A stretch of DNA of 64,000 nt. Origin: Thiosocius teredinicola. GTDB taxonomy: Bacteria; Pseudomonadota; Gammaproteobacteria; Chromatiales; Chromatiaceae. The notes beneath the pieces are model-generated. The model made no database searches. It was given only the letters and a program-made list of their open reading frames with translations, and was not told where the DNA came from. The position numbers were made by a program, and so were the translations under genes. Within the stretch, counting starts at the first letter, position 1. Every line of letters begins with the position of its first letter. The DNA is taken from contig NZ_CP019936.1 in NCBI RefSeq assembly GCF_002009425.1, positions 2,653,297 through 2,717,296 on the forward strand. Reading direction: 5' to 3'. Positions 1 to 64,000 of this stretch are shown here, piece after piece.

Positions 1-691
1 TGTCGGCCAACCCGAGCACGATGGCCGTGGCCGCTTCGCGTTCCGACAACGCTGTCGTCGTGACATTCAACGCCGGTGCGCCCGCCGTGTTCTTACGGAT
101 CTCCATCAGAAAGCGTTGCGCCCCGGCGCCGGGTTGGCGCTGCACCCAACGATGGCCGGCAGCGAGCAGCGATTCGATATCCTGTGGGTCGGCGACCAGG
201 CCCGGTCTCACCATCAGGCCCTGTTCGCGGCCGAACGCCCTGATCAGCACCCAGTGCCGATGCTGCGGGTGTTGCCGCAGCAAGGCCGGATGGCGCGTGC
301 GGCTTTCGGCCGCCGGCCCCCAATGCAGCGCGCTGATGTCCACCCGGTTTGCCTGCAGCAGTTCCAGCCCCAGCCGCGTGCCGGTGGGTGTGTAACTGAC
401 CTGCGCCAATGCATTTACATCACGTGCAAACGCAGTCACGGCACGGTATAGCAAGGGATCGTCACTTCCGGCAACCACCAACCGGTCGGTCAGCAAGCCG
501 CCGTGCGCCGAATCCATCATCCAGCGGTCGATCAACTCACGCGGGAACATCCACTTGCCGGTCACCTTGGTCGCCGGCATCTTGCCTTCGTTGACCAGTG
601 CATAGACCTTCTTCTCATTGAGCTGCAGGTAAGTGGCGACCTGCTTGACGCTCATGAAGGTATCGTTTTGCGAAATCATGACGGCTGACAT
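1..691 (-). CDS. Helix-turn-helix regulator with periplasmic-binding-protein-like sensor domain (3' end cut off)
   Basis: The reading frame starts at the ATG at 689-691 on the minus strand and stays open to the window edge, giving at least 230 residues. Residues about 12-58 (FMSVKQVATYLQLNEKKVYA, then a GKWMFPRELIDRWM stretch) are a MerR/excisionase-type winged helix-turn-helix. From about residue 65 (LTDRLVVAGSDDPLL onward) it resembles the periplasmic-binding-protein-like sensor domain of molybdate/tungstate-responsive regulators. Proteins of this design often sit beside formate dehydrogenase and molybdenum-cofactor genes, and fdhD and moaA follow here on the same strand. A role sensing molybdate or tungstate, or controlling the formate dehydrogenase genes, is inferred from that context. 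An ATG 12 nt further in is an alternative start. The C-terminus is not visible. Confidence 0.8.
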   Translation of the reverse strand, partial: MSAVMISQNDTFMSVKQVATYLQLNEKKVYALVNEGKMPATKVTGKWMFPRELIDRWMMDSAHGGLLTDRLVVAGSDDPLLYRAVTAFARDVNALAQVSYTPTGTRLGLELLQANRVDISALHWGPAAESRTRHPALLRQHPQHRHWVLIRAFGREQGLMVRPGLVADPQDIESLLAAGHRWVQRQPGAGAQRFLMEIRKNTAGAPALNVTTTALSEREAATAIVLGLAD

Positions 692-725
692 ACGGTGCTT
701 CCTCCCTGTTCCCCTGGCAAACTCA

Positions 726-1628
726 TCAACCTTCAGTCGAGCGATGTTTTTCTTTGTCCCGCGGCAACGCCGGCGGTATCGCGTCGAAGGTTACTTGATC
801 GGCACCGTTATAGATTAGAAAGTGACGGCCCTTGGCACGTGCAACGATCACCACGCCGACCTTGCGCGCCAACTCGAGACCGCGATAGGTGATCCCCGAC
901 CGCGACAGCAGTACCGGCACCTGCATCTGGGCAACCTTGATCACCATCTCGGATGTCAGGCGGCCGGTGGTATAGAACCACCGTTGTTCGCCGTCGACCG
1001 CGTTCAGCCACATGAATCCACTGATCGCGTCGGCGGCATTGTGTCGACCGACATCTTCAACGAACAGATCGATGAACGGCTGATCGACTGCATCGCAGCC
1101 GCACAAGGCGCAGCCATGTACCCCGCCGGCGCGACGGTAGACTTCGTTGTGCTCGTTGATTTCATTGAGAACGGCATAGATGCGCGATTGCGTGATCGAC
1201 ACGCGCGGCAGTCGGATCTTTTCGATCTGCTCGCCGATGCGGCCGAACACCGTGCCCTGACCACAGCCCGTGGTCACCGTTCTGTGGCGCAGCTTTTCTT
1301 CCAGGTCGGCGATACGTTCGAAGGTGTCGACCCGCACCTCGCCTTTGTCCCAGTCGACGCGCACCGAGTCGACCGACTCCAGGCACGGCACCAGACGCTG
1401 GTTGGCGAGATAACCCAGGGTCAACATCTCGGGATGCGTACCCAAAGTCATCAGTGTGACGATCTCGCGATCGTCGAGGTACAGGGTCAATGCACGTTCG
1501 CCGGCAATATGTCCGCTGCGAACCTCGCCGTACTCATCGACGGCCGTCACCTCATGCGACGGTCGCAGACCGGCGTCGCTCATCTCCGGTTGATAACGCT
1601 GTTCGGTCTGCTCGGCGCCTTCGGGCAT
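726..1628 (-). CDS. fdhD: Formate dehydrogenase accessory sulfurtransferase FdhD
   Basis: FdhD passes sulfur from IscS to the molybdenum cofactor of formate dehydrogenase in the cytoplasm. The 300-residue protein has the family hallmarks: VEDVGRHNAADAISG near residues 188-202 and a C-terminal TSEMVIKVAQ...PVLLSRSG...GVVIVARAKG block that binds the cofactor nucleotide. The usual CxxC sulfur-transfer loop reads TTGCGQG here: Cys122 is present but the second cysteine is Gln. Three further cysteines (173, 176, 178) lie in GGVHGCALCGC, a position that is normally cysteine-free. It starts 3 nt after the moaA stop, and its GGAGG ribosome-binding site lies inside the last moaA codons, so the two are co-transcribed and probably coupled. 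The target enzyme is encoded divergently at 6.7-11.5 kb. Confidence 0.93.
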   Translation of the reverse strand: MPEGAEQTEQRYQPEMSDAGLRPSHEVTAVDEYGEVRSGHIAGERALTLYLDDREIVTLMTLGTHPEMLTLGYLANQRLVPCLESVDSVRVDWDKGEVRVDTFERIADLEEKLRHRTVTTGCGQGTVFGRIGEQIEKIRLPRVSITQSRIYAVLNEINEHNEVYRRAGGVHGCALCGCDAVDQPFIDLFVEDVGRHNAADAISGFMWLNAVDGEQRWFYTTGRLTSEMVIKVAQMQVPVLLSRSGITYRGLELARKVGVVIVARAKGRHFLIYNGADQVTFDAIPPALPRDKEKHRSTEG

Positions 1629-1631
1629 ATC

Positions 1632-2669
1632 TCAGCCTCCGGTGTGATTCATATGACGGAAGATAACCGGCTGCGCCTGCAGGTCAAAGTCGTGACCCTT
1701 GGGCTTGATCGCCATCGCATCCACCAAGGCCTGCCGCAGCACGGCCTCATCGGCGCTGCTGCGAACGACCTCGCGCAGATCCACGCTGTGTTCCTGCCCC
1801 AGGCACAACAGCAAACGGCCTTCGGATGTCAGGCGCACCCGGTTGCACTGGTCGCAGAAATTGTGGCTGTGCGGCGAGATAAAGCCGACGCGCGAGGCGA
1901 CGTCGGGGATGCGGAAATAGCGCGACGGCCCGCCGGTCGATTCGGTCGTCGGGATCAGCTCGAACCGCTGGGCGAGGTCGCGACGTATCTGCTCACTCGA
2001 GTAGAAGCTGGCGGCGCGATCGTGATCACCGACCACGCCGAGCGGCATCTCTTCGATGAAACTGATGTCGAACCCGCGCTCGACGGCGAACTCGACCAGG
2101 TCGCATACCTCGTCGTGATTGCGATGTTTGAGAATGACGGCATTGAGCTTGATGCGATCGAACCCCGCAGCCTGGGCGGCATCAAGGCCGCGCATCACGC
2201 GGTCGAACTTGCCGGTCCGGGTGATCGTCGCGTAGCGATCCTCGCGCAGCGTATCGAGGCTGACGTTGAGTCGGTGTACGCCGGCATCGCGCAATGAGTC
2301 GGCGAAACGATCGAGTTGCGTGCCGTTGGTCGTCAGCGTCAGGTCCTCCAGGCCATCGAGCGCGCCGAGTTCGCGGAACACCTTGAGGATATCGCGGCGG
2401 TGCAACGGTTCGCCGCCGGTAATACGAATCTTATTGACGCCGAGCGCAACGAACGCGCTGCCGATGCGCACGACCTCTTCGAGAGACAATAGACTGGAGC
2501 GTGGCAGGAACGTCATGTCTTCGGCCATGCAGTACACACACCGCAGATCGCAGCGGTCGGTTACCGAGATGCGCAAATACCGCACCTCGCGACCGAAACG
2601 GTCGACCAATTCCGCTGCCGGCTTGTTCTGGTTATCAGGCATCGCTGTCTCCGTGCATTGCGCATTCAC
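1632..2669 (-). CDS. moaA: GTP 3',8-cyclase MoaA (molybdenum cofactor biosynthesis)
   Basis: This radical-SAM enzyme carries out the first step of molybdopterin synthesis, turning GTP into 3',8-cyclo-7,8-dihydro-GTP. The protein has 345 residues. The N-terminal radical-SAM cluster is CxxxCxxC (Cys40, Cys44, Cys47 in TDRCDLRCVYC). The C-terminal GTP-binding cluster is visible as FCDQCNRVRLTSEG...LLLCLG. A GGEPLHRRDIL motif for SAM binding is also present. The first ten residues (MNAQCTETAM) look unconserved, so the internal ATG at 2642 is a credible alternative start. It is the first gene of the moaA-fdhD unit and diverges from the DUF3305-led formate dehydrogenase operon. A local copy of moaA matches the heavy demand for molybdopterin. 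Confidence 0.95.
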   Translation of the reverse strand: MNAQCTETAMPDNQNKPAAELVDRFGREVRYLRISVTDRCDLRCVYCMAEDMTFLPRSSLLSLEEVVRIGSAFVALGVNKIRITGGEPLHRRDILKVFRELGALDGLEDLTLTTNGTQLDRFADSLRDAGVHRLNVSLDTLREDRYATITRTGKFDRVMRGLDAAQAAGFDRIKLNAVILKHRNHDEVCDLVEFAVERGFDISFIEEMPLGVVGDHDRAASFYSSEQIRRDLAQRFELIPTTESTGGPSRYFRIPDVASRVGFISPHSHNFCDQCNRVRLTSEGRLLLCLGQEHSVDLREVVRSSADEAVLRQALVDAMAIKPKGHDFDLQAQPVIFRHMNHTGG

Positions 2670-2934
2670 GAAGCAAGTTGCATACCCCTTGATCAGCCCG
2701 GCCGGTCAGGCTGCCCGTTGCGCTGTGGATGCGGGGTTTTCATGGATGCATCGGAGCACCTCGGACGACGCAGAAGTGGTGTCTTCTGACCCTACCGGAC
2801 AACCGGGGTGGGACAAATTGCGCCACCAGCGCGTGATTTCCCGTCGGATTTTTCGGTCATAGCGTGTTTTTGAGCATGCGTTTCCAATGGTACGCAACTT
2901 GCTCAATGACATGGCTGAAGCCAGGAGGTACGCC

Positions 2935-3447
2935 ATGCCAAACGACGCCACCGAACCTGACAGACTGGCAGCCGGTTTTCCGGTTGCGGTCATGATGGAA
3001 CGCCGACCTGCCACGAGTCCGTGGGTCGATCACGTCTGGAAAGCGGTCGCCATCACGGTTGGACGACACGCCCAAGGCGGCGCCATGTCGCTGGTGCGCG
3101 ACGATGGCGAAACCGCGTTGTTCCTGGTCGGCGGACTGCAGGTGCGATTGCACGTCGACGAATGCGAGAGCTACTACCACAACATGGTGTGCGGCACGCC
3201 GCGCGCCTACGTGGTCGCCCACCCCGCCGCCGACATCAACGGTGCCCCCAGGCCTTTCATCGTCAGCCTGAGTTTCGACGAAGCACATGCCTATCTCGAA
3301 GGCGAAGACGAGATCTACGACGTCGACATACCGCCGGAACTGTATCGCTGGACCGAGGCGTTCGTCGTCGAAAACTACTTTCCGGAAAAGAAGGTCAAAC
3401 GCAAGTTGCAGGACTGGCGTGCACAGGACGGAGGTAAGCGCGCCTGA
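2935..3447 (+). CDS. DUF3305 family protein of formate dehydrogenase loci
   Basis: The protein has 170 residues if it starts at the ATG at 2935, which follows a good AGGAGG ribosome-binding site. A longer in-frame start at 2887 adds 16 residues but has no such site. The pattern FPVAVMMERRPATSPWVDHVWKAVAI is typical of DUF3305, a family of unknown biochemical function found almost only next to DUF3306 and molybdenum formate dehydrogenases. It has no signal peptide or membrane segment and is probably cytoplasmic. The stop overlaps the start of the next gene (TGATG), so translation is coupled. A role in maturation or assembly of the dehydrogenase is inferred only from linkage. Confidence 0.85.
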   Translation: MPNDATEPDRLAAGFPVAVMMERRPATSPWVDHVWKAVAITVGRHAQGGAMSLVRDDGETALFLVGGLQVRLHVDECESYYHNMVCGTPRAYVVAHPAADINGAPRPFIVSLSFDEAHAYLEGEDEIYDVDIPPELYRWTEAFVVENYFPEKKVKRKLQDWRAQDGGKRA

Positions 3448-3989
3448 TGCGTGACAAATTGTCAGACACGGTCGAGCACTCACGCGCCGGCACCGACGAA
3501 AGCTTCTTGCAACGCTTCAGCCGCCTGAAGACCGAGGCACGCGAGGCGCAGCACAATCCGGCTGCGCCCGAGCCGAAAGAGCCACCGACCGTTGAAACCG
3601 AACCACCCGGCGACGACGACATGCCGCCGTTGGACACGCTAACGGTGGATTCCGATTTTTCGGGCTTTCTGTCGCCCAAGGTCAGCGATGCGCTACGCAC
3701 TGCCGCCCTGCGCAAGCTTTTTCATTCGTCGCAGTTCAACGTGATCGATGAGCTCGACGACTACGCCGAAGATTTCACGACCTTCCGTTCATTGGGCGAC
3801 ATCGTCACCGCGGACATGAAACATCAAATCGAGGTACAGGCGAAACGCGTCGCCGAATCCGTCAAGCAACAACTGTTCGACGACGATGCCTCGACGGCGA
3901 TCGACACCGATCAAACCGATGAACAAGCGACCACCGATAACTTGGTCGCGTCATCGGAATCAAACGCAAGCAATCCGAGTTCAAGCTGA
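3447..3989 (+). CDS. DUF3306 family protein of formate dehydrogenase loci
   Basis: The protein has 180 residues. It carries the DUF3306 N-terminal signature SFLQRFSRLKTEAREA, a proline- and acid-rich linker (about residues 35-60), the conserved SDFSGFLSPKVSDALRTAALRKLFHSSQFNVIDELDDY core (about 67-105), and a low-complexity Thr/Asp/Ser tail. The start overlaps the stop of the DUF3305 gene by one base. No catalytic motif is visible. Its partner genes and constant position suggest a helper in formate dehydrogenase assembly, but the activity is unknown. Confidence 0.86.
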   Translation: MRDKLSDTVEHSRAGTDESFLQRFSRLKTEAREAQHNPAAPEPKEPPTVETEPPGDDDMPPLDTLTVDSDFSGFLSPKVSDALRTAALRKLFHSSQFNVIDELDDYAEDFTTFRSLGDIVTADMKHQIEVQAKRVAESVKQQLFDDDASTAIDTDQTDEQATTDNLVASSESNASNPSSS

Positions 3990-4001
3990 GACGAACGCAC
4001 C

Positions 4002-5645
4002 ATGTCATCCGATAGCCACGCCCTCGAGCACACACGCAACATGCGCGCCCGCAGTGCAGCCACATCCGCCGCAGAGAAGATCGTGCCCTCGCCGACCGGC
4101 GTCGTGCACTACCGGTCGCGCGGCCGGGTGCTGGTGATCGGCGGCGAAGAGGCACAATGGCTGGCGGCACGCCTGGAACAGCCGCTGCACGCTGAGATCC
4201 TGCTGATCCACGGCGACGACGAACCCGGTGTGCCGACCACGGCGCTCGGTGGCCGGGCCATGGCGTTGAGCGGATATCTCGGCGCGTTTGAGGCACGGCT
4301 GGGCAACGAAGGCCACCCGAACCACCAGGTGCTGCAGGCCGACCTGGTCATCGACCTGAGCGATACACCGCTCATCGACAGTGAACTGCCACCGCCCGGC
4401 TACTGGCACTTCGGCACCGGGCCGGCCGACCTCGACGCTGCCGTGGTGGCGCTCGATGGCATGACTGGTCAGTTCGAAAAGCCGCGCTTCTTCGACTATG
4501 ACGCCGACATCTGTGCGCACGGCCGCGCCGGCCAACCGGGCTGCAGTCGCTGTATCGACAGTTGTCCCGCCGACGCGATTGTCTCGATCGGCGAGCGTGT
4601 CGAGGTCAACCCGAACCTCTGCCAGGGCGGCGGCATCTGCGCCAGCGTGTGTCCGACAGGCGCGATGCGCTATGCCCTGCCATCGCCGGGCGACACCGCC
4701 GAGCGTGTACGTACCTTGCTCATAACCTACCTGGAGGCTGGCGGCAGCGACCCGATCATTCTGTTCATCTCGGATGACGATGCCGGCGACCTGCCACCTA
4801 CGCCGCCCAACCTGTTGCTGGTAGTCGTCGAAGAACTGGCCAGCGTCGGCCACGAGATCTGGCTGGCCGCATTGGCCTGGGGGGCACGCTGCGTCGTGCT
4901 CGCAAACGGCGGTTCAGTGCCGCAGAAGTCACTGACGGCACTCAACGAGCAGGTGGCTATGCTGCGCGGCCTGCTGCAAGGTTTATCGCTGCCACGTTAT
5001 GCGATCAACCTGACCAGCACATCCGGCGCTCTGGCCGAATGCAACACGGCCGGCATCGCATGCCAGCCGGCGGTGTTTGGTGCAGCCGCAGACAAACGCC
5101 AACTCGCGGCCCTGGCGATCGAGCACCTGCGCGAACAGACAGAGGGTGCGCCTACCGTAGCGCCCCTGCCCACCGGTGCCCCTTACGGCCGGATCCTGGT
5201 CGACACGCACAAGTGCACCCTGTGCATGAGCTGCACCAGCGTGTGCCCGGCCGGTGCGCTCGCCGCGGGCGACGACACGCCGCGCCTGTCGTTGTTCGAA
5301 ACCAAATGCGTACAGTGCGGCATCTGTGCCAACGCCTGCCCGGAAAAGGCGATCACACTGGAAGCGCGTTATCTGTTCGACCCCGAACAGCGAAGGACTG
5401 CGCGCGTGTTGCACGAAGACCCTCCCTTCTGTTGCGTGAGCTGTGGCAAACCGTTCGCTCCGCGGCATGCGATCGACACGATTCTGCAGAAGCTGGTCGA
5501 TCACCCGATGTTTCAGACCGAACGTGCTCGCCGTCGCCTGCAGATGTGCGAGGACTGCCGCATCGTCGATGCCGTGCAGGACGACGAAGCCATGCAAAGC
5601 CCGCAGTTCGGTGCATCTCCCCGCCCTCCACATCACAACGGATAA
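4002..5645 (+). CDS. Multi-cluster 4Fe-4S ferredoxin-type protein of the formate dehydrogenase locus
   Basis: The protein has 547 residues and two pairs of ferredoxin-like clusters. The first pair lies at about residues 171-222 (CAHG...GCSRCIDSCPADAI and CQGGGICASVCPTGAM). The second is at about 400-450 (CTLCMSCTSVCPAGAL and CVQCGICANACPEKAI). A C-terminal Cys set (CCVSCGKPF and CEDC) may hold another metal site. Between the cluster pairs is an alpha/beta region that looks like a partner-binding domain. There is no signal peptide, so it is cytoplasmic. Proteins of this layout sit between DUF3306 and torD-like genes in many proteobacterial formate dehydrogenase operons. A role in electron transfer or cluster delivery during maturation is likely but unproven. 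The next gene starts 6 nt downstream. Confidence 0.85.
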   Translation: MSSDSHALEHTRNMRARSAATSAAEKIVPSPTGVVHYRSRGRVLVIGGEEAQWLAARLEQPLHAEILLIHGDDEPGVPTTALGGRAMALSGYLGAFEARLGNEGHPNHQVLQADLVIDLSDTPLIDSELPPPGYWHFGTGPADLDAAVVALDGMTGQFEKPRFFDYDADICAHGRAGQPGCSRCIDSCPADAIVSIGERVEVNPNLCQGGGICASVCPTGAMRYALPSPGDTAERVRTLLITYLEAGGSDPIILFISDDDAGDLPPTPPNLLLVVVEELASVGHEIWLAALAWGARCVVLANGGSVPQKSLTALNEQVAMLRGLLQGLSLPRYAINLTSTSGALAECNTAGIACQPAVFGAAADKRQLAALAIEHLREQTEGAPTVAPLPTGAPYGRILVDTHKCTLCMSCTSVCPAGALAAGDDTPRLSLFETKCVQCGICANACPEKAITLEARYLFDPEQRRTARVLHEDPPFCCVSCGKPFAPRHAIDTILQKLVDHPMFQTERARRRLQMCEDCRIVDAVQDDEAMQSPQFGASPRPPHHNG

Positions 5646-5651
5646 CCCGCG

Positions 5652-6287
5652 ATGCATGATTCGCCGACGACGTTCAAACAAGGCGCCGAGCCACAGCCAA
5701 TGGGACAGGATACCGATGCCCAGGCCTATCGCGCTGGCATCTATGGTCTGCTGGCGGCGCTCCTGCGCGATACGCCCGATGCAGACATGCTGTCCCAGGT
5801 CGCCGATCTCGACGACGGACAAAACAAAGGCAAGAACGAACTGCAGCTGGCGTTCTCAATGCTCGCCCTGGCCGCCAGGCATACCAGCGAATCGGCGCTG
5901 CGCGACGAGTACCATGCGCTGTTCATCGGCCTGGGCCGAGGTGAACTCGTGCCCTTTGGTTCGTGGTACCAGACAGGCTTCCTGATGGAGCGTCCGCTGG
6001 GCCTTTTGCGCGAAGACCTGAACAGACTCGGGTTCGAACGCGCCGCCGATGTGCGCGAACCCGAAGACCATATCGCCGCTTTGTGCGAGGTCATGGCGTT
6101 CCTGATCCAGGAAGGCCGCGACAGCAGCGTGCAGCGCCGCTTTTTCGACCAGCACATCGACTCCTGGGCGGAGCGCTTCTTCCAGGATCTCACGGATGCC
6201 AAATCCAGCGTGTTCTACCGGTCGGTTGGCCGGCTCGGTTGCGCCTATGTACAGCTCGAACGGCACTATTTGTCCCTGCCGGACTAG
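5652..6287 (+). CDS. TorD/DmsD-type chaperone for the formate dehydrogenase
   Basis: The 211-residue protein is predicted to be all-helical. It has the TorD-family signature REPEDHIAALCEVMAFL (about residues 135-150, matching the E(x)PDHI motif) preceded by LVPFGSWYQTGFLMERPL. Members bind the twin-arginine signal of a molybdoenzyme and hold the precursor until the cofactor is inserted. Two Tat precursors follow directly, the small protein at 6475 and the catalytic subunit at 6716, so the client is clear from context. It starts 6 nt after the ferredoxin-type gene and is part of the same operon. Confidence 0.88.
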   Translation: MHDSPTTFKQGAEPQPMGQDTDAQAYRAGIYGLLAALLRDTPDADMLSQVADLDDGQNKGKNELQLAFSMLALAARHTSESALRDEYHALFIGLGRGELVPFGSWYQTGFLMERPLGLLREDLNRLGFERAADVREPEDHIAALCEVMAFLIQEGRDSSVQRRFFDQHIDSWAERFFQDLTDAKSSVFYRSVGRLGCAYVQLERHYLSLPD

Positions 6288-6474
6288 ACAAACTGACCCA
6301 CTGGGTGAATGCGATACATGATTGCACGCCACGCGTACCCAATCCGTTCCGAAACGGTCATTTTTCTCCCGCCGATTCTGGTGTGCCGATTGCCACTTCG
6401 AATGGAGGGCGCGATTTCAACCCGCCCTGCCCCGCGGCACTGCAGCGCCGCGACATAACGAAAACGAGGATGCG

Positions 6475-6690
6475 ATGCCCATGAAAGAGTCAAAAGACAA
6501 GGTTTCCCAGTCCCGCCGGGAGTTCCTGCGCAACGCCGGCAAGACCGGCGGCCTTGCAGCGGCCGCCGCCGTGGCCCCCGGTGCAGCATTGGCAGGCACC
6601 CAGGATGCACCGACCGAAGAGCCAAAGGCCAAAGACGGCTACCGGCTGACGCAACACATCCTCGACTACTACAAGAGCGCTGCGAGCTGA
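6475..6690 (+). CDS. Small twin-arginine signal protein of the formate dehydrogenase region
   Basis: The protein has 71 residues. SRREFLRNAGKTGG (about residues 13-26) is a twin-arginine motif, followed by an Ala-rich hydrophobic stretch and AALAG as a possible cleavage site. The rest is a short polar tail (QDAPTEEPKAKDGYRLTQHILDYYKSA). Its size and position just before the alpha subunit match the known family of formate-dehydrogenase-region Tat targets. These may be small subunits or co-exported helpers; the function is not known. A GAGGA ribosome-binding site at 6466-6470 serves either the ATG at 6475 or the ATG at 6481. The long upstream in-frame extension is unlikely to be translated. Confidence 0.85.
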   Translation: MPMKESKDKVSQSRREFLRNAGKTGGLAAAAAVAPGAALAGTQDAPTEEPKAKDGYRLTQHILDYYKSAAS

Positions 6691-6715
6691 AGCGCGCGTC
6701 GAACGGGAGAGCACG

Positions 6716-9649
6716 ATGAAGCTTAAGAAGATATCGGATCGCGTCGACGCGCCGGTCGAGAAGGAAACCGAAGGCACTGCCCATCGCACGGGGATGGCCT
6801 TGAACCGACGCGACTTCCTGCGTCAATCCGGCATCCTGGCGGGCGGCGCAGCCGTCGCAGCCGGATTTGCGCCCGGCATGATGCAGAAGAAGGCACACGC
6901 AGCGGTTGAACCGGCAAGTGGTGAGACCAAAGAGATCCGCAGCGTCTGCACGCACTGCTCAGTGGGCTGCGGGGTAATCGCCGAGGTCAAGAACGGTGTC
7001 TGGGTCGGCCAGGAGCCGGCGTTCGATCACCCGTTCAACAAGGGCGCACATTGCGCCAAAGGCGCCTCAGTGCGAGAGCACGGCCATGGCGAACGTCGTC
7101 TGAAGTACCCCACCAAGCTGGTGGATGGAAAATGGCAGAAGGTCTCGTGGGACGAAGCCATCAACGAGATCGGCGACAAACTGCTGAAGATTCGTGACGA
7201 ATCCAGCCCCGACTCGGTGTACTGGTTGGGTTCGGCCAAGTTCAATAACGAGCAGGCCTACCTGTACCGCAAGTTCGCGGCGATGTGGGGCACCAACAAC
7301 GTCGACCACCAGGCGCGCATCTGTCACTCGACCACGGTCGCGGGCGTTGCCAACACCTGGGGCTACGGCGCGATGACCAACAGCTACAACGATATCCATC
7401 GCTCGAAGGCGATCCTGCTGATCGGTTCGAATCCTGCCGAAGCGCACCCGGTTTCGTTGCAGCACATCTTCAAGGCGAAAGAAGAGAACAACGCACCGAT
7501 CATCGTGATCGACCCGCGCTTCACGCGCACCGCTGCGCATGCCGATCACTTCCTGCGCATCCGCCCCGGCACCGACGTGCCAATTATCTGGGGGATGATG
7601 TACCACATCTTCAAGAACGGCTGGGAAGACAAGGAATACATCCGCCAGCGCGTCTACGGCATGGACGACGTCAAGGCCGAAGTCGCCAAGTGGACACCCG
7701 ACGAGGTCGAGCGCGTCACCGGCGTGCCAGAGAACCAGGTCTACGCCGCTGCCAAGGCGATGGCCGACAACCGTCCCGGCACCTTCATCTGGTGCATGGG
7801 CGGAACGCAGCACACCATCGGCAACAACAACACCCGCGCCTACTGCGCCTTCCAGCTCGCGCTGGGCAACATCGGCGTATCCGGCGGCGGCGCCAATATC
7901 TTCCGCGGTCACGACAACGTTCAGGGCGCCACCGACCTCGGCGTGCTCGCCGATACCCTGCCCGGCTACTACGGCCTGGCACCGGCATCGTGGGGACACT
8001 GGGCGCGCGTCTGGGACCTCGATCTCGACTGGATCAAGGGTCGCTTCGACAACACCGCTTACGACAAAGACGGTAAGGAGTTCTACGTCGGCGAGTACGA
8101 AGAGAAGGACGATGCCGAACATGTCATGAACACCAAAGGTATCCCGGTTTCGCGCTGGATCGACGGGGTACTGGAAGACAAGAGCTTGATCGCGCAGCGC
8201 GACGTGATCAGGGCGATGTTCATGTGGGGACATGCGCCGAACTCGCAGACCCGTGGCCAGGAAATGAAAAAGGCCATGGAAAAACTCGACCTGCTGGTGA
8301 TTGTCGATCCTTATCCGACCGTATCGGCCGTCATGCACGACCGCAAAGACGGTGTTTACCTGCTGCCGGCATCGACGCAGTTCGAGACCTATGGCTCGGT
8401 TACCGCGTCGAACCGCTCGATCCAATGGCGTGACAAGATCATCGAGCCGCTGTTCGAGTCGCTTCCGGACCACATCATCATGTACAAGCTGGCCAAGAAA
8501 CTCGGCTTTGCCGACGAATTGACCAAGCACATCAAGGTTGAAAACGACGAACCGCTGATCGAAGACATCACGCGCGAGTTCAACCGAGGCATGTGGACCA
8601 TCGGTTACACGGGCCAAAGCCCGGAGCGTCTGAAGATCCACCAGCAGAACTGGGGCACCTTCGATTTCACGACGCTCAAGGCCGAAGGCGGACCTGCCGA
8701 CGGCGACTTCTACGGTATGCCCTGGCCTTGCTGGGGCAACCCGGAGATGAATCATCCGGGTACGCCGAACCTGTACGACACCAGCAGCAGCGTGGCCGAA
8801 GGTGGTTTGACCTTCCGTGCCCGCTTCGGTGTCGAGCGCGACGGCGTCAGCCTGCTGGCGGACGGCAGCTACTCACGCGGTTCAGAGATCAAAGACGGTT
8901 ACCCGGAGTTCTCCAGCGACCTGTTGAAGAAACTCGGCTGGTGGGGCGACCTCAGCGCCGACGAGCAGACACTTGCCGAAGGCAAGAATTGGAAGACCGA
9001 CCTATCGGGCGGCATCCAGCGAGTTGCGATCAAGCATGGCTGTGCACCTTTCGGCAATGCCAAGGCGCGCGCCATCGTCTGGACGTTCCCCGACCCTGTG
9101 CCGATACACCGAGAGCCGTTGTACACCAACCGTCGTGACCTGGTGGAGAAGTACCCGACCTACGACGATCGCAAGTCGTTCTGGCGTCTGCCGACGCGCT
9201 ACGGGTCCATCCAGGCCAAAGACTATTCGAACGACTATCCAATCATTCTGACCTCCGGTCGACTGGTTGAATACGAAGGCGGTGGTGACGAAACGCGCTC
9301 CAACCCGTGGCTCGCCGAACTGCAGCAGGACATGTTCGTCGAGGTACATCCGCGCGACGCCAACAACGCGGGCATCAAAGACGGCGACGACGTCTGGGTG
9401 GAAGGCACCGAAGGCGCCAAGATCAAGGTCAAGGCGATGGTGACGCGGCGCGTGGCCGCAGGCGTGGCGTTCACGCCGTTCCATTTCGGCGGTCACTTCG
9501 AAGGCAAGGACCTGCGCGACAAGTATCCCAGCGGATGCGACCCCTTCGTGCTCGGCGAGGCCTGCAATACCGCAATGACCTACGGCTACGACTCGGTGAC
9601 CCAGATGCAGGAAACCAAGTGCACCCTTTGCCGCATCTCGAAGGCTTGA
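6716..9649 (+). CDS. fdhA: Formate dehydrogenase catalytic (alpha) subunit, cysteine type
   Basis: This bis-molybdopterin-guanine-dinucleotide enzyme oxidises formate to CO2 and passes electrons to the beta subunit, outside the cytoplasmic membrane. The protein has 977 residues. A Tat signal, NRRDFLRQSGILAGG, lies at about 30-44. The proximal 4Fe-4S ligands are Cys78, Cys81, Cys85 and Cys113. The molybdenum ligand is Cys203 in QARICHSTTVAG, encoded by TGT at 7322-7324, so the enzyme does not use selenocysteine. A C-terminal cofactor-binding domain (ILTSGRLVEYEGGGDETRSN... to FTPFHFGG) closes the protein. ATG 6716 follows a GGGAGAG site. It forms one operon with the beta subunit 13 nt downstream and is probably loaded by the FdhD and TorD-like proteins encoded nearby. 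Confidence 0.96.
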   Translation: MKLKKISDRVDAPVEKETEGTAHRTGMALNRRDFLRQSGILAGGAAVAAGFAPGMMQKKAHAAVEPASGETKEIRSVCTHCSVGCGVIAEVKNGVWVGQEPAFDHPFNKGAHCAKGASVREHGHGERRLKYPTKLVDGKWQKVSWDEAINEIGDKLLKIRDESSPDSVYWLGSAKFNNEQAYLYRKFAAMWGTNNVDHQARICHSTTVAGVANTWGYGAMTNSYNDIHRSKAILLIGSNPAEAHPVSLQHIFKAKEENNAPIIVIDPRFTRTAAHADHFLRIRPGTDVPIIWGMMYHIFKNGWEDKEYIRQRVYGMDDVKAEVAKWTPDEVERVTGVPENQVYAAAKAMADNRPGTFIWCMGGTQHTIGNNNTRAYCAFQLALGNIGVSGGGANIFRGHDNVQGATDLGVLADTLPGYYGLAPASWGHWARVWDLDLDWIKGRFDNTAYDKDGKEFYVGEYEEKDDAEHVMNTKGIPVSRWIDGVLEDKSLIAQRDVIRAMFMWGHAPNSQTRGQEMKKAMEKLDLLVIVDPYPTVSAVMHDRKDGVYLLPASTQFETYGSVTASNRSIQWRDKIIEPLFESLPDHIIMYKLAKKLGFADELTKHIKVENDEPLIEDITREFNRGMWTIGYTGQSPERLKIHQQNWGTFDFTTLKAEGGPADGDFYGMPWPCWGNPEMNHPGTPNLYDTSSSVAEGGLTFRARFGVERDGVSLLADGSYSRGSEIKDGYPEFSSDLLKKLGWWGDLSADEQTLAEGKNWKTDLSGGIQRVAIKHGCAPFGNAKARAIVWTFPDPVPIHREPLYTNRRDLVEKYPTYDDRKSFWRLPTRYGSIQAKDYSNDYPIILTSGRLVEYEGGGDETRSNPWLAELQQDMFVEVHPRDANNAGIKDGDDVWVEGTEGAKIKVKAMVTRRVAAGVAFTPFHFGGHFEGKDLRDKYPSGCDPFVLGEACNTAMTYGYDSVTQMQETKCTLCRISKA

Positions 9650-9662
9650 GGAGGACTCAGAC

Positions 9663-10292
9663 ATGGCCAATATGAAGTTCTACTGCGACGCTGAGCGCTG
9701 TATCGAGTGCAATGCCTGTGTCACCGCTTGCAAGAATGAAAACGAGGTACCCTGGGGTGTAAACCGCCGGCGCGTCGTCACCATCAAAGACGGCGAAGCC
9801 GGTGAACGCTCATTGTCGGTCGCCTGTATGCATTGCTCGGACGCGCCCTGCGCCGCCGTCTGTCCGGTCGATTGTTTCTACACCACCGAAGACGGCGTGG
9901 TACTGCACGACAAGGACATCTGCATCGGCTGCGGTTACTGCTTCTACGCCTGCCCCTTTGGTGCGCCGCAGTTTCCGAAGGCCGGCGCGTTCGCCTCGCG
10001 CGGCAAGATGGACAAGTGCACCTTCTGCGCCGGTGGTCCTGCCGAGACCGGCAGTGCGGACGAGCATCGCACCTACGGTTCGAATCGTCTGGCCGAAGGC
10101 AAGCTGCCCCTGTGTGCCGAGATGTGCTCCACCAAGGCACTGCTGGCCGGCGATGCCGACGTCGTATCCGACATCTACCGCAAACGTGTCATCAACCGTG
10201 GTGCCTCGGTTCTCGACTGGGGTGTCAACTACGATCGTGCGGGCATTCGTGCCACGCGCGGCATGAAAGGCAAAGCCAGCAGCGACGGCTGA
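9663..10292 (+). CDS. fdhB: Formate dehydrogenase iron-sulfur (beta) subunit
   Basis: The 209-residue protein has four ferredoxin-type cysteine groups that can be read in order: CIECNACVTACKNE, CMHCSDAPCAAVCPVD, CIGCGYCFYACPFG, and CTFC with CAEMCSTKALLAG. They wire electrons from the catalytic subunit to the cytochrome b. It lacks a Tat signal of its own, as expected for a subunit exported together with the alpha partner. Unlike E. coli FdnH it has no clear C-terminal membrane anchor, so contact with the membrane would rely on the gamma subunit. A GGAGGA ribosome-binding site precedes the start. A strong hairpin follows the stop. Confidence 0.95.
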   Translation: MANMKFYCDAERCIECNACVTACKNENEVPWGVNRRRVVTIKDGEAGERSLSVACMHCSDAPCAAVCPVDCFYTTEDGVVLHDKDICIGCGYCFYACPFGAPQFPKAGAFASRGKMDKCTFCAGGPAETGSADEHRTYGSNRLAEGKLPLCAEMCSTKALLAGDADVVSDIYRKRVINRGASVLDWGVNYDRAGIRATRGMKGKASSDG

Positions 10293-10302
10293 CACTGCCC
10301 TT

Positions 10303-10341
10303 GCCGGCTACCTCGCCGCTGGGTAGCCGGCCTTCGTTTTT
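10303..10341 (+). terminator. Terminator-like hairpin between fdhB and fdhC
   Basis: A perfect 10-bp inverted repeat (GCCGGCTACC at 10303-10312, GGTAGCCGGC at 10322-10331) encloses a 9-nt loop and is followed by a short spacer and five T residues. It sits in the 98-bp gap between the beta and gamma subunit genes, which share a strand and a complex. It could lower transcription of fdhC relative to fdhAB, or stabilise the upstream mRNA end. Confidence 0.75.
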
Positions 10342-10390
10342 CAGCGAGCAAAACCACTTCCGAATGTCCGTGGTTCTGCCGGAGTCGTTA

Positions 10391-11455
10391 ATGAGACAAG
10401 TCATGCCGTTTGCAACCCGAAGCAGCCTGATGCCGGCGTGCGTCCTGTTCTTCGTGTTGTGTGTTCTGTGCGCAGGTTCTTCGGCATTCGCCGCCGACAC
10501 CGAGCCCGCCACGCACTCGCCCATCATGGTGCCGAACCCGGCAACGGACCTTTGGCGGGCGGTCCGTCAACGCGGCGGAGACGTCGTCGGCAACACCCAG
10601 GCGCGCGGTGTCGATAGCGGCGTGCTGATCAACACCAGTGGCGAGGAGTTCCGCAATTACCGGCGCAACGACTTCATTGGACCTGCCGGATGGGTAGTCA
10701 TTGGTGCGGTCGCGGTAATCTTCGTGTTCTACCTGATACGCGGGCGCATTCCGATCGACGGCGGGCGGTCAGGCAAGCGCATCCTGCGGTTCGGCGACTT
10801 TGACCGTACCCTGCATTGGTTCACCGCAATCCTGTTTATCTTTCTCGCCATCACGGGCCTGACGCTGCTTTTCGGTCGCTTCGTCGTCCTGCCGATATTC
10901 GGCGCCGAGGCGTTCAGTGTGATAGCCAGCGCCTGCAAGGAAGGTCACAACCTGTTCGGCCCGCTGTTCATCGTGGCCGTGGTGTTGCTGTTCGTGCGCT
11001 TCGCGGTAAAGAACCTTCCGGCAAAAGGCGACCTCAAGTGGCTGGCGAAAGGCGGAGGCATCATCGGCAAGGCGCATGTCAGCGCCGGCTTTTTCAACGC
11101 CGGCGAGAAGATCTGGTTCTGGGCGGTGATGGTGCTTGGTGTCACCGTATCGGCATCCGGCCTGATCCTCGATTTCCCGGTGTTCGGCCAGGGCCGGGAA
11201 ACCATGCAACTGGCGCTGGTGGTTCACGGAGCTGCCGCTATCCTGTTCATCGCCGGCTCGTTCGGCCACATCTATATCGGCACGCTCGGTACCGAGGGCA
11301 GCCTCGAGAGCATGACGACAGGTACGGTCGACGAGAACTGGGCCAAATCGCATCACGACCGGTGGTACGCAGAGGTCAAGGGTAAGCAAGCACCGGATGT
11401 GCCGGATTCCGGTGTTCCGCCTATCGGTTTACAGGCGAAACCCGACAAGGCGTAG
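10391..11455 (+). CDS. fdhC: Formate dehydrogenase cytochrome b (gamma) subunit
   Basis: The 354-residue membrane protein is homologous to FdnI/FdoI-type di-haem cytochrome b, which takes electrons from FdhB and reduces quinone. An N-terminal cleavable signal (hydrophobic core about 14-30, SAFA end) and a periplasmic segment of roughly 70 residues precede the first anchor at about 100-120. The cytochrome part starts at RFGDFDRTLHWFTAILFIFLAITG and has four membrane helices, with candidate haem histidines in DRTLHW, KEGHNLFG and VVHGAAA. The C-terminal tail (WAKSHHDRWYAEVKG) is typical. ATG 10391 is preceded by GGAG. The frame remains open far upstream, but that part overlaps fdhB and is rejected. 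Confidence 0.93.
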   Translation: MRQVMPFATRSSLMPACVLFFVLCVLCAGSSAFAADTEPATHSPIMVPNPATDLWRAVRQRGGDVVGNTQARGVDSGVLINTSGEEFRNYRRNDFIGPAGWVVIGAVAVIFVFYLIRGRIPIDGGRSGKRILRFGDFDRTLHWFTAILFIFLAITGLTLLFGRFVVLPIFGAEAFSVIASACKEGHNLFGPLFIVAVVLLFVRFAVKNLPAKGDLKWLAKGGGIIGKAHVSAGFFNAGEKIWFWAVMVLGVTVSASGLILDFPVFGQGRETMQLALVVHGAAAILFIAGSFGHIYIGTLGTEGSLESMTTGTVDENWAKSHHDRWYAEVKGKQAPDVPDSGVPPIGLQAKPDKA

Positions 11456-11484
11456 ACAATCCATTCACAACACAGGGAGTTGCC

Positions 11485-12129
11485 GTGAGTTTCAGCGCAT
11501 TCGTCGATGGCCCGCTGTGGTACATCTCACTGACGGTGTTCGTGGTCGGCGTTGTATGGCGACTCGTCGGTTTGCTCACGCTGAGTAGAAAAGCGGATCT
11601 CAGTGTGCCCCGTGCGTCTGCTGCGAGCGGCGCCGTCAGCACAACACTCTCACGCTTTTTGCCGCGTCGCGATTTCTGGCCGCGTACACGCTTGCAGGTT
11701 ATCGCCGGTTACCTGTTTCACGTCGGATTGTTTGCCCTGCTGTTCTTCGCCGCGCCGCATGTCGATTTCTACCGCGAGCGCCTGTTCGGTGTCGGTTGGC
11801 CGGCGATGCCCGAATGGGCTTTCATCCTGACGTCGGAGATGGCATTTCTGGGCCTGCTGTTCCTGATTCTGCACCGCCTGATGAATCCGGTCACGCGCGC
11901 CATCTCCAGGCGCGGCGACTACGTGGGCTCGATCCTGCTGTTTCTCGTCATGCTGACGGGCTGCCTGGCTTTGGCACGATCGTATGAGCCGTTACGTATG
12001 TTGCACTTCTTTCTTGCCGAGCTGTTGTTGTTGTACTTCCCGTTCAGCGCGCTGATGCACACCTTCACCTTCCCGTTCAGCCGTGCCGCCATGGGCGCGC
12101 ACTACGGGCGGCGCGGTGTGCGTGTCTGA
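11485..12129 (+). CDS. NarI/HdrE-like cytochrome b-type membrane subunit
   Basis: The 214-residue protein starts at a GTG behind CAGGGAG. It has an N-terminal membrane helix (about 8-30), a short cytoplasmic loop, then four more hydrophobic helices. Histidines in AGYLFHVGLF, LILHRLM, LRMLHFFLAE and ALMHTF are well placed to bind haem, as in nitrate reductase gamma and the HdrE/DsrM families. The next gene encodes an HdrD-like protein, so the two probably form a membrane-bound quinone-linked oxidoreductase like HdrDE or DsrMK. It begins 29 nt after fdhC on the same strand, which suggests electrons from formate or quinol are routed through it. The substrate of the pair is unknown. Confidence 0.8.
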   Translation: MSFSAFVDGPLWYISLTVFVVGVVWRLVGLLTLSRKADLSVPRASAASGAVSTTLSRFLPRRDFWPRTRLQVIAGYLFHVGLFALLFFAAPHVDFYRERLFGVGWPAMPEWAFILTSEMAFLGLLFLILHRLMNPVTRAISRRGDYVGSILLFLVMLTGCLALARSYEPLRMLHFFLAELLLLYFPFSALMHTFTFPFSRAAMGAHYGRRGVRV

Positions 12130-12177
12130 ATGTGCATGCTAGGACTGACAACGAACCGATAACCAGGAGCGCCGACG

Positions 12178-13509
12178 ATGGCCATCGACATGAACGTGTT
12201 CCGCGGCTTCATCGAGCAGATAAAGATGTTGCCGCAGATGGCGCAACCCACCGATTGCCCGGACGGCGAACGGATCAATCGTGCCAAAGCGGTGTTTGCT
12301 GCCAAGCTCGATGCGCGCAAGGCCGTGCAATTGGAGTCATGCGTGCACTGTGGGATGTGCGCCGAGGCCTGCCAGTTCTATATCCAGACAGGCGACCCTG
12401 AACTGACGCCGATCCACAAGCTCGACCTGCTCAAACGCTATTACCGGCGCGAGAAAGCGCCGTGGCGCATCGTGCACCGCCTCACCGAACCGGAGATCAC
12501 GCAGGCCGACCTCGAGGCGACTCAACCGTTGGTTTACGAATCATGTACCGAGTGCGGACGCTGCGGACTCGCCTGTCCGATGGGCATCGATATCGCCTCC
12601 ATGGTCAATGTGACGCGCCAGGCACTGGCCGAGGCCGGCCTGATTCCGGCCGGACTGCGCGCCGTGGAACAGGAGCAAGGCAGCCGCGGCACCGTGTTTG
12701 GCGTCGGTCCCGATCAGCTGCGCCAAGCGGTCGAAGACCTGCGCACCAAGGGCTACGAGGTCCCGCTGGACAAAGAGCGCGCCGACATCCTGGTATTGAG
12801 TTCGACCATCGACATCCTGCTGTTCAAAGACGCCCTCGAGGCGACGGTCAAGGTCATGAATCACCTTGGCGTCGATTGGACGATACACAGCTGCGCCTTC
12901 GAAGGGGCGAACTTCGGTCTGCTGTCGGGTTATGAATCCGTGCAGAAGTCCGCCTCGGAGCGCATCACAAACGAGGCGATCCGGCTCGGCGCAAGCCTGG
13001 TGATCGTGCCCGAATGCGGTCATGCCTACCCGGCGCTGCGCTGGGAAGGCGCGAACGAACATGGCGAAGCATTGCCGTTCGAGGTCATGGCCTTGTCGGA
13101 GTACCTCGGCCGCGAAGTGATGGCGGGACGATTGAAGCTTCAGCCAGTCTCCAAGAACAGATCGGTCACCTACCACGACCCGTGCAAAGTCGGCCGGCAT
13201 GGCGGCGTGTTCGATGAACCCCGCGCTGTGCTCGATGCCTTGGGCGTTGATCTACGCGAGATGCCCAGTCACGGCGCCGTCAACTTCTGTTGCGGTGGCG
13301 GCGCCGGCCTGTTCGTGATGGAAAAAGCCGAGCCGATGCGCAATGCAGCGTTTGATCTGAAACGCACCCAGGCCGAAAGTACCGGCGCGGATTCCGTCGT
13401 CACCGCCTGTGGGAGCTGCCGCGTCAACCTGATGGCCGGTGCAGATCGCACGCAGTGGCAGACCCCGATCGAGAGCCTGGTCGAGTTGGTCGGCGCCAAC
13501 CTCAAGTAG
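12178..13509 (+). CDS. HdrD/GlpC-like iron-sulfur oxidoreductase with two CCG domains
   Basis: The protein has 443 residues. Two N-terminal 4Fe-4S motifs are seen (CVHCGMCAEACQFY at about 57-70 and CTECGRCGLACPMG at about 123-136). Two cysteine-rich CCG-type domains follow: the first around SCAFEGANFG...VPECGHAYPALR, the second HDPCKVGRHGG...NFCCGGGAGLFV...TACGSCRVNL. This is the layout of heterodisulfide reductase subunit D, DsrK, GlpC and LldE relatives, whose CCG domains can hold a noncubane cluster acting on disulfides or small acids. It pairs with the membrane subunit just upstream. Its real electron acceptor (thiol-disulfide, sulfur carrier or organic acid) cannot be read from sequence. 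Confidence 0.85.
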   Translation: MAIDMNVFRGFIEQIKMLPQMAQPTDCPDGERINRAKAVFAAKLDARKAVQLESCVHCGMCAEACQFYIQTGDPELTPIHKLDLLKRYYRREKAPWRIVHRLTEPEITQADLEATQPLVYESCTECGRCGLACPMGIDIASMVNVTRQALAEAGLIPAGLRAVEQEQGSRGTVFGVGPDQLRQAVEDLRTKGYEVPLDKERADILVLSSTIDILLFKDALEATVKVMNHLGVDWTIHSCAFEGANFGLLSGYESVQKSASERITNEAIRLGASLVIVPECGHAYPALRWEGANEHGEALPFEVMALSEYLGREVMAGRLKLQPVSKNRSVTYHDPCKVGRHGGVFDEPRAVLDALGVDLREMPSHGAVNFCCGGGAGLFVMEKAEPMRNAAFDLKRTQAESTGADSVVTACGSCRVNLMAGADRTQWQTPIESLVELVGANLK

Positions 13510-13896
13510 GCCCCAGGTTCGAATCTGTTCGCAAGCTGCAACCGCGCACTTCGACCGGGATTAACGACGATTTTCGACTTCGCGCCGCGGTAAGCGACGA
13601 CCTGGATTGCGGCGAAACGTCTCAAAAACAACGCGCACCAAGTCATGCGTGCCGGTTGACAACCTACGCCACCAGGCAAGCGCCTGATCGCGCCTGCACG
13701 GGCAATCCGCCGGAAAGCGACGAGGTTCACACCTGCAAATCTTGAATGGGCAATCGAGCTGGTGAGCACCCAACTCTACGCCGTATAGTCGAGCGCGCGT
13801 ACTCGGATCCGCGAGCCGTTTCACCTCGCCAAGGATTGCTGGATGTAACGCATAGACTTGAATTGCCCTTCACAAAAAATACATGAGGAGAAGATC
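13510..13896. other. Non-coding gap upstream of the nickel superoxide dismutase
   Basis: This 387-bp stretch separates the hdrD-like gene from sodN. I find no gene with coding signs in it and no clear terminator for the upstream operon. The sequence becomes A/T-rich just before the sodN ribosome-binding site, so a promoter for sodN probably lies here. I could not assign -35/-10 boxes or a Nur site with confidence. Confidence 0.5.
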
Positions 13897-14364
13897 GTGT
13901 CCAGATCACTCAAAAGCACTTTGCTCGCGGCCGCACTGAGCGTGGCGTCTTTCAACCTGATGGTCATTGAACCGGCACAAGCGCATTGCCAGATCCCCTG
14001 CGGGATCTACGACGACCATGCACGTGTGCAGTCGATGCTCGAAGATGCTGCGACCGTGGAAAAATCGGTAACGCTGATCACCGAACTGGCCGGCAAGACC
14101 GACGTTCAGTCGCAGAACCAGCTCGTACGCTGGGTCATGAACAAAGAGACCCACGCACAGAAGATCATCGCGACCATCAGCGACTATTTCCTGACGCAAC
14201 GTGTCAAAGCCGACATGGATGACTATGGCGAGCGCCTCGCCAAACATCACGCGGTCATTGTCGCTGCAATGAAAGCGAAGCAGAACGCCGATGATGCTTC
14301 CGTGAAGGCATTGAAGGACGCGATCGAAGCGCTCGCTCCGTACTACCCCGAGCACAAGCACTGA
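13897..14364 (+). CDS. sodN: Nickel superoxide dismutase with an N-terminal export signal
   Basis: The enzyme disproportionates superoxide with a nickel ion held by the N-terminal hook. The hook motif HCQIPCGIYDD begins at residue 30 and matches the family consensus HCxxPCGxY, giving His1, Cys2 and Cys6 of the mature enzyme. The rest (about 115 residues) is the expected four-helix bundle. Residues 1-29 form a signal peptide: Arg/Lys start, hydrophobic stretch TLLAAALSVASFNLMVI, then AQA directly before the His. Cleavage after AQA would create the free N-terminal His1. I chose GTG 13897 because GAGGAG sits 6-12 nt upstream; an earlier in-frame start lacks this. No sodX-type peptidase gene is nearby. 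Confidence 0.9.
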   Translation: MSRSLKSTLLAAALSVASFNLMVIEPAQAHCQIPCGIYDDHARVQSMLEDAATVEKSVTLITELAGKTDVQSQNQLVRWVMNKETHAQKIIATISDYFLTQRVKADMDDYGERLAKHHAVIVAAMKAKQNADDASVKALKDAIEALAPYYPEHKH

Positions 14365-14398
14365 TCCGCACTACGCTCGCCACCTCGGCAAGCGAATC

Positions 14399-14428
14399 AG
14401 CCGCCGTGCATCCGCGCGGCGGCTTTTT
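14399..14428 (+). terminator. Rho-independent terminator of sodN
   Basis: An 8-bp perfect stem (AGCCGCCG at 14399-14406, CGGCGGCT at 14417-14424) with a 10-nt loop is followed by a T-run. It lies 35 nt after the sodN stop and just before the convergent gene ending at 14428. Confidence 0.88.
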
Positions 14429-15171
14429 CATTCTACCGCTGACTCGGCCAGTATCTCCTCGAGATAGGCAAGGCGCCGCAGCGAGACGTTGATTTTCTCT
14501 TCGAGTTCTCTGTCGGGTTCACCGCCGAGCAGATGCAGCATGTCCTCGAAAAAGAACACGTAGAAGCTGTCGATGTAGCGAATCTGCCGCAGGTTATCCA
14601 TCACCAGGTTGTCCATGCCGTACAGGTCGATGACGCGTGGGTTCGGGCCCTCGCGCCACGCATTGGCGACATTGACGAACTGCTGCAGCTGATCACGCGT
14701 GATCGGGTACTTTCGAAGCAACCCAACCGCTTCCTCGCGATTGCTCGGATTGGCGATGTTGAACCAGATATTCACGGCGCGCGCCAGCACGAAGACATTG
14801 CGCTTGCCGTTTATGCAGGTAATCGCGAACAACGCACGCGGAACGATTTCACCCAGCTGTTTGCGCAGCATGTCGTATTGACGACGCAGTATCCGGATAT
14901 CGGCATCGTCGTAGGAATCACGCGGATACTTCAGCACGAACTCGACAAAATTGTGACCGTCGGACTGGTCATCGCTTCGCCTGCCGCCGCGCCAGACCTG
15001 GCAATGATTGCCGGTATCCGACACCAACGCCCGCCTGACCCGTGGGCTGACACAGGCCACATCGAGCTCGGGCGTTTCGTATTCGGAACGCCGGGAAGGC
15101 GGCTTGTCACTGATGTCCAACGGCTTCGAACCCCGGGAATGCAGCCAAGAACGCGCCGAGCCCGTCGGCAA
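14428..15171 (-). CDS. Hypothetical protein, possible degenerate kinase-fold protein
   Basis: This open frame of up to 247 residues is not a family I recognise. Two stretches recall small-lobe and catalytic-loop elements of kinase-like folds: HNFVEFVLKYPRDSYDDADI then LRRQYDMLRKQLGEIVPRALF (a lysine before an acidic helix), and PRVIDLYGMDNLVMD then NLRQIRYIDSF (catalytic-loop and metal-site-like pattern). That resemblance is by eye only. The C-terminal part is helical and acidic (ELEEKINVSLRRLAYLEEIL). The listed start overlaps the upstream gamma-glutamylcyclotransferase gene by 65 nt. A TTG near 15118, overlapping the upstream stop region, could be the true start. The two genes are probably co-transcribed. 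Confidence 0.65.
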   Translation of the reverse strand: MPTGSARSWLHSRGSKPLDISDKPPSRRSEYETPELDVACVSPRVRRALVSDTGNHCQVWRGGRRSDDQSDGHNFVEFVLKYPRDSYDDADIRILRRQYDMLRKQLGEIVPRALFAITCINGKRNVFVLARAVNIWFNIANPSNREEAVGLLRKYPITRDQLQQFVNVANAWREGPNPRVIDLYGMDNLVMDNLRQIRYIDSFYVFFFEDMLHLLGGEPDRELEEKINVSLRRLAYLEEILAESAVE

Positions 15172-15526
15172 GAAAGCGTTGGTAATCCCAACGTCGGTCG
15201 CTCAGCAGATGAGCGTGCTGCGGAGAAAGGACGTACCCGAACGCCTCGACCAGCGTTCCATCAGACAATGTCACCACGAGGCCCTGCCGCTCGTAGTAGT
15301 CGTCTTCGAAGGTGTCCAGCAAGGCCATCTGCGCGGCGTTGAGGCCGCGGTAAAGCACACCGTCTACCGCCTCAGTGCGAGACTCGACAATCGCCGGATA
15401 GATTTCACGCATCAGGAGTCTGCGTTTGTACCCGTTTGCGACCGCCGGTTCTCCCGTCTGCTGGTAGCCGCAGACCGCGCGCATCACTTGCGCTGACATC
15501 AGGGTGCCGTATACGAAGAGTTGCAC
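15107..15526 (-). CDS. Gamma-glutamylcyclotransferase-like (AIG2/GGCT) protein
   Basis: The 139-residue protein has the substrate-loop motif VYGTLM at residues 5-10 and an acidic residue in DTFEDDYYERQGL (Glu74), the position of the catalytic glutamate in the family. It also has the typical ...VDGVLYRGLNAAQMALLD... core. Family members release 5-oxoproline from gamma-glutamyl amines or peptides, including glutathione products; the exact substrate here is unknown. It is cytoplasmic and overlaps the start of the next gene, suggesting a two-gene unit. Confidence 0.87.
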   Translation of the reverse strand: MQLFVYGTLMSAQVMRAVCGYQQTGEPAVANGYKRRLLMREIYPAIVESRTEAVDGVLYRGLNAAQMALLDTFEDDYYERQGLVVTLSDGTLVEAFGYVLSPQHAHLLSDRRWDYQRFLADGLGAFLAAFPGFEAVGHQ

Positions 15527-15616
15527 GATTGATCACTGCCCCAGATCGTGTTGCCACCGTCAGACGGTGGACGTCTCGAGCACACATCATGCACCAGATC
15601 GCAACCACGGGGGAAG

Positions 15617-16330
15617 TCAGTCGACGCCGGAACGACTCCACATCAAGGTCGACAGCACCGTGGAATGAAACTCTCGCCTGTACAGCACAATCACGACCAA
15701 GGCCGCTGCTGCAGCGAAAAGCCAGGCAGCTATCAGCCAGCCGAGTACCGCCAGGGCGAAGTAGTAGGAGCGGATGCCGAAATTGAAATGGTTGGCCGCC
15801 TTGGACACTACCCGGGCGACCCGCTCGGAGGTCTGGCGCACCTCTTCATCGCTGATGTTGTCGATGTTGGGATTCGGCGCCGCGCCAATCAGCACCGCCG
15901 CAAAGCCGACCTGGCGCATGCTCCAGGTGAACTTGAAAAAGGCGTAAACGAAAATGATCACCAAGAGGAAGATCTTTGCCTCCCACTGCGCTTGGCTTTG
16001 GTTGGTGGCCATCGGCAGGTCGGCGAACAAGACGATGGCCTGGTCGAGGTAGCCGAGCAAGGTGAGGATACCGGCCAGGATGATCAGTGCACTCGACGCA
16101 AAGAACGACATGTTGCGCTCCAGCGTGCTGATCGCCGACATATCCGACATGCGATTGTCGCGATACATCATCTGCATCATCCACTCGCGGCGATACATGT
16201 GCATCACGCTGGCGAGACACACGTCCGATTCACAGCGCCACCGGGCGTAGCGTGCGTAACCCACCCAGCACGCCAGGAACCAAAGCAATGCCAACACGTC
16301 GATCAGTAGATTCAGATCGCGTGTCGGCAT
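15617..16330 (-). CDS. DUF599 membrane protein
   Basis: The 237-residue protein has about four predicted membrane helices (residues about 7-25, 78-98, 118-136 and 190-218). The features YRREWMMQMMYRDNRMSDMSAISTLERNMSFFASSALIILAG and FTWSMRQVGFAAVLIGA match DUF599, a family of unknown function common in proteobacteria. It starts 18 nt downstream of the LysR-type regulator gene on the same strand, so the two may be co-transcribed. Confidence 0.87.
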   Translation of the reverse strand: MPTRDLNLLIDVLALLWFLACWVGYARYARWRCESDVCLASVMHMYRREWMMQMMYRDNRMSDMSAISTLERNMSFFASSALIILAGILTLLGYLDQAIVLFADLPMATNQSQAQWEAKIFLLVIIFVYAFFKFTWSMRQVGFAAVLIGAAPNPNIDNISDEEVRQTSERVARVVSKAANHFNFGIRSYYFALAVLGWLIAAWLFAAAAALVVIVLYRREFHSTVLSTLMWSRSGVD

Positions 16331-16348
16331 TGTCTGCAGTGTGTGACG

Positions 16349-17362
16349 TCAGTCGAGGTCGTCAATATTCTTTGGCAGGTGTCGCAGTTCAGCCTCGCTG
16401 GTCGGTTCGACGACTTCGTCGCGGCTATGTGCCACCGCCAGTTTGTAAGGCAGTTTACACTGCAAGGTCGACATCGCCTCCATGAACGCCTCGGCCTGCG
16501 GGGTAAGGAACTTGCCACGCCGGGTGACGGCACCGTAGGTGCGCCGTGGGAAGTAGTCGTCCAGCGGAATCACCGCCAGCTTCTCTTTGCCGGTCAGGCA
16601 GATCTCGTTGACGATCGAGATGCCCATACCCTGCTCCACGTAGCGCTTGATGACCTCCCAGCCACCGGCCTCGAGCACCACGTTGTACGGCACGCCATGC
16701 TGCTCGAACACCAGGTCGACCGTGCGCCAGTGGTTCAGCTGGCGCGGCGGCAGGATCAAGCCGTAGGGGCTGATGTCTTCGAGGGCGACCTTGGTGCGTC
16801 GCGCCAAGGGGTGATCGAGCGGAACGATCAACACCTGTTCGAACGAGAACAGGGGTTTGAAATCGAGATCGGCCTGGCCTTCGACCATCGGGCCAACGGC
16901 GAAATCCGCTGAATCCGAACGCAACTTGGCCAAGCCGTCACGCCCGGTCTCGTTCAACAGCTTGATATGGATGCCGGGGTGGCGTTCTTTAAAGCAGGAT
17001 ACGAATTCGGGCAGCAGGTAAAGGATCGTCGACTCGCCGGCAACGATGGTCAACTCACCGCTATCGAGACGCCCGCTTTTACTGGCGAAAGTCTGGGCAA
17101 GGTTATCGATGCCTTCGAGCAACGGTTTGGCGATTTCGTAGAGCAACTCGCCATCGGGGGTGATGCGGATTTGTGGGCCGTGGCGTTCGAAGACGACCAC
17201 GTCGAGTTCGCGTTCCAGCGCCTTGATCTGCAGCGAGATCGTCGGCTGGGTCAGAAACAGCTTTTCAGCGGCACGGGAAATATTCTTGGTTTCAACGGTT
17301 TTGCAAAAAGCACGCAATTGCTTCAGGCGGTTTTGCTTATAGCTTGGCGGTGAAATACTCAT
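16349..17362 (-). CDS. LysR-family transcriptional regulator
   Basis: The 337-residue protein has an N-terminal winged helix-turn-helix (about 13-70, with AAEKLFLTQPTISLQIKALE as the recognition segment). An effector-binding domain follows, beginning at ELTIVAGESTILYLLPEFV. The C-terminal tail of about 40 residues (VAHSRDEVVEPTSEAELRHL) is longer than in most LysR proteins. The target genes and effector are not evident. A divergent neighbour, the usual hint, is absent: the phaB gene and its terminator lie upstream on the same strand. Confidence 0.92.
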   Translation of the reverse strand: MSISPPSYKQNRLKQLRAFCKTVETKNISRAAEKLFLTQPTISLQIKALERELDVVVFERHGPQIRITPDGELLYEIAKPLLEGIDNLAQTFASKSGRLDSGELTIVAGESTILYLLPEFVSCFKERHPGIHIKLLNETGRDGLAKLRSDSADFAVGPMVEGQADLDFKPLFSFEQVLIVPLDHPLARRTKVALEDISPYGLILPPRQLNHWRTVDLVFEQHGVPYNVVLEAGGWEVIKRYVEQGMGISIVNEICLTGKEKLAVIPLDDYFPRRTYGAVTRRGKFLTPQAEAFMEAMSTLQCKLPYKLAVAHSRDEVVEPTSEAELRHLPKNIDDLD

Positions 17363-17591
17363 CTACACTCCATCCTCTCTCAACGTCCGCCTGCCCGTAT
17401 TTTGTTGTAAGTGACTCTGCGGTCTCTACGGGAGACACAACGCCCTGGTCATCGAAACTGACACGGTGCATGCAACGTCCGCATCAGTGCCTACTGCCCT
17501 TATCCCTTTACCCTAGCCGAAGTTTGGAGCTCCATACGGAAACCTAATACTTTCTATAAGCTACGGGAGCCTCATTCTCCTTGTTCCAAGC

Positions 17592-17618
17592 AAAAAAATG
17601 GGCGCCCGGGAGGGCGCC
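17592..17618 (-). terminator. Rho-independent terminator of phaB
   Basis: A 7-bp perfect stem (GGCGCCC at 17601-17607 and GGGCGCC at 17612-17618 on the plus strand) with a 4-nt loop is flanked on both sides by A/T runs. Read on the minus strand it follows phaB by about 55 nt and ends in seven T residues (17592-17598). The A-run on the other flank would also let it work on the plus strand. Confidence 0.9.
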
Positions 17619-17672
17619 TAAAAAAAAGCAGAGGGGGCAGATTCCTCTGCCAGGAGGGTTCTTTTCTCCCGG

Positions 17673-18419
17673 TCAGTGGCTGGTGAACAAACCGCCGTTG
17701 ACAGGAATATTGGCGCCGGTGGTGTATGAGTTGCCTTCACTGGCCAGCCAGGCGACCGCGTCCGCGATCTCTTCCGGCTTACCCATACGACGCATCGGTA
17801 CGCTGTTAACAATGGATTCGAGTACGTTTTCCGGCATCGCCTCGGTCATCGGCGTGGAGATGTAGCCCGGCGACACCGTGTTCACGGTGATGCCCTTGGC
17901 TGCGGTTTCCAGCGCAACGGCCATCGTAAAGCCGTGCATACCGGCTTTTGCTGCCGAATAGTTGGCCTGGCCGAACTGTCCGCGTTGGCCATTGACCGAC
18001 GCGATGTTGACGATGCGGCCCCAACCTTTGTCCAACATGCCGTTGATCACGTGACGGGTCACGTTAAATGCACTGTCGAGGTTGGTCGAAATGACGGCCT
18101 TCCAGTTTTCTTCCGGCATCTTCTTCAAGGTGCCGTCGCGGGTGATCCCAGCGCAATTAACCAGAATATCGACTGAACCGAACTCTTCAGCGATCTCGGA
18201 TACTGCACGTTCGCAATCCGAAAAGCTCGATACGTCGAGGGGAGCCAGGCCGATTGCGCAGCCCTGCTCGTGCATGTCCTTCTGCCAGGCTTCAGCGGAT
18301 TCCTTTTCCGGCGGAAAATAGCCGGCAACCACAGTGTGTCCCTGGTTTGCCAACTCCTTGCAAATTGCGGAACCGATTCCGCCGTTTCCACCGGTCACGA
18401 GGGCAACTCGCTTAGTCAT
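17673..18419 (-). CDS. phaB: Acetoacetyl-CoA reductase PhaB
   Basis: This short-chain dehydrogenase reduces acetoacetyl-CoA to (R)-3-hydroxybutyryl-CoA with NADPH, the monomer step of polyhydroxybutyrate synthesis. The 248-residue length is typical. The cofactor loop TGGNGGIG is at 9-16, NCAG at 88-91, and the catalytic Ser141, Tyr154 and Lys158 are in NIASVNG...NYSAAKAG. PhaB-specific features are GYISTPMTEAMPENVLESIVNSVPMRRMGKPEEIA and the C-terminal NIPVNGGLFTSH. It lies 83 nt downstream of a phasin gene on the same strand and ends in a strong terminator. phaA and phaC are not in this window. Confidence 0.95.
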   Translation of the reverse strand: MTKRVALVTGGNGGIGSAICKELANQGHTVVAGYFPPEKESAEAWQKDMHEQGCAIGLAPLDVSSFSDCERAVSEIAEEFGSVDILVNCAGITRDGTLKKMPEENWKAVISTNLDSAFNVTRHVINGMLDKGWGRIVNIASVNGQRGQFGQANYSAAKAGMHGFTMAVALETAAKGITVNTVSPGYISTPMTEAMPENVLESIVNSVPMRRMGKPEEIADAVAWLASEGNSYTTGANIPVNGGLFTSH

Positions 18420-18502
18420 TCATCCACTCCCGATTCGTTGTTCTGGTATATCGAAATGCCATGGCAACGGGGAGACGCATCTCCCCGTCGGATCACCGAG
18501 CC

Positions 18503-18889
18503 TTAAGCTGCTTTCTTGGCAGCCTTGGTGGCAACAGCGCCTGCCTTCTCAACGCTGTCGCTGGTGTACTTCACAGCCTCTTCGACCAGACCGGTCAGCT
18601 CTTCGCGAACCGAGGTCATCATGTCGGCGGTCTCACGGACGTTGGCCAGGAACTTTTCGTTGCAAGCCTTCATCAGCTCAGCCTGAGCGGCCATTGCGTC
18701 TTTGTAGTCCTTGGCGGTGGTCAGCACTTCGTACTGCTTGGCGCTGGATTCGAGGCAATCGTTCATGACTGCAGCCTGCTTGTTGGCGATCTCTTCGAAA
18801 GCGCGCATGTTGATGTCACCGAGACGCTTCATTGAAGCGAAGACGTTCTCGTTGAACTGGTTTACCATATTCATAATTTCGTTCTGCAT
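18503..18889 (-). CDS. phaP: Phasin (polyhydroxyalkanoate granule-associated protein)
   Basis: The protein has 128 residues from the ATG at 18889, which is preceded by GGGAG. An earlier in-frame start adds 21 residues that look non-coding. It is an amphipathic, Ala/Glu/Lys-rich helical protein (EIMNMVNQFNENVFASMKRL...MRAFEEIANKQAAVMNDCLE...VEEAVKYTSDSVEKAG) ending in an Ala/Lys-rich tail KAAKKAA. This is the phasin pattern. Phasins coat polyhydroxybutyrate granules and control their size. It is transcribed with phaB, and its promoter region carries repeated 15-bp sites that could bind the PhaR repressor. Confidence 0.87.
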   Translation of the reverse strand: MQNEIMNMVNQFNENVFASMKRLGDINMRAFEEIANKQAAVMNDCLESSAKQYEVLTTAKDYKDAMAAQAELMKACNEKFLANVRETADMMTSVREELTGLVEEAVKYTSDSVEKAGAVATKAAKKAA

Positions 18890-18921
18890 GACTGTGTCTC
18901 CCGAGTCGTGTTTAATGCGGT

Positions 18922-19012
18922 TTGTGCAGCGCAACAATGTTGCAGTGCACAATATCGGTCCTTTCCAACATTTGTCAAGCCCCGGATTGAAAAAAATTTG
19001 TGCGGCGCAGCA
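18922..19012 (-). promoter_or_regulatory. Three copies of a 15-bp site upstream of the phasin gene (candidate PhaR operators)
   Basis: Three related 15-mers lie 33-123 bp upstream of the phasin start: TTGTGCAGCGCAACA (18922-18936), TTGTGCACTGCAACA (on the minus strand, 18938-18952) and TTGTGCGGCGCAGCA (18998-19012). The consensus is TTGTGCnnyGCArCA. The first two form a large inverted repeat of about 31 bp. TGC/GCA half-sites are known for PHA repressors of the PhaR type in other bacteria, so autoregulation of phasin synthesis is a sound inference. No phaR gene is in the window. Confidence 0.65.
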
Positions 19013-19050
19013 TTTTTCTGCTAACCCATTGTCTTTATTGATCTTCTTTT

Positions 19051-19626
19051 ATGCCGCTCCCACCGCCCGAAAAACGCGAATTGGTCCATACCCGACGAAT
19101 CGAATGTCGGGGATACCGACGAGATGACGGGCTGTGGGACATCGAAGGCAGCTTGATCGACACGCGCACCGAAGCCATGGAAACCTTCGGCCGCGGCAAA
19201 ATCGCGCCCGGAGAGCACTTGCACGAGATGTGGCTGCGCATGACCGTGGATTCGGACCTCACCGTGCGTGCCATCGACGCCAAAACGGTCCATGCACCCT
19301 ATTCTCGCTGCCCCGATTTCCCGGACCGCTTCGGCAAGCTGGTCGGTCAGCGCATCGAGCCGGGCTGGACCGCCAAGGTCAGGGTCTTGCTGGGGGGACG
19401 CTGGGGATGTACCCACCTGGTGGAACTGATGGGGCCGCTAGCGACAACCGCTGTGCAGACCGTCTATGCCTGGCGCGGTGAAACCGGTGAACACCTCGAA
19501 GACAGCGTCGCGCCGCCGGAAGATTTCATCAACACCTGCCACACCTTTGCCGAGGGCACCGAGGTGGTACATCGCCTGTGGCCGCAGCACGTTAGCAAGG
19601 CACCATCGGACGACAACCCGTCCTGA
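19051..19626 (+). CDS. DUF2889 family protein
   Basis: The 191-residue protein has the DUF2889 pattern: LVHTRRIECRGYRRDDGLWDIEGSLIDTR near the N-terminus, then LHEMWLRMTVDSDLTVRAIDAKTVHAPYSRCPD, and GCTHLVELMGPLATTAVQTVYAWR. It has no signal peptide or membrane segment. The conserved aromatic, Cys and His residues hint at ligand or metal binding, but no function is established. It diverges from the phasin-phaB unit. Confidence 0.85.
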   Translation: MPLPPPEKRELVHTRRIECRGYRRDDGLWDIEGSLIDTRTEAMETFGRGKIAPGEHLHEMWLRMTVDSDLTVRAIDAKTVHAPYSRCPDFPDRFGKLVGQRIEPGWTAKVRVLLGGRWGCTHLVELMGPLATTAVQTVYAWRGETGEHLEDSVAPPEDFINTCHTFAEGTEVVHRLWPQHVSKAPSDDNPS

Positions 19627-19632
19627 TCCGTC

Positions 19633-19653
19633 TGCCCACCGTATCGGTGGGCA
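19633..19653. repeat. Perfect 9-bp inverted repeat between DUF2889 and the next gene
   Basis: TGCCCACCG (19633-19641) and CGGTGGGCA (19645-19653) are separated by 3 nt, forming a very stable hairpin with no T-run on either side. It lies 7 nt after the DUF2889 stop and may shield the mRNA 3' end. Confidence 0.55.
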
Positions 19654-19712
19654 AACGCCGCGAACGGGTGCAAACTAGATTCGAGAGCGAATTCAGCGCC
19701 GAGTGCACCGTC

Positions 19713-20159
19713 ATGCAAAAGAGCTATCTGTGCATCGAGACCCATCCGGATCATCCCAACATGGTCCGCATCGTGATGCGAGAGACGCGCCCACGGGGCG
19801 GCGAAACAGCGAGTTCGGCGGCGCATGAGCCGACCCTGCGCTATGCCGCCCGCTTCAACGACGGCGAAGCGGCACTGATGCACACCCACGAGAACCTGCG
19901 GCGGCGGCTGGTCGACATCGACAGCCATCTGTACCGCGTACCGCTGAATCAGGCGATCGCAGCAGCAGAGACGGTTTCGCTGCGACACCAACGCGCCTAC
20001 CTCGACCCCGACCTGGATCAATCGAGTCTCGGTGAGATCGAGGCCTACAGCAATCGATACCGACTCTTGAAACGACGCAAAGATCTGTTTTTCGAAACGA
20101 TGGGCTATATCGGGATCGGCTTGCTGCTGTTCAACCTGTTCGCGTTTTCCGTGGCCTGA
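19713..20159 (+). CDS. Hypothetical protein with a C-terminal membrane helix
   Basis: The protein has 148 residues from the ATG at 19713; an upstream start at 19647 would add 22 residues but would begin inside the inverted repeat. I do not recognise the family. The N-terminal two thirds are polar and soluble, with LRYAARFNDGEAALMHTHENLRRRLVDID and a helical stretch. The C-terminus FFETMGYIGIGLLLFNLFAFSVA is a clear membrane anchor. It follows the DUF2889 gene on the same strand. Confidence 0.65.
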   Translation: MQKSYLCIETHPDHPNMVRIVMRETRPRGGETASSAAHEPTLRYAARFNDGEAALMHTHENLRRRLVDIDSHLYRVPLNQAIAAAETVSLRHQRAYLDPDLDQSSLGEIEAYSNRYRLLKRRKDLFFETMGYIGIGLLLFNLFAFSVA

Positions 20160-20490
20160 ACTCTCACGCGATGACCCCAACGCGATAACCCTCGCACGAT
20201 CTGCGCCGAGCGACGCAAACTGTCGGCGCGCTGGTATATCGTTTCGATATGGCAGGCAACGACAAGTACAATCACTTCTGTCGTTTCACGGTAGTCCGCC
20301 GTCCCGAAAACGGCAGCTTTTGATGTATACGAATGCCCCTTGTTCGCACACCGGCCGTGGCAGCGCACACAACAGTACCGCGCACAGACGCTGTCTAAGC
20401 GTAAGACGATGACCAAACACACTGCAGATTTTGCGGCCATAATGTAAACAGACAATGTAAACAAACGCGGCCCAACTACAGGGGGACGCC
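20160..20490. other. Non-coding gap upstream of the isoaspartate methyltransferase
   Basis: No credible gene is seen in these 331 bp. The stretch turns A/T-rich toward its end and probably holds the promoter of the downstream two-gene unit. No operator, RNA gene or terminator could be recognised. Confidence 0.45.
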
Positions 20491-21234
20491 GTGATAACAA
20501 CCCACCGTTTATTAATAAAAACAGTGGCGCTGGTGTTGTTGCTGAGTGAATCCTGCCCCGTTTTCGCCAACGACGAATACGACGCTGAACGTCGTGCGTT
20601 GTGGAGTGCCGTCGATTTTCAGATCTCCCGATTGCGCGACGAGGTGGGGTTCTCCCGGCTTTCGCCCAACATTCGCGAGGCGCTGCAGAAAGTCCCGCGT
20701 CATCGCTTCGTGCCCGACGATCAGGTAGCGCATGCCTACGAGAATCGGCCGCTGCCGATCGGCTTCGGCCAAACGATTTCGCAACCACTGATGGTGGCCG
20801 TCATGACCGAGTTGCTGGGTGTCTGTGCCGGCGACCGGGTGTTCGAATTGGGCACAGGCTCAGGCTACCAGGCGGCCGTGCTTGATCAGGTCGGCGCGCA
20901 GGTATACAGCGTGGAAATCGTGCCGGAACTGGGGGCACGTGCGCGCAACACCTTGCATGAGCTCGGGCATACCGCGATTCAGACGCGCGTCGGCGACGGC
21001 TATTTCGGTTGGCCCGAAGCGGCGCCGTTCGATGCCATTATCGTGACCGCCGCCAGCGACCATGTACCGCCGCCGTTGCTCAAGCAGCTCAAACCCGGTG
21101 GACGGATGCTGATACCCGTTGGCAGCCGCTATCTCACGCAGAAGCTGGTAATGATCACGCGAGACAGCGATGGCACGGTCACGTCGCAGGAGCTGATGCC
21201 GGTAACCTTTGTTCCATTGACTGGTGAGCGGTGA
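20491..21234 (+). CDS. Protein-L-isoaspartate O-methyltransferase with signal peptide
   Basis: The enzyme methylates L-isoaspartyl residues in damaged proteins and so starts their repair. The 247-residue protein has the PCMT landmarks: VPRHRFVPDDQVAHAYENRPLPIGFGQTISQPLMVAVM (about 66-105), the SAM-binding VFELGTGSGYQAAVL, YSVEIVPELGARARNTL, and DAIIVTAA...KPGGRMLIPVG. The unusual part is residues 1-27: a positive start, hydrophobic run TVALVLLLSESC, and VFAND as a cleavage site. This points to export, although SAM is cytoplasmic. Its GTG-type overlap with the next gene (GTGA) suggests coupled translation with a membrane spermidine-synthase-like protein. Confidence 0.87.
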   Translation: MITTHRLLIKTVALVLLLSESCPVFANDEYDAERRALWSAVDFQISRLRDEVGFSRLSPNIREALQKVPRHRFVPDDQVAHAYENRPLPIGFGQTISQPLMVAVMTELLGVCAGDRVFELGTGSGYQAAVLDQVGAQVYSVEIVPELGARARNTLHELGHTAIQTRVGDGYFGWPEAAPFDAIIVTAASDHVPPPLLKQLKPGGRMLIPVGSRYLTQKLVMITRDSDGTVTSQELMPVTFVPLTGER

Positions 21235-23720
21235 CCCTGGACGGATCGCAAAGCAACATGCACGACGACGGTTCGATGGCATCGCCGGCCGTACTGTTCG
21301 CCATTGGCCTGCTCTCCGCTGCCGCACTTGCCTATGAGATTCTGCTGATCCGTTTGTTCGCCGTTGTACATTGGCAGCACTTGGTAAGCACAGCGATCAG
21401 TCTGGCGCTGCTTGGCTACGGCACCAGCGGCACCTTCCTTGCGCTGTTCGCCGAGCGCCTCAAGTCCAACGTGGTGGGAGCCTTCGTTGCAAATGCCGCG
21501 CTGTTCGGTGTTTCGGCCGTAGCCAGCGTGGCGACAGCCCAGGCGATCCCGCTCGACCCACAGGCACTCGCCTGGGACCTCCGGCAACTTGCCTACCTGG
21601 TTGCGACCTTTCTGTTGTTGTCGATCCCGTTCTTTGCAGCGGCCAATTGTATCGGCCTTGCGCTGTGGTCGTTCCCGCGACAGGTCTCGAAGATCTACGG
21701 AATCGACCTGGTCGGCGCCGGTCTCGGCGCCTGCCTGGTTCCGCTGGCGCTGGTCTGGTTCTCACCCGAATACGCGATGGCCTCGACTGCCGCTGGCGGC
21801 ATGCTGGCGGCGCTTGCCGCTTCGCTCCGCGCTCGATGGCGCACCTTGCTGGTGGTAAGCAGTTGCGCAGCATTCGGCTTCAACCTGTGGAGTTTCGGCG
21901 TGGAGTTCCGGCCGGCCGTCTACAAGGACCTGTCGCGTTCGCTAGCGGTCATGGGCGCCGAAGTCGACTACGACACCAGCGGCAACGGCGGCCATGTCAC
22001 CGTGGTGCACAACCGACAGGTGCCAATGCGACTGGCCACCGGCTTGAGCCTGAACGCCCAATCCTTGCCGCCCGACCAACTCGGCGTATTCGTCGACGCC
22101 GATCTGGTCGGTGCACTTGGCCGCTTCGCCGACGATCCGCAAGCCGGCGCTTACCTCGAGTACGTCGTATCTGCGTTGCCCTATGCGCTGACGGAGCAAC
22201 CTCGCGTCGCGGTCGTCGGCGCGGGTGTCGGAGAACGGGTACACCAGGCCCTGCAGTTAGGCGCCAGGCACGTCACGGCGATTGAGCCCAACCCGCTGCT
22301 GCCACGCGTTGCCTGTGAGCAATACGCCGCTTGGAGCGGACAGGCGTGCGATCCTGAAAAGGTCACCTGGGTGAATCAAACAGCGCGGGCCATCTTCGCT
22401 GCGCGACACCGGACATTCGATCTGGTGACAATCGACATCGCCGCAGACCCATCGGGGATAGAAGCGCTGACTTCGGACCACCAGCTGACGCGCGAGGGTA
22501 TGGCGTCTGCATTCAGCAGCCTCGACGAACAAGGCATGCTGCTTATCACCGGGCCGACGCGCCTGCCTCCGCGTATGTCGCTCAAGATGCTGAAGACCGT
22601 GCGTGACATGCTGTCGGACACACGCTTGACGCCGCCCAGCCAACATATCGCGATGCTGCGTGGCTGGCAGCAGTTCGCGCTGCTGGCGACCAAACGGCCT
22701 ATCACTGAAGACGACAACACCAACATCAGAGACTTTGCCAAAGCTCGAGGATTCGATCTGGTGTGGCTGCCGGGAATAACCGCGCAGGACGCGAACCGAT
22801 TTCAGCGACTCCGCCAAGCCCAATACTTCCTGGCCGCCAGGGATGCCTTGACGGCGAGCGTGCCGGACCACGCACCATCGGGCGAGTCACGTGACATCCC
22901 GTTCACCGCGCCGGCAAGCGACGACAAGCCCTATCCGCACCGTTTCACCGGCTGGCGATCCTGGTACCAAACGATGCGCTACGGCGACCAGACGCAACGC
23001 GCCACGATCGACACCGGCCTGCAGATCGGGATTGTCACGCTCGCCGCGGTCAGCCTGATCGGCGTGGTATTGATCGTCCTGCCGCTTGCGCTGAACTGCT
23101 CGGTGAACAACCGCGCCTCGAACCGGGCCGGCGCAATGGTGGCCACCTTGCTCTACTTCGGCGTGCTCGGCGCGGCTTTCATCGTTATCGAGATCACCTG
23201 GATCGACCAGCTGCAGCGCTTCCTTGGCCACCCGGTCTATGCGACCAGCGTGGTATTGGGCGTGTTTCTGGTGTTCGCCGGCCTGGGCAGCCTGTGGTCA
23301 TCGCGCGTTGGTTCGGCGCGTCCGCTGCGCTTGGTCGGCTTGGCAGCGGCAACCATCGCGGCGCTGTGCGCGGGCTACATCGCCTGGGTACCCGATATTC
23401 TGCTTGCGTCAGGATCGGCGCCGTTCGCTGCACGAATCGCTATCGCGATCGCAGTGCTGGCGCCTTTGGCTTTTGCCATGGGCATCCCCTTTCCGATCGG
23501 ATTGCGCCTGCTTGCCGGGATGCGCCGCAACCTGGTGCCGTGGGCTTGGGGCATCAACGGCTGCACATCGGTCATCGGTGCAGCATCGGTACCGCTGATT
23601 ACGATGCAGGTGGGATTTGGCGGCATCTTGTCAGGTGCCGCATTGTGTTACCTGACGTTGCCGATTGTCGGCCGACGCTTTATACGAGTCATGCATCGCC
23701 CGCTGGACGACGCTCAATAG
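21231..23720 (+). CDS. Membrane spermidine-synthase-like protein
   Basis: The 829-residue protein starts at GTG 21231, overlapping the stop of the methyltransferase gene; an ATG at 21258 is a possible alternative. The N-terminal third has about six membrane helices (from SPAVLFAIGLLSAAALAYEILLIRLFAVVHW onward). The middle (about 325-470) is a Rossmann-type spermidine-synthase-like domain with AVVGAGVGERVHQAL, VTAIEPNPLL and FDLVTIDIAA. The C-terminal third again has six or more helices ending MGIPFPIGLRLLAGM...WAWGINGCTSVIGA, typical of transporter-like spermidine synthase fusions. A polyamine substrate is not proven. Its 3' end overlaps the convergent PilZ gene by 7 nt. Confidence 0.83.
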   Translation: MTLDGSQSNMHDDGSMASPAVLFAIGLLSAAALAYEILLIRLFAVVHWQHLVSTAISLALLGYGTSGTFLALFAERLKSNVVGAFVANAALFGVSAVASVATAQAIPLDPQALAWDLRQLAYLVATFLLLSIPFFAAANCIGLALWSFPRQVSKIYGIDLVGAGLGACLVPLALVWFSPEYAMASTAAGGMLAALAASLRARWRTLLVVSSCAAFGFNLWSFGVEFRPAVYKDLSRSLAVMGAEVDYDTSGNGGHVTVVHNRQVPMRLATGLSLNAQSLPPDQLGVFVDADLVGALGRFADDPQAGAYLEYVVSALPYALTEQPRVAVVGAGVGERVHQALQLGARHVTAIEPNPLLPRVACEQYAAWSGQACDPEKVTWVNQTARAIFAARHRTFDLVTIDIAADPSGIEALTSDHQLTREGMASAFSSLDEQGMLLITGPTRLPPRMSLKMLKTVRDMLSDTRLTPPSQHIAMLRGWQQFALLATKRPITEDDNTNIRDFAKARGFDLVWLPGITAQDANRFQRLRQAQYFLAARDALTASVPDHAPSGESRDIPFTAPASDDKPYPHRFTGWRSWYQTMRYGDQTQRATIDTGLQIGIVTLAAVSLIGVVLIVLPLALNCSVNNRASNRAGAMVATLLYFGVLGAAFIVIEITWIDQLQRFLGHPVYATSVVLGVFLVFAGLGSLWSSRVGSARPLRLVGLAAATIAALCAGYIAWVPDILLASGSAPFAARIAIAIAVLAPLAFAMGIPFPIGLRLLAGMRRNLVPWAWGINGCTSVIGAASVPLITMQVGFGGILSGAALCYLTLPIVGRRFIRVMHRPLDDAQ

Positions 23721-24151
23721 CGATACCCATGTTTGAGGCGTTGCCAATCGGCAACGATCGTCGTCAGCCGCATCCAGCTTGCCAGATCGCTGTCGTGATA
23801 CCACGGCGCCATCTGTACGACGCCGTCGAGCAGATAGCCGCCATTCCATCTGGGTCGCAGTATCTCGCGGAGCTGGTCGATCGTGGTCGGATCGTTGCCG
23901 ACGAAGGTTACGGCTGCCCATTCCGGCGTCGCGCGCACGACCTTGCCGCGGATAACGAACCGTTCATCGAGCTGCACGGTCCACTCCACGCCGACAGCGT
24001 CGCCTTCATGGACACAAAATCGGCCGCTGGCGAACAAACCGCCGCAACTGATGTTCAGCGAATGGCCGTGGCGCCGTTCCCCCTCTGTCCTGCTGTAGAG
24101 ATCGATAGCTCGGCGATAGACAATCCGCTCGTCTTTACGAGCGTCACGCAT
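23714..24151 (-). CDS. PilZ-domain protein
   Basis: The 145-residue protein has an N-terminal PilZ-like domain with RKDERIVYRRAIDL (arginine motif, about 5-18) and SLNISCGGLFA (about 31-41, the N/DxSxxG motif), then a beta-rich region and an extra C-terminal part rich in Trp and Tyr. PilZ domains bind cyclic di-GMP; the spacing of the arginines is less classic than RxxxR, so binding should be tested. It is convergent with the spermidine-synthase-like gene. Confidence 0.83.
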   Translation of the reverse strand: MRDARKDERIVYRRAIDLYSRTEGERRHGHSLNISCGGLFASGRFCVHEGDAVGVEWTVQLDERFVIRGKVVRATPEWAAVTFVGNDPTTIDQLREILRPRWNGGYLLDGVVQMAPWYHDSDLASWMRLTTIVADWQRLKHGYRY

Positions 24152-24505
24152 CGCGGTCTCCGTCTTTCCGCCGACCCAGCCGGACGGGTTTGTTATGGTT
24201 TTGTGACAGTTAGTTGTAGATGAGTCGCGGCGGAAGGTAACGAGGGATATCCCTTAATTAGCGTCGCCTTACGGCGCTTTATCCACACCGTGCCGCCACC
24301 CGGAAGCTGCCGCTCGGCAGCAGTGCGTCACTTGCCCGACGATTCGGCGGTTCATTCGCAACCCATGGGAACCTCCCGCTGTCGCGGGCCAAGCATGAGT
24401 GACAAACCAATCGCCGCTGGCTGACCTGCCTCATAAGAAACCGCGGCGCGAAATCTATACTTGAAATAGAGCAGTGAAAAGCCAACGCGAAGGGAGGGAT
24501 TCACC
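24152..24505. other. Non-coding gap between PilZ and cyclic-nucleotide-binding genes
   Basis: The 354 bp lie between divergent genes and should hold both promoters. No short gene, RNA or strong repeat was recognised. Confidence 0.45.
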
Positions 24506-25012
24506 ATGAACACCGCAGTGAACTATGACACCCCCATCGTCAGCGCGCAGACCGTCCGCGAGTCCCCCTTGGGATTGGAACTGAGCGATGCACAATGCGC
24601 ACTGCTCGCTTCAACGGCGAGCGCCGTGTGCCTTGACGAAGGGACCTTGTTGCTCGAGGAAGGGCATGTAGACGACACATTGTATGTCGTGTCCAGCGGT
24701 AGCCTGAACGTCGTCAAACCGACCGGCGGTGGCGACAATATCGTGCTGCAGACACTGCATGCGGGCGACATGGCCGGGATACTCGGCTTCGTCGACGGCG
24801 TGGCACACAGTGCAGCGATCCAGGCAACGACCCAGTGCGAGTTGTTCGCGCTCGACCGGAAAGATCTCGAAAGCCTGGTCGAACGCGATCCCCTGCTCGT
24901 CTATCAGGTGATGCGGGCAGTGGTCAGGGCCGCACACCGGATACTGGGCAGGATGAATGCGCAGTTCGTCGAGATGTCGAACTACATCAGCAAACAGCAC
25001 GGGCGTTACTGA
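24506..25012 (+). CDS. Cyclic-nucleotide-binding-domain protein without DNA-binding domain
   Basis: The 168-residue protein is essentially one cNMP-binding beta-barrel (about 25-130: GTLLLEEGHVDDTLYVVSSGSLNVVKP, LHAGDMAGILGFVDGVAHSAAIQATTQCELFAL) plus a helical C-terminus. It lacks the helix-turn-helix of Crp/Fnr proteins, so it is not an ordinary regulator. The phosphate-binding cassette region (GILGFVDGVAHSAAIQA) lacks the usual arginine, so cAMP binding is doubtful. AGGGAGGG upstream supports the start. Its partner is unknown. Confidence 0.83.
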   Translation: MNTAVNYDTPIVSAQTVRESPLGLELSDAQCALLASTASAVCLDEGTLLLEEGHVDDTLYVVSSGSLNVVKPTGGGDNIVLQTLHAGDMAGILGFVDGVAHSAAIQATTQCELFALDRKDLESLVERDPLLVYQVMRAVVRAAHRILGRMNAQFVEMSNYISKQHGRY

Positions 25013-25062
25013 TCGCGCATCACCTGGATGCTCCGCCAGACGGCTGTGTATGATGTCGACGC

Positions 25063-25590
25063 ATGAAGCCAGACACGCAACACAGCCGTCGCCCGGTTCC
25101 CCGACGCCCGGTATCCGCATCGCGGGTAGCAGGCGTTTGCTTGGCGATCATCGCCCTCGCCATCTCCGGCTGCGGCCCGCAACCGGAAACAACGAATCTG
25201 CGCTACGAGCTGTCGGGCCCGCTCAACGACCGGGTAGCCAAAACGCTCAAGCTACTGCCGGATATCGCGTCAATCGCCCACGAGCTGACGCGTGTCGAGA
25301 TGATCGAAGAGTCGGTCGGCATCGCGGGCATCGGCCTGGGACCCACCGACCTGGCGTGGTTCTACCGCATGGAAGCTCCTGCCGAGGCAATCTCAACATG
25401 GAGCGCCGGACTCACGCCCTCGCCGGGTCTTTCCCATGTCGCTTCGCCGAGCAACGCGCGCGACTGGTGGCCCGATGAAGCAGCAATAGACGGGCTGGAT
25501 TTCTTCGCACTCCCCACGACCGGCGCCGACGGCTGGATCGGTATTTCGCCGGACAGAAACGTCATCTTCGTCCATCGCTCAACGCGCTGA
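25063..25590 (+). CDS. Hypothetical lipoprotein
   Basis: The 175-residue protein has an unusually long, Arg-rich N-terminus (about 22 residues) followed by a hydrophobic stretch and the lipobox AISGC, so a lipoprotein attached at Cys37 is likely. The mature part has no family I recognise; it contains ELSGPLNDRVAKTLKLLPDIASIAHELTRVEM and Trp-rich segments. It might be periplasmic. A start after the Arg-rich part, giving a more ordinary signal, is possible. Confidence 0.62.
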   Translation: MKPDTQHSRRPVPRRPVSASRVAGVCLAIIALAISGCGPQPETTNLRYELSGPLNDRVAKTLKLLPDIASIAHELTRVEMIEESVGIAGIGLGPTDLAWFYRMEAPAEAISTWSAGLTPSPGLSHVASPSNARDWWPDEAAIDGLDFFALPTTGADGWIGISPDRNVIFVHRSTR

Positions 25591-25602
25591 ACGCCGGCAC
25601 CG

Positions 25603-26484
25603 TCAATCCGGACGGCGATAACGGTACCTGACAATCCTGTTGTTGCCCGAATCAGCAAACCAGACAATGTCGCCGTCGGTTTCCACCCCTTCCGGGGTTC
25701 TGAACACGCCGTCACCCAGTTCCGGTTTTCCACTGCCCAGAGTCGCCACGAGACGGCGTTGCGCATCGATGACCTTGATCGAATGCGTGTATTTGTCGGC
25801 AGCGATCACCGTACCGTCGTCGAGCACATCCAGATAGCGGACGCCATCGAAATCGAAAGGCTCGCCCCTTACCTCGGCGACGATCTCGAGTTCCTCACTC
25901 AACAGCAGCAGGCGATCGTTGCCGGCATCTGCCAGCCACAAACGCCCGTCACCGGCGAGCTCAAGATCGTGCGGTGCCGACAGACCGCCCAGCTCGTGAA
26001 CGATCTGACTCTCTCGGTAGGCGACCACATTGTGTGACCAGGCGCCGGCGACATAGACGTTGCCGTTGGGATGCACCAGCACACCCTCGGGGCCCGACAT
26101 ACGGCCCGTAAGTTCACCGCTCAGCGTGCCACGGGTGCCCTGCAGGGTGTAGATGGCGACACGACCGTTGTGTGTATCGGCGACGTACAACCGCCCTTGG
26201 TCGTCAAAATCCACATCATGGGTACCGTCGAGTTCCTGCTCACCGAAGGCCTCGACGAACTCAAGCGTTGTTGCATCCAGCACAACCACCCGGTCATTGC
26301 CGACGTCAGAAACAAACAGGTGTTTCCTGTCGGGCGAGAGTTTGATGTCGTGAGGATTATCGAGTGACGTGCTGCTGGCCAGTTCGAAGTCGAACTGCCA
26401 GTCGCCGGCCGCGACAGCCGACGAGGCACTCGCCATCGCCCACAATGCGACCGGCACCAACCATGCGTACAGTGGAAAGTTCAT
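25603..26484 (-). CDS. Exported NHL-repeat beta-propeller protein
   Basis: The 293-residue protein has a signal peptide (hydrophobic core about 6-24, cleavage near VAAGD). The mature part is repeats of NHL type, about six blades, such as HDIKLSPDRKHLFVSDVGNDRVVVLD, HDVDFDDQGRLYVADTHNGRVAIY, GVLVHPNGNVYVAGAWSHNVVAY, HDLELAGDGRLWLADAGNDRLLLL and GVETDGDIVWFADSGNNRIVRY. It is probably a periplasmic scaffold or sugar-lactone-lactonase-like protein; no active-site set is apparent. A terminator-like hairpin separates it from the lytic transglycosylase gene upstream. Confidence 0.85.
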   Translation of the reverse strand: MNFPLYAWLVPVALWAMASASSAVAAGDWQFDFELASSTSLDNPHDIKLSPDRKHLFVSDVGNDRVVVLDATTLEFVEAFGEQELDGTHDVDFDDQGRLYVADTHNGRVAIYTLQGTRGTLSGELTGRMSGPEGVLVHPNGNVYVAGAWSHNVVAYRESQIVHELGGLSAPHDLELAGDGRLWLADAGNDRLLLLSEELEIVAEVRGEPFDFDGVRYLDVLDDGTVIAADKYTHSIKVIDAQRRLVATLGSGKPELGDGVFRTPEGVETDGDIVWFADSGNNRIVRYRYRRPD

Positions 26485-26545
26485 CGGCTTCTCCCGGGGC
26501 TGAACTAACAGCGTAGCCGATCGCTGCTCAGCGGGAGAAAGCGGA

Positions 26546-26566
26546 TACCCGGCTCGGCGCCGGGTA
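26546..26566 (-). terminator. Hairpin after the lytic transglycosylase gene
   Basis: A perfect 8-bp inverted repeat (TACCCGGC at 26546-26553, GCCGGGTA at 26559-26566) with a 5-nt loop lies 5 nt beyond the end of the gene at 26571. The T-run that follows on the minus strand is weak, so it could be a terminator or an mRNA-end stabiliser. Confidence 0.5.
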
Positions 26567-26570
26567 AGGA

Positions 26571-27401
26571 TCAGATCATCGCGTTGACGACACGCTGCTT
26601 GGTGTAACGCTCGAGGATGCGCGTTACGTAGGCCTGCGTCTCGGCGTACGGTGGCACATCGCCATAACGGTCGACAGCAGCTTCGCCGGCGTTGTAGCCC
26701 GCCAGCGAGAGGCGCACGTCGCCGTCGAAACGATCCAGCAGCCAGCGCAGGTAGGCCATGCCGCCGCGCAGGTTCTGGGTCGGCTCAAAGGGATCTTCGA
26801 CACCGAAGCGTGCCGCCGTTTCCGGAATCAACTGCATCAGCCCGAGCGCGCCTTTGTGCGATCGGGCGCGCGGATTGAAGTTCGACTCCATGCGCACCAC
26901 TTCGAGCACCAGCGCCGGGTCAAGATCGTATTCGGGCGCCAGTTCATAGATCGCCTCTACCAACTCGGCGCGCGGCACATTGGCGAGCTCGATGTTCGCG
27001 CCGTTGGCATCACGGCAAACCGGCTTGACGCGCTTGACCTTCGACAGGCTGGCCATGGTGCGCGCCGGCGGTTTTTCACCCAGGCGTTTGGCTTCGCGCA
27101 ACCAGGCCGCCGCCAATTGATCGCTGCGCGATACGCCACGACCTTCGAAATACAGCCATCCGAGTTCGTGGGCCGCCGGGCCGTAACCCTTGCGCGCCGC
27201 ATTGCACAGATACATCAGTGCCCGATCAGGATTGCGCTTTACGCCCTCGCCATGCAGATAACGCAGGGCTTTATCGGTAAGTTGCTTGGCGCCGGTGGAT
27301 TTGGCAGCGAACGCAGGAGCAGCCAAAACGAAAATCAGGCTGCAAACGACTAGGATGGGCCCGGTGATACGGGCAAGGCTCTCGGCACAATTAACTTTCA
27401 T
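26571..27401 (-). CDS. Lytic transglycosylase (SLT type) with Sel1-like repeats
   Basis: The enzyme cleaves peptidoglycan glycan strands in the periplasm with formation of 1,6-anhydromuramic acid. The 276-residue protein has a signal peptide (hydrophobic 14-32, AFA end) and two Sel1-like repeats at about 38-105 (ALRYLHGEGVKRNPDRALMYLCNAARKGYGPAAHELGWLYFEGRGV). The SLT domain starts at about 155; the catalytic Glu172 is in RMESNFNPRARSHKGALGLMQL, followed by RGGMAYLRWLLDRF and LAGYNAGEAAVDRYGDVPPY. The Sel1 repeats in front suggest a partner-binding role. Confidence 0.92.
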   Translation of the reverse strand: MKVNCAESLARITGPILVVCSLIFVLAAPAFAAKSTGAKQLTDKALRYLHGEGVKRNPDRALMYLCNAARKGYGPAAHELGWLYFEGRGVSRSDQLAAAWLREAKRLGEKPPARTMASLSKVKRVKPVCRDANGANIELANVPRAELVEAIYELAPEYDLDPALVLEVVRMESNFNPRARSHKGALGLMQLIPETAARFGVEDPFEPTQNLRGGMAYLRWLLDRFDGDVRLSLAGYNAGEAAVDRYGDVPPYAETQAYVTRILERYTKQRVVNAMI

Positions 27402-27641
27402 ACCGCGCGTGAAGCAGTATCCATGCCCAGACCACTGATTTTCCTTGTATATCAGTCCATTAGCGAAATTAGAACTTAAAGTAGTTTCTTAAGATGTAAA
27501 ACGCCCCGACACCTGTCGATCGAGCGTGTGCTGCGAATTTCCGACCCGGTCGCAGACCGACGCCCACTATGTCATCGCGCGATTTCGGCTAGAGTGACGC
27601 GGCCGCGTTTGTTCGAGCCGACTACCGCCCCCGTGAATCCG

Positions 27642-29090
27642 ATGGCCCGTTTGCTGCCCTGGTTGCTGGATACCGACGAACGATACCGAGTAACGTCACG
27701 CCTGTTCATCCGCGTACTGGCGCTGATCTATTTCGCAGCCTTTTTCGCGATAGCCTTCGACATCCGCGGGCTGGTCGGAGAACAGGGCATCCTGCCCGCC
27801 GGCGACCACCTGGCGTACCTGCAAAGCGGCGCCGCTGACATTGCCTGGCTGCGCTTTCCGACGCTGTTCTGGCTGAATCACAGCGACACCAGCCTGGTGA
27901 CGGCGGCCTACGCGGGCTGCGGCTTCGCCGTCTTGCTGTTCTTCGGCTGGCGCCCGTTGCTGTCGAGCATCGTGCTGTTCGTGCTTTACCTGTCGCTGTT
28001 CCAGGTCGGACAGATCTTCTTCAACTTTCAGTGGGAGTACCTGCTACTCGAAAGCGGTTTTCTGGCGATCTTTCTGCTCGCGCTCGGTCCGAGCCGATTG
28101 CTGGTGTTTCTGTTTCACTGGTTGTTGTTTCGACTGCGTTTCCTGTCGGGCCTGTCGAAGTTGCTCAGCGGTGACCCCGCATGGCAATCGCTGACGACCC
28201 TCAACCACTACTTCGAGACCCAGCCCCTGCCCCATATCGGCAGCTGGTACGCCCACCAACTACCGGATTGGCTGCTCAAGACCGGCACCGGCTTCACGCT
28301 GTTCGTCGAACTGGTCGTGCCGTTCTTCATTTTCCTGCCACGCCCGTTTCGTGTGTTCGCCGCGCTCGCGACGATCATGATCCAGGTGCTGATCATCCTG
28401 ACCAGCAACCACAACTTCATCAATCTGCTGACTATCGCCCTGTGCCTGTTCCTGCTCGACGATCGCATTCTCGCCAGGTTGCCACTCCTCGGTCGCGCAG
28501 ATCAGGTCAACCGACCATCACGTCCCATCGGCAAGGTGTTGCTGGCCGTTGTTGCCGGCGCGCTGATTACAGCAGGCAGCTATTCGGCTTATGAATTCAT
28601 TACCGACCGGCGCGCCGAGACCGCGTGGAATGCGCCGGTGAACTGGGTGCGTGGTTGGGGTCTGGGCAACGTCTACCACGTGTTCCCCAACATGCAGACC
28701 GAGCGTCAGGAGCTGGTTATCGAGGGCAGCGACGACGGCAGACACTGGCGGGCCTATCGTTTCAAGTTCAAACCCAACAGCCCGGATGAAAGCCCGCCAT
28801 TCATCGTGCCGTGGCATCCACGACTGGATTGGATGATGTGGTTCGTGCCGCCGCAGAACCCGGCCATGCGGCGCTGGTTCGAGCAATTCATGTGGCGGCT
28901 ACACGCCAACTCGCCCGATGTCACCGCGTTGCTGGCGCACAACCCGTTTCCCGATCATGGACCGCGCTACCTGCGCGTAATGGCTTATCGCTTTCGTTTC
29001 ACTTCGGTCGAAGAACGCGAACGCACCGGCAAGATATGGCACACAACGTTGCTCGGCGAGTTTCCCAACGTGCCACCGCGCGTGCCTTGA
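27642..29090 (+). CDS. Lipase-maturation-factor-like membrane protein
   Basis: The 482-residue protein (from ATG 27642) resembles the lipase maturation factor family. The start RVTSRLFIRVLALIYFAAFFAIAFDIRGLVGEQGILP is followed by roughly eight more membrane helices, the pattern FNFQWEYLLLESGFLAIFL, LSGDPAWQSLTTLNHYFETQPLPHIGSWYAHQLPDWLLKTGTG, and a C-terminal soluble part with FKPNSPDESPPFIVPWHPRLDWMMWF and NPFPDHGPRYLRVMAYRFRFT. The bacterial function is not known. The frame is open from a GTG at 27528, but that extension lacks family similarity. Confidence 0.85.
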   Translation: MARLLPWLLDTDERYRVTSRLFIRVLALIYFAAFFAIAFDIRGLVGEQGILPAGDHLAYLQSGAADIAWLRFPTLFWLNHSDTSLVTAAYAGCGFAVLLFFGWRPLLSSIVLFVLYLSLFQVGQIFFNFQWEYLLLESGFLAIFLLALGPSRLLVFLFHWLLFRLRFLSGLSKLLSGDPAWQSLTTLNHYFETQPLPHIGSWYAHQLPDWLLKTGTGFTLFVELVVPFFIFLPRPFRVFAALATIMIQVLIILTSNHNFINLLTIALCLFLLDDRILARLPLLGRADQVNRPSRPIGKVLLAVVAGALITAGSYSAYEFITDRRAETAWNAPVNWVRGWGLGNVYHVFPNMQTERQELVIEGSDDGRHWRAYRFKFKPNSPDESPPFIVPWHPRLDWMMWFVPPQNPAMRRWFEQFMWRLHANSPDVTALLAHNPFPDHGPRYLRVMAYRFRFTSVEERERTGKIWHTTLLGEFPNVPPRVP

Positions 29091-29099
29091 GGCGAACAC

Positions 29100-29840
29100 T
29101 CAGCGCTGGAAAAAGCCCCGGCCACGGAGAAATTCGAGCATGTGTTCGCGCTTCTTGCCTTGCATGGCGGTTGCCACGGCGGAGGTCCAGTCGCTGAGTT
29201 TCACGTTGCTGCCACGCCCCGCGTAATAGTCGGCCATTTGCCTGTCGTAGGCGGCGAGCTCGTCGTCGCTCGGGTCGCGGTACACGTCCTGGTGCAGCAC
29301 CAGGTCGACCGGCATACGCGGCTTGACCTCGTTTTGTTGATCGGGCCAACCCAGACACATGCCGAACACCGGCGCGACGCGCTCAGGCAGGCCCAACTGG
29401 TCGACAACCACCTGCGGATCGTTGCGAATCCCGCCGATGAATACCCCACCCAGGCCCATCGACTCGGCGGCCAGCAACACGTTCTGCGCCATCAGTGCGA
29501 CATCCACGACCGCCGCCAGGCCATGCTCGCTATAGCCCTCCAACTCGCCCTTGCCGGCCTTTATACAGGCCGAATTCAGGCGACGCAGATCCGCGCAATA
29601 CACCAGAAACTCAGCCGCCTGTTCGATCCAGGCCTGCCCGCCCGCCGCCGCGGCAATCGCCGCCCTGGCTTCCGGCCGAGTCACGCGGATCACCGAATAG
29701 GCCTGAATGAAACTCGACGTGGCTGCGGCCTGGCCACAACGGATCAGTTGTTCGAGCTGTCCCGGATCAAGCGGCTTGTCGAGATAGCGACGAACTGACG
29801 TGTGGCCGAGCTGGAGGGTTTGCGTGGGTGTTGGCGACAT
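29100..29840 (-). CDS. nfsA: Oxygen-insensitive NADPH nitroreductase (NfsA type)
   Basis: The FMN enzyme reduces nitroaromatics and quinones by two-electron steps. The 246-residue protein matches NfsA: HTSVRRYLDKPLDPGQLEQLIRCGQAAATSS at the FMN site, GLGGVFIGGIRNDPQVVVDQLGLPERVAPVFGMCLGWP in the middle, KPRMPVDLVLHQDVY, and the C-terminal RGSNVKLSDWT...KKREHMLEFLRGRGF. It is cytoplasmic. It lies just downstream of the TRAP permease gene (12 nt), so it may ride on the same transcript. Confidence 0.9.
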   Translation of the reverse strand: MSPTPTQTLQLGHTSVRRYLDKPLDPGQLEQLIRCGQAAATSSFIQAYSVIRVTRPEARAAIAAAAGGQAWIEQAAEFLVYCADLRRLNSACIKAGKGELEGYSEHGLAAVVDVALMAQNVLLAAESMGLGGVFIGGIRNDPQVVVDQLGLPERVAPVFGMCLGWPDQQNEVKPRMPVDLVLHQDVYRDPSDDELAAYDRQMADYYAGRGSNVKLSDWTSAVATAMQGKKREHMLEFLRGRGFFQR

Positions 29841-29852
29841 GGCTGCGAACCG

Positions 29853-31982
29853 TCATGCAGAAGTGGAACGTTTGGACAGCATACGGTCCCAGACGAACAG
29901 CGCAATGAACACTGCAAGGCCGATCCAATGCAGCAGGGGTTCGCCCGGCCACAGCAGGCACAAAGCCACTGCACCCAGCACCAGGCGCATGAACAAGCCA
30001 TGATCGCGTTCAAGGTGTCCCTGAAACGCCGCTGCGAAGGCATACAGGCCGACCAGAGTAAACAGGAAAATCTCGATCGCTACTGCCCACTCACCGTAGA
30101 GAAACGGCGTGTATGCGAACAGGATCGGCATGATGTACAACCCCTTAGCCAGCTTCCAGGCGGTGAATCCGGTGCGGATCTGCGGTGTGCCGGCGATTGC
30201 CGCGGCGGCGAAGGCGGTCAGGCAAACCGGTGGTGTGACGTTGCTGTCCTGGCTCAACCAGAAAATGATCATGTGGGCCGACAGCAGTATGCCCAGGATC
30301 AGTGCCGGATCGAGCATCTGGTCGTAAAGGCCGGTGACAAGGGAGGGATCGACGGCGCGCAAGGCGTCGAGAATGCTACGCGCATCGTCAATCGACATAG
30401 CCTGCCCCAGCATGCCGACCTTGTCGGGTGCTGCCAACATGATCATCGCACCCACTGCTTCGGGCAACGCCTGACCCGACGCAATGGCGCTGACCAGTTG
30501 TGCGTCGGCGATCAGGTTATTCAACGCAGGCGCCGACAGGGTCGCGAGTACGATATAGGCCGCGGTCACCGGTAACCCCATGCCGAGCACCAGCGAGGCC
30601 AACGCCACCAGGGTCAACGCGATAATCAAGTTGCCACCGGCCCATTGTTGAATCATCAGCGACAGCGTATTGCCGACACCGGTCATGGCAATCACGTTGA
30701 CCACCAGACCGACGGCGACCAGTAGCAGGCCGGTCGTTATCATGTTGCGACTGCCCAGCGCCAACGCGTCGAAGATGTCGCCAAGCTTCATCTTGCGTGG
30801 CGTCAGCCAGCTCGACGCGATGACCGTCAATATCGCGATCCCTGCGGCATAGGTCGGGGTGAACCCCGATACCAGCATCGCGATCAGCACGCTGATCGGC
30901 AGCACGAACACGATGCCGCCCTCTTTCATCACGGTCGCGAAGTTCTGGCCCTCATCATCGTCGGTTGTCTTGAACCCGAGGCGTTTGGCCTCCAGCCTGA
31001 CGAAGAAGGCGACCGACAGGAAATACAACAACGCCGGCAAGAACGACACCACCACGATATGCGTGTACGGGATCTGGGTATAACTCGCCATGACGAACGC
31101 GCCCGCGCCCATGATCGGCGGCATCAATTGTCCGCCGGTACTCGCTGCCGATTCGACACCTGCGGCGAAGCGCGCCGGAAAACCCGCGCGTTTCATCAGC
31201 GGAATCGTGATCACGCCGGTCGATACCGTATTGGCGATCGACGATCCGGAGATGGTCCCGGTAAGACCGGACGACACGACCGCCACCAACCCCGGCCCGC
31301 CGACCACCTTGCCGGCAACCGCCCTGGCCATCGCGATCACAAAATCGCCCGCCCCCGAACTCAACAGGAAGGCGCCGAACAGAATGAACATAAAAACAAA
31401 CGACACCGAGATCTGCGAGATGCTGCCGAACAGCGCGTCGTCGCCATAAATACTGCGAAACAGCAGCGTTTCGGTGCTCAGACCGGCAAAGCGAAAGATG
31501 CCGTCGAGACGTGCCCCCCAATCCACCACGTAGGTGAGCGCGACAACAATCAGGATCGGTATCACCCATCCGGTGGTGCGGCGAGTCAGCTCGATCGCGG
31601 CAACAATCGTCATCACGGCGAGCCCCTGCTCGAACGCGGTCATGTTGACCCCGCGCGCATAGATCGCGTCCTCAGCCGCCACGATCCAAACGGCCGCCGC
31701 CATGAACACGATCGCCAGCGCGATATCGAGCCACAGCACAACCGTTGAGCGCGCCATGCGCTGTCCGCGAACGGGCGGATACAGCAGCATCGCGAGCGTT
31801 CCCAGTCCCACGAAGTGCAGTGCACTCTGCCACTGCACCGAAAACAGCGTGGTGAAGTTCATCACCAAGTGCAACACGGCGATGCCTGCACCCAGCCAAT
31901 ACACCATGCGTTGCACCCAGACCTGCTCACGCAGACCCGCATGCAACGAACCCGACTCCGGGGGCGTCGATTCGTTAGTCAT
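29853..31982 (-). CDS. TRAP transporter fused permease (4TM/12TM)
   Basis: The 709-residue protein joins the small (Q) and large (M) membrane subunits of a TAXI-TRAP transporter. The N-terminal four helices are at about 28-180, and the large subunit follows with roughly 12 helices. It has the family motifs GAFLLSSGAGDFVIAMARAVAGKVVGGPGLVAVVSSGLTGTISGSSIANTVSTGVITIPLMKRAG and LGMGLPVTAAYIVLATL. Import is driven by a sodium or proton gradient with the binding protein encoded just upstream. The substrate of TAXI systems is often a dicarboxylate or glutamate-like acid but is not evident here. Confidence 0.93.
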   Translation of the reverse strand: MTNESTPPESGSLHAGLREQVWVQRMVYWLGAGIAVLHLVMNFTTLFSVQWQSALHFVGLGTLAMLLYPPVRGQRMARSTVVLWLDIALAIVFMAAAVWIVAAEDAIYARGVNMTAFEQGLAVMTIVAAIELTRRTTGWVIPILIVVALTYVVDWGARLDGIFRFAGLSTETLLFRSIYGDDALFGSISQISVSFVFMFILFGAFLLSSGAGDFVIAMARAVAGKVVGGPGLVAVVSSGLTGTISGSSIANTVSTGVITIPLMKRAGFPARFAAGVESAASTGGQLMPPIMGAGAFVMASYTQIPYTHIVVVSFLPALLYFLSVAFFVRLEAKRLGFKTTDDDEGQNFATVMKEGGIVFVLPISVLIAMLVSGFTPTYAAGIAILTVIASSWLTPRKMKLGDIFDALALGSRNMITTGLLLVAVGLVVNVIAMTGVGNTLSLMIQQWAGGNLIIALTLVALASLVLGMGLPVTAAYIVLATLSAPALNNLIADAQLVSAIASGQALPEAVGAMIMLAAPDKVGMLGQAMSIDDARSILDALRAVDPSLVTGLYDQMLDPALILGILLSAHMIIFWLSQDSNVTPPVCLTAFAAAAIAGTPQIRTGFTAWKLAKGLYIMPILFAYTPFLYGEWAVAIEIFLFTLVGLYAFAAAFQGHLERDHGLFMRLVLGAVALCLLWPGEPLLHWIGLAVFIALFVWDRMLSKRSTSA

Positions 31983-31990
31983 CGCGTTTC

Positions 31991-32014
31991 GGCGACCGCC
32001 GTCAAGCGGTCGCC
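31991..32014 (-). terminator. Hairpin between the TAXI binding protein and permease genes
   Basis: A perfect 9-bp inverted repeat (GGCGACCGC at 31991-31999, GCGGTCGCC at 32006-32014) fills the 39-bp gap between the two genes. There is no T-run, so it is more likely to stabilise the binding-protein mRNA and set a higher ratio of binding protein to permease than to stop transcription. Confidence 0.6.
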
Positions 32015-32021
32015 GCCACCA

Positions 32022-33035
32022 TCAGTTCGCGATCAGCTTTGCCGGGATATCCAGGCCGGCCTCCTTGAAATAGCGCGCCGCGCCGGGATGCAGCGGCATC
32101 GGAAGTCCGGCAATCGCTTTCTCCAGTGCCATGGCGTTCGTGGCCTTATGAATCGACTGCAGGAAACCGAGGTTTTCGTAGATCGTCTTGGTGATCATGT
32201 AGACATCTTCTTCCGCCACGTCGGCGCGTACCGCAAGGAAGTTGGGCTGCGCGATCGTGTTTACATCGGCATCCTGGCCCGGGTAGGTGCCGGCCTTGAT
32301 CAGGTAAGGTGTCCACAGTTCCATGCCGCCATCGGCCTTGGCGGCCTGTTCATCAGTGAACGACAACAGGCTCACACCATCGCTCTTCGCCGCCAACAGC
32401 TTGGTGATCGCACCTGCCGGAACACCCGCAGGCGTGCCGATCAGATCGGCCTTGCCATCCTGCATGGCGCTCGCCAAGGCACCATAACCGCCGTAGAAGA
32501 GGTCGTACTGTTTGTCGATGTCGACGCCCAGGTTGCCGAAGATGGTACGACTCGAGCCCAGCGAGCCGGAGTTCTTCTTGCCGAAACCGGCAACCCCTTT
32601 GATAGCCAGCGCATCAGTGATCGTGCCGGTCTTTGCATGGTCGGACGTCACAACGAAATGTTCGACGTTCTGCCACAGCATCGTGACCGCGCGCAGTTCT
32701 TTCTGCGGACCTTCCTTCTCCAATGGTCCAGTGCCGTTCCAGGCATATGCCCCGTAGAGACCCTGCAGAATCGCAAACTGACTCTCGTTTTCGCGCAGCA
32801 GCTTGATGTTCTCGCCGGATCCTGCGGAGTTGATTGCCGACATGTTGATCTTGTCTTTCGGCTGCAGTTTGACCTTGACCAAGGTCGACAAGGCAACGCC
32901 AACCGGATAGTAGGTTCCGCCGGTACTGGCGGTCGCCAGCAGGTAGTCGCCCTCGGCTACGGCCTGGGTCGTCCCGCCGGCGGCAAATAGCGCCAGGGCG
33001 AACGCGGCAACGCCTCTCTTCATGCTGCTTTTCAT
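32022..33035 (-). CDS. TAXI-family TRAP transporter solute-binding protein
   Basis: The 337-residue periplasmic protein has a signal peptide (MKSSMKRGVAAFALALFAAG, cleavage near AVAEG). TAXI features are LATASTGGTYYPVGVALSTLVKV at the N-terminus of the mature protein, AINSAGSGENIKLLRENESQFAILQG and GYGALASAMQDGKADLIGTPAGVPAGAI. It delivers the substrate to the fused permease downstream. A GGAGA ribosome-binding site precedes the ATG at 33035. Confidence 0.92.
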   Translation of the reverse strand: MKSSMKRGVAAFALALFAAGGTTQAVAEGDYLLATASTGGTYYPVGVALSTLVKVKLQPKDKINMSAINSAGSGENIKLLRENESQFAILQGLYGAYAWNGTGPLEKEGPQKELRAVTMLWQNVEHFVVTSDHAKTGTITDALAIKGVAGFGKKNSGSLGSSRTIFGNLGVDIDKQYDLFYGGYGALASAMQDGKADLIGTPAGVPAGAITKLLAAKSDGVSLLSFTDEQAAKADGGMELWTPYLIKAGTYPGQDADVNTIAQPNFLAVRADVAEEDVYMITKTIYENLGFLQSIHKATNAMALEKAIAGLPMPLHPGAARYFKEAGLDIPAKLIAN

Positions 33036-33313
33036 TTGGTGGTCTCCTTCGGTACATCGTTTTTATCATTTACGGGCAGGCGCCCTTTTAGTCGCACACA
33101 CGTCGCACATGCAGTGACGTACGCGCACCTCGACAATAAACCCGCTCCGCCGGTTAATTGCAACCGTCGGCGGCCAACGCCCTGGCGATTGCAGTTCTCA
33201 CCAGGCGGTGCTGCGGTTTAACGGAGTCTAGTCGAGTGATGCAGGGCGCGGCTGGTGACGTGGTCGTTGCTACGGCAGCAACGCTGTCAGGATGCCCGTC
33301 CAACGGGGAAGGT

Positions 33314-33745
33314 TCAGCCCATGGAATCCCGGTACGGGCATTTTTCCTTGGTGCAGCGACCGTAGATGATCAGCGAATGATCTGTGATGGCGAACCCTTT
33401 CTTGGCCGCAACTTCGCGCTGCGCCTTCTCGATGGTGTCGTCGAAGAACTCCTCGACCCGGCCGCACTGGGCACAGACGATGTGATCGTGATGGTGGCCC
33501 CGATCGAGTTCAAAGACCGCCTGACCACCCTCGAAATGGTGACGTTCCGCCAGCCCGGCGTTAACGAACTGCGTCAGCACACGGTAGACGGTCGCCAGGC
33601 CGATCTCCTCGCCGCGTTCCAGCAATGCCTTGTAGACATCCTCCGCGGTCATGTGCCTGGCATCGGCCGATTCCAGAATCTCGAGAATTTTTACCCGGGG
33701 CAACGTGACCTTCAGCCCGGCCTTACGAATATCCTGGTTCTCCAC
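33314..33745 (-). CDS. fur: Ferric uptake regulator Fur
   Basis: Fur represses iron-acquisition genes when bound to iron. The protein has 143 residues if it starts at GTG 33745, giving MENQDIRKAGLKVTLPRVKIL, the typical Fur N-terminus. A strong GGAGG lies upstream, so this is preferred over the in-frame ATG at 33817. The winged-helix part contains EEIGLATVYRVLTQF. The metal sites are seen in ELDRGHHHDHIVCAQCGRVEEF (His-rich and CxxC) and GRCTKEKC near the C-terminus. It is divergent from bamE, the usual arrangement in Gammaproteobacteria. Confidence 0.95.
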   Translation of the reverse strand: MENQDIRKAGLKVTLPRVKILEILESADARHMTAEDVYKALLERGEEIGLATVYRVLTQFVNAGLAERHHFEGGQAVFELDRGHHHDHIVCAQCGRVEEFFDDTIEKAQREVAAKKGFAITDHSLIIYGRCTKEKCPYRDSMG

Positions 33746-33827
33746 CCCTCGCCTCCGCTGTAATCTTCCGGCAGTTTCGTTATTATTCTGAGCCTGCTCG
33801 GAAAGCCATTGATACAATCAGTAAATC

Positions 33828-34325
33828 ATGCGTAAGCTTCTCATTTTATTCAGTCTAACCGCAACCTTACTGTCCGTGGGTTGTAGCTCCTTCAGTGAAG
33901 GTGCTCGCGATGTCGCAGATGTCATCCCGAACGCCCTTGACAAAGCGCCACTGATCTACCGCCCCACGATTCAGCAGGGCAATGTCGTCACCCAGGAACT
34001 GGTCAATGAATTGGAACCGGGCATGACCAAACGCCAGGTGCGCTTCCTGCTGGGAACGCCCATGCTGACCGACGTGTTTCACGCCGACCGCTGGGACTAT
34101 GCCTACACCTTGGGTGAAGGCAGCACGCCGGATGAAATGAAACGCGTCACGGTGTATTTCGAAGACGACCGGTTGGTGAGAATCAACGGCGACCTGCGTC
34201 CCCAACCGCCGCATGAGCGCGTCGAGAAGAAAAAAGACGTGGTGGTGACGGTGCCGGATTGGGAAGGTGAAAAGAAAACCCTGTTCGAACGCGCCATGGG
34301 TGCCGTCGGTCTCGGAGACGACTAA
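33828..34325 (+). CDS. bamE: Outer membrane assembly lipoprotein BamE
   Basis: BamE is a lipoprotein of the Bam complex that inserts beta-barrel proteins into the outer membrane. The 165-residue protein has the lipobox LLSVGCSS (Cys19). The BamE core is LIYRPTIQQGNVVTQELVNELEPGMTKRQVRFLLGTPMLTDVFHADRWDYAY...EDDRLVRINGDLRPQ. A C-terminal extension of about 40 residues (VEKKKDVVVTVPDWEGEKKTLFERAMG) is longer than in E. coli BamE. It is divergent from fur. Confidence 0.95.
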   Translation: MRKLLILFSLTATLLSVGCSSFSEGARDVADVIPNALDKAPLIYRPTIQQGNVVTQELVNELEPGMTKRQVRFLLGTPMLTDVFHADRWDYAYTLGEGSTPDEMKRVTVYFEDDRLVRINGDLRPQPPHERVEKKKDVVVTVPDWEGEKKTLFERAMGAVGLGDD

Positions 34326-34343
34326 TCTCGACGGCAGTGCCCG

Positions 34344-34673
34344 TCAGGCGTTATCGCCGCCCTGCTCGCGCGCACCCTTCTTCATCGATTTGCCTTCGGC
34401 CGCGCGTTTCTTTCGCGCCTCTTTGGGATCGGCAATCAGCGGACGGTAGATCTCAATCCGATCTCCGTCATGTAGCGACGCTTTGAGCGTCGTGGCTTTG
34501 CCGAACACCCCGACCTTGTTCGACGCGAGGTCGATCTCCGGAAAGCGCTGCAAAAACCCCGATTGTTCGATAACGCCGCCAACCGTGGCGTCGGCCGGTA
34601 CTCTCAGCTGTTCCAATGCCTGTTCGCCGGGTTTGGCGTAAACGATCTCCACGGTGATCTGCGGTTCAACCAC
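34344..34673 (-). CDS. rnfH: RnfH-family protein (RatB)
   Basis: The 109-residue ubiquitin-fold protein has ITVEIVYAKPGEQALEQLRVPADATVGGVIEQSG and the family-defining RIEIYRPLIADPKEARKKRA. The tail is Lys/Gly rich. It starts at GTG 34673, inside the end of ratA (8-nt overlap), and is the second gene of a ratA-rnfH unit. The function is unknown. The pairing with ratA is conserved in proteobacteria. Confidence 0.92.
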   Translation of the reverse strand: MVEPQITVEIVYAKPGEQALEQLRVPADATVGGVIEQSGFLQRFPEIDLASNKVGVFGKATTLKASLHDGDRIEIYRPLIADPKEARKKRAAEGKSMKKGAREQGGDNA

Positions 34674-35100
34674 GGTACACCTCGCGTGCCCTTTCCACGA
34701 ATGATTCGACCAAGGTGTTGGCCGCCTGGTGAAACACCTTGCCGAAGGCAGCGTCTATCAACCTGCCGGCAAACTCGAACTCCAGGGTCAGCATCACTTT
34801 GCTGGCGTCATCGCGCAATACGAGAAACTGCCATTCACCGTGCAGCCGCTTGAAGGGCCCTTCGTTCAGCGCAATGCCCATTCGCGTCGGCGGTTCGAGC
34901 CTGTTGCAGGTCGAAAAAGTCTGGCTGATACCCAGCCGCGACACCTCGATTTCGCCACACAACTCGCGCTCATTGCGCGAGATCAATCGTGAACTGCTGC
35001 ACCAGGGCAGGAAGTGCTGATAGCTTTCGACATCGGCCACCAGGTCGAACATCGCCTGTGCCGGATACGGTACCAGCGCCGATTTTTCCACTTTAGTCAA
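34666..35100 (-). CDS. ratA: RatA/Coq10-type START-domain protein
   Basis: The 144-residue protein has a coenzyme-Q-binding START fold: VEKSALVPYPAQAMFDLVADVESYQHFLPWCSSSRLIS at the N-terminus and EFEFAGRLIDAAFGKVFHQAANTLVESFVERAREVYRG at the end. In E. coli RatA has been described as blocking ribosomal subunit association, while relatives act in ubiquinone handling; either could hold here. It overlaps rnfH. Confidence 0.93.
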   Translation of the reverse strand: MTKVEKSALVPYPAQAMFDLVADVESYQHFLPWCSSSRLISRNERELCGEIEVSRLGISQTFSTCNRLEPPTRMGIALNEGPFKRLHGEWQFLVLRDDASKVMLTLEFEFAGRLIDAAFGKVFHQAANTLVESFVERAREVYRG

Positions 35101-35175
35101 TCGATCTCCCCGCCGTGTCTGCTGCTGGAAACCCGCGGTATCAACAAGCGATTTCGCTGCAGCAAACGATCCCGC

Positions 35176-36603
35176 TCAGCCGAACGCCTTGATCGAGTTG
35201 AGGAACACGATCACGATGCCGACCGGCGACACGAAGCGAATAACGAACCACCAAGCATCGAACAGGCGCTGCCGGCTGATCGACAGTTCCTCCAACGCCA
35301 TTTGACGCCCGGCACCAAACCCAACGAACAGCGCAATCAGCAATCCGCCGAGCGGCAACATGATATTCGACGCGAGGAAATCTTTCAGATCGAATATTGT
35401 CTTGCCGAAAAGCTGGTACTCCTCGCCCGACCAGAGGTTGAACGACAGCACCGAACCGATGCCGATCAACCAAGCCAGGCCACCCACGGCGAACGCCGCT
35501 ACCCCCCGTGTCCAGCCGCGACTGTCGACCAACCAGGCAACCGCCGGTTCGATGATCGAGATCGACGAAGACCAGGCCGCAAATACCAACAACACAAAGA
35601 ACAAGGTGCCGAACCATTGACCACCCGGCATATTGCCGAAGGCGATCGGTAGCGTTTGGAAGATCAGGCCTGGACCGGACGACGGCTCCAGTCCGCTGGC
35701 GAAAACAATCGGGAAGATCGCCAGGCCGGCCAGCAGTGCGACGACGGTATCGGCCAGCGCAATCGTCAGGGTCGCACCAGTGATTGATGCATGATCGGGA
35801 ACATAGGCGCCATACGCCATGATCGCCCCCATGCCGAGACTCAAGGTGAAAAACGCATGCCCCATGGCAACCACTACCGGTTCGCCGGTGAACTCGCAAT
35901 TGAGCGCCTCGGGCGTACCGGTGCACAGCTGAAAGACCTTGGAGAAATCCGTGTTGAACAGAAAGCCGAAGCCGCGGGCAAAATCACCTTCGATGAAGGC
36001 GTACCCGACCATGATCAACAACATGATGAACAGCGCCGGCATCAGCACCGTTACTGCTCGCTCCAGGCCATTCTTTACCCCACGTGCGACGACCACGATA
36101 GTCATCAGGGTGAACACCGTGTGCCACAGCAACAGCGTCTGCCACGAACCGACGAGATCGCCAAACTTCTGCCCCGCGCCATCGGCCGTGATCCCGTTGA
36201 GACCGCCGGCCGCCGAATCGAAGACGTAGGCCAGCGCCCAGCCGGCAATCACGCTGTAGAACGAAAGAATCAGGAAACCCGCCAGAACACCCGAATAGCC
36301 GACCAGCGTCCATAGGGGTGATGAGTGCTGCTCTCTGGTCAAGCGCTTCATCGTAGCGATGGGACTCGCACGACCGCGACGCCCCAGCAGTATCTCGGCC
36401 ATCATGATCGGCACGCCGATGAGTGCGATACAGATGAGATAGACAACGACGAACGCGCCGCCGCCATACTCGCCGGTGATATAGGGAAATTTCCAGATAT
36501 TGCCGAGGCCCACCGCCGAGCCCACGGTCGCCATGATGAACACCGCCCGGGACGACCACATGCCGTGCATCGACGCACTTCGAGAACCCATGCGATTCCT
36601 CAC
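35176..36603 (-). CDS. Sodium-dependent neurotransmitter-symporter-family (SNF) transporter
   Basis: The 475-residue membrane protein has the NSS/SNF signature. Helix 1 is WSSRAVFIMATVGSAVGLGNIWKFPYITGEYGGGAFVVVYLICIALIGVPIMMAEILLGRRG, which includes the unwound sodium and substrate segment. About 11-12 helices follow, as in LeuT relatives. It imports an amino acid or a related small molecule with Na+. It sits between ratA and smpB, genes that are often adjacent in Gammaproteobacteria, so it may be an insertion into that neighbourhood. Confidence 0.93.
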   Translation of the reverse strand: MRNRMGSRSASMHGMWSSRAVFIMATVGSAVGLGNIWKFPYITGEYGGGAFVVVYLICIALIGVPIMMAEILLGRRGRASPIATMKRLTREQHSSPLWTLVGYSGVLAGFLILSFYSVIAGWALAYVFDSAAGGLNGITADGAGQKFGDLVGSWQTLLLWHTVFTLMTIVVVARGVKNGLERAVTVLMPALFIMLLIMVGYAFIEGDFARGFGFLFNTDFSKVFQLCTGTPEALNCEFTGEPVVVAMGHAFFTLSLGMGAIMAYGAYVPDHASITGATLTIALADTVVALLAGLAIFPIVFASGLEPSSGPGLIFQTLPIAFGNMPGGQWFGTLFFVLLVFAAWSSSISIIEPAVAWLVDSRGWTRGVAAFAVGGLAWLIGIGSVLSFNLWSGEEYQLFGKTIFDLKDFLASNIMLPLGGLLIALFVGFGAGRQMALEELSISRQRLFDAWWFVIRFVSPVGIVIVFLNSIKAFG

Positions 36604-36789
36604 GATCTGCGGCAGGAAAGCCGCGTAAAAAGCTTATTTTTGCGGAATCACATAGCGCTTACAAGGATATGGCCACCCCGGAGACTGCGTCGCATGGCCA
36701 CTTTGTTTGCCGCGCAGCGCGCGACGGACAGGCGATGCAGAAGCCAGCGCCACCTCGTCTGCAACGACAGACGAACCGCGAATCAGCTA

Positions 36790-37779
36790 TCAGCGACTAC
36801 CCGATCGGCTGTAAGCATCCTGGATCTTTGCCAGGATCGCGGGCAGACCCATCTCCTGTCCCCCTTGCGCCGAACGACGTGCCGCCAATGCCGCCGGCAG
36901 GGATCTGATTGCCAGTACAAAGCCCCTCAGATTGACGCGATCGAATCGCAGCAATTCGAAAAGCAGTTGGATCAGCGTGATCGGCAAGGTCGTAAAGAAC
37001 AATCTTGCCGCCGGCATGTGAATCCACTCGATGAAATACTTGTTGCGTCGGCGGATGGTCTTGACGTTGCTGCGCTTCGCGCTTTCTTTGATTGAGCCTT
37101 GCGATTGATGAACCAAGGTCGCCTCAGGTTCGAAATAGCTTGGCCACCCCCTGTACCACGCACGAATACCGAGATCGAAATCTTCGCCGTAATACGGTTT
37201 GAAAATCGAATCAAAACCACCCAGTGCCAAGAACTTCGTCTTGCTCACCAGCATGCCGCCGCCACTCGCATACAGTGTCGGCAGCTTGTTGCGCTTGCGT
37301 GACTCACGTGCCGCGTCGAGATTCCAGCGATGCAGCTTCAGATAGCCGCGCCTGAAAACACGAAAATTCCAAGAATGCGGGTTGACCGAGCCATCCTCCC
37401 GCAAGATGAGCGGACAGACCGAGAACACATCCGGATCGGCAAAATAGGGTTCGAGGTGTTCCAGACAACCGACATGCAACTCGACGTCTGAATTGAGCAA
37501 GAACAACAGCTCTGTCGAGGCTTGCTCGACGCCGGTGTGAATGGCGTCGGCAAAGCCGCGATTGGCGGCGTGTACGACGAGACCTGCGGCGGAGAACTCC
37601 TGCCGCATCACCTCGACACTGTCGTCCGACGACCCGTCGTCGACCACGAGCACCCGCGCATCGCCGGGATACTGCGCAGCCGCCTGCATCACGGACGGCA
37701 GATTGCGCCGCAGCAGGTGCGCTCCGTTGAAATTGGGGATGACGATGGTGATGGGGCGTGCGGTCACAGCTTTATCCAC
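36790..37779 (-). CDS. Family 2 glycosyltransferase
   Basis: The 329-residue protein has a GT-A fold: TIVIPNFNGAHLLRRNLPSVM at the N-terminus, VLVVDDGSSDDSVEVM, LFLLNSDVEL as the DxD-like site, and ASGGGMLVSKTKFLALGGFDSIFKPYYGEDFDLGIRAW as the acceptor region. The C-terminal part (LFFTTLPITLIQLLFELLRF) looks membrane-associated. It resembles rhamnosyl-type GT2 enzymes. It starts at GTG 37779, overlapping a small upstream gene by 16 nt. Confidence 0.9.
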   Translation of the reverse strand: MDKAVTARPITIVIPNFNGAHLLRRNLPSVMQAAAQYPGDARVLVVDDGSSDDSVEVMRQEFSAAGLVVHAANRGFADAIHTGVEQASTELLFLLNSDVELHVGCLEHLEPYFADPDVFSVCPLILREDGSVNPHSWNFRVFRRGYLKLHRWNLDAARESRKRNKLPTLYASGGGMLVSKTKFLALGGFDSIFKPYYGEDFDLGIRAWYRGWPSYFEPEATLVHQSQGSIKESAKRSNVKTIRRRNKYFIEWIHMPAARLFFTTLPITLIQLLFELLRFDRVNLRGFVLAIRSLPAALAARRSAQGGQEMGLPAILAKIQDAYSRSGSR

Positions 37780-37949
37780 TGACCGCTATCGCGAGTCGAT
37801 TTATCCGCGAGTGTTGAAGCCAGGCCGTCAAACAAGGTAATCGTGTCCGGAATCTGAATATAGCCGCCCTCAAGATAAGGTAACCACCAAAGCTGCGGCT
37901 TTTCACGAGCGACTTCGTATCGTTTGCGAACGTTCTGATACCAGGTCAT
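37764..37949 (-). CDS. Small hypothetical protein next to the glycosyltransferase
   Basis: This 61-residue frame (MTWYQNVRKRYEVAREKPQL then WWLPYLEGGYIQIPDTITLF) has a plausible amino-acid composition and overlaps the GT2 start, which is typical of coupled genes. It may be a fragment of a longer protein whose N-terminus was lost. I do not recognise it, and no strong ribosome-binding site is seen. Confidence 0.4.
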   Translation of the reverse strand: MTWYQNVRKRYEVAREKPQLWWLPYLEGGYIQIPDTITLFDGLASTLADKSTRDSGQWIKL

Positions 37950-38513
37950 CGAGTTGTCTTTAACGGTCGGGCCGGTTGTTGGTTGAGATCGGCCCACTGG
38001 AGATCGATCATTTCTGCATCTGCGGTCGCAAAGCCTTTGGCCGGCCATCTTCCTGTAGCGGAAGCATAACCGGACCATTGCAACGCCAAGCCCCCTGTTC
38101 CATTACCTCACCACGACGCCAGATCGACGCCACGGGCGGGACATTGTCGGAACGGTGGACCTTTCACGAGCGCGAAATTCTAGCCTGCATCGTGCCGTCA
38201 ATGCAGCCCGGCCATGTAACGGCAAGTGATTCGCGGGCCAAACATCGATTGCAGGGTCGTCCGACCGACGAGGAACCCTGGACGCCGCCTTCCGCTTCAG
38301 TTCCGCGCGCCTTTTGCCACTGAACAACCCACCAGCATTGCACCAGTCGCCGGTCACGCTCGGTCTCTGTGGCTTGAAACCCCGACGAATCGCCATACCA
38401 CATCTAACATTCTATCTCATATTTATTTCATTACTATCTGTTTTTACTGAATTAAGTTCGAACTCTCCATCCAGACATCTATGCTCGGGAATGCCGTGCT
38501 AAACTCGCGCGCC
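37950..38513. other. Non-coding gap upstream of smpB, partly A/T-rich
   Basis: No frame in this 564-bp stretch looks like a gene. The last 100 bp (about 38400-38500) are markedly A/T-rich against the 60% GC background and probably carry the smpB promoter. It may also be debris from the changes that placed the SNF transporter and glycosyltransferase here. Confidence 0.45.
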
Positions 38514-38996
38514 ATGGCAAAAAAGGCAAAAAAAACGGCTGGCGACGGCAGCGCGACGATCGCTCTCAACAAAAAGGCCAAACACGAGTACTTCATCGAG
38601 GATCGGTATGAGGCTGGCGTCTCGCTCGAAGGCTGGGAAGTCAAAAGCCTTCGCGCCGGCAAAATCAACCTCACCGAGGCCTACGTGTTGCTCAAAGGCG
38701 GCGAGGCGTTCCTTTTTGGTGCCAACATCTCGCCTTTGCCGACGGCCTCGACGCACATCAGTCCCGACCCAACCCGTACCCGCAAGCTGCTGCTGCACCG
38801 GGAGGAACTGAACCGCCTGATTGGCTTGGTGGAACGCAAAGGTTTCACCCTGGTGCCCACGGCAATGTACTGGAAGCGCGGCCGCGCCAAGGTTGAAATC
38901 GGGTTGGCCAAGGGCAAAAAACTGCACGACAAACGCGCCGATGCCAAGGAGCGGGATTGGCAGCGCGAAAAACAACGCATCTTCAAGAACGGCTAG
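38514..38996 (+). CDS. smpB: SsrA-binding protein SmpB
   Basis: SmpB binds tmRNA and brings it to stalled ribosomes. The 160-residue protein (ATG 38514, MAKKAKKT) has the core [57 protein letters not shown] and the C-terminal [26 protein letters not shown], which enters the mRNA channel. An earlier in-frame ATG at 38481 would add 11 unconserved residues. The tmRNA gene lies 52 bp downstream. Confidence 0.97.
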
Positions 38997-39048
38997 GTGC
39001 TAAGATTACGGAACCACTGCGGCAGTTTGAGGTCGTATTGGTTACTTC

Positions 39049-39426
39049 GGGGGCGACACGGCATTCGACGTGGGTTGCAAAACCTGAGGTGCATGCCGAG
39101 GTGCGAATTACCTCGTAAATCCATTCGCAAACTTATAGTTGCCAACGACGACAACTACGCTATCGCCGCTTAACACCCGGTAGATTGCCGTCAGACTGGG
39201 GCCGTGCTTGTGCGCCCAGCGCTCTTCGGAGCATTTCTGGCGTCATATCTCACAAGATCGCGATGAGGCTTGTCTGGGGCCGATTCGTTAAAACTTACCG
39301 GAATCGCCGTACTGTATGCCCTGTTCGTCGGGCGGCACGCGGTTAAATATAATCGACGACACTAAGCATGTAGAGCCGAAGGCAGAGGGCTTGCGGACGC
39401 GGGTTCAACTCCCGCCGCCTCCACCA
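39049..39426 (+). ncRNA. ssrA: Transfer-messenger RNA (tmRNA)
   Basis: The 5' end GGGGGCG (39049-39055) pairs with CGCCTCC (39416-39422) to form the tRNA-like acceptor stem, followed by the encoded A-CCA (39423-39426). The GCATTCGACG region after the 5' stem and the T-arm GCGGGTTCAACTCCCGC are typical. The resume codon and tag reading frame run at 39141-39173: ANDDNYAIAA then TAA. tmRNA rescues stalled ribosomes and tags the nascent chain for proteolysis. The linked smpB gene confirms the call. Confidence 0.97.
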
Positions 39427-39600
39427 AACGATGAAGGGTCACCCAACGGGTGGCCCTTCTGCGTTTTTGGCCGGGTGCTGGAGTAACGAACACGCGGAGC
39501 GGGTTCACTAGGCACCGGAGGTGCCGCAGAACGCCGTCGCAACGCGACGGCAGCCCGAAGGGTGAGGCCAAAGGCCGAATAACTCCCGCCGCCTCCACCA
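39407..39600 (+). repeat. Direct repeat of the tmRNA 3' end (att-like)
   Basis: The 20 bases at 39407-39426 (AACTCCCGCCGCCTCCACCA, the end of ssrA) recur exactly at 39581-39600, 174 bp downstream. GCGGGTTCA of the T-arm is also present at 39498-39506, but there it is parted from the repeat by about 74 bp containing two perfect hairpins (39511-39525 and 39533-39551). Repeats of tmRNA 3' ends are the usual mark of site-specific integration of islands. Confidence 0.8.
39434..39468 (+). terminator. Rho-independent terminator of ssrA
   Basis: An 11-bp stem (39434-39444 with 39448-39458, one T-G pair at the sixth position) with an AAC loop is followed by CTGCG and five T residues. It starts 8 nt after the tmRNA CCA end. 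Confidence 0.9.
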
Positions 39601-39610
39601 CCAAACGTGA

Positions 39611-39635
39611 AAAGGTCAACCTCGTGTTGGCCTTT
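39611..39635 (+). terminator. Second terminator-like hairpin after the repeated ssrA end
   Basis: A 10-bp stem (39611-39620 with 39626-39635, one T-G pair) with a 5-nt loop is followed by T-rich sequence and GCGTTTT. It has the same layout, mismatch position and following bases as the ssrA terminator at 39434-39468, which points to a duplicated and diverged segment. Confidence 0.7.
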
Positions 39636-39960
39636 TTGCGTTTTGGGGCGCTGTGGACGCGAACCCGCGTTGCGGGCTCATTGGCCGCGTCCAACATACA
39701 TGTCCTGGACGGTCCGCCGACTTGCCGGACCGTCTCTGCTCGCAGCCGACCTAACTTGCGCAGCACCGAGACCAAATACCTCTCTTCAGAGATGGGCCGG
39801 TGGTACGTCATGCCTGATTCCCGTAACTTGCCGGTTCGGGGAAGCAAACCGTATCCCCCGGCCGCTTGGTTATCTTTTCCGGGAGCGTTGCCGTTAATTT
39901 ATAAGATGGTGCCGGAACAAAGCATTCCTGCCACCTTGAGTTGCAAAGGATAATTACATC

Positions 39961-41214
39961 ATGGGTGAAAAGCCCAGGCTTGGCCGGATACTGTGCGTAA
40001 CCTCCAACCTACCCCGCTGGGAAGGCGACAGCACAACACCTTTCGTGCTCAACCTCGCGGAGGACATGCAAGCGCTTGGCTGGGAAATCGACTTGCTGGC
40101 TCCGCATGCCGATGGGGCCGCGTTGAATGAAGAACTCGCCGGAGTGAACGTCGAACGGTTCCGCTATTTCTGGCCATCGCGCGGGCAAACCGTCTGCTAC
40201 CACGGTGGAGCCCTGGTGAACCTGCGCAAGAATAAGTCGAATCACCTGAAGCTCCCGGCGCTGCTAGCTGCCGAGTGGTTTGCCGTTTCGCGGCGATTGA
40301 AGACCCGTTCCTACAATCTGCTGCATTCGCACTGGATACTGCCTCAGGGCTTTATCGGTATGCTCGCCGGCAGGCCTCACAGCATTCCCCATGTCATCAC
40401 GGTACATGGCGGTGATATCTTCGGCTTGAAAGGCAGGCTGATGCGACAGGCGAAGCGATTGGCTTTGCGCAGCGCAGACGCGATCACCGTGAACAGTCGC
40501 TCTACCGGGAATGCAGTCAAGCGCATCGCGCACGACCTGGAGCAACTTCACTGCATTCCGATGGGGGTCAACACCCGCGCCCCCGATCCCGAGATTCCCG
40601 AGTTGGCGCTGCAGATTCGTGCAAGGCACCGGGGCACCGACGGACCCTTGTTGTTGTTCCTCGGCCGCATCGTCGATGAGAAGGGCCTCGAGGACCTGTT
40701 GCATGCGATGGCCATCGTCCGGCAAGACCAGCCGGGCACACGACTCTTGGTCGTCGGCGAGGGCCAGGACCGGGCCGAACTTGAATCGCTCACCCACTCA
40801 CTGGGGCTGGCAGATCACGTCGACTTCGTCGGCTGGCAGGATCACAAGACCATTGCCGCCTATTTCGCGGCCGCCGACATCTACGTGGCACCTTCGCGCC
40901 GCGCGGTCGACGGTTGGATCGAAGCGCAGGGTCTGACGGTTCTCGAATCAATGGTTGCCGGCACGCCGGTGATCGCTACGCGCCTGGGCGGCTTCAAAGA
41001 CTCGGTGATCCACGATCGCTCCGGCCTGCTGGTCGATCAACGCGCGCCGCAGCAGATTGCCGACGCCGTTCGGCGGATCGCGACAACCCCCGGCCTCAGC
41101 GAAAGGCTGACAGCAAACGCCAGCCTCCATGCCAGCGAGAAATTCTCCCGCCTTCGGAGTGCGAATGATTTTTCAGCATTGTTTTCACGCATGATCACCA
41201 GCAGGCAGGCGTGA
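39961..41214 (+). CDS. Family 4 glycosyltransferase
   Basis: The 417-residue protein has a GT-B fold. The N-terminal half starts ILCVTSNLPRWEGDSTTPFVLNLAEDMQALGWEIDLLAPHA and contains HSHWILPQGF and VITVHGGDIFG. The C-terminal half has LLLFLGRIVDEKGLEDLLHAM, LVVGEGQDRAELESL and EAQGLTVLESMVAGTPVIATRLGG, with the EX7E-type donor site. It transfers a sugar from a nucleotide donor with retention. It is the first gene of a five-gene plus-strand unit and overlaps the next gene (GTGA). Confidence 0.9.
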   Translation: MGEKPRLGRILCVTSNLPRWEGDSTTPFVLNLAEDMQALGWEIDLLAPHADGAALNEELAGVNVERFRYFWPSRGQTVCYHGGALVNLRKNKSNHLKLPALLAAEWFAVSRRLKTRSYNLLHSHWILPQGFIGMLAGRPHSIPHVITVHGGDIFGLKGRLMRQAKRLALRSADAITVNSRSTGNAVKRIAHDLEQLHCIPMGVNTRAPDPEIPELALQIRARHRGTDGPLLLFLGRIVDEKGLEDLLHAMAIVRQDQPGTRLLVVGEGQDRAELESLTHSLGLADHVDFVGWQDHKTIAAYFAAADIYVAPSRRAVDGWIEAQGLTVLESMVAGTPVIATRLGGFKDSVIHDRSGLLVDQRAPQQIADAVRRIATTPGLSERLTANASLHASEKFSRLRSANDFSALFSRMITSRQA

Positions 41215-42248
41215 CAAACAGCCCTCGCATCCATGATCAACAGCTTCGCGTCTGGTTGCCTTATGTGAGGGCCGGCAGCGGGTCGGATGTGTTTACCGAG
41301 AACCTGGCAAAAATGCTGCGCGCGAAGGGTGTGGAGGCGACCACCACCTGCTATCCACATAACTACCAATACGCGCCCTGGTTGCTGCATAGGCAGCGTG
41401 CACCAAGCAACGCCGATGTCGTTCTTACGAACACCTGGAACGGCTTTGCCTTCCGCAGGCCCGGCAGCAAACTGGTCACCGTCGAACACCTGTTCGTGAA
41501 CGACCCTGCCCTGGCGCCTTACAAATCACGCGGGCAAGCGATCTTTCATCGACAGTTTGTACGACGCTGGGAACTGCTCACCCACCGTGTCGCCGACCAA
41601 GTGATTGCGGTCAGCCGATATTCTGCGCAGACCTACGCGCACGGCCTGGGCGTTGCGGCCCCCGAAGTCATCCTCAACGGGATCGATACCGAATTTTTCC
41701 ATCCGCCGGAAAACACCAAAGAAAGTTGCGACGGCCGCGATTTCCGCCTGCTGTTCGTTGGCAACCTGAGTCCACGCAAGGGGGCCGACCTGCTACCCGA
41801 CATCATGTCGCATCTGGGTAAAGGATTCGAACTGTCGTACACCCAGGGAAAGCGGACGGCAGCCCCCTTCCCCGACGACGCAAATGTACGCCGCCTGGGG
41901 CGCCTCGATCCCGAGCAGGTGCGCCAGGAGTACCATCGTGCAGACGCCCTGTTGCTCCCGACCCGCCTGGAAGGGCTGCCCCTGGTGGCGATGGAGGCGA
42001 TGGCCAGCGGCACTCCGGTGATCGCCAGCGACACGGCGTCGCTACCGGAAGTGATCACCCACGAAAAGAATGGCCTGTTGTGCCAACTCGATAATGCGAG
42101 GGATTTTGCCTTGGCGGCACGCCGCCTGCGGGACGAGCCGGCACTGCGTCATCGCATGAGCGACGCTGCGCGGGAAACTGCAGAACGCGAGTTCTGTTTG
42201 GATCGCATGACCGAGCAATACATCAGCCTTTTCCAACGTCTGCGCTAG
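41211..42248 (+). CDS. Family 4 glycosyltransferase
   Basis: The 345-residue GT-B protein starts at GTG 41211 and overlaps its upstream neighbour by 4 nt. It has RVWLPYVRAGSGSDVFTENLAKMLRAKG near the start, QVIAVSRYSAQTYAHGLGV in the linker, then LLFVGNLSPRKGADLLPDIM, ADALLLPTRLEGLPLVAMEAMASGTPVIASDTASLPEVI and KNGLLCQLDNARDFALAARRL. These are standard GT4 donor-binding motifs. The donor sugar and acceptor cannot be predicted. Confidence 0.9.
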   Translation: MTNSPRIHDQQLRVWLPYVRAGSGSDVFTENLAKMLRAKGVEATTTCYPHNYQYAPWLLHRQRAPSNADVVLTNTWNGFAFRRPGSKLVTVEHLFVNDPALAPYKSRGQAIFHRQFVRRWELLTHRVADQVIAVSRYSAQTYAHGLGVAAPEVILNGIDTEFFHPPENTKESCDGRDFRLLFVGNLSPRKGADLLPDIMSHLGKGFELSYTQGKRTAAPFPDDANVRRLGRLDPEQVRQEYHRADALLLPTRLEGLPLVAMEAMASGTPVIASDTASLPEVITHEKNGLLCQLDNARDFALAARRLRDEPALRHRMSDAARETAEREFCLDRMTEQYISLFQRLR

Positions 42249-42261
42249 AAAGTGACCGCCA

Positions 42262-43206
42262 GTGGAAGAGATACAAACAAGGCACAACAAGGTCATACCG
42301 GCGCAGCACGGACCCACGATCAGTGTCATCATCCCAGTGTTCAACCGTGCGGATTGCATCGTGCAGGCAATCGCATCCTGCCTGGCGCAGGACGATATCA
42401 ACCTGCTCGAGGTATTGGTCGTAGACGATGCATCCACCGACTGCACGCGCGAGGCAGTTCGATCCATTGACGACCCGCGTCTTCGCCTGATTCGGCGCGA
42501 ACGCAACGGCGGTGGCGCAGCTTGTCGGAACACCGGGATCGACAATGCAAACGGTGACTATGTCGCCTTTCTCGATTCCGACGACACCTGGGATCGACAC
42601 AAACTGGCGGAGCAAATCCGGACGCTGGGCGAGCACGCCTGGAATCCGGCGATCGTTTGCCATTCGCAGTATCGAGCGATCACGCCATCCGGTGTATCCA
42701 TTCTCCCTGGCACAGCAAAACCGGTGGATGTCGGCGTGGCAGAATACCTGTTCGTGCAACGGGGCCACATCCAGACGAGTTCGCTGCTACTACCGACGGA
42801 GCTGGCACGACGCACTCGCTTCGACCCCGACCTGCGCAAACACCAGGACTACGACTTCTGCCTGCGTCTCGAGCAACACGGCGCGCGCTTTCTGATGGTC
42901 GACCAGCCGTTGCTTTCCTGGTTCCATGACAACCGTCCGGACCGCATCACCCACCGCTACGGACTGGATGCCTCAGAATGTTTTCTCGAGTCACGCTTGT
43001 CCTTGATCGGACAAAAAGCGGCCGATGCGTTCTGGACAAGACATATCTTCCCCAAAAAATTTCGAGTTGCACCCATCGCTGCCATGACGGCGTTGAGCAA
43101 ACGTATGTTCAGCGGCCCCTTACCGATGCGCTGGTATGGCCGATGGCTGTGGACAGGGGTGAAGCACGCAGTTCGCCGACTGCTCGGTAGCGGGCGTTCT
43201 ACATGA
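42262..43206 (+). CDS. Family 2 glycosyltransferase
   Basis: The 314-residue protein has a GT-A fold with ISVIIPVFNRADCIVQAIASCLAQ, LEVLVVDDASTDCTREAV, GGGAACRNTGIDNANGDYVAFLDSDDTWDRHKL (DSDD metal site) and RKHQDYDFCLRLEQHGARF. The C-terminal 60 residues are basic. It starts at GTG and overlaps the next gene by ATGA. Confidence 0.9.
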   Translation: MEEIQTRHNKVIPAQHGPTISVIIPVFNRADCIVQAIASCLAQDDINLLEVLVVDDASTDCTREAVRSIDDPRLRLIRRERNGGGAACRNTGIDNANGDYVAFLDSDDTWDRHKLAEQIRTLGEHAWNPAIVCHSQYRAITPSGVSILPGTAKPVDVGVAEYLFVQRGHIQTSSLLLPTELARRTRFDPDLRKHQDYDFCLRLEQHGARFLMVDQPLLSWFHDNRPDRITHRYGLDASECFLESRLSLIGQKAADAFWTRHIFPKKFRVAPIAAMTALSKRMFSGPLPMRWYGRWLWTGVKHAVRRLLGSGRST

Positions 43207-44258
43207 AAGTCCTGTACCTGCCCGAGTTCACCGACAATCCTTATCAGGCGCAGCTATATCGTCACCTGGCCACTGAGACGGGGGCTGCGTGCAATCCCGG
43301 CGGCGTTGTTTTCATCCACAAGGTGCTGGCACAACGTCCGGACGTCGTGCACTTCCACTGGCTGCATCCGTTCTACATCGGTAAGACGCCAATCCGCGGC
43401 CATATCGCCTTTGTGCTGTTCCTCTGCCAATGGGCGATTCTGCGCGTACTTGGCTGCCGCATCGTATGGACGGTCCATAACCTGAAGGACCACGAGGAGC
43501 GAAAGCCACGCACCGAAACCCTGATCACCCGATTGGTATCGCGCGCGGCGGACGCGATCATCGTTCATTGCAAAACCGCCGGTGCCGACCTGCGCAAGTG
43601 CTATCCCTGGATCGACGAAAAGCAGATTCGCGTCATCCCGCACGCCAGCTATGTAGGTGTGTATCCCGACCACCAGGACCGGGCGACGGCGCGCACACGC
43701 CTCGGCCTGCCCGGCGATACTAGCGTGGTGTTGTTGTTTGGCGAGATACGCCGTTACAAGGGTGTATTGGAACTGCTCGAGGCATTTCTGGCCAGTGACC
43801 AGGCGATGTCTGCGATCTTATTGATCGCCGGCCGCGTGCACGAACCCGAACTACGCACCAAGCTGCAGCAAGCTGCCGACAACAACAACCATATCCGCCT
43901 GCACCTGCAATTCATCGATGATGACGACATCCAAACCTACATGGCAGCGGCAGACGTGGTAGCCACACCGTTCCGCAATGTGCTGACTTCCGGCTCGGTT
44001 ATTCTCGCGCTGTCGTTCGGCAAGGCGATCATTGCTCCCAGAACAGGCTGTATCCGGGACCTCGAGCACGAGGCCAAGGGGTTCTTCTACGACAGCGACA
44101 CGCCGGATGGCCTGAAAAACGCCCTGAACGAGGCCTTCGAGCATGTTGAGGAATTAGCATCTATGGGCAAGTGCAACCGGCAATTGGCCTCGACACAGGA
44201 TTGGAAAACCGTGGCCCAACAGACGGGCGACCTGTTTCGTCAACTTCTTGCGCATTAG
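43203..44258 (+). CDS. GT-B glycosyltransferase
   Basis: The 351-residue protein has DVVHFHWLHPFYIGKTPIRGHIAFVLFLCQWAILRVLGCRIVWTVHNL near the N-terminus, a hydrophobic segment that may touch the membrane, and VSRAADAIIVHCKTAGADL. The C-terminal donor half has SVVLLFGEIRRYKGVLELLEAFL, SAILLIAGRVHEPEL and ADVVATPFRNVLTSGSVILALSFGKAIIAPRTG. It resembles GumK/GT4-type enzymes. It is the fourth glycosyltransferase of the unit and is followed after 101 nt by the carrier protein gene. Confidence 0.87.
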   Translation: MKVLYLPEFTDNPYQAQLYRHLATETGAACNPGGVVFIHKVLAQRPDVVHFHWLHPFYIGKTPIRGHIAFVLFLCQWAILRVLGCRIVWTVHNLKDHEERKPRTETLITRLVSRAADAIIVHCKTAGADLRKCYPWIDEKQIRVIPHASYVGVYPDHQDRATARTRLGLPGDTSVVLLFGEIRRYKGVLELLEAFLASDQAMSAILLIAGRVHEPELRTKLQQAADNNNHIRLHLQFIDDDDIQTYMAAADVVATPFRNVLTSGSVILALSFGKAIIAPRTGCIRDLEHEAKGFFYDSDTPDGLKNALNEAFEHVEELASMGKCNRQLASTQDWKTVAQQTGDLFRQLLAH

Positions 44259-44359
44259 TGGGCTGGTTGACAAAAAACCAACATCCACGCTTACTAAGGC
44301 CTCATGACAAGCGGAACGGATTCCAAAATGCAACGACCCTTTGGCAAGGCCTGAAACAC

Positions 44360-44647
44360 ATGACAGCTCCATTGAGCGCCGAGGATACCGAAGCGCTGAT
44401 CATCGAATTCATTCGAAAACATTTGGCAGGTGACGATACGCTGGATATCGATCCTGAAGAGAACCTGCTGGTCGGCGGCCTGATGGATTCGGTTGGCCTG
44501 GTCAGGCTGGTCGCTCACCTCAAAGACGAACTGGGTATCTCCATTCCGCCCCAGGATCTGCTCCCCGGAAACTTCCGCAGCGTGCGGGTGATGAGCGAAT
44601 ACCTGCAAAGCCTGTCGAAACGCCAGGCAACGGCGCCATCAAGCTAG
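44360..44647 (+). CDS. Acyl/peptidyl carrier protein
   Basis: The 95-residue protein from ATG 44360 has a single carrier domain. The phosphopantetheine site is Ser44 in GGLMDSVGLVRLVAHLKDELGISI, with IDPEENLLV in front. It is a stand-alone carrier, as used for aminoacyl or acyl starters in trans. Its stop (TAG at 44645-44647) shares bases with the stop of the convergent adenylation-enzyme gene (CTAG). That enzyme is the obvious candidate to load it. The frame remains open upstream, but the extension shows no domain. Confidence 0.88.
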   Translation: MTAPLSAEDTEALIIEFIRKHLAGDDTLDIDPEENLLVGGLMDSVGLVRLVAHLKDELGISIPPQDLLPGNFRSVRVMSEYLQSLSKRQATAPSS

Positions 44648-46224
44648 CCCCTGCTCTCGAATTCCTTCCGCAGCGCCGTACGATCGACTTTGCCACTGCC
44701 TGTTCGCGGCAGCTCGGGACGACATTCCAGAATGTCCGGCACAGCATAAGCCGGTAGCCGTTGGGCGATACCCCGCTTCAGTGCATCCGGATCAATTTGC
44801 TGCCCATCGCGCCCAAGGGCCACTGCGCAGATTTTCTTTACACCATCTTCGGCGTTCACCACCACGGCCCCGGCCTCGGCCACGTCAGGCAACGCGGTAA
44901 TGGCGGCCTCGATCTCGTCAAGCTCCACCCGATAACCGCGTATCTTGATCATCCTGTCCTTGCGTCCCAGGAACATCAGCTTGCCATCGGAGCGTTCCCG
45001 CACCAGGTCGCCTGTCCGATAGAAGACCTTTTCGAAGTCCGTGAACAGCGGCTGTCGAAAAAACGCCTTGCTGTTGAGATCCGGTCGGGCCCAGTAACCG
45101 CGCATCATGGTCGGCGCCCTGATGACCAGCTCCCCCGGTTGCCCCTTGGAGACTTCGTGGTCGTCTTCGTCGAGCAGCAGCCCCTCGGCACCGGGCCATA
45201 CATCGCCCAGCGGAACGGCCTCATCCTCGATCAGCTCGCCCTTCGGCAAATGATAGGCGGTGCACTGGTTCACTTCGGCCGGGCCGTATGAGTTCGAAAA
45301 GCGTGCGTCTGGCCAAAGAGTGATCAGACGATTGAGGTGCTTGGGCGCAAACGGTTCGCCGCCGAACAGCACCCAGCGCAGGCTGGAACAGTCACGCTGC
45401 GCAATGTCGCCTTGTTCCAGCAGCTGGATCAGGGCCAACGGCACCGAATACCAGAACGTCAGTCTTTCCGCCTCGATCAACGCGGCCAGACTCTGCGGAA
45501 ACAAGGTGACCTCTTCGGGAATGATCACGCTTGTTGCACCACACAGAGGCCCGGTGAGGTACTCGAAGGTCGACATATCGAAATGCAACGGCGAATGGTT
45601 GCCCAGGCGATCGTTGCCGCTTACTCCGTATTCGCGCGCCGACAGATGCGCATAGGCCAATCCACTGGCATGGGTGTGCATCAACCCCTTGGGCGCGCCG
45701 GTCGAACCGGACGTGTACATGATGTAGGCAAGATCCTGCTCGATGACCCGCACCGCGGGATCTTCTGCGGGAAAGGTCTCAACCTGCTGCCATGGAACAA
45801 AATCGCACGACGATTCCAGGTTCGGCGGACGGCCGAGGCCAAAGACCTTTTTGAGCGTGGACAGCCCCTGCAGCAGGTTGGCGAGCTTGCGCGCATGTGC
45901 GGCGTCGCTCACCAGATGCTCGATGCCGCAATCCTCGATGATGAATTGCACACGTGCGGGAGGCGCCGTGGGATCGATGGGCACGTAGGCCGCACCCGCC
46001 TTGAGAATGCCGTAAAGCGCTACCGGCAGATCCAGGCTTTTGTACATATAGATGCCGACCCGGTCGGAGCGCTTCACCCCTGCCTCGACCAGCATGCCGG
46101 CCAGGCGGTTGGCACGTTCCATCAGCATCGCGTAGGTGAGCGACTGATCCTCGAAGCGAAACGCCTCGTGATCCGGTGTGCTTCGCGCGGACTCGTCTAC
46201 CGAGTGATGCAGCAGGTAACCCAA
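44644..46224 (-). CDS. Stand-alone amino acid adenylation enzyme
   Basis: The 526-residue protein is a free adenylation domain. Core motifs are IMYTSGSTGAPKG (a3, about 168-180), HFDMSTFEYL (a4), NSYGPAEVNQCTAYHL (a5), FYRTGDLV (a7), GRKDRMIKIRGYRVELDEIE (a8) and PRTGSGKVDR with the catalytic Lys512 (a10). Read by eye, the specificity residues are Asp216, Met217, Phe220, Tyr259, Leu286, Gly288, Ser312, Gln320 and Cys321. This partly resembles the proline code of PltF/RedM-type enzymes (D..YL...C) and is not a standard code for other residues. It would activate an amino acid and load the carrier protein encoded convergently. It lies 8 nt downstream of the acyl-CoA-dehydrogenase gene. Confidence 0.88.
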   Translation of the reverse strand: MGYLLHHSVDESARSTPDHEAFRFEDQSLTYAMLMERANRLAGMLVEAGVKRSDRVGIYMYKSLDLPVALYGILKAGAAYVPIDPTAPPARVQFIIEDCGIEHLVSDAAHARKLANLLQGLSTLKKVFGLGRPPNLESSCDFVPWQQVETFPAEDPAVRVIEQDLAYIMYTSGSTGAPKGLMHTHASGLAYAHLSAREYGVSGNDRLGNHSPLHFDMSTFEYLTGPLCGATSVIIPEEVTLFPQSLAALIEAERLTFWYSVPLALIQLLEQGDIAQRDCSSLRWVLFGGEPFAPKHLNRLITLWPDARFSNSYGPAEVNQCTAYHLPKGELIEDEAVPLGDVWPGAEGLLLDEDDHEVSKGQPGELVIRAPTMMRGYWARPDLNSKAFFRQPLFTDFEKVFYRTGDLVRERSDGKLMFLGRKDRMIKIRGYRVELDEIEAAITALPDVAEAGAVVVNAEDGVKKICAVALGRDGQQIDPDALKRGIAQRLPAYAVPDILECRPELPRTGSGKVDRTALRKEFESRG

Positions 46225-46232
46225 GCGCCCTC

Positions 46233-47384
46233 CTAGCCTTTGACGCCGGCCAGACTGGCTATCAGGTTCCGTTGAATATCCGATGTGCCTGCATAGATGA
46301 CGCCACCGATCGAGTCACGCAGGTGTCGTTCGATCTCGAACTCTTCCAGATAGCCACGGGCGCCGTGAATGCGCACGGCGTCGGTCGCGCACTCAAGCAG
46401 GGATTCGCCGATATGCAGCTTCGCCATCGCGCACTCGATCGACGCATCGAGCGAGGCATCCTTCATTGCCGCCGCCTTGAACATCAGAAGTCGCGATGTC
46501 TCCAGACGAACTCGCATATCCGCAATACGATTGGAAACCGACTGAAAGCCACCTATGGCCTGGCCGAACTGCCGGCGCTCGTTAGCATAGTCCACACATC
46601 GCTCGAAGACATACTGCATTGCGCCGAGATGTCCGGCGTGGATGAAGGCACGCTCCCAGGCGATCGTTTGGGTGAACAGGCTGACACCGACGCCCTCTCC
46701 CCCCAGCAGGTTTTCTTCCGGCACAAAACAATCTTCGAATACCAAGTCGCCCAACAGGTTGCTCCTGGTACCTGTTTTCGCCCGCGGTTCGCCCTGCGAA
46801 AACCCATCAAACGCCGACTCGACGATGAACGCCGACACACCCCACTTTCCTGCGTCCGGATCGGTGCTGGCCAGCACCACGGCCAGGTCGGCAAGCGGAG
46901 CCATGCCTATGTATGCCTTGCGCCCGTTCAACAAGTAGCCGCCATCGACCTTCTGCGCTCGGGTCTGCAGGCTCAGTGCATCCGAACCCGACTCGACCTC
47001 GGTGACACCATGGCTGCCGATCCACTCACCCGAGCACAAGCGCGGCAGGTAACGCTGCTTCTGTTGTTCACTTCCGTAAACCAGGATCGGCTCTTGCACG
47101 CTCCATGTCTGTCCACCCAGCGCCAGGGTCAGGCCGTTGTCGCGGCACCCATAACCCAGGGCCTCCAGCGTCAGTACCGTATCGCTGGCGCTCAGGCCGA
47201 GTCCACCGTAGGCCTCGGGGATATGGCAACGAAGAATTCCGTGATCGCAACACGCCGCCCAGTCGTCCCGTGGAAACGTCCCTTCCCGATCGTGACGTGC
47301 CGCCTCGGAACCCAGTTCCCGCGAGGCGAACTCGCGAATACGCTCACGGCGCTCTCGTTGTTGTGCAGAGAGTTCGAATTGCAT
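46233..47384 (-). CDS. Acyl-CoA-dehydrogenase-like flavoprotein, possible aminoacyl-carrier-protein dehydrogenase
   Basis: The 383-residue protein has a full acyl-CoA dehydrogenase fold: GSHGVTEVESGSDALSLQTRAQKV at the FAD site and NERRQFGQAIGGFQSVSNRIADMRVRLE in the C-terminal helical domain. The classic catalytic Glu of the YEGTS motif is Ala365 here (IYAGTSDIQ). Glu244, in AWERAFIHAGHLG, lies where isovaleryl-CoA and prolyl-carrier-protein dehydrogenases carry their base. The segment YANERRQFGQAIGGFQSVSN is strikingly like PigA/PltE. With the free adenylation enzyme and carrier protein it makes a trio of the kind that turns prolyl-S-PCP into pyrrolyl-2-carboxyl-S-PCP. The exact substrate is inferred. 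Confidence 0.85.
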   Translation of the reverse strand: MQFELSAQQRERRERIREFASRELGSEAARHDREGTFPRDDWAACCDHGILRCHIPEAYGGLGLSASDTVLTLEALGYGCRDNGLTLALGGQTWSVQEPILVYGSEQQKQRYLPRLCSGEWIGSHGVTEVESGSDALSLQTRAQKVDGGYLLNGRKAYIGMAPLADLAVVLASTDPDAGKWGVSAFIVESAFDGFSQGEPRAKTGTRSNLLGDLVFEDCFVPEENLLGGEGVGVSLFTQTIAWERAFIHAGHLGAMQYVFERCVDYANERRQFGQAIGGFQSVSNRIADMRVRLETSRLLMFKAAAMKDASLDASIECAMAKLHIGESLLECATDAVRIHGARGYLEEFEIERHLRDSIGGVIYAGTSDIQRNLIASLAGVKG

Positions 47385-47455
47385 GGCAAGGGGTACGGAG
47401 TTGTTAAGTGTCGTGGTAGTTTAACAGCGGTTAATCGCTGGAAGGGTCGGAAGAA

Positions 47456-50400
47456 GTGGGCGAGCAGCAAACCCCATCATATGAACTGACGCACACGCAG
47501 ACCCAGATTTGGATTGGGCAACGGCTCAACCCCGAATCGCCGCTCTACAACATGGCCTTTTCCTGGGTGTTCTCCACTGTCCTGGACGCCGACACCTTCC
47601 AGGCTGCCTGGCTACGCGTGGTCGCTGGTAACGAGGTGCTGCGTACTGCGGTTCAAGAGGTTTCCGGTGTGCCGCATCGGATTACCCTGGATACCGATCG
47701 ACTGATCACGTCGTTTGTCGACCTGGGTACGAAGTCCGATCCGCTGCAGGCATTCAGCACTTGGAGTGAAGCGCGTAGCACCACCCCTTTACCCTTGGAC
47801 GGTCCGCTCGTCGACAGTGTACTGGTCAATCTCGGTCGCCACGGTTCCGCCTGGTATCTGAATCTGCATCACCTGATCACAGATGCCCGATCCAGCGTGC
47901 TGCTGTACAGACAGGTTGCGCAGGAATACCAAGCCATTCGCGATGGTATCGGTCGACCCACCCCGTTGGCGCCCTACTACCCCACGGCCCGCGCGCTCGC
48001 AGACAAGGTGGACATCACTGCCGACGCCAAACAGCACTGGGCTTCGCGCAGGGACAACGCCCGGCCGGCCGTTCCGTTATACGTAAGCAACGGCTCCGCG
48101 CGAGAAACGGCAAGCACACGTTACACGCTCGAGCTGACAGCGTCGCAGATGCGTGCGATCGACAGGCTATGCGAGGAACAGGGGTTCGCCAGCCTGTCTG
48201 CCGAGCTGTCGCGATTCAACATCTTCGCGACCTTGCTTTTTGCCTGGTTGGGACGGGTGAGCGGCGAGTCTCAGCTGGCCTTCGATGCCCCGGTCATCGG
48301 CCGCCCCGGCACGGATGCCAGGAACGCTCTCGGACTTTTCATCGAGATGTTTCCGTTTTGCGTACAGGTCGCAGAAGACGATTCGTTCCGTTCGCTGGGC
48401 GGCAAATGCCTGGAGGAGAGCTTCCTTTTCCTGCAACACGCGCTGCCCGGGTCAAGCGAACCGTCAGAATCCTCGGCGGCCAGTATCGTCCTCAACTATT
48501 TTCCCGAACCCTTCGGTTACTTTGCCGACATGCACCCGCAAGCCCGTTGGGTACACCCGGGCCACGGCGATAACGTTCATGCCCTGCGCCTGCAGGTCCA
48601 TGACTTTGATGGGGATGGCTGTTTCACCCTGCACTTCGATTTCAACGACCAAGTGCTGCCGGCATACCTGTGTCGGCGCAGCCTCGAACACTTCAACACG
48701 CTGCTCGAGGCACTGCTCTCGGACCCCGACCAGAAGGTTCACGAAGTCGCGCTGCTCACCGCGGATGAATCCGGGATTCTTGAGCGCTTGAACCATACGA
48801 ATGAGCAGCCACTGCCTACCCGAAGTGTTCTCTCAAGGTTCGACGAACAGGTGCAGTCCAATCCGCAGTCGGTTGCGGTCAGGCAGGGACCAACCCAACT
48901 GACATTTCTAGAGCTGTCCGCGCAGGCTGATGCCCTGGCGGCTACTTTGCTCGCGAAGGGCGTCCAACCCGGCGATTTCGTGGCACTGGCTGGCAAGCGC
49001 TCGGTAGAATCGGTCATTGCCATTCTCGCGACCCTGCGCGTACAAGCGGCCTATGTGCCGATCGATAAGAACTACCCCGCCGCACGCGTCCACGCCATGT
49101 TGGAAGATTCCAAAGCGCGCCTGGTGCTGACCGGCGAGACCGGAGTCGCTACCGCACTGTTCAGTCGGGTCGAAACCCTCGACATACAAAGCGGCATCCG
49201 CCAGGGCCGAGCGCTGCAACGCCCTGGCGTAGACCCCTTGATGAGCGACTTGGCCTACATGCTGTATACGTCCGGCTCGACCGGTCGTCCCAAAGGCGTA
49301 TTGATTGAACACCTCGGGCTAGCCGACTACCTGGATTGGGCCGCACGAACCTATGTCCGCGGCGACAGGCTGAGCTTTCCGCTGTTTACCTCCTTGTCTT
49401 TCGACCTGACGGTCACCTCCCTTTTTCTGCCGTTGATCACGGGGGGAGTCCTGGAGATCTATCCCGAACCCGATGGTCCGGTCGACTCGGCAATCATCGA
49501 TGTTGTTGCCGACAACAAGGTTGATTTCATCAAACTGACCCCGTCCCACCTGTCGCTGTTGGAAGATGCAGAGCTCGGCGATTCGAAGATCCGCTGCATC
49601 GTCGTGGGCGGCGAGGACTTCAAGACCTCTCTGGCCGCGAGCATCGACCGAAAACTCCACGGCAAAGCGGAGATCTACAACGAATACGGGCCGACCGAGG
49701 CCGTTGTCGGCTGCGTGCTCCATTGCTTCGACGCGCAAGCCGACCAGGGTCACAGCGTGCCCATCGGCCGCCCTGCCGATCATGTGTCGGTAGACATACT
49801 CAACCACCGGATGACACCGGTACCAGAGGGTGTGCCCAGTGAACTCTGGGTGTCGCGCCCCGGTCTGGCCCGTGCCTACCATAATCAAGAAGCGCTCACT
49901 CACGAGCGTTTCTTACCGCACCCAACCCTAGAGGGACAGAAGCGCTACCGTACCGGCGATCTGGTTCGCTGGGTTTCACCCGGTCGCCTGGAATACCTGG
50001 GCAGGCAAGACCGGCAGCTGAAGATTTCCGGGTTCCGTATCGAGCCGGGCGAGATCGAGGCCGCGCTGCTTTCGATACCCGATATCGAACAGTGTGCCGT
50101 GCTGCAGAGAAAAAGCCTCCCCCATGCCACGCAGCACGGCACGCAACACAGCTGCATCCGATGCGGTCTGTCTTCCGACTACCCCCACGCCCGGTTCGAC
50201 GACGAGGGCGTATGCTCGATCTGCCGTTCGTACGAGACGATCAAAGACCACGCCGCCAGCTATTTCAAAACTCCGGATGACCTGCTGGCGCTGTTCGAAC
50301 GTTCACGAGCAGGAAACACCTCGGCATACGATTGCATGATGCTGTTGAGCGGCGGTAAGGACAGTACCTACGCCTTGTGCCAACTGGTCGACATGGGGCT

Positions 50401-51607
50401 CTCGGTCTATGCCCTGACACTGGACAACGGCTTTATCTCGGACGGCGCCAAAGAAAATATCCGCAAGGTGACCGGACAGCTTGGCGTGACGGTGGAATTC
50501 GCCGGCACGGAGGCAATGAACGCGATCTTCCGCGACAGCCTGGCGCGCTTCTCCAACGTGTGCCAGGGCTGCTTCAAAACGCTGTACACCCTGAGCACCA
50601 ACCGCGCGATCGAGCTCGGTATTCCCGTGATCGTGACCGGTTTGTCACGCGGCCAGATGTTCGAGACCCGGCTGACCGAAGAGATGTTCAAAGACGGTGA
50701 ACGGTCTTGCGAGGAGGTGGATGCCGCGGTCTTGGCAGCGCGCAAAATCTATCATCGCATCGATGATGAAGTCGCACGGTCCCTTGATGTCGGCGTTTTC
50801 CAGACGGATGAGGTATTCGAACAGATCCAGTTCGTCGATTTCTACCGCTACAGGGACGTAGGCTTGGAAGAGGTGCTCGATTACCTGGGGCGCAAAGTTT
50901 CATGGCAACGCCCCAAAGATACCGGACGATCCACGAACTGCCTGATCAACGACACGGGGATCTTCGTCCACCTCAAGGAGAAGGGTTATCACAACTACGC
51001 CCTCCCCTACAGCTGGGATGTCCGGCTTGGGCACAAGACACGAGAGGCGGCCAACCAAGAACTCAACGATCACATCGACGCCGGCCAGGTCGAGCAGACA
51101 CTGCAGGAGATCGGCTACCCGAGCGAACACCTTTCGGGACAAAACACGGAAAAAAGTGTTCTATGGGGTTTCTACACTGCCGCGCGCGACATACCCGAGG
51201 ACCTGCTGCGCGACCGGCTCAGCAACCTGCTGCCGATAAGTTTTATTCCAACGCACTTCAGAAGACTCGAAGCCATTCCGCTCACGGCTCATGGCAAGAT
51301 CGACCAGGACGCACTCCCGTGGCATGCATACGAGCAGCACGAAACCGGGTATGTCCCACCCGAGGGACCGGTTGAAGAATATCTCGCGCAACGCTGGCAG
51401 GAAGAACTCGAATGTGGCCGGATAGGTGCAAACGACCATTTCTTTCGATTGGGAGGCACCTCACTCAGCGCCATGCGGGTCATGGTCAGCCTGTGCCGCG
51501 AGTTCGACATCGAATTGCCGCTGGAAACCGTGTTCAACCATCCGACGCTGGGCGAACTCGCACGAATCGCAGAAGAGCGCATCCTTACGGATGTCGAAGG
51601 ACTTTAG
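47456..51607 (+). CDS. NRPS module C-A-PCP with a PP-loop ATPase domain inside the adenylation domain
   Basis: The 1383-residue protein starts at GTG 47456. Condensation domain: about 8-440, active-site HHLITDA at 138-144 (final Gly is Ala). Adenylation domain: a3 YTSGSTGRPKG 604-614, a5 NEYGPTE 742-748, a7 YRTGDL 831-836, a8 about 849-868. Its specificity residues read D-L-T-K-V-G-E-V-G, closest to asparagine and aspartate codes. Between a8 and a9 (about 895-1225) sits a complete PP-loop domain: two CxxC pairs (Cys900/903, Cys920/923), SGGKDS at 965-970 and VCQGC at 1035-1039, as in N-acetyl-sugar amidotransferases such as PseA/WbuX. The adenylation domain then resumes, with a10 Lys1281. Carrier Ser1336 lies in RLGGTSLS. 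The product is unknown. Confidence 0.93.
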   Translation: MGEQQTPSYELTHTQTQIWIGQRLNPESPLYNMAFSWVFSTVLDADTFQAAWLRVVAGNEVLRTAVQEVSGVPHRITLDTDRLITSFVDLGTKSDPLQAFSTWSEARSTTPLPLDGPLVDSVLVNLGRHGSAWYLNLHHLITDARSSVLLYRQVAQEYQAIRDGIGRPTPLAPYYPTARALADKVDITADAKQHWASRRDNARPAVPLYVSNGSARETASTRYTLELTASQMRAIDRLCEEQGFASLSAELSRFNIFATLLFAWLGRVSGESQLAFDAPVIGRPGTDARNALGLFIEMFPFCVQVAEDDSFRSLGGKCLEESFLFLQHALPGSSEPSESSAASIVLNYFPEPFGYFADMHPQARWVHPGHGDNVHALRLQVHDFDGDGCFTLHFDFNDQVLPAYLCRRSLEHFNTLLEALLSDPDQKVHEVALLTADESGILERLNHTNEQPLPTRSVLSRFDEQVQSNPQSVAVRQGPTQLTFLELSAQADALAATLLAKGVQPGDFVALAGKRSVESVIAILATLRVQAAYVPIDKNYPAARVHAMLEDSKARLVLTGETGVATALFSRVETLDIQSGIRQGRALQRPGVDPLMSDLAYMLYTSGSTGRPKGVLIEHLGLADYLDWAARTYVRGDRLSFPLFTSLSFDLTVTSLFLPLITGGVLEIYPEPDGPVDSAIIDVVADNKVDFIKLTPSHLSLLEDAELGDSKIRCIVVGGEDFKTSLAASIDRKLHGKAEIYNEYGPTEAVVGCVLHCFDAQADQGHSVPIGRPADHVSVDILNHRMTPVPEGVPSELWVSRPGLARAYHNQEALTHERFLPHPTLEGQKRYRTGDLVRWVSPGRLEYLGRQDRQLKISGFRIEPGEIEAALLSIPDIEQCAVLQRKSLPHATQHGTQHSCIRCGLSSDYPHARFDDEGVCSICRSYETIKDHAASYFKTPDDLLALFERSRAGNTSAYDCMMLLSGGKDSTYALCQLVDMGLSVYALTLDNGFISDGAKENIRKVTGQLGVTVEFAGTEAMNAIFRDSLARFSNVCQGCFKTLYTLSTNRAIELGIPVIVTGLSRGQMFETRLTEEMFKDGERSCEEVDAAVLAARKIYHRIDDEVARSLDVGVFQTDEVFEQIQFVDFYRYRDVGLEEVLDYLGRKVSWQRPKDTGRSTNCLINDTGIFVHLKEKGYHNYALPYSWDVRLGHKTREAANQELNDHIDAGQVEQTLQEIGYPSEHLSGQNTEKSVLWGFYTAARDIPEDLLRDRLSNLLPISFIPTHFRRLEAIPLTAHGKIDQDALPWHAYEQHETGYVPPEGPVEEYLAQRWQEELECGRIGANDHFFRLGGTSLSAMRVMVSLCREFDIELPLETVFNHPTLGELARIAEERILTDVEGL

Positions 51608-51642
51608 CGCCGCATAGGCGCCGAGTCAGTACGGCAGGCTGT

Positions 51643-52710
51643 TCATACTCGCCACAGATGTGCCACGGTCAATGCCGTCGCAGACACCAGCGGTAGCGAT
51701 TGATCAGGCGGTGGCTCGAGCATCATCGACGCCTGCTCGTGAACCACCAGGCGCGCGCCCTTGCGCATCCGTTTGAGCAACAGCGGCAACAAGCGATTGA
51801 CCACGGCAGAAGGAAGAAACAGAAAGACCACGTCTACCCCCGAAAGGTCGGCTTCTTCAATCACCTGGTGACGTATCTCGACGCGATGCTGCAACCCGGC
51901 CCGGTCCACCGACTGCCGGGCCGCGGCCACCATCTCAGGGGCCGCCTCCACACCAACTGCGCGGCAACCGAAGGCCTCGGCCGCGTGGATAACTACCTGG
52001 CCATATCCGCAACCCAGATCGCAAACGGTGTCTTCGGCGGTAACCCCGGCCGCAACCAACAGAGGGCTGACCAGGGACTGCGGAGTACGAAGATAGTCTT
52101 GGTCTTCGAATCCCTTCGTCCCGGTACCGTCTGACTTGCGGATTCTCCTGAGCAATCGCACGAAAGGATAAAGCGCAACGAGTCTTGGCGGCAGCTTGAG
52201 GTAAGCCGCATCGGTCAACGAAGGCCGCAGTGCCGCGTGGAGACAGTTCGGCAGCTGCTCGGACCAGCGCAGCGTGACTCGCGTGGTGTCCTCGTCGAAA
52301 CGGATCAAGGTGATCTGCTTTTGATAGCGTGCAAGCAGAGCCACGGCAACACGGTCGAGCGCAACCCGCGTGCTGAACCCGATGCTGTTCAGCGCCTCGA
52401 CGGCGGCGGCGATATGCTCCACCGGTATGCGGATGCGACAGTGATGAAACTGCTGGGCTCCCCTGGCAAGCAGATCGCTGTCACTGCCCGATGCCTGGAT
52501 GCCTGCCTCGTCGAGCAGGTGCAAGACTTGGCTCTGCAGGTCCAACATTTTTTTCGAGATCGAGCGACAGGCCTGCACAACCTGCTCGAGGCACGCCCGG
52601 TCTTCGGGATCCAGGGGCTCGCTAGCATCCAATGCCCGCAGGGCAAAGTCGAAAGTGTCGCGGGACTGAATTGCCCTCGCCAACTGTCCGCCAAGCGCAA
52701 GATCCTTCAA
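51643..52710 (-). CDS. SAM-dependent methyltransferase with an N-terminal extra domain
   Basis: The 355-residue protein has a C-terminal class I methyltransferase fold: TVCDLGCGYGQVVIHAAEAFGCRAVGVEAAPEMVAAARQSVDRAG is the SAM-binding region, and VDVVFLFLPSAVVNRLLPLLLKRMRKGARLVVHEQ follows. This SAM domain resembles those of histone-lysine or Dot1-like small methyltransferases found in bacteria. The first 200 residues are helical with no recognised family. It overlaps the sulfotransferase gene by 4 nt and is the last gene of the five-gene minus-strand unit from 59960. It may tailor the peptide product; the target is unknown. Confidence 0.83.
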   Translation of the reverse strand: MKDLALGGQLARAIQSRDTFDFALRALDASEPLDPEDRACLEQVVQACRSISKKMLDLQSQVLHLLDEAGIQASGSDSDLLARGAQQFHHCRIRIPVEHIAAAVEALNSIGFSTRVALDRVAVALLARYQKQITLIRFDEDTTRVTLRWSEQLPNCLHAALRPSLTDAAYLKLPPRLVALYPFVRLLRRIRKSDGTGTKGFEDQDYLRTPQSLVSPLLVAAGVTAEDTVCDLGCGYGQVVIHAAEAFGCRAVGVEAAPEMVAAARQSVDRAGLQHRVEIRHQVIEEADLSGVDVVFLFLPSAVVNRLLPLLLKRMRKGARLVVHEQASMMLEPPPDQSLPLVSATALTVAHLWRV

Positions 52711-53612
52711 GCGACACTCCCGCCACCCGGTAGTGAATAATCGACCCGGCGGCAGGCCTCCCGGTAAAGCGCGTCATCCAGGCCTTCGGTCACCCTTTGC
52801 AGCTGCGCCTTATCCAACTGACCGGTACTTTTGACGGGGGCCTCGATCGCTCCGGCATTGTTGCTCTTCCAGGTCTCTTCGTTGGTAATCAGCGATTGAC
52901 TCTCCGCGGCATAGCGCTGCAGAACATCATCCTGCCAATCCAGCCCTAAGGATTCGAACAATCGCCGCGTCACCCGGTCGGGCTCATTCACCAACGCTTC
53001 GTAAACCACGAAATGATGCTGCGGTTCGTGTAGATGTTTGAGGGATACCGCAACATCCTGATTCCAGCGTTCGACGCAGGTATCGATTGCATAAGGCGTC
53101 TTCCAGGCCATCGAGGCCGCGTGCAGCGAGGTAACGACATCCAGGCCGCGGCGAACGACATGCACGAAGTGCGGCTTTCGGCCCTCAGGGAAGAACGATT
53201 CCAGAAACTTCACGTAGTAGAGATGCATGGGTGTCTTTTCAACCCAGCCCGACACCTGCCTGGAGCGCGCGATGTCATCAAGCACAGCCAGCAACTCGCG
53301 CGCCACCTCGCGGGTTCTCAGAGGCCGGAGCAACGCCGGCCGCAGCAGCCGGCCAAGCCTCTCTTGATAGGCCTCTGCCGATTCGGCATCGATCCCCGCC
53401 TCACCGAGAAAAGCTCGTAGCCGCAGCAATGGGCTGTGCCGCAGAAAAGGGAACGGCAGCCGCGGGATGGTTTTGAAATGCCGGCTGAACAGGTGACTCT
53501 CGGGAAACGATGTCAGATCCGGATGGCTTGCCAGCAACGATTGAACCAGGGTCGTTCCTGATCGGGGAGCCCCAACCACGAAGATCCGGTGCTGCATGGC
53601 CGACGGACTCAC
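52707..53612 (-). CDS. Sulfotransferase family protein
   Basis: The 301-residue protein has the PAPS 5'-phosphosulfate loop RIFVVGAPRSGTTLVQSLLASHPDL at residues about 9-33. The 3'-phosphate site region is FVHVVRRGLDVVTSLHAASMAWKTPY, and HHFVVYEALVNEPDRVTRRLFESLGLDW is in the C-terminal half. It would place a sulfate group on the locus product or on a sugar. It overlaps the two adjacent methyltransferase genes by 4 nt each. Confidence 0.88.
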   Translation of the reverse strand: MSPSAMQHRIFVVGAPRSGTTLVQSLLASHPDLTSFPESHLFSRHFKTIPRLPFPFLRHSPLLRLRAFLGEAGIDAESAEAYQERLGRLLRPALLRPLRTREVARELLAVLDDIARSRQVSGWVEKTPMHLYYVKFLESFFPEGRKPHFVHVVRRGLDVVTSLHAASMAWKTPYAIDTCVERWNQDVAVSLKHLHEPQHHFVVYEALVNEPDRVTRRLFESLGLDWQDDVLQRYAAESQSLITNEETWKSNNAGAIEAPVKSTGQLDKAQLQRVTEGLDDALYREACRRVDYSLPGGGSVA

Positions 53613-54385
53613 CCGTCTCCCCGCTTGCGGGCGATCAGCGAAAAGAACGGGCGCATCGATGGCACAACGCGCTCGACCAGACCGGTCAGCCCCGCTCCAT
53701 CTCCACCGCGGTAGATCACCTTCTCCACCTCGAACCCGATGTGTTGCAGAAAATCGACCACCTCTTTGGTGGTGTATTCGCGGACGTGTCCCATATGACC
53801 CAGGGTTTCCAGCTTCTCATACTGCCTGTAAACCCCTGCCGATACCGCATGCCCCTGGTTCTTGAACAACAGGTTGCGAATCCCCTTGGCCGAACGCAGG
53901 TTCGGGGTAGAAATAAACAAACGCCCTTGCGGCTTGAGTATCCGATGCACCTCGCGCAGCGTGAAAATCGGGTTGATGCGCAGGTGTTCAAAAAGCTCGT
54001 TGAACAGTATGGCGTCGAATGAGGCCGCTTCGAAAGGCGTCGTCTCTCGCTCGACATCACATTGCCTGACATCGAGCGCCATGCCACGAATCGCGTCCGC
54101 AAATCGCTGTGGGCCAATATCCAGCCCTGTGACCTGGTAACCGCGAGTCTGTAATGCGGCCGTGAGCAGCAGGGGTATCGCACCGTATTCGAGCACCTTG
54201 GCCGGCGCGGGCACGTGCGCCTCCAGCATCTCCAAGTCTCTCGCCAGGCGATCCAGGTGATGATGGCGATATTCTGCGAACCAGGCCTGCAAGGCATCTT
54301 CATCTGGCGTTATCTGCGTACCGAGCTGCTCCAGCAATCGCCGCAACTCGGCGTTTCCGCGTTTACGCTCGACGTCTGTCAGCAT
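53609..54385 (-). CDS. Class I SAM-dependent methyltransferase
   Basis: The 258-residue protein has the methyltransferase_11/23-type core: AKVLEYGAIPLLLTAALQTRGYQVTGLDIGPQRFADAIRG, DAILFNELFEHLRINPIFTLREVHRILKPQGRLFISTPNL. The C-terminal part has a lid segment YEKLETLGHMGHVREYTTKEVVDFLQHIGFEVEKVIYRG. The glycine-rich loop is EYGAIP and is thus not canonical. It overlaps the NRPS gene by 7 nt. O- or N-methylation of the product is the likely job. Confidence 0.88.
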   Translation of the reverse strand: MLTDVERKRGNAELRRLLEQLGTQITPDEDALQAWFAEYRHHHLDRLARDLEMLEAHVPAPAKVLEYGAIPLLLTAALQTRGYQVTGLDIGPQRFADAIRGMALDVRQCDVERETTPFEAASFDAILFNELFEHLRINPIFTLREVHRILKPQGRLFISTPNLRSAKGIRNLLFKNQGHAVSAGVYRQYEKLETLGHMGHVREYTTKEVVDFLQHIGFEVEKVIYRGGDGAGLTGLVERVVPSMRPFFSLIARKRGDG

Positions 54386-57300
54386 GCGACACCATCCGAC
54401 GTGTTGTTTGCCTGCTCGACCATGTCGCCATTGGCTTGTTGCAGGTACTCAAGCAATCTTTCTGTGGCCATAGCGACATTCGCGTCGATGTGGGGGTCGG
54501 GGATGTCGACCACCTCCAGCGGCCCCAGCAGGTAGGGGCGCAGGGTCGCGGCAGCATTCGTGGAGGTTTCTTGTGCATTGAGGATCACGGTTGCAGCATG
54601 AATGTTCCGCGGTCGATAGTTGCTCTGCAAGCGGAACCGCTCCACCCGCACATCGGCGTGCAGCAATTCAGCACCCAAGGATAAACCCAGGGCTTTGCGC
54701 ACCCGTGCATAGGCGACCTGCACACGCCGCCATAGCCGCATCCTGATCAATCGCGAAAAATGCCTATAGGGTCGCAGGGTCAACGGATTGTTGTCGCGCG
54801 CGATGTGGATCAACTTCTCGCCCGCCGACATCTCGCCCAGCGATCGACGCAGGTTGTGCAGCTGGAACTTGAACGGACCGATGCGAACATGATCGATCGC
54901 CATCGGCGCTATCAAACAGAGCTTATCTACCGAAACACCCCGTTGCTGCAACTCGGCGGTCAGTTCCATTGCCATCGAGGCGCCAAAGGAATAGCCGGCG
55001 ATTGTGCATGGCTGCCCGGGGAAGCGTCTTTCAACCTCGTCCGCCAGCTCCCGGCCCAGTGCGCGCATCGTGGCCCAGCGTCCCCAGTTGCCTTCGGCGC
55101 GCAGACCGACGCCGCGCAAGCCATACACCGGTCGCTTGTCCTTGAACTGTCTTGCCACGGCATCCGAGAAGAAATGTGGGATACAGAAAATCAGCGGATC
55201 GCCGGACCAGGCCGGCTGAATGGGAAAAAGGTGGCGATAAGGCACTGCCGAAGCAGTACTTCCCTGCGCGACGCGTTTGGCCAGTTCACTGACCGTGGGA
55301 TTCTCAAACACATCGGCCGCGGTCAGCCGCACGCCCATGTCGCGTTCGATTGCGGCAATCATGCGGATTACCAGCAAGGAATGCCCGCCCAGCCGAAAGA
55401 AGTTGTCGGTCACCGAAACCGTCGGAATCTGCAACAACCCCTGCCATAGCGAAACCAGCGTCTGCTCCGTGATATCGAAGGGTACGGTTTCCGCAACCTG
55501 GGATTGGTCGTGTGTCAAAGGCCAGTTCTGCAGCTGCCGGGTATCCACCTTGCCGTTCGGCAATCGCGGCAGGGATTCCATGAACACGATCCGGGCCGGC
55601 CACATATGAGCCGGCAACTTTTCCGCGACGACCCGGTTCAACACCGCTTCTTTTTGCGAGCTTGCGGATTCCACAAAGGCCACCAGCTGCTGCTCATCCT
55701 CGCCAGCGACTGAACGCGCCACGACGGCAGCCGGCCTTCCCCCGGAGGCCTGATAGAGACAGTTCTCGACCTCGCCGATCTCAATGCGGAAACCGCGCAA
55801 TTTGATCTGACCATCGTCCCTTCCCAGAAAGTCCAGGCGACCTTCTGCATTCCACGCCATCCGGTCACCGGTGCGGTAACGGCGCTCATGACTCTCGAAA
55901 ACCTCGAACCTGTCGAGCTCCGAGGCATAGCGTGCGCTGGTAAGGTCAGCCCGGCGCCAGTAGCCCGACGATACGGTTGGCCCGCTGACCCAGGCCTCGC
56001 CGGGAAATCCTTTCGGCACCCGTCTGCCAAACCGGTCGAGAAGCTCGATACATGCCCCGGGTATCGGGCAGCCGATGTCGATGTGCTGCTCAGCCGGTGT
56101 GCGCATGAACTCACGCACGCTGGACCAGACCGTCGCTTCGGTCGGCCCATACTCGTTGAACAGGCGCGTCGACGGCAACAGCTGAAGATGCTTGTTCAGC
56201 AGACCTGCCGGGCAGCTTTCACCCGCCACGACAACCGCCTCCAGTGCGAGTGAGCGGTGCTCAAGAAAGTCGAGCAGATAGGTATACAGAGAGGGCACAC
56301 AGAGCAAGTGGGTGACCTGTTGTTCTTCAATCAACTCTGCGAGCAAGCGCGGATTATGCAACTGTTGTTCGGTGGCGATGACCAGTGTGCCGCCCGCGGC
56401 CAGGGTCCAGAAGATGCCGGCAACCGAGCTGTCGAAGGCGACGCTGGGAATCAACAGAAAGCGCGCGGCGCGCGCCCCGTAAACCTGGCTGCGTGCATCC
56501 GTGCTTGCCGCAAGGTTCCGCTGCGAGATGACGACCCCCTTGGGATGCCCGGTGGACCCGGATGTATATAACAGATAGGCGGTGTCGTCCCCGTTGGACG
56601 CAAAGATCTCCGCATTGATCCGAGTATCGACAGGCAGGCTTTCGACAGACAAGCCATCGACAAGCACCAGCGGCGCAGCCGTGGCAGGCAACCGCGCCTG
56701 CAAGTTGGAGGTCGTCAGCACCGCTGCGACATCCGCATCCTCGAGCTGGAATGCATTCCTGGCAGATGGATAGGACGGATCGAGCGGCACGTAGGCGGCC
56801 CCGGCGAAATGCGTGCCGAGGATACCGGCAAGCAGCCAGGGCGAGCGCTCAACAAACAACCCCACGTGGTCACGATGACCGACATCCAGCGCACGCAGCG
56901 CACGAGCAACGGATACGCTCGCTGCGATCAACCTTTGGTACGTCCACGCCTGCCCTTCGCATACCAGCGCAATCGCATCGGGAGTATCGAGCCCAACGTG
57001 CAAAATTCGCTGTGGCAACAGCCGTGTCTGCGATTCGAGTTCCGGCCCTGTCGACAGGATGCGCAGCGCCTGTTGCTCTTCAACACCCAGCATGCGGACA
57101 TCGAGAACCTTGCGCCCTGCATCTTCGACGACGGAGCAGAGCAGTTCCTCGTAGTGGCCTAGCAGACGGCGGATCGAGCTCGTCTCATACAGCCCAGTTT
57201 TGAACTCCACGCCGAACTCCAGGGTGTGATCTCCTTCCGAGACGAACAATGTCAGATCGAACTTGGAGCAGCCCAGGTCAAGCTCGACCGGTTCGAGTTG

Positions 57301-58479
57301 CAGCCCAGCCAGGAGCGGAGGCTGAGACACGTTCTGGTAAACGAACATTGCCTGAAACAGCGGGTTGCGTGTCGTATCCCTTAACCCGGGCAGTACCGCT
57401 GCCAGTTCATTCAATGGCACAGCGGCATGTGCAATGCATTCGTTGAGCAGCTCGTTGAACGCGGCGAGTGACTGCTCAACCGACAACGTTTCGTCGACTG
57501 CCGTGTACACAAGCAGCGGATTGAGAAAGTAGCCGAGCATCTCCATGCTGGCCGCATGCGTTCGCGTGGCTACCGGCGTGGCAAATGCCACTCTCTGACC
57601 ATCGGCATATCTTTGCAGCAGCAACTGGAAAGCGAAGGCGTAGACGGCGAAGGGCGTTACACCCGCCGCCGCCGCGAATCGCCGGACATCGCGCTTCAGC
57701 GGGTCGTCTGGCACGTGCCTGAGCAAGCGCCCGTCATCGTTGAGCCTTCCCACCTGCCGCTCTATCGGCAGCTTCAAGTTATCCGGGGGCGGCGTCAGTT
57801 TTTGCAACCAGAACGCCCGGTCATGCGCTCGCTTGGCGTGGTCGCTTTTCTGCTGCCAGTACACGTAATCGTCGTACTGCAGGTCACATGCCGCTGCCTC
57901 GGGCGTGCCTCCGTTGTATGCCGCAGCCAGCTCAAGCCAGAACTGCCCAAGGGACATCTCATCCATGATGATGTGATGCACCGCGAGAAGCAGAACGCCC
58001 ACCTGCGCTTGTTCATCTGCCAGGACGTCCATCCGTACCAGAGGGCCGGTCTCGAGATCAAAAGGCTCCCGGGCCAGGCGTGTGGCGGTCGCCACCTGGT
58101 TCTGTTCGTCGATCGCATGAAATCCCACTTGCAGGTCTTGGTGCGGGCGGATGACCTGCTCGGCGGTGTCCGCATGCGCGCTGAATGTCGATCGCAGGAT
58201 GCGATGGCGCGCCACCAGGCGATTGAACGAGGTTTGTAATCTCGGGATATCCAGCGCTCCCCGGAAACAGTAGGCGCTGGCGAGGTTATATGCGGGGGAT
58301 TCCGGCCTCACCTGATGAGCAAGCCACAGGCCATGCTGCAGACCGCTGAGGTAAGCCTTGCTGTCCCCGGGACGCACCGTCATCCCAGCCTGGGCTGACG
58401 TCTTGCCCGCTTTTGCGCGCTTCAACGCGATCGCTTCGCGCAGTCTCGATGCCCTGTCTGCGTTCCCCTTGTCTGTCAT
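54379..58479 (-). CDS. Terminal NRPS module C-A-PCP-TE
   Basis: The 1366-residue protein has four domains. N-terminal basic segment RLREAIALKRAKAG (about 12-25) may be a docking helix. Condensation: about 44-460, active site HHIIMDE 168-174 (the last Gly is Glu). Adenylation: a3 YTSGSTGHPKG 638-648, a5 NEYGPTE 775-781, a7 YRTGDR 868-873, a10 PNGKVD with Lys977; specificity residues D-S-A-L-V-A-E-V-W, not a code I can assign. Carrier: Ser1034 in RLGGHSLL. Thioesterase: Ser1164 in GYSFGA and His1330 as a likely triad member. It would add the last residue and release the chain. It overlaps the flippase gene by ATGA and is coupled with the methyltransferase gene. Confidence 0.94.
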   Translation of the reverse strand: MTDKGNADRASRLREAIALKRAKAGKTSAQAGMTVRPGDSKAYLSGLQHGLWLAHQVRPESPAYNLASAYCFRGALDIPRLQTSFNRLVARHRILRSTFSAHADTAEQVIRPHQDLQVGFHAIDEQNQVATATRLAREPFDLETGPLVRMDVLADEQAQVGVLLLAVHHIIMDEMSLGQFWLELAAAYNGGTPEAAACDLQYDDYVYWQQKSDHAKRAHDRAFWLQKLTPPPDNLKLPIERQVGRLNDDGRLLRHVPDDPLKRDVRRFAAAAGVTPFAVYAFAFQLLLQRYADGQRVAFATPVATRTHAASMEMLGYFLNPLLVYTAVDETLSVEQSLAAFNELLNECIAHAAVPLNELAAVLPGLRDTTRNPLFQAMFVYQNVSQPPLLAGLQLEPVELDLGCSKFDLTLFVSEGDHTLEFGVEFKTGLYETSSIRRLLGHYEELLCSVVEDAGRKVLDVRMLGVEEQQALRILSTGPELESQTRLLPQRILHVGLDTPDAIALVCEGQAWTYQRLIAASVSVARALRALDVGHRDHVGLFVERSPWLLAGILGTHFAGAAYVPLDPSYPSARNAFQLEDADVAAVLTTSNLQARLPATAAPLVLVDGLSVESLPVDTRINAEIFASNGDDTAYLLYTSGSTGHPKGVVISQRNLAASTDARSQVYGARAARFLLIPSVAFDSSVAGIFWTLAAGGTLVIATEQQLHNPRLLAELIEEQQVTHLLCVPSLYTYLLDFLEHRSLALEAVVVAGESCPAGLLNKHLQLLPSTRLFNEYGPTEATVWSSVREFMRTPAEQHIDIGCPIPGACIELLDRFGRRVPKGFPGEAWVSGPTVSSGYWRRADLTSARYASELDRFEVFESHERRYRTGDRMAWNAEGRLDFLGRDDGQIKLRGFRIEIGEVENCLYQASGGRPAAVVARSVAGEDEQQLVAFVESASSQKEAVLNRVVAEKLPAHMWPARIVFMESLPRLPNGKVDTRQLQNWPLTHDQSQVAETVPFDITEQTLVSLWQGLLQIPTVSVTDNFFRLGGHSLLVIRMIAAIERDMGVRLTAADVFENPTVSELAKRVAQGSTASAVPYRHLFPIQPAWSGDPLIFCIPHFFSDAVARQFKDKRPVYGLRGVGLRAEGNWGRWATMRALGRELADEVERRFPGQPCTIAGYSFGASMAMELTAELQQRGVSVDKLCLIAPMAIDHVRIGPFKFQLHNLRRSLGEMSAGEKLIHIARDNNPLTLRPYRHFSRLIRMRLWRRVQVAYARVRKALGLSLGAELLHADVRVERFRLQSNYRPRNIHAATVILNAQETSTNAAATLRPYLLGPLEVVDIPDPHIDANVAMATERLLEYLQQANGDMVEQANNTSDGVAC

Positions 58480-59960
58480 CGTCGGCTCTCAGAAGCCACC
58501 GACGGCTTGCCGCTGATCAGCAACCGGATCAGCCTGTCTTCCACACCGGGTGGGCGCCCCTGCAGCCGCCACAAACCATACTGTGTGATCACGTAAACCC
58601 CTGCTCCAACAATCGTCTTGATCCACAAGGCAGACCATGCCCCCGCGGATGAAAACAGGGGCAAAGCAATCATTGCATCCAACAGGAAGACCGCGCCAAC
58701 CATGACCAGCGCTGAAACAAAGGGGCGCAAGGCATGCGAGAGGATCTCGGCAAATCCGATACCGAGTAACCGCTGCAACAGCGCATAGTTGAGAAACACG
58801 AACACCACACCTGCCGCAACGATGCCCCACACGGCCCCGGGCAGGCCGAAATAGATCGTCCCTAGGGTAAAGGCTGCGATATGTACCACGCCGTAAATCA
58901 CGCCTGCAAAAAACAGCAGCCGCGTTTCACCCAGGGCCAGCATACAGGGCTGAACCACCGAGAAGGTCGCACGCATACCCAGCAAAGGAACCAGGACGAC
59001 GAGCAGCGGCACCGTGCCGACCCAGCGATCGCCCAGCAGAAGTGGCACAAAGTCGTTCGCGATCAAGGCAAATCCAAAGGCGGCCGGCATCGCCAGGCTG
59101 CCTGCCACGCTGAAGGCCTCACCCACGGCCAGTCGCAAGCGTTGTCTATCCGCGGCCATCTCGCTGAAAGACGGGAACAGCACTTGTCTCAGCGGCGATA
59201 TCAACTCCCTGGTGGGCAAGGTGCCTACCCGCTGGGTCATGAAGTAGAGACCCGCATCCGCCATGCCCAGAAACCGGCCAACAATCAATTTATCGGTATG
59301 CATGTAGAGGGTCGACACGATGCTGCTGAGCGTCATCCACCCGGTGAACGAAAAGATATCCTTGAAGCACTTCAGCGAAAACCTAGGCAGGCTGGGCTTG
59401 AGCAGGTAAGACAAGCCGGTCATCACCGAGGTATTGACCAACATGCCGACAATGACGGCCCAGTAACTCTGGTAGATCGCCGCGACGGCTATGGTAACCA
59501 CCACGGACACCACCTTGGCGAGCAAGGTCTGAATGGCCAGCCGCGAATAATCCAGGTCGCGCTCAAACATCACGAAACGAGGGTTGGCCAACCCTTTGAG
59601 GATAGGAACGACTGCCAGCACCTGGAGCAGCTCGACCACCCTCGGGTCGGTCAACACAGCCGCCACACCCAGCATGACCGTGGCGGACAACAAGCCGCGG
59701 ATACACGAAAGCGTCCAGGCCGTGTCGAACAGTTCGCGACTGGTCTCGCGAGTTCTTATCAGTGCGAGTTCGACGTTGAAATCGCTCAGGCCGTCGATAA
59801 TCAGAACCAACGACGACGCCACCGCAATCAAGCCGAAGTCTTCCTGCAACAGGAAGCGTGCGAGTATCACGATCGCGGCGAAATCCAACAATCGCTCAAG
59901 CCATCTGAACGAGTAAAGCCAGCTGATGCTTTTCGCAATCCTGCGCGTAGTATCCGGCAT
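58476..59960 (-). CDS. Wzx/MOP-family oligosaccharide flippase
   Basis: The 494-residue membrane protein has about 12-14 helices. It begins RRIAKSISWLYSFRWLERLLDFAAIVILARFLLQEDFGLIAVA, the typical Wzx/polysaccharide-transport start, and has KCFKDIFSFTGWMTLSSIVSTLYMHTDKLIVGRFLGMADAGLYFMTQRVGTLPTREL in the middle. Such proteins flip lipid-linked sugars or lipopeptides across the inner membrane. As first gene of the minus-strand NRPS unit it suggests the NRPS product is linked to a glycolipid or is exported. Confidence 0.9.
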   Translation of the reverse strand: MPDTTRRIAKSISWLYSFRWLERLLDFAAIVILARFLLQEDFGLIAVASSLVLIIDGLSDFNVELALIRTRETSRELFDTAWTLSCIRGLLSATVMLGVAAVLTDPRVVELLQVLAVVPILKGLANPRFVMFERDLDYSRLAIQTLLAKVVSVVVTIAVAAIYQSYWAVIVGMLVNTSVMTGLSYLLKPSLPRFSLKCFKDIFSFTGWMTLSSIVSTLYMHTDKLIVGRFLGMADAGLYFMTQRVGTLPTRELISPLRQVLFPSFSEMAADRQRLRLAVGEAFSVAGSLAMPAAFGFALIANDFVPLLLGDRWVGTVPLLVVLVPLLGMRATFSVVQPCMLALGETRLLFFAGVIYGVVHIAAFTLGTIYFGLPGAVWGIVAAGVVFVFLNYALLQRLLGIGFAEILSHALRPFVSALVMVGAVFLLDAMIALPLFSSAGAWSALWIKTIVGAGVYVITQYGLWRLQGRPPGVEDRLIRLLISGKPSVASESRR

Positions 59961-59976
59961 CAGTGAACCTGCCTGT

Positions 59977-60396
59977 TCATCGACGCCTGCCTGTAGAACG
60001 GAGGAACAGTGGCATGGGCGAGTCCGACGACTGCATTAGCTTACGGATCAACCCGGCGTACCGGTGATCGAAGATGCGCCTGACCCTGGGTGTGAAATGC
60101 TCTCTCCACTGCCCAGGCATTGGGTTCCTCACATGTGCATCGACACCCACGCGGTCTACTGCGTGTCTTTTTGCCAGCCGGTTGCCGATGACTTTCTCCA
60201 TCCCATCGAACCCATAGAATTTGAATAAATGTTCCATTGCGCCGGGTTCATCGCGAACCCTGTCCTCGTAGCTGAACGCAACGATATCAGGATGCCGCTC
60301 GGGCCACTCCAACATCTGTGTCCGCATAACCCGCTGGTAACAGACCGTCAGGCATTTTTGATAGGAGCGATGTACGAGTTGCACCGGGTAGTTCAT
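59977..60396 (-). pseudogene. Truncated sulfotransferase (C-terminal half)
   Basis: The 139-residue frame matches the second half of a sulfotransferase: PDIVAFSYEDRVRDEPGAMEHLFKFYGFDG and the hallmark AHVRNPMPGQWREHFTPRVRRIFDHRYAGLIRKLM. The PAPS-binding N-terminus is absent; a stop lies five codons upstream of the first ATG. No other frame upstream to about 60700 carries a phosphosulfate loop. It is best read as a degraded gene at the edge of the NRPS unit. Confidence 0.72.
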
Positions 60397-60809
60397 GACA
60401 TTGTCGGTTTAGAACATACATTCCTTGCGGCGGCGAACGCGCTGCCTCACCCAACCAAGAAGCGTGTCGAAGACATCCCTTCCCCATGCGGCCTGGATGT
60501 CTATGACAAACCGGCAATGGACGTGAAAGTCCGGGAGTGGGGATGAAAAATCCATGCCGGCGAGTAAACCCGCGCGACGCGCAAGTTGCAAATTCACTAA
60601 ACCCTGCAAGGGACGATCGTAGCCAGCCGACTTGTATCCATCATCGCGCTGAAGGAACATGGGCCATGCAGACGTGCCGGGCACGCGTCGTTGTTACGGG
60701 GACTACCTGAGATCCAGGTTGCTGACGGAACAAAAAACGCCATTGCAGATTTCGGCTGAATACCAATAATCCGGAGGGGGTACCTGGATATGTACCCGCA
60801 TCACACCCG
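60397..60809. other. Gap between truncated sulfotransferase and hupE-like gene
   Basis: These 413 bp contain no gene I can support. The minus-strand part probably includes decayed sequence belonging to the lost N-terminus of the sulfotransferase, but no recognisable motif remains. The plus-strand end should carry the promoter of the hupE-like unit. Confidence 0.45.
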
Positions 60810-61997
60810 ATGACCACACACTCGCCAGACCGTAGGAACCCAGAACTCAAGCTGCCCATCATCCGGTGTTTGAGCTTTTTATTCGCCCTGATGCTGGGTT
60901 CGAACGCCTGGGCCCATGCGACCGCCGAAAACTACGTCTGGATCAACGCGCAGGAAAACCACCTCGAGGGGCGATTCGAAGTACGCCTGGAAGACCTGCG
61001 GAACAAACAGGGGCTCGAAATACCGAACGATTTCGATGCAGCACAACAAGCCGTTGAAGCGTCCGAGCGTGTCGCCCAGCAATACCTGGAACAACATTTC
61101 GCCGTGTCGGCAGAAGGCCGTCCCCTCCCTATCGAATTCGGCAAGACCACCTTGTTTCGGGCGAAGGGGCTTGGCCATTTTGCCCAGTACGCGTTTCGAA
61201 CGGCTGAAGGTGATACCGGTGAAAAACTGACCATCCAGAATACGCTGTTCTTCGAGGACGATCCCTTCCACCGCAGCCTGCTCCTGGTCGAGTACGACAA
61301 GCGCAACGGCAAGGAATACGGGGCCGAGCACACCGCCCTGGTTTTCTCTCCGGCAAACAGCGAACAGGTACTCGACTTCAACGATGTCGGTGGATTGCTG
61401 TCGAAGAAGGCCTTCGTTTGGCAGGGAATGCTGCATATCTGGATTGGCATCGATCACATACTCTTCCTGGTCGCGCTATTGATACCGGCTGTGCTCGTGC
61501 GCAGTGAGAATCGCTGGGTGCCCGTTGACAATTTCAAGGCAACCTTGTGGAAGACCTTCAAGATCGTCACCGTATTCACCGTGGCACATTCCATAACTTT
61601 GGCCCTGGCAGCACTGGAGATCATCCAGCTGCCTTCCCGCCTGGTTGAATCGATCATTGCCGTATCCATCATCGTCGTGGCCCTGAACAACATCTACCCG
61701 ATCTTCCGCGATGGCGTTCTGGGTATCATTTTCCTGTTCGGCCTGTTCCATGGTCTCGGTTTCGCCTCGGTAATGGGCGAGTTGCCGTTCCGCATGCAGG
61801 ATCTCGTCTGGGTCATCGTGGCATTCAACATCGGCGTTGAGATTGGCCAGTTGGCGATCGTTGCAGTCATCGTCCCGGCGATGTACTGGATGCGCACAAC
61901 GTCCTTTTATCGCAACCTGGTACCGCTCTACGGGTCGTTGTTTCTTGCCGCTATCGCCGGTTATTGGTTCGCGGAAAGGGCCTTCGGACTAAGCTGA
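60810..61997 (+). CDS. HupE/UreJ-like membrane protein with exported N-terminal domain
   Basis: The 395-residue protein has a signal peptide (LPIIRCLSFLFALMLGSNAWAH) and a periplasmic domain of about 175 residues. The membrane part begins GMLHIWIGIDHILFLVALLIPAVL, then VFTVAHSITLALAAL, IIFLFGLFHGLGFASVMGELP and AFNIGVEIGQLAIVAVIVPAMYW. The HxxxxDH, HS and FHGLGFA motifs match HupE/UreJ proteins, which are linked to nickel or cobalt uptake. Metal transport here is a family-based guess. Its stop overlaps the start of the next gene (TGATG). Confidence 0.85.
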   Translation: MTTHSPDRRNPELKLPIIRCLSFLFALMLGSNAWAHATAENYVWINAQENHLEGRFEVRLEDLRNKQGLEIPNDFDAAQQAVEASERVAQQYLEQHFAVSAEGRPLPIEFGKTTLFRAKGLGHFAQYAFRTAEGDTGEKLTIQNTLFFEDDPFHRSLLLVEYDKRNGKEYGAEHTALVFSPANSEQVLDFNDVGGLLSKKAFVWQGMLHIWIGIDHILFLVALLIPAVLVRSENRWVPVDNFKATLWKTFKIVTVFTVAHSITLALAALEIIQLPSRLVESIIAVSIIVVALNNIYPIFRDGVLGIIFLFGLFHGLGFASVMGELPFRMQDLVWVIVAFNIGVEIGQLAIVAVIVPAMYWMRTTSFYRNLVPLYGSLFLAAIAGYWFAERAFGLS

Positions 61998-63070
61998 TGA
62001 AGACCCTGCTGATCTCGCATGCAGACCTGAATGCGATCGTCGCCCATGTCGGTATCGATGCCTTCATGGACGAATTGATTCAACGCCTGCAATCGGCACT
62101 GGCCAAGTTTGATCCGGGCATCACCGAGATCCCGGTACGCGATGGTTTTCATTACGAAGCGCCGGTCACGGGACTCATAGAATGGATGCCATTGCTGGAG
62201 CACCAACGCAGCGTGCTGATGAAGGTTGTCGGATACCATCCCAACAGCCCCGGCACCCTGCAGCTTCCTACCATTCTCTCGACACTCAGCAAGTACGACC
62301 CGTCTTCCGGCCACCTCGTGGCGCTGGTCGACGGCACCTTCCCGACCGCCATGCGCACGGGCGCTGCCTCTGCCGTCGCCAGCCTGGCGATGGCCAAGCC
62401 TGAGAGTTCGGTAGTCGGCCTGATCGGGTGCGGGGCCCAGGCCGTCACCCAACTGCATGCGCTCTGCCGGGTGTTCAACATCAGGAAGGTGCTGATCAGC
62501 GATATCGATAGGCATGCGCTGGAGACGTTCGCCAGAAGGATCGACGCGTTCGCCCCCGGCCACCTGAGCGTACAAAAGGCGACAACCGACGACATCGTCT
62601 CGCAGTCGGACATTCTGTGCGTTGCCACATCGGTTGAGATCGGCAAAGGCCCGGTGTTTCAAGACCAGGAGACAAAGCCCTGGCTACATGTCAACGCCGT
62701 TGGGTCCGATTTCCCCGGCAAGATCGAGTGCCCCGTTACTTTACTCGAGCGAAGCTATGTCTGCCCCGACGTGCAGGAACAGGCCATTCGCGAAGGGGAA
62801 TGCCAACAGCTCGCCGCTTCGCGGATCGGCGACGACCTGGTTTCCGTGGTCAAAAACACCCCACGCCATGCAGAACTGCAGGCTCGACTTAGCGTGTTCG
62901 ACTCAACAGGCTGGGCGCTGGAAGACCACGTGGTCATGAACCAGATTCTCGAGTACGCCGAAGACTTCAATATCGGCAGCGAGATCGAGATAGAAAGCGT
63001 TACCTCCGACCCAAGGCACCCTTACGAATTCCTGGCACCATCGAACAAGCACCGCAAGTCCGGATCATGA
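61997..63070 (+). CDS. Ornithine cyclodeaminase / mu-crystallin family protein
   Basis: The 357-residue NAD(P)-dependent enzyme starts at the ATG at 61997 overlapping the hupE stop. The family core is VVGLIGCGAQAVTQLHALCRVFNIRKVLISDIDRHALETF (Rossmann site), LVALVDGTFPTAMRTGAASAVASLAMAKP and DILCVATSVEIGKGPVF...HVNAVGSD. Relatives turn ornithine into proline and ammonia, or serve as alanine dehydrogenases, imine reductases or SbnB-type enzymes. If it makes proline it could feed the free adenylation enzyme of the NRPS locus. That link is only a hypothesis. Confidence 0.86.
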   Translation: MKTLLISHADLNAIVAHVGIDAFMDELIQRLQSALAKFDPGITEIPVRDGFHYEAPVTGLIEWMPLLEHQRSVLMKVVGYHPNSPGTLQLPTILSTLSKYDPSSGHLVALVDGTFPTAMRTGAASAVASLAMAKPESSVVGLIGCGAQAVTQLHALCRVFNIRKVLISDIDRHALETFARRIDAFAPGHLSVQKATTDDIVSQSDILCVATSVEIGKGPVFQDQETKPWLHVNAVGSDFPGKIECPVTLLERSYVCPDVQEQAIREGECQQLAASRIGDDLVSVVKNTPRHAELQARLSVFDSTGWALEDHVVMNQILEYAEDFNIGSEIEIESVTSDPRHPYEFLAPSNKHRKSGS

Positions 63071-63184
63071 AGCGGCCGGCCCTGCTACCGTGGCATTGAG
63101 CGCCGGCAGATTGGTCTGAAACGCGATCTCGTCGACCACCCGAATGATCTCTGCAATCTTGCCGCTCGAGGCATCTTTGGTTTT
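63065..63184 (-). pseudogene. Remnant of a methyl-accepting chemotaxis protein
   Basis: In this short minus-strand frame, bounded by stops, the peptide SSGKIAEIIRVVDEIAFQTN then LPALNATVAG can be read. It matches the highly conserved hairpin tip of chemoreceptors (...IAFQTNLLALNAAVEAARAGE) until NAT, where similarity stops. Only some 39 codons survive, so it is a relic. It overlaps the end of the ornithine-cyclodeaminase-type gene by 6 nt. Confidence 0.8.
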
Positions 63185-63203
63185 TTAATCTGTGTTGTTG
63201 CGC

Positions 63204-64000
63204 CTACCAAGTCAGCATCAAGTTGGCGCTCAGCGCGTGACGACTATCCGAGCCACTCAGCTCACCGTCATAGGCCACGCGCAGATTGGCGCCCTTGCCC
63301 AGTGTGCTGCTCAGACCGGCGCTCACTTCCAGGCGGTTGCGATCGAGTTCAGGTCCGTCGATGCGAAAGAGCGTGCCGGGTGCTCCGGTTAGGCTCGAAT
63401 TCAGCGTGCTGGCGCTGTCGCTGAACTCGTGCGCCCAGGCCAGCGTCGCGTCCCAGCTCAAGCCTTGATCAACTGCAGCGTCGCGCTGCGCATGGACGCC
63501 CAGACGGCTGCTCAACGAGTTCTGCGTTTCTTCCTCGACCACCAAGTTGGCCGCATCCGCGCCCGACTCGGTAAAGCCGTCACGGCGTACATGGGCGTAG
63601 CGCAGACCGGCAAACGGTGTGAGCTGCCAGCCGTTCCGTTCGAACAGGCGTCGACCGCTTTCCACGGCCAGGGTAAGGCTGCGGGCGTCGTAGTCTGCTG
63701 TGGCGGTGCGCTGCAGGGCGCCGACAACGATTTGTCGGCGGGTGTCGACCCGATGGATACCGCCATCGATGCTGGCATCCAGGTAGTTGTTTTGGTCCTG
63801 CCAGCGGCCGTAGAGCGCCACGCCCAACCAGTCGATGTCCGCATCGCCGGCGGCCAGGTCGGCATCGCTGCGTCTTGCTCCGACGGCGATACCCAGCAGG
63901 CGCTGAGGATCGAGCCAGGTATCGGCACCGCCGTACAGGCCATACCAGGAATAGTCGAGGCCGGCGGCGTTGCGGGTGTCGTCGATACTGCCCTTGCCCG
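63204..64000 (-). CDS. Autotransporter C-terminal beta-barrel (N-terminal part outside window)
   Basis: The frame runs from the window edge to the stop at 63204-63206, about 265 residues. It shows alternating amphipathic strands, e.g. LLGIAVGARRSDADLAAGDADIDWLGVALYGRWQ, TPFAGLRYAHVRRDGFTESG, LSWDATLAWAHEFSD, NRLEVSAGLSSTLGKGANLRVAYDGELSGSDSRHALSANLML, ending in LTW with the terminal aromatic residue needed for outer-membrane insertion. This is the autotransporter translocator domain. The passenger domain is not in view. Confidence 0.87.
   Translation of the reverse strand, partial: GKGSIDDTRNAAGLDYSWYGLYGGADTWLDPQRLLGIAVGARRSDADLAAGDADIDWLGVALYGRWQDQNNYLDASIDGGIHRVDTRRQIVVGALQRTATADYDARSLTLAVESGRRLFERNGWQLTPFAGLRYAHVRRDGFTESGADAANLVVEEETQNSLSSRLGVHAQRDAAVDQGLSWDATLAWAHEFSDSASTLNSSLTGAPGTLFRIDGPELDRNRLEVSAGLSSTLGKGANLRVAYDGELSGSDSRHALSANLMLTW

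What the first reader, a model, noticed from the sequence alone, without database searches (positions are those of the whole stretch)
47456..51607. NRPS adenylation domain interrupted by a PP-loop ATPase of the amidotransferase type
Seen: the adenylation motifs a3, a5, a7 and a8 are in order at residues 604-868, then a complete domain with two CxxC pairs, SGGKDS (965-970) and a VCQGC motif (1035-1039) occupies about 895-1225, and the adenylation domain resumes with a10 Lys1281 and a carrier Ser1336. Known: interrupted adenylation domains usually hold methyltransferases, ketoreductases or oxygenases at a2-a3 or a8-a9, and PP-loop enzymes of the PseA/WbuX, ThiI and CtaC kinds adenylate a carbonyl oxygen and replace it by N or S. 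Inference: this module activates Asn or Asp (specificity residues D-L-T-K-V-G-E-V-G) and converts the side chain or thioester-linked carbonyl to an amide, amidine or thioamide while still on the carrier. I do not know of a described case with a PP-loop at this position.
Basis: partly seen in the sequence, partly recalled or inferred. Interest (0 to 1): 0.92.

Follow-up and report, generated by a model that had tools for sequence, protein, structure and literature searches.

The report
Asparagine-to-nitrile domain inside peptide synthetase
A peptide-building enzyme carries, inside its asparagine-activating part, an ATP-using domain of a kind already known to turn asparagine into a nitrile; its conserved cysteines hint at an iron-sulfur cluster that could explain how the domain works.

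Summary
ORF 47456-51607 (+) is C-A-[PP-loop]-A-T, with residues 895-1225 inserted after a8 of an Asn-type A domain. It is no artefact: 45 loci from nine named phyla carry the domain in frame with adenylation-domain and/or carrier sequence.

Gross et al. 2021 (PMC7966384) named this kind of insert AMDH in CysH (cystobactamid), with a homologue in AlbIV (albicidin), and showed carrier-bound Asn becoming beta-cyanoalanine. So a nitrile (or isoasparagine) is likelier than an amide, amidine or thioamide.

Added here:
(2) All 49 sequences have an invariant CxGC...C triad; its CxGC aligns with the [4Fe-4S]-ligating CxxC of LarE. 32 of 35 stand-alone relatives read lack the triad. It could explain why purified CysH was brown, a point the 2021 paper left open.
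(3) The cluster predicts pyrrole-2-carbonyl - cyanoalanine - histidine, with a HupE/UreJ protein nearby in 16 of 20 well-flanked loci, suggesting a metal-related product.

Not done: sequence comparison with CysH or AlbIV; a literature search under the name AMDH.

The parts
47456..51607 (+). NRPS 1, C-A-[AMDH-type PP-loop]-A-T, 1383 aa
47477..48397 (+). condensation domain (Pfam match)
   Evidence: HHLITD in the translation
48839..50134 (+). adenylation core up to the strand after a8; Asn-type signature DLTKVGEVG
50138..51130 (+). inserted PP-loop domain (residues 895-1225, 37 kDa)
50153..50224 (+). zinc-ribbon-like C900-x2-C903...C920-x2-C923
   Evidence: invariant in 49 of 49; zinc on the matching tetracysteine motif of the solved relative (PMC10607449 passages)
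50348..50365 (+). PP-loop SGGKDS
   Evidence: invariant in 49 of 49; SGGKDS was also used to pick the rows
50561..50572 (+). CQGC (C1036, C1039), aligned with the [4Fe-4S]-ligating CxxC of LarE
50939..50941 (+). third invariant cysteine C1162
51152..51355 (+). A subdomain resumes, with a10 Lys1281
51377..51565 (+). carrier domain, Ser1336
44360..44647 (+). free carrier protein, 95 aa
44644..46224 (-). free-standing adenylation enzyme, predicted prolyl-AMP ligase
   Evidence: proline inferred mainly from the neighbouring dehydrogenase
46233..47384 (-). prolyl-PCP-dehydrogenase-like flavoenzyme (best NCBIfam PigA, RedW; both below cut-offs)
51643..52710 (-). methyltransferase
52707..53612 (-). 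sulfotransferase
53609..54385 (-). methyltransferase
54379..58479 (-). NRPS 2, C-A-T-TE, signature DSALVAEVW (His-type)
58476..59960 (-). polysaccharide-type flippase
60810..61997 (+). HupE/UreJ_2 membrane protein
61964..63070 (+). ornithine cyclodeaminase family, possible proline supply

Best explanation
The insert is an AMDH-type domain. The A domain loads L-Asn on the carrier. The PP-loop domain then binds ATP and adenylates the side-chain amide oxygen; loss of AMP gives carrier-bound beta-cyanoalanine (an isoasparagine outcome is possible). The C domain joins it to a pyrrole-2-carbonyl starter made by the free A enzyme, carrier and dehydrogenase, and NRPS 2 adds His and releases the product. 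The invariant CxGC...C triad probably holds a [4Fe-4S] cluster near the ATP site. Shown here: architecture, conservation, fold, signatures, gene context. Shown by others for CysH: Asn to cyanoalanine on the carrier, and loss of that on deleting the domain. Inferred: that this clade does the same, the AMP-imidate step, the cluster, and the product.
Against: No sequence of CysH or AlbIV was compared; membership rests on position, size, motif, substrate signature and the paper's statement about homologues. The CxxC-C PP-loop enzymes described in the papers I saw insert sulfur, so a thioamide outcome cannot be dismissed. Three of 35 stand-alone WbuX-type rows also have the triad, one of them (L110) beside HisH/HisF, so the triad alone does not tell the chemistry. 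The third cysteine lies outside the LarE profile alignment, which ends at column 178; it is placed only by order and spacing (123 residues after the CxGC here, 77-81 in LarE). LarE, ArtA and NAD synthetase tie in the structure list, so fold does not choose the reaction. For AlbIV, phosphorylation rather than adenylation of the amide oxygen was proposed (reported in PMC7966384).
Confidence: 0.75

Rival explanations
1. Thioamide synthase: the [4Fe-4S] triad hands sulfide to adenylated Asn, giving carrier-bound thioasparagine, as LarE and TtuA do on their substrates.
For: Ribbon, PP-loop and CxxC...C in the order of Fe-S sulfur insertases; best profile hit among solved structures is LarE 8cnz (E 2.3e-8, CxxC aligned); hhalign 98.0% with LarE; the three Cys ligands of T. 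maritima LarE in PMC9283937 (passages).
Against: CysH, the studied domain of this kind, dehydrates Asn (PMC7966384). No sulfur-donor family among the 25 listed of 135 families matched by 138 other neighbour ORFs (of 168 that passed my filters); the other 110 families were not shown.
Confidence: 0.12
2. Asn to isoasparagine (aminomutase) is the main outcome.
For: CysH work: isoasparagine-linked products need the AMDH domain, and still occur beside Asn- and cyanoalanine-linked ones when the hydroxylase CysJ is deleted (PMC7966384).
Against: The authors found that dehydration mainly occurs without CysJ, and the direct in vitro product on Asn was -18 Da. No TauD-type hydroxylase among the 20 window ORFs scanned or among the 25 listed neighbour families.
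Confidence: 0.08
3. Amidine formation as in N-acetyl-sugar amidotransferases (one of the first reader's options).
Against: 108 bits against a cut-off of 203; the 49 fused or C-fused domains and the 31 stand-alone rows lie on two sides of a 100/99 branch; no HisH/HisF match among the window ORFs scanned, whereas 6 of 7 plasmid WbuX-type neighbourhoods viewed carry hisH.
Confidence: 0.04

Closest known systems
AMDH domain of CysH (cystobactamid) and its homologue in AlbIV (albicidin)
   Same: about 37-38 kDa PP-loop (SGGKD) insert tied to an Asn-activating A domain; CysH's acts on carrier-bound Asn (PMC7966384; PMC12283262)
   Different: CysH and AlbIV are stand-alone modules (PMC7966384) feeding lines built of para-aminobenzoates (for albicidin recalled); here an elongation module with its own C domain in a predicted pyrrole - Asn* - His cluster. 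Direct sequence identity not measured.
N-acetyl sugar amidotransferase (WbuX/NASAT, PDB 8wex)
   Same: full-length fold, tetracysteine ribbon, PP-loop
   Different: no CxxC-C triad in 32 of 35 stand-alone rows read; usually beside hisH (6 of 7 plasmid neighbourhoods viewed); the window's domain scores under the family cut-off
[4Fe-4S] LarE / TtuA / NcsA sulfur insertases
   Same: PP-loop plus CxxC...C order; CxxC aligned with LarE
   Different: structural matches cover 148-201 of 331 residues in the rows listed; not over the LarE family cut-off; substrate here is an amino acid on a carrier
ArtA nitrile synthetase (auranthine) and QueC
   Different: solved as separate chains, not A-domain inserts

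Membership tests
AMDH-interrupted A domains | inserted in an A domain with Asn signature | tested here: met
   window plus relatives
AMDH-interrupted A domains | about 38 kDa with SGGKD | tested here: met
   37.2 kDa, SGGKDS
AMDH-interrupted A domains | sequence identity with the CysH/AlbIV insert and the paper's seven core motifs | not tested
AMDH-interrupted A domains | -18 Da on carrier-bound Asn | not testable with these tools
   needs protein MS
WbuX/NASAT (TIGR03573) | score over curated cut-off 203.2 | tested here: not met
   108.3 bits, 112.5
WbuX/NASAT (TIGR03573) | full-length fold with ribbon and PP-loop | tested here: met
WbuX/NASAT (TIGR03573) | HisH/HisF partners nearby | tested here: not met
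   no match among the 20 window ORFs scanned, 35176-63998
[4Fe-4S] PP-loop sulfur insertases | PP-loop plus CxxC...C triad | tested here: met
   49 of 49; CxxC aligned with LarE, third Cys by order only
[4Fe-4S] PP-loop sulfur insertases | over the LarE (TIGR00268) cut-off of 150 bits | tested here: not met
   best match anywhere in the window's genome 42.7 bits
[4Fe-4S] PP-loop sulfur insertases | bound cluster and sulfur transfer | not testable with these tools
   needs spectroscopy and assay
QueC | TIGR00364 cut-off 150.3 bits | tested here: not met
   23.3 bits; PF06508 only just over its gathering score, 22.2 against 22
pyrrolyl-carrier starter set (A, dehydrogenase, PCP) | dehydrogenase of the prolyl-PCP type | tested here: inconclusive
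   PigA and RedW are the two best families in 6 of 6 tested, all under the cut-offs

The most novel reading that the evidence does not exclude
AMDH domains are [4Fe-4S] PP-loop enzymes that dehydrate an amide rather than insert sulfur, on the sugar-amidotransferase fold. In this phylum-crossing cluster the domain serves a small metal chelator, pyrrole-2-carbonyl - cyanoalanine - His, whose pyrrole N, two amide N and imidazole N would form an ATCUN-like square, handled by the conserved HupE/UreJ protein.
Probability: 0.25. Interest if true: 0.78.

Novelty: new member of a known kind. Interest (0 to 1): 0.5.

Why it matters
The AMDH domain was reported in 2021 with an unknown mechanism, a brown colour and no recognised Fe-S motif. 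The invariant CxGC...C triad and the amidotransferase/LarE-like fold give a concrete cofactor and active site to test. The gene occurs in at least nine bacterial phyla, and its cluster predicts a pyrrole - nitrile - histidine product, which I have not matched to a known compound (no search by compound was run), beside a membrane protein of a family linked to metal transport (recalled).

Tried and rejected
Rejected: misassembly or chimera (45 loci share the fusion). Rejected: the idea that the architecture is undescribed. L111 (G068), chosen because a match seemed to run from a8 into the ribbon, proved an ordinary C-A-T-TE with no insert. In the window's family (210 genomes, own included) the best match after the window's own was E 4e-23 and partial, so no second fused gene (its list of places was cut at the weak end). 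In a phylum sample (398, own included) three other genomes had hits at E < 1e-15, all partial; two of them (G350, G378) scored over the WbuX cut-off. Five papers were seen as abstract, passages or named sections, none whole. The signature columns for the free A enzyme were inconsistent, so its proline assignment rests mostly on the neighbouring dehydrogenase.

Rows dropped or limited: the genome scan used six exact peptide patterns, so 45 is a lower bound. L030 was lost from the flank count because my ORF caller preferred an antisense frame (44 of 45 counted); the same caller missed the window's own dehydrogenase and carrier, so neighbour counts are lower bounds. The 31 stand-alone rows were picked for having the ribbon, and include two identical pairs; eleven more loci had failed the filter, of which read four (all without the triad, one with an incomplete ribbon) and seven stay unread (L081, L082, L084, L089, L090, L102, L103). 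In one search, 11 of 19 LarE loci and 7 of 20 QueC loci passed my filter, and five stand-alone rows were left out of the NASAT profile; QueC aligned too (96.8% over 93 columns). In some searches, 138 of 168 neighbour ORFs were scanned. The structure alignments used 38 (A3) and 39 (A5) sequences. The tree program flagged several long branches, among them L073, L002 and L004.
Full report
What is there. The gene at 47456-51607 (+) encodes 1383 residues: condensation domain, adenylation core, a 331-residue PP-loop domain (895-1225), the rest of the adenylation subdomain with a10 Lys1281, and a carrier with Ser1336. The insert sits between two subdomain strands that follow a8, in the a8-a9 stretch. 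The 944-residue model (pLDDT 88.1, pTM 0.70) aligns with NRPS modules such as EntF and LgrA, and with AMA4, an A domain interrupted by a methylation domain, at rank 11.

Not an isolated oddity. A scan of one genome per species (84,980) with six peptide patterns of the insert found 45 loci at 48-75% identity, in Acidobacteriota, Gemmatimonadota, Actinomycetota (Acidimicrobiia), Calditrichota, Krumholzibacteriota, Planctomycetota, Verrucomicrobiota, Myxococcota and Pseudomonadota, some only 'uncultured bacterium'. In all 45 the ribbon, SGGKDS and CxGC lie in one frame with adenylation-domain and/or carrier sequence; 41 of 45 also show a condensation HHxxxD upstream, and the frames of the other four run off a contig end. 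Two Rhodobacterales plasmids carry near-identical clusters. A Streptomyces plasmid has a 39% relative fused to the front of a condensation-type domain, beside asnB and, by my reading, an uninterrupted A-T protein. In the window's own family (210 genomes) no second fused gene was seen. In the tree the window's domain joins four Acidobacteriota rows (96/85), then a Gemmatimonadota row (100/98), then the two plasmid copies (96/83); phyla are intermixed elsewhere too. Distances of A core and insert correlate (r 0.81, highest of 999 permutations 0.20, 38 rows): they have travelled together.

Substrate and line. The fused A domain reads DLTKIGEVG in 19, DLTKVGEVG in 17 and a one-letter variant in 5 of 41 readable rows, window included. 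PMC12283262 (passages and section 12) gives DLTKIGEVGK as compatible with beta-cyanoalanine of albicidin beside Asn, and names DSALIAEVWK among His signatures. Other A domains of these NRPS genes read a DS[AV]L[IMV]AEVW form in 23 of 26; two are truncated and one differs; the window's NRPS 2 is DSALVAEVW by my reading. The free A enzyme, carrier and flavoenzyme resemble the prolyl-to-pyrrolyl starter set (recalled from pigment and antibiotic pathways): PigA and RedW are the two best NCBIfam models for the flavoenzyme in the window and in five relatives, all under cut-off. In 20 loci with at least 6.9 kb before and 8 kb after the gene, neighbours are HupE/UreJ 16, free A enzyme 15, flavoenzyme 13, UDP-glycosyltransferase type 12, carrier 9, methyltransferase 2, ornithine cyclodeaminase 2, a further NRPS gene 20; one (L054) has none of the first three. 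Pfam confirmed HupE_UreJ_2 in five of five relatives tried and in the window.

What it does. Gross et al. 2021 (PMC7966384; abstract, passages and one of eight text parts read) named the 38-kDa insert of CysH AMDH, reported 69% identity to the AlbIV insert, and showed Asn on the carrier losing 18 Da to beta-cyanoalanine, not seen when the domain is deleted. In vivo, isoasparagine-linked products also needed the domain. They found numerous homologues, all in A domains with Asn specificity, none linked to a known metabolite. They noted SGGKD, a dark brown protein, no CxxCxxxC motif, and an unknown mechanism. The window's gene fits this kind on the features I could test (membership table).

Mechanism, most likely: Asn loaded on the carrier; [quoted passage not shown] for AlbIV phosphorylation had been proposed); AMP lost to give the nitrile. 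The cluster's role is open: it may polarise the amide or hold the site. Thioamide formation remains the main rival because the CxxC-C PP-loop enzymes described in the papers I saw move sulfur.

Limits. No CysH or AlbIV sequence was compared. The proline, nitrile and metallophore readings are predictions. The ATCUN-like geometry is my inference from the predicted order pyrrole - X - His. I ran no search under the name AMDH.

Noticed in passing
L073:18071-22121: Streptomyces sp. NBC_01216 plasmid: the same kind of PP-loop domain (39%, all seven cysteines) is fused to the front of a condensation-type domain, beside an apparently uninterrupted A-T protein, asnB and an amino acid racemase; a possible trans-acting version outside an A domain.
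   Followed up: partly
L072 and L074: Roseovarius pelagicus and Pseudohalocynthiibacter aestuariivivens plasmids carry near-identical copies of the cluster; many neighbouring proteins share accession numbers, and transposase genes lie near the Roseovarius copy: recent plasmid transfer.
   Followed up: partly
window 39961-44258: Four glycosyltransferases lead into the cluster, and a flippase lies inside it (58476-59960), as if the peptide product or its carrier glycan were exported like a polysaccharide.
   Followed up: no
L002 (G000:C1:3758186-3759091): A second, stand-alone WbuX-like PP-loop protein in the same genome lacks the CxxC-C triad.
   Followed up: partly
L085, L110: Two stand-alone WbuX-type proteins have the CxxC...C triad, one next to HisH/HisF: a Fe-S sugar amidotransferase subgroup may exist.
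   Followed up: no
window 59977-60396 (-): A 139-aa sulfotransferase-like piece (weak Pfam match to positions 151-249 of 255 only), possibly a remnant.
   Followed up: no
window 4002-13509: Upstream Fe-S and molybdopterin proteins: a formate-dehydrogenase-like subunit (6716-9649) and a DsrK-like iron-sulfur protein (12178-13509), under family cut-offs.
   Followed up: no
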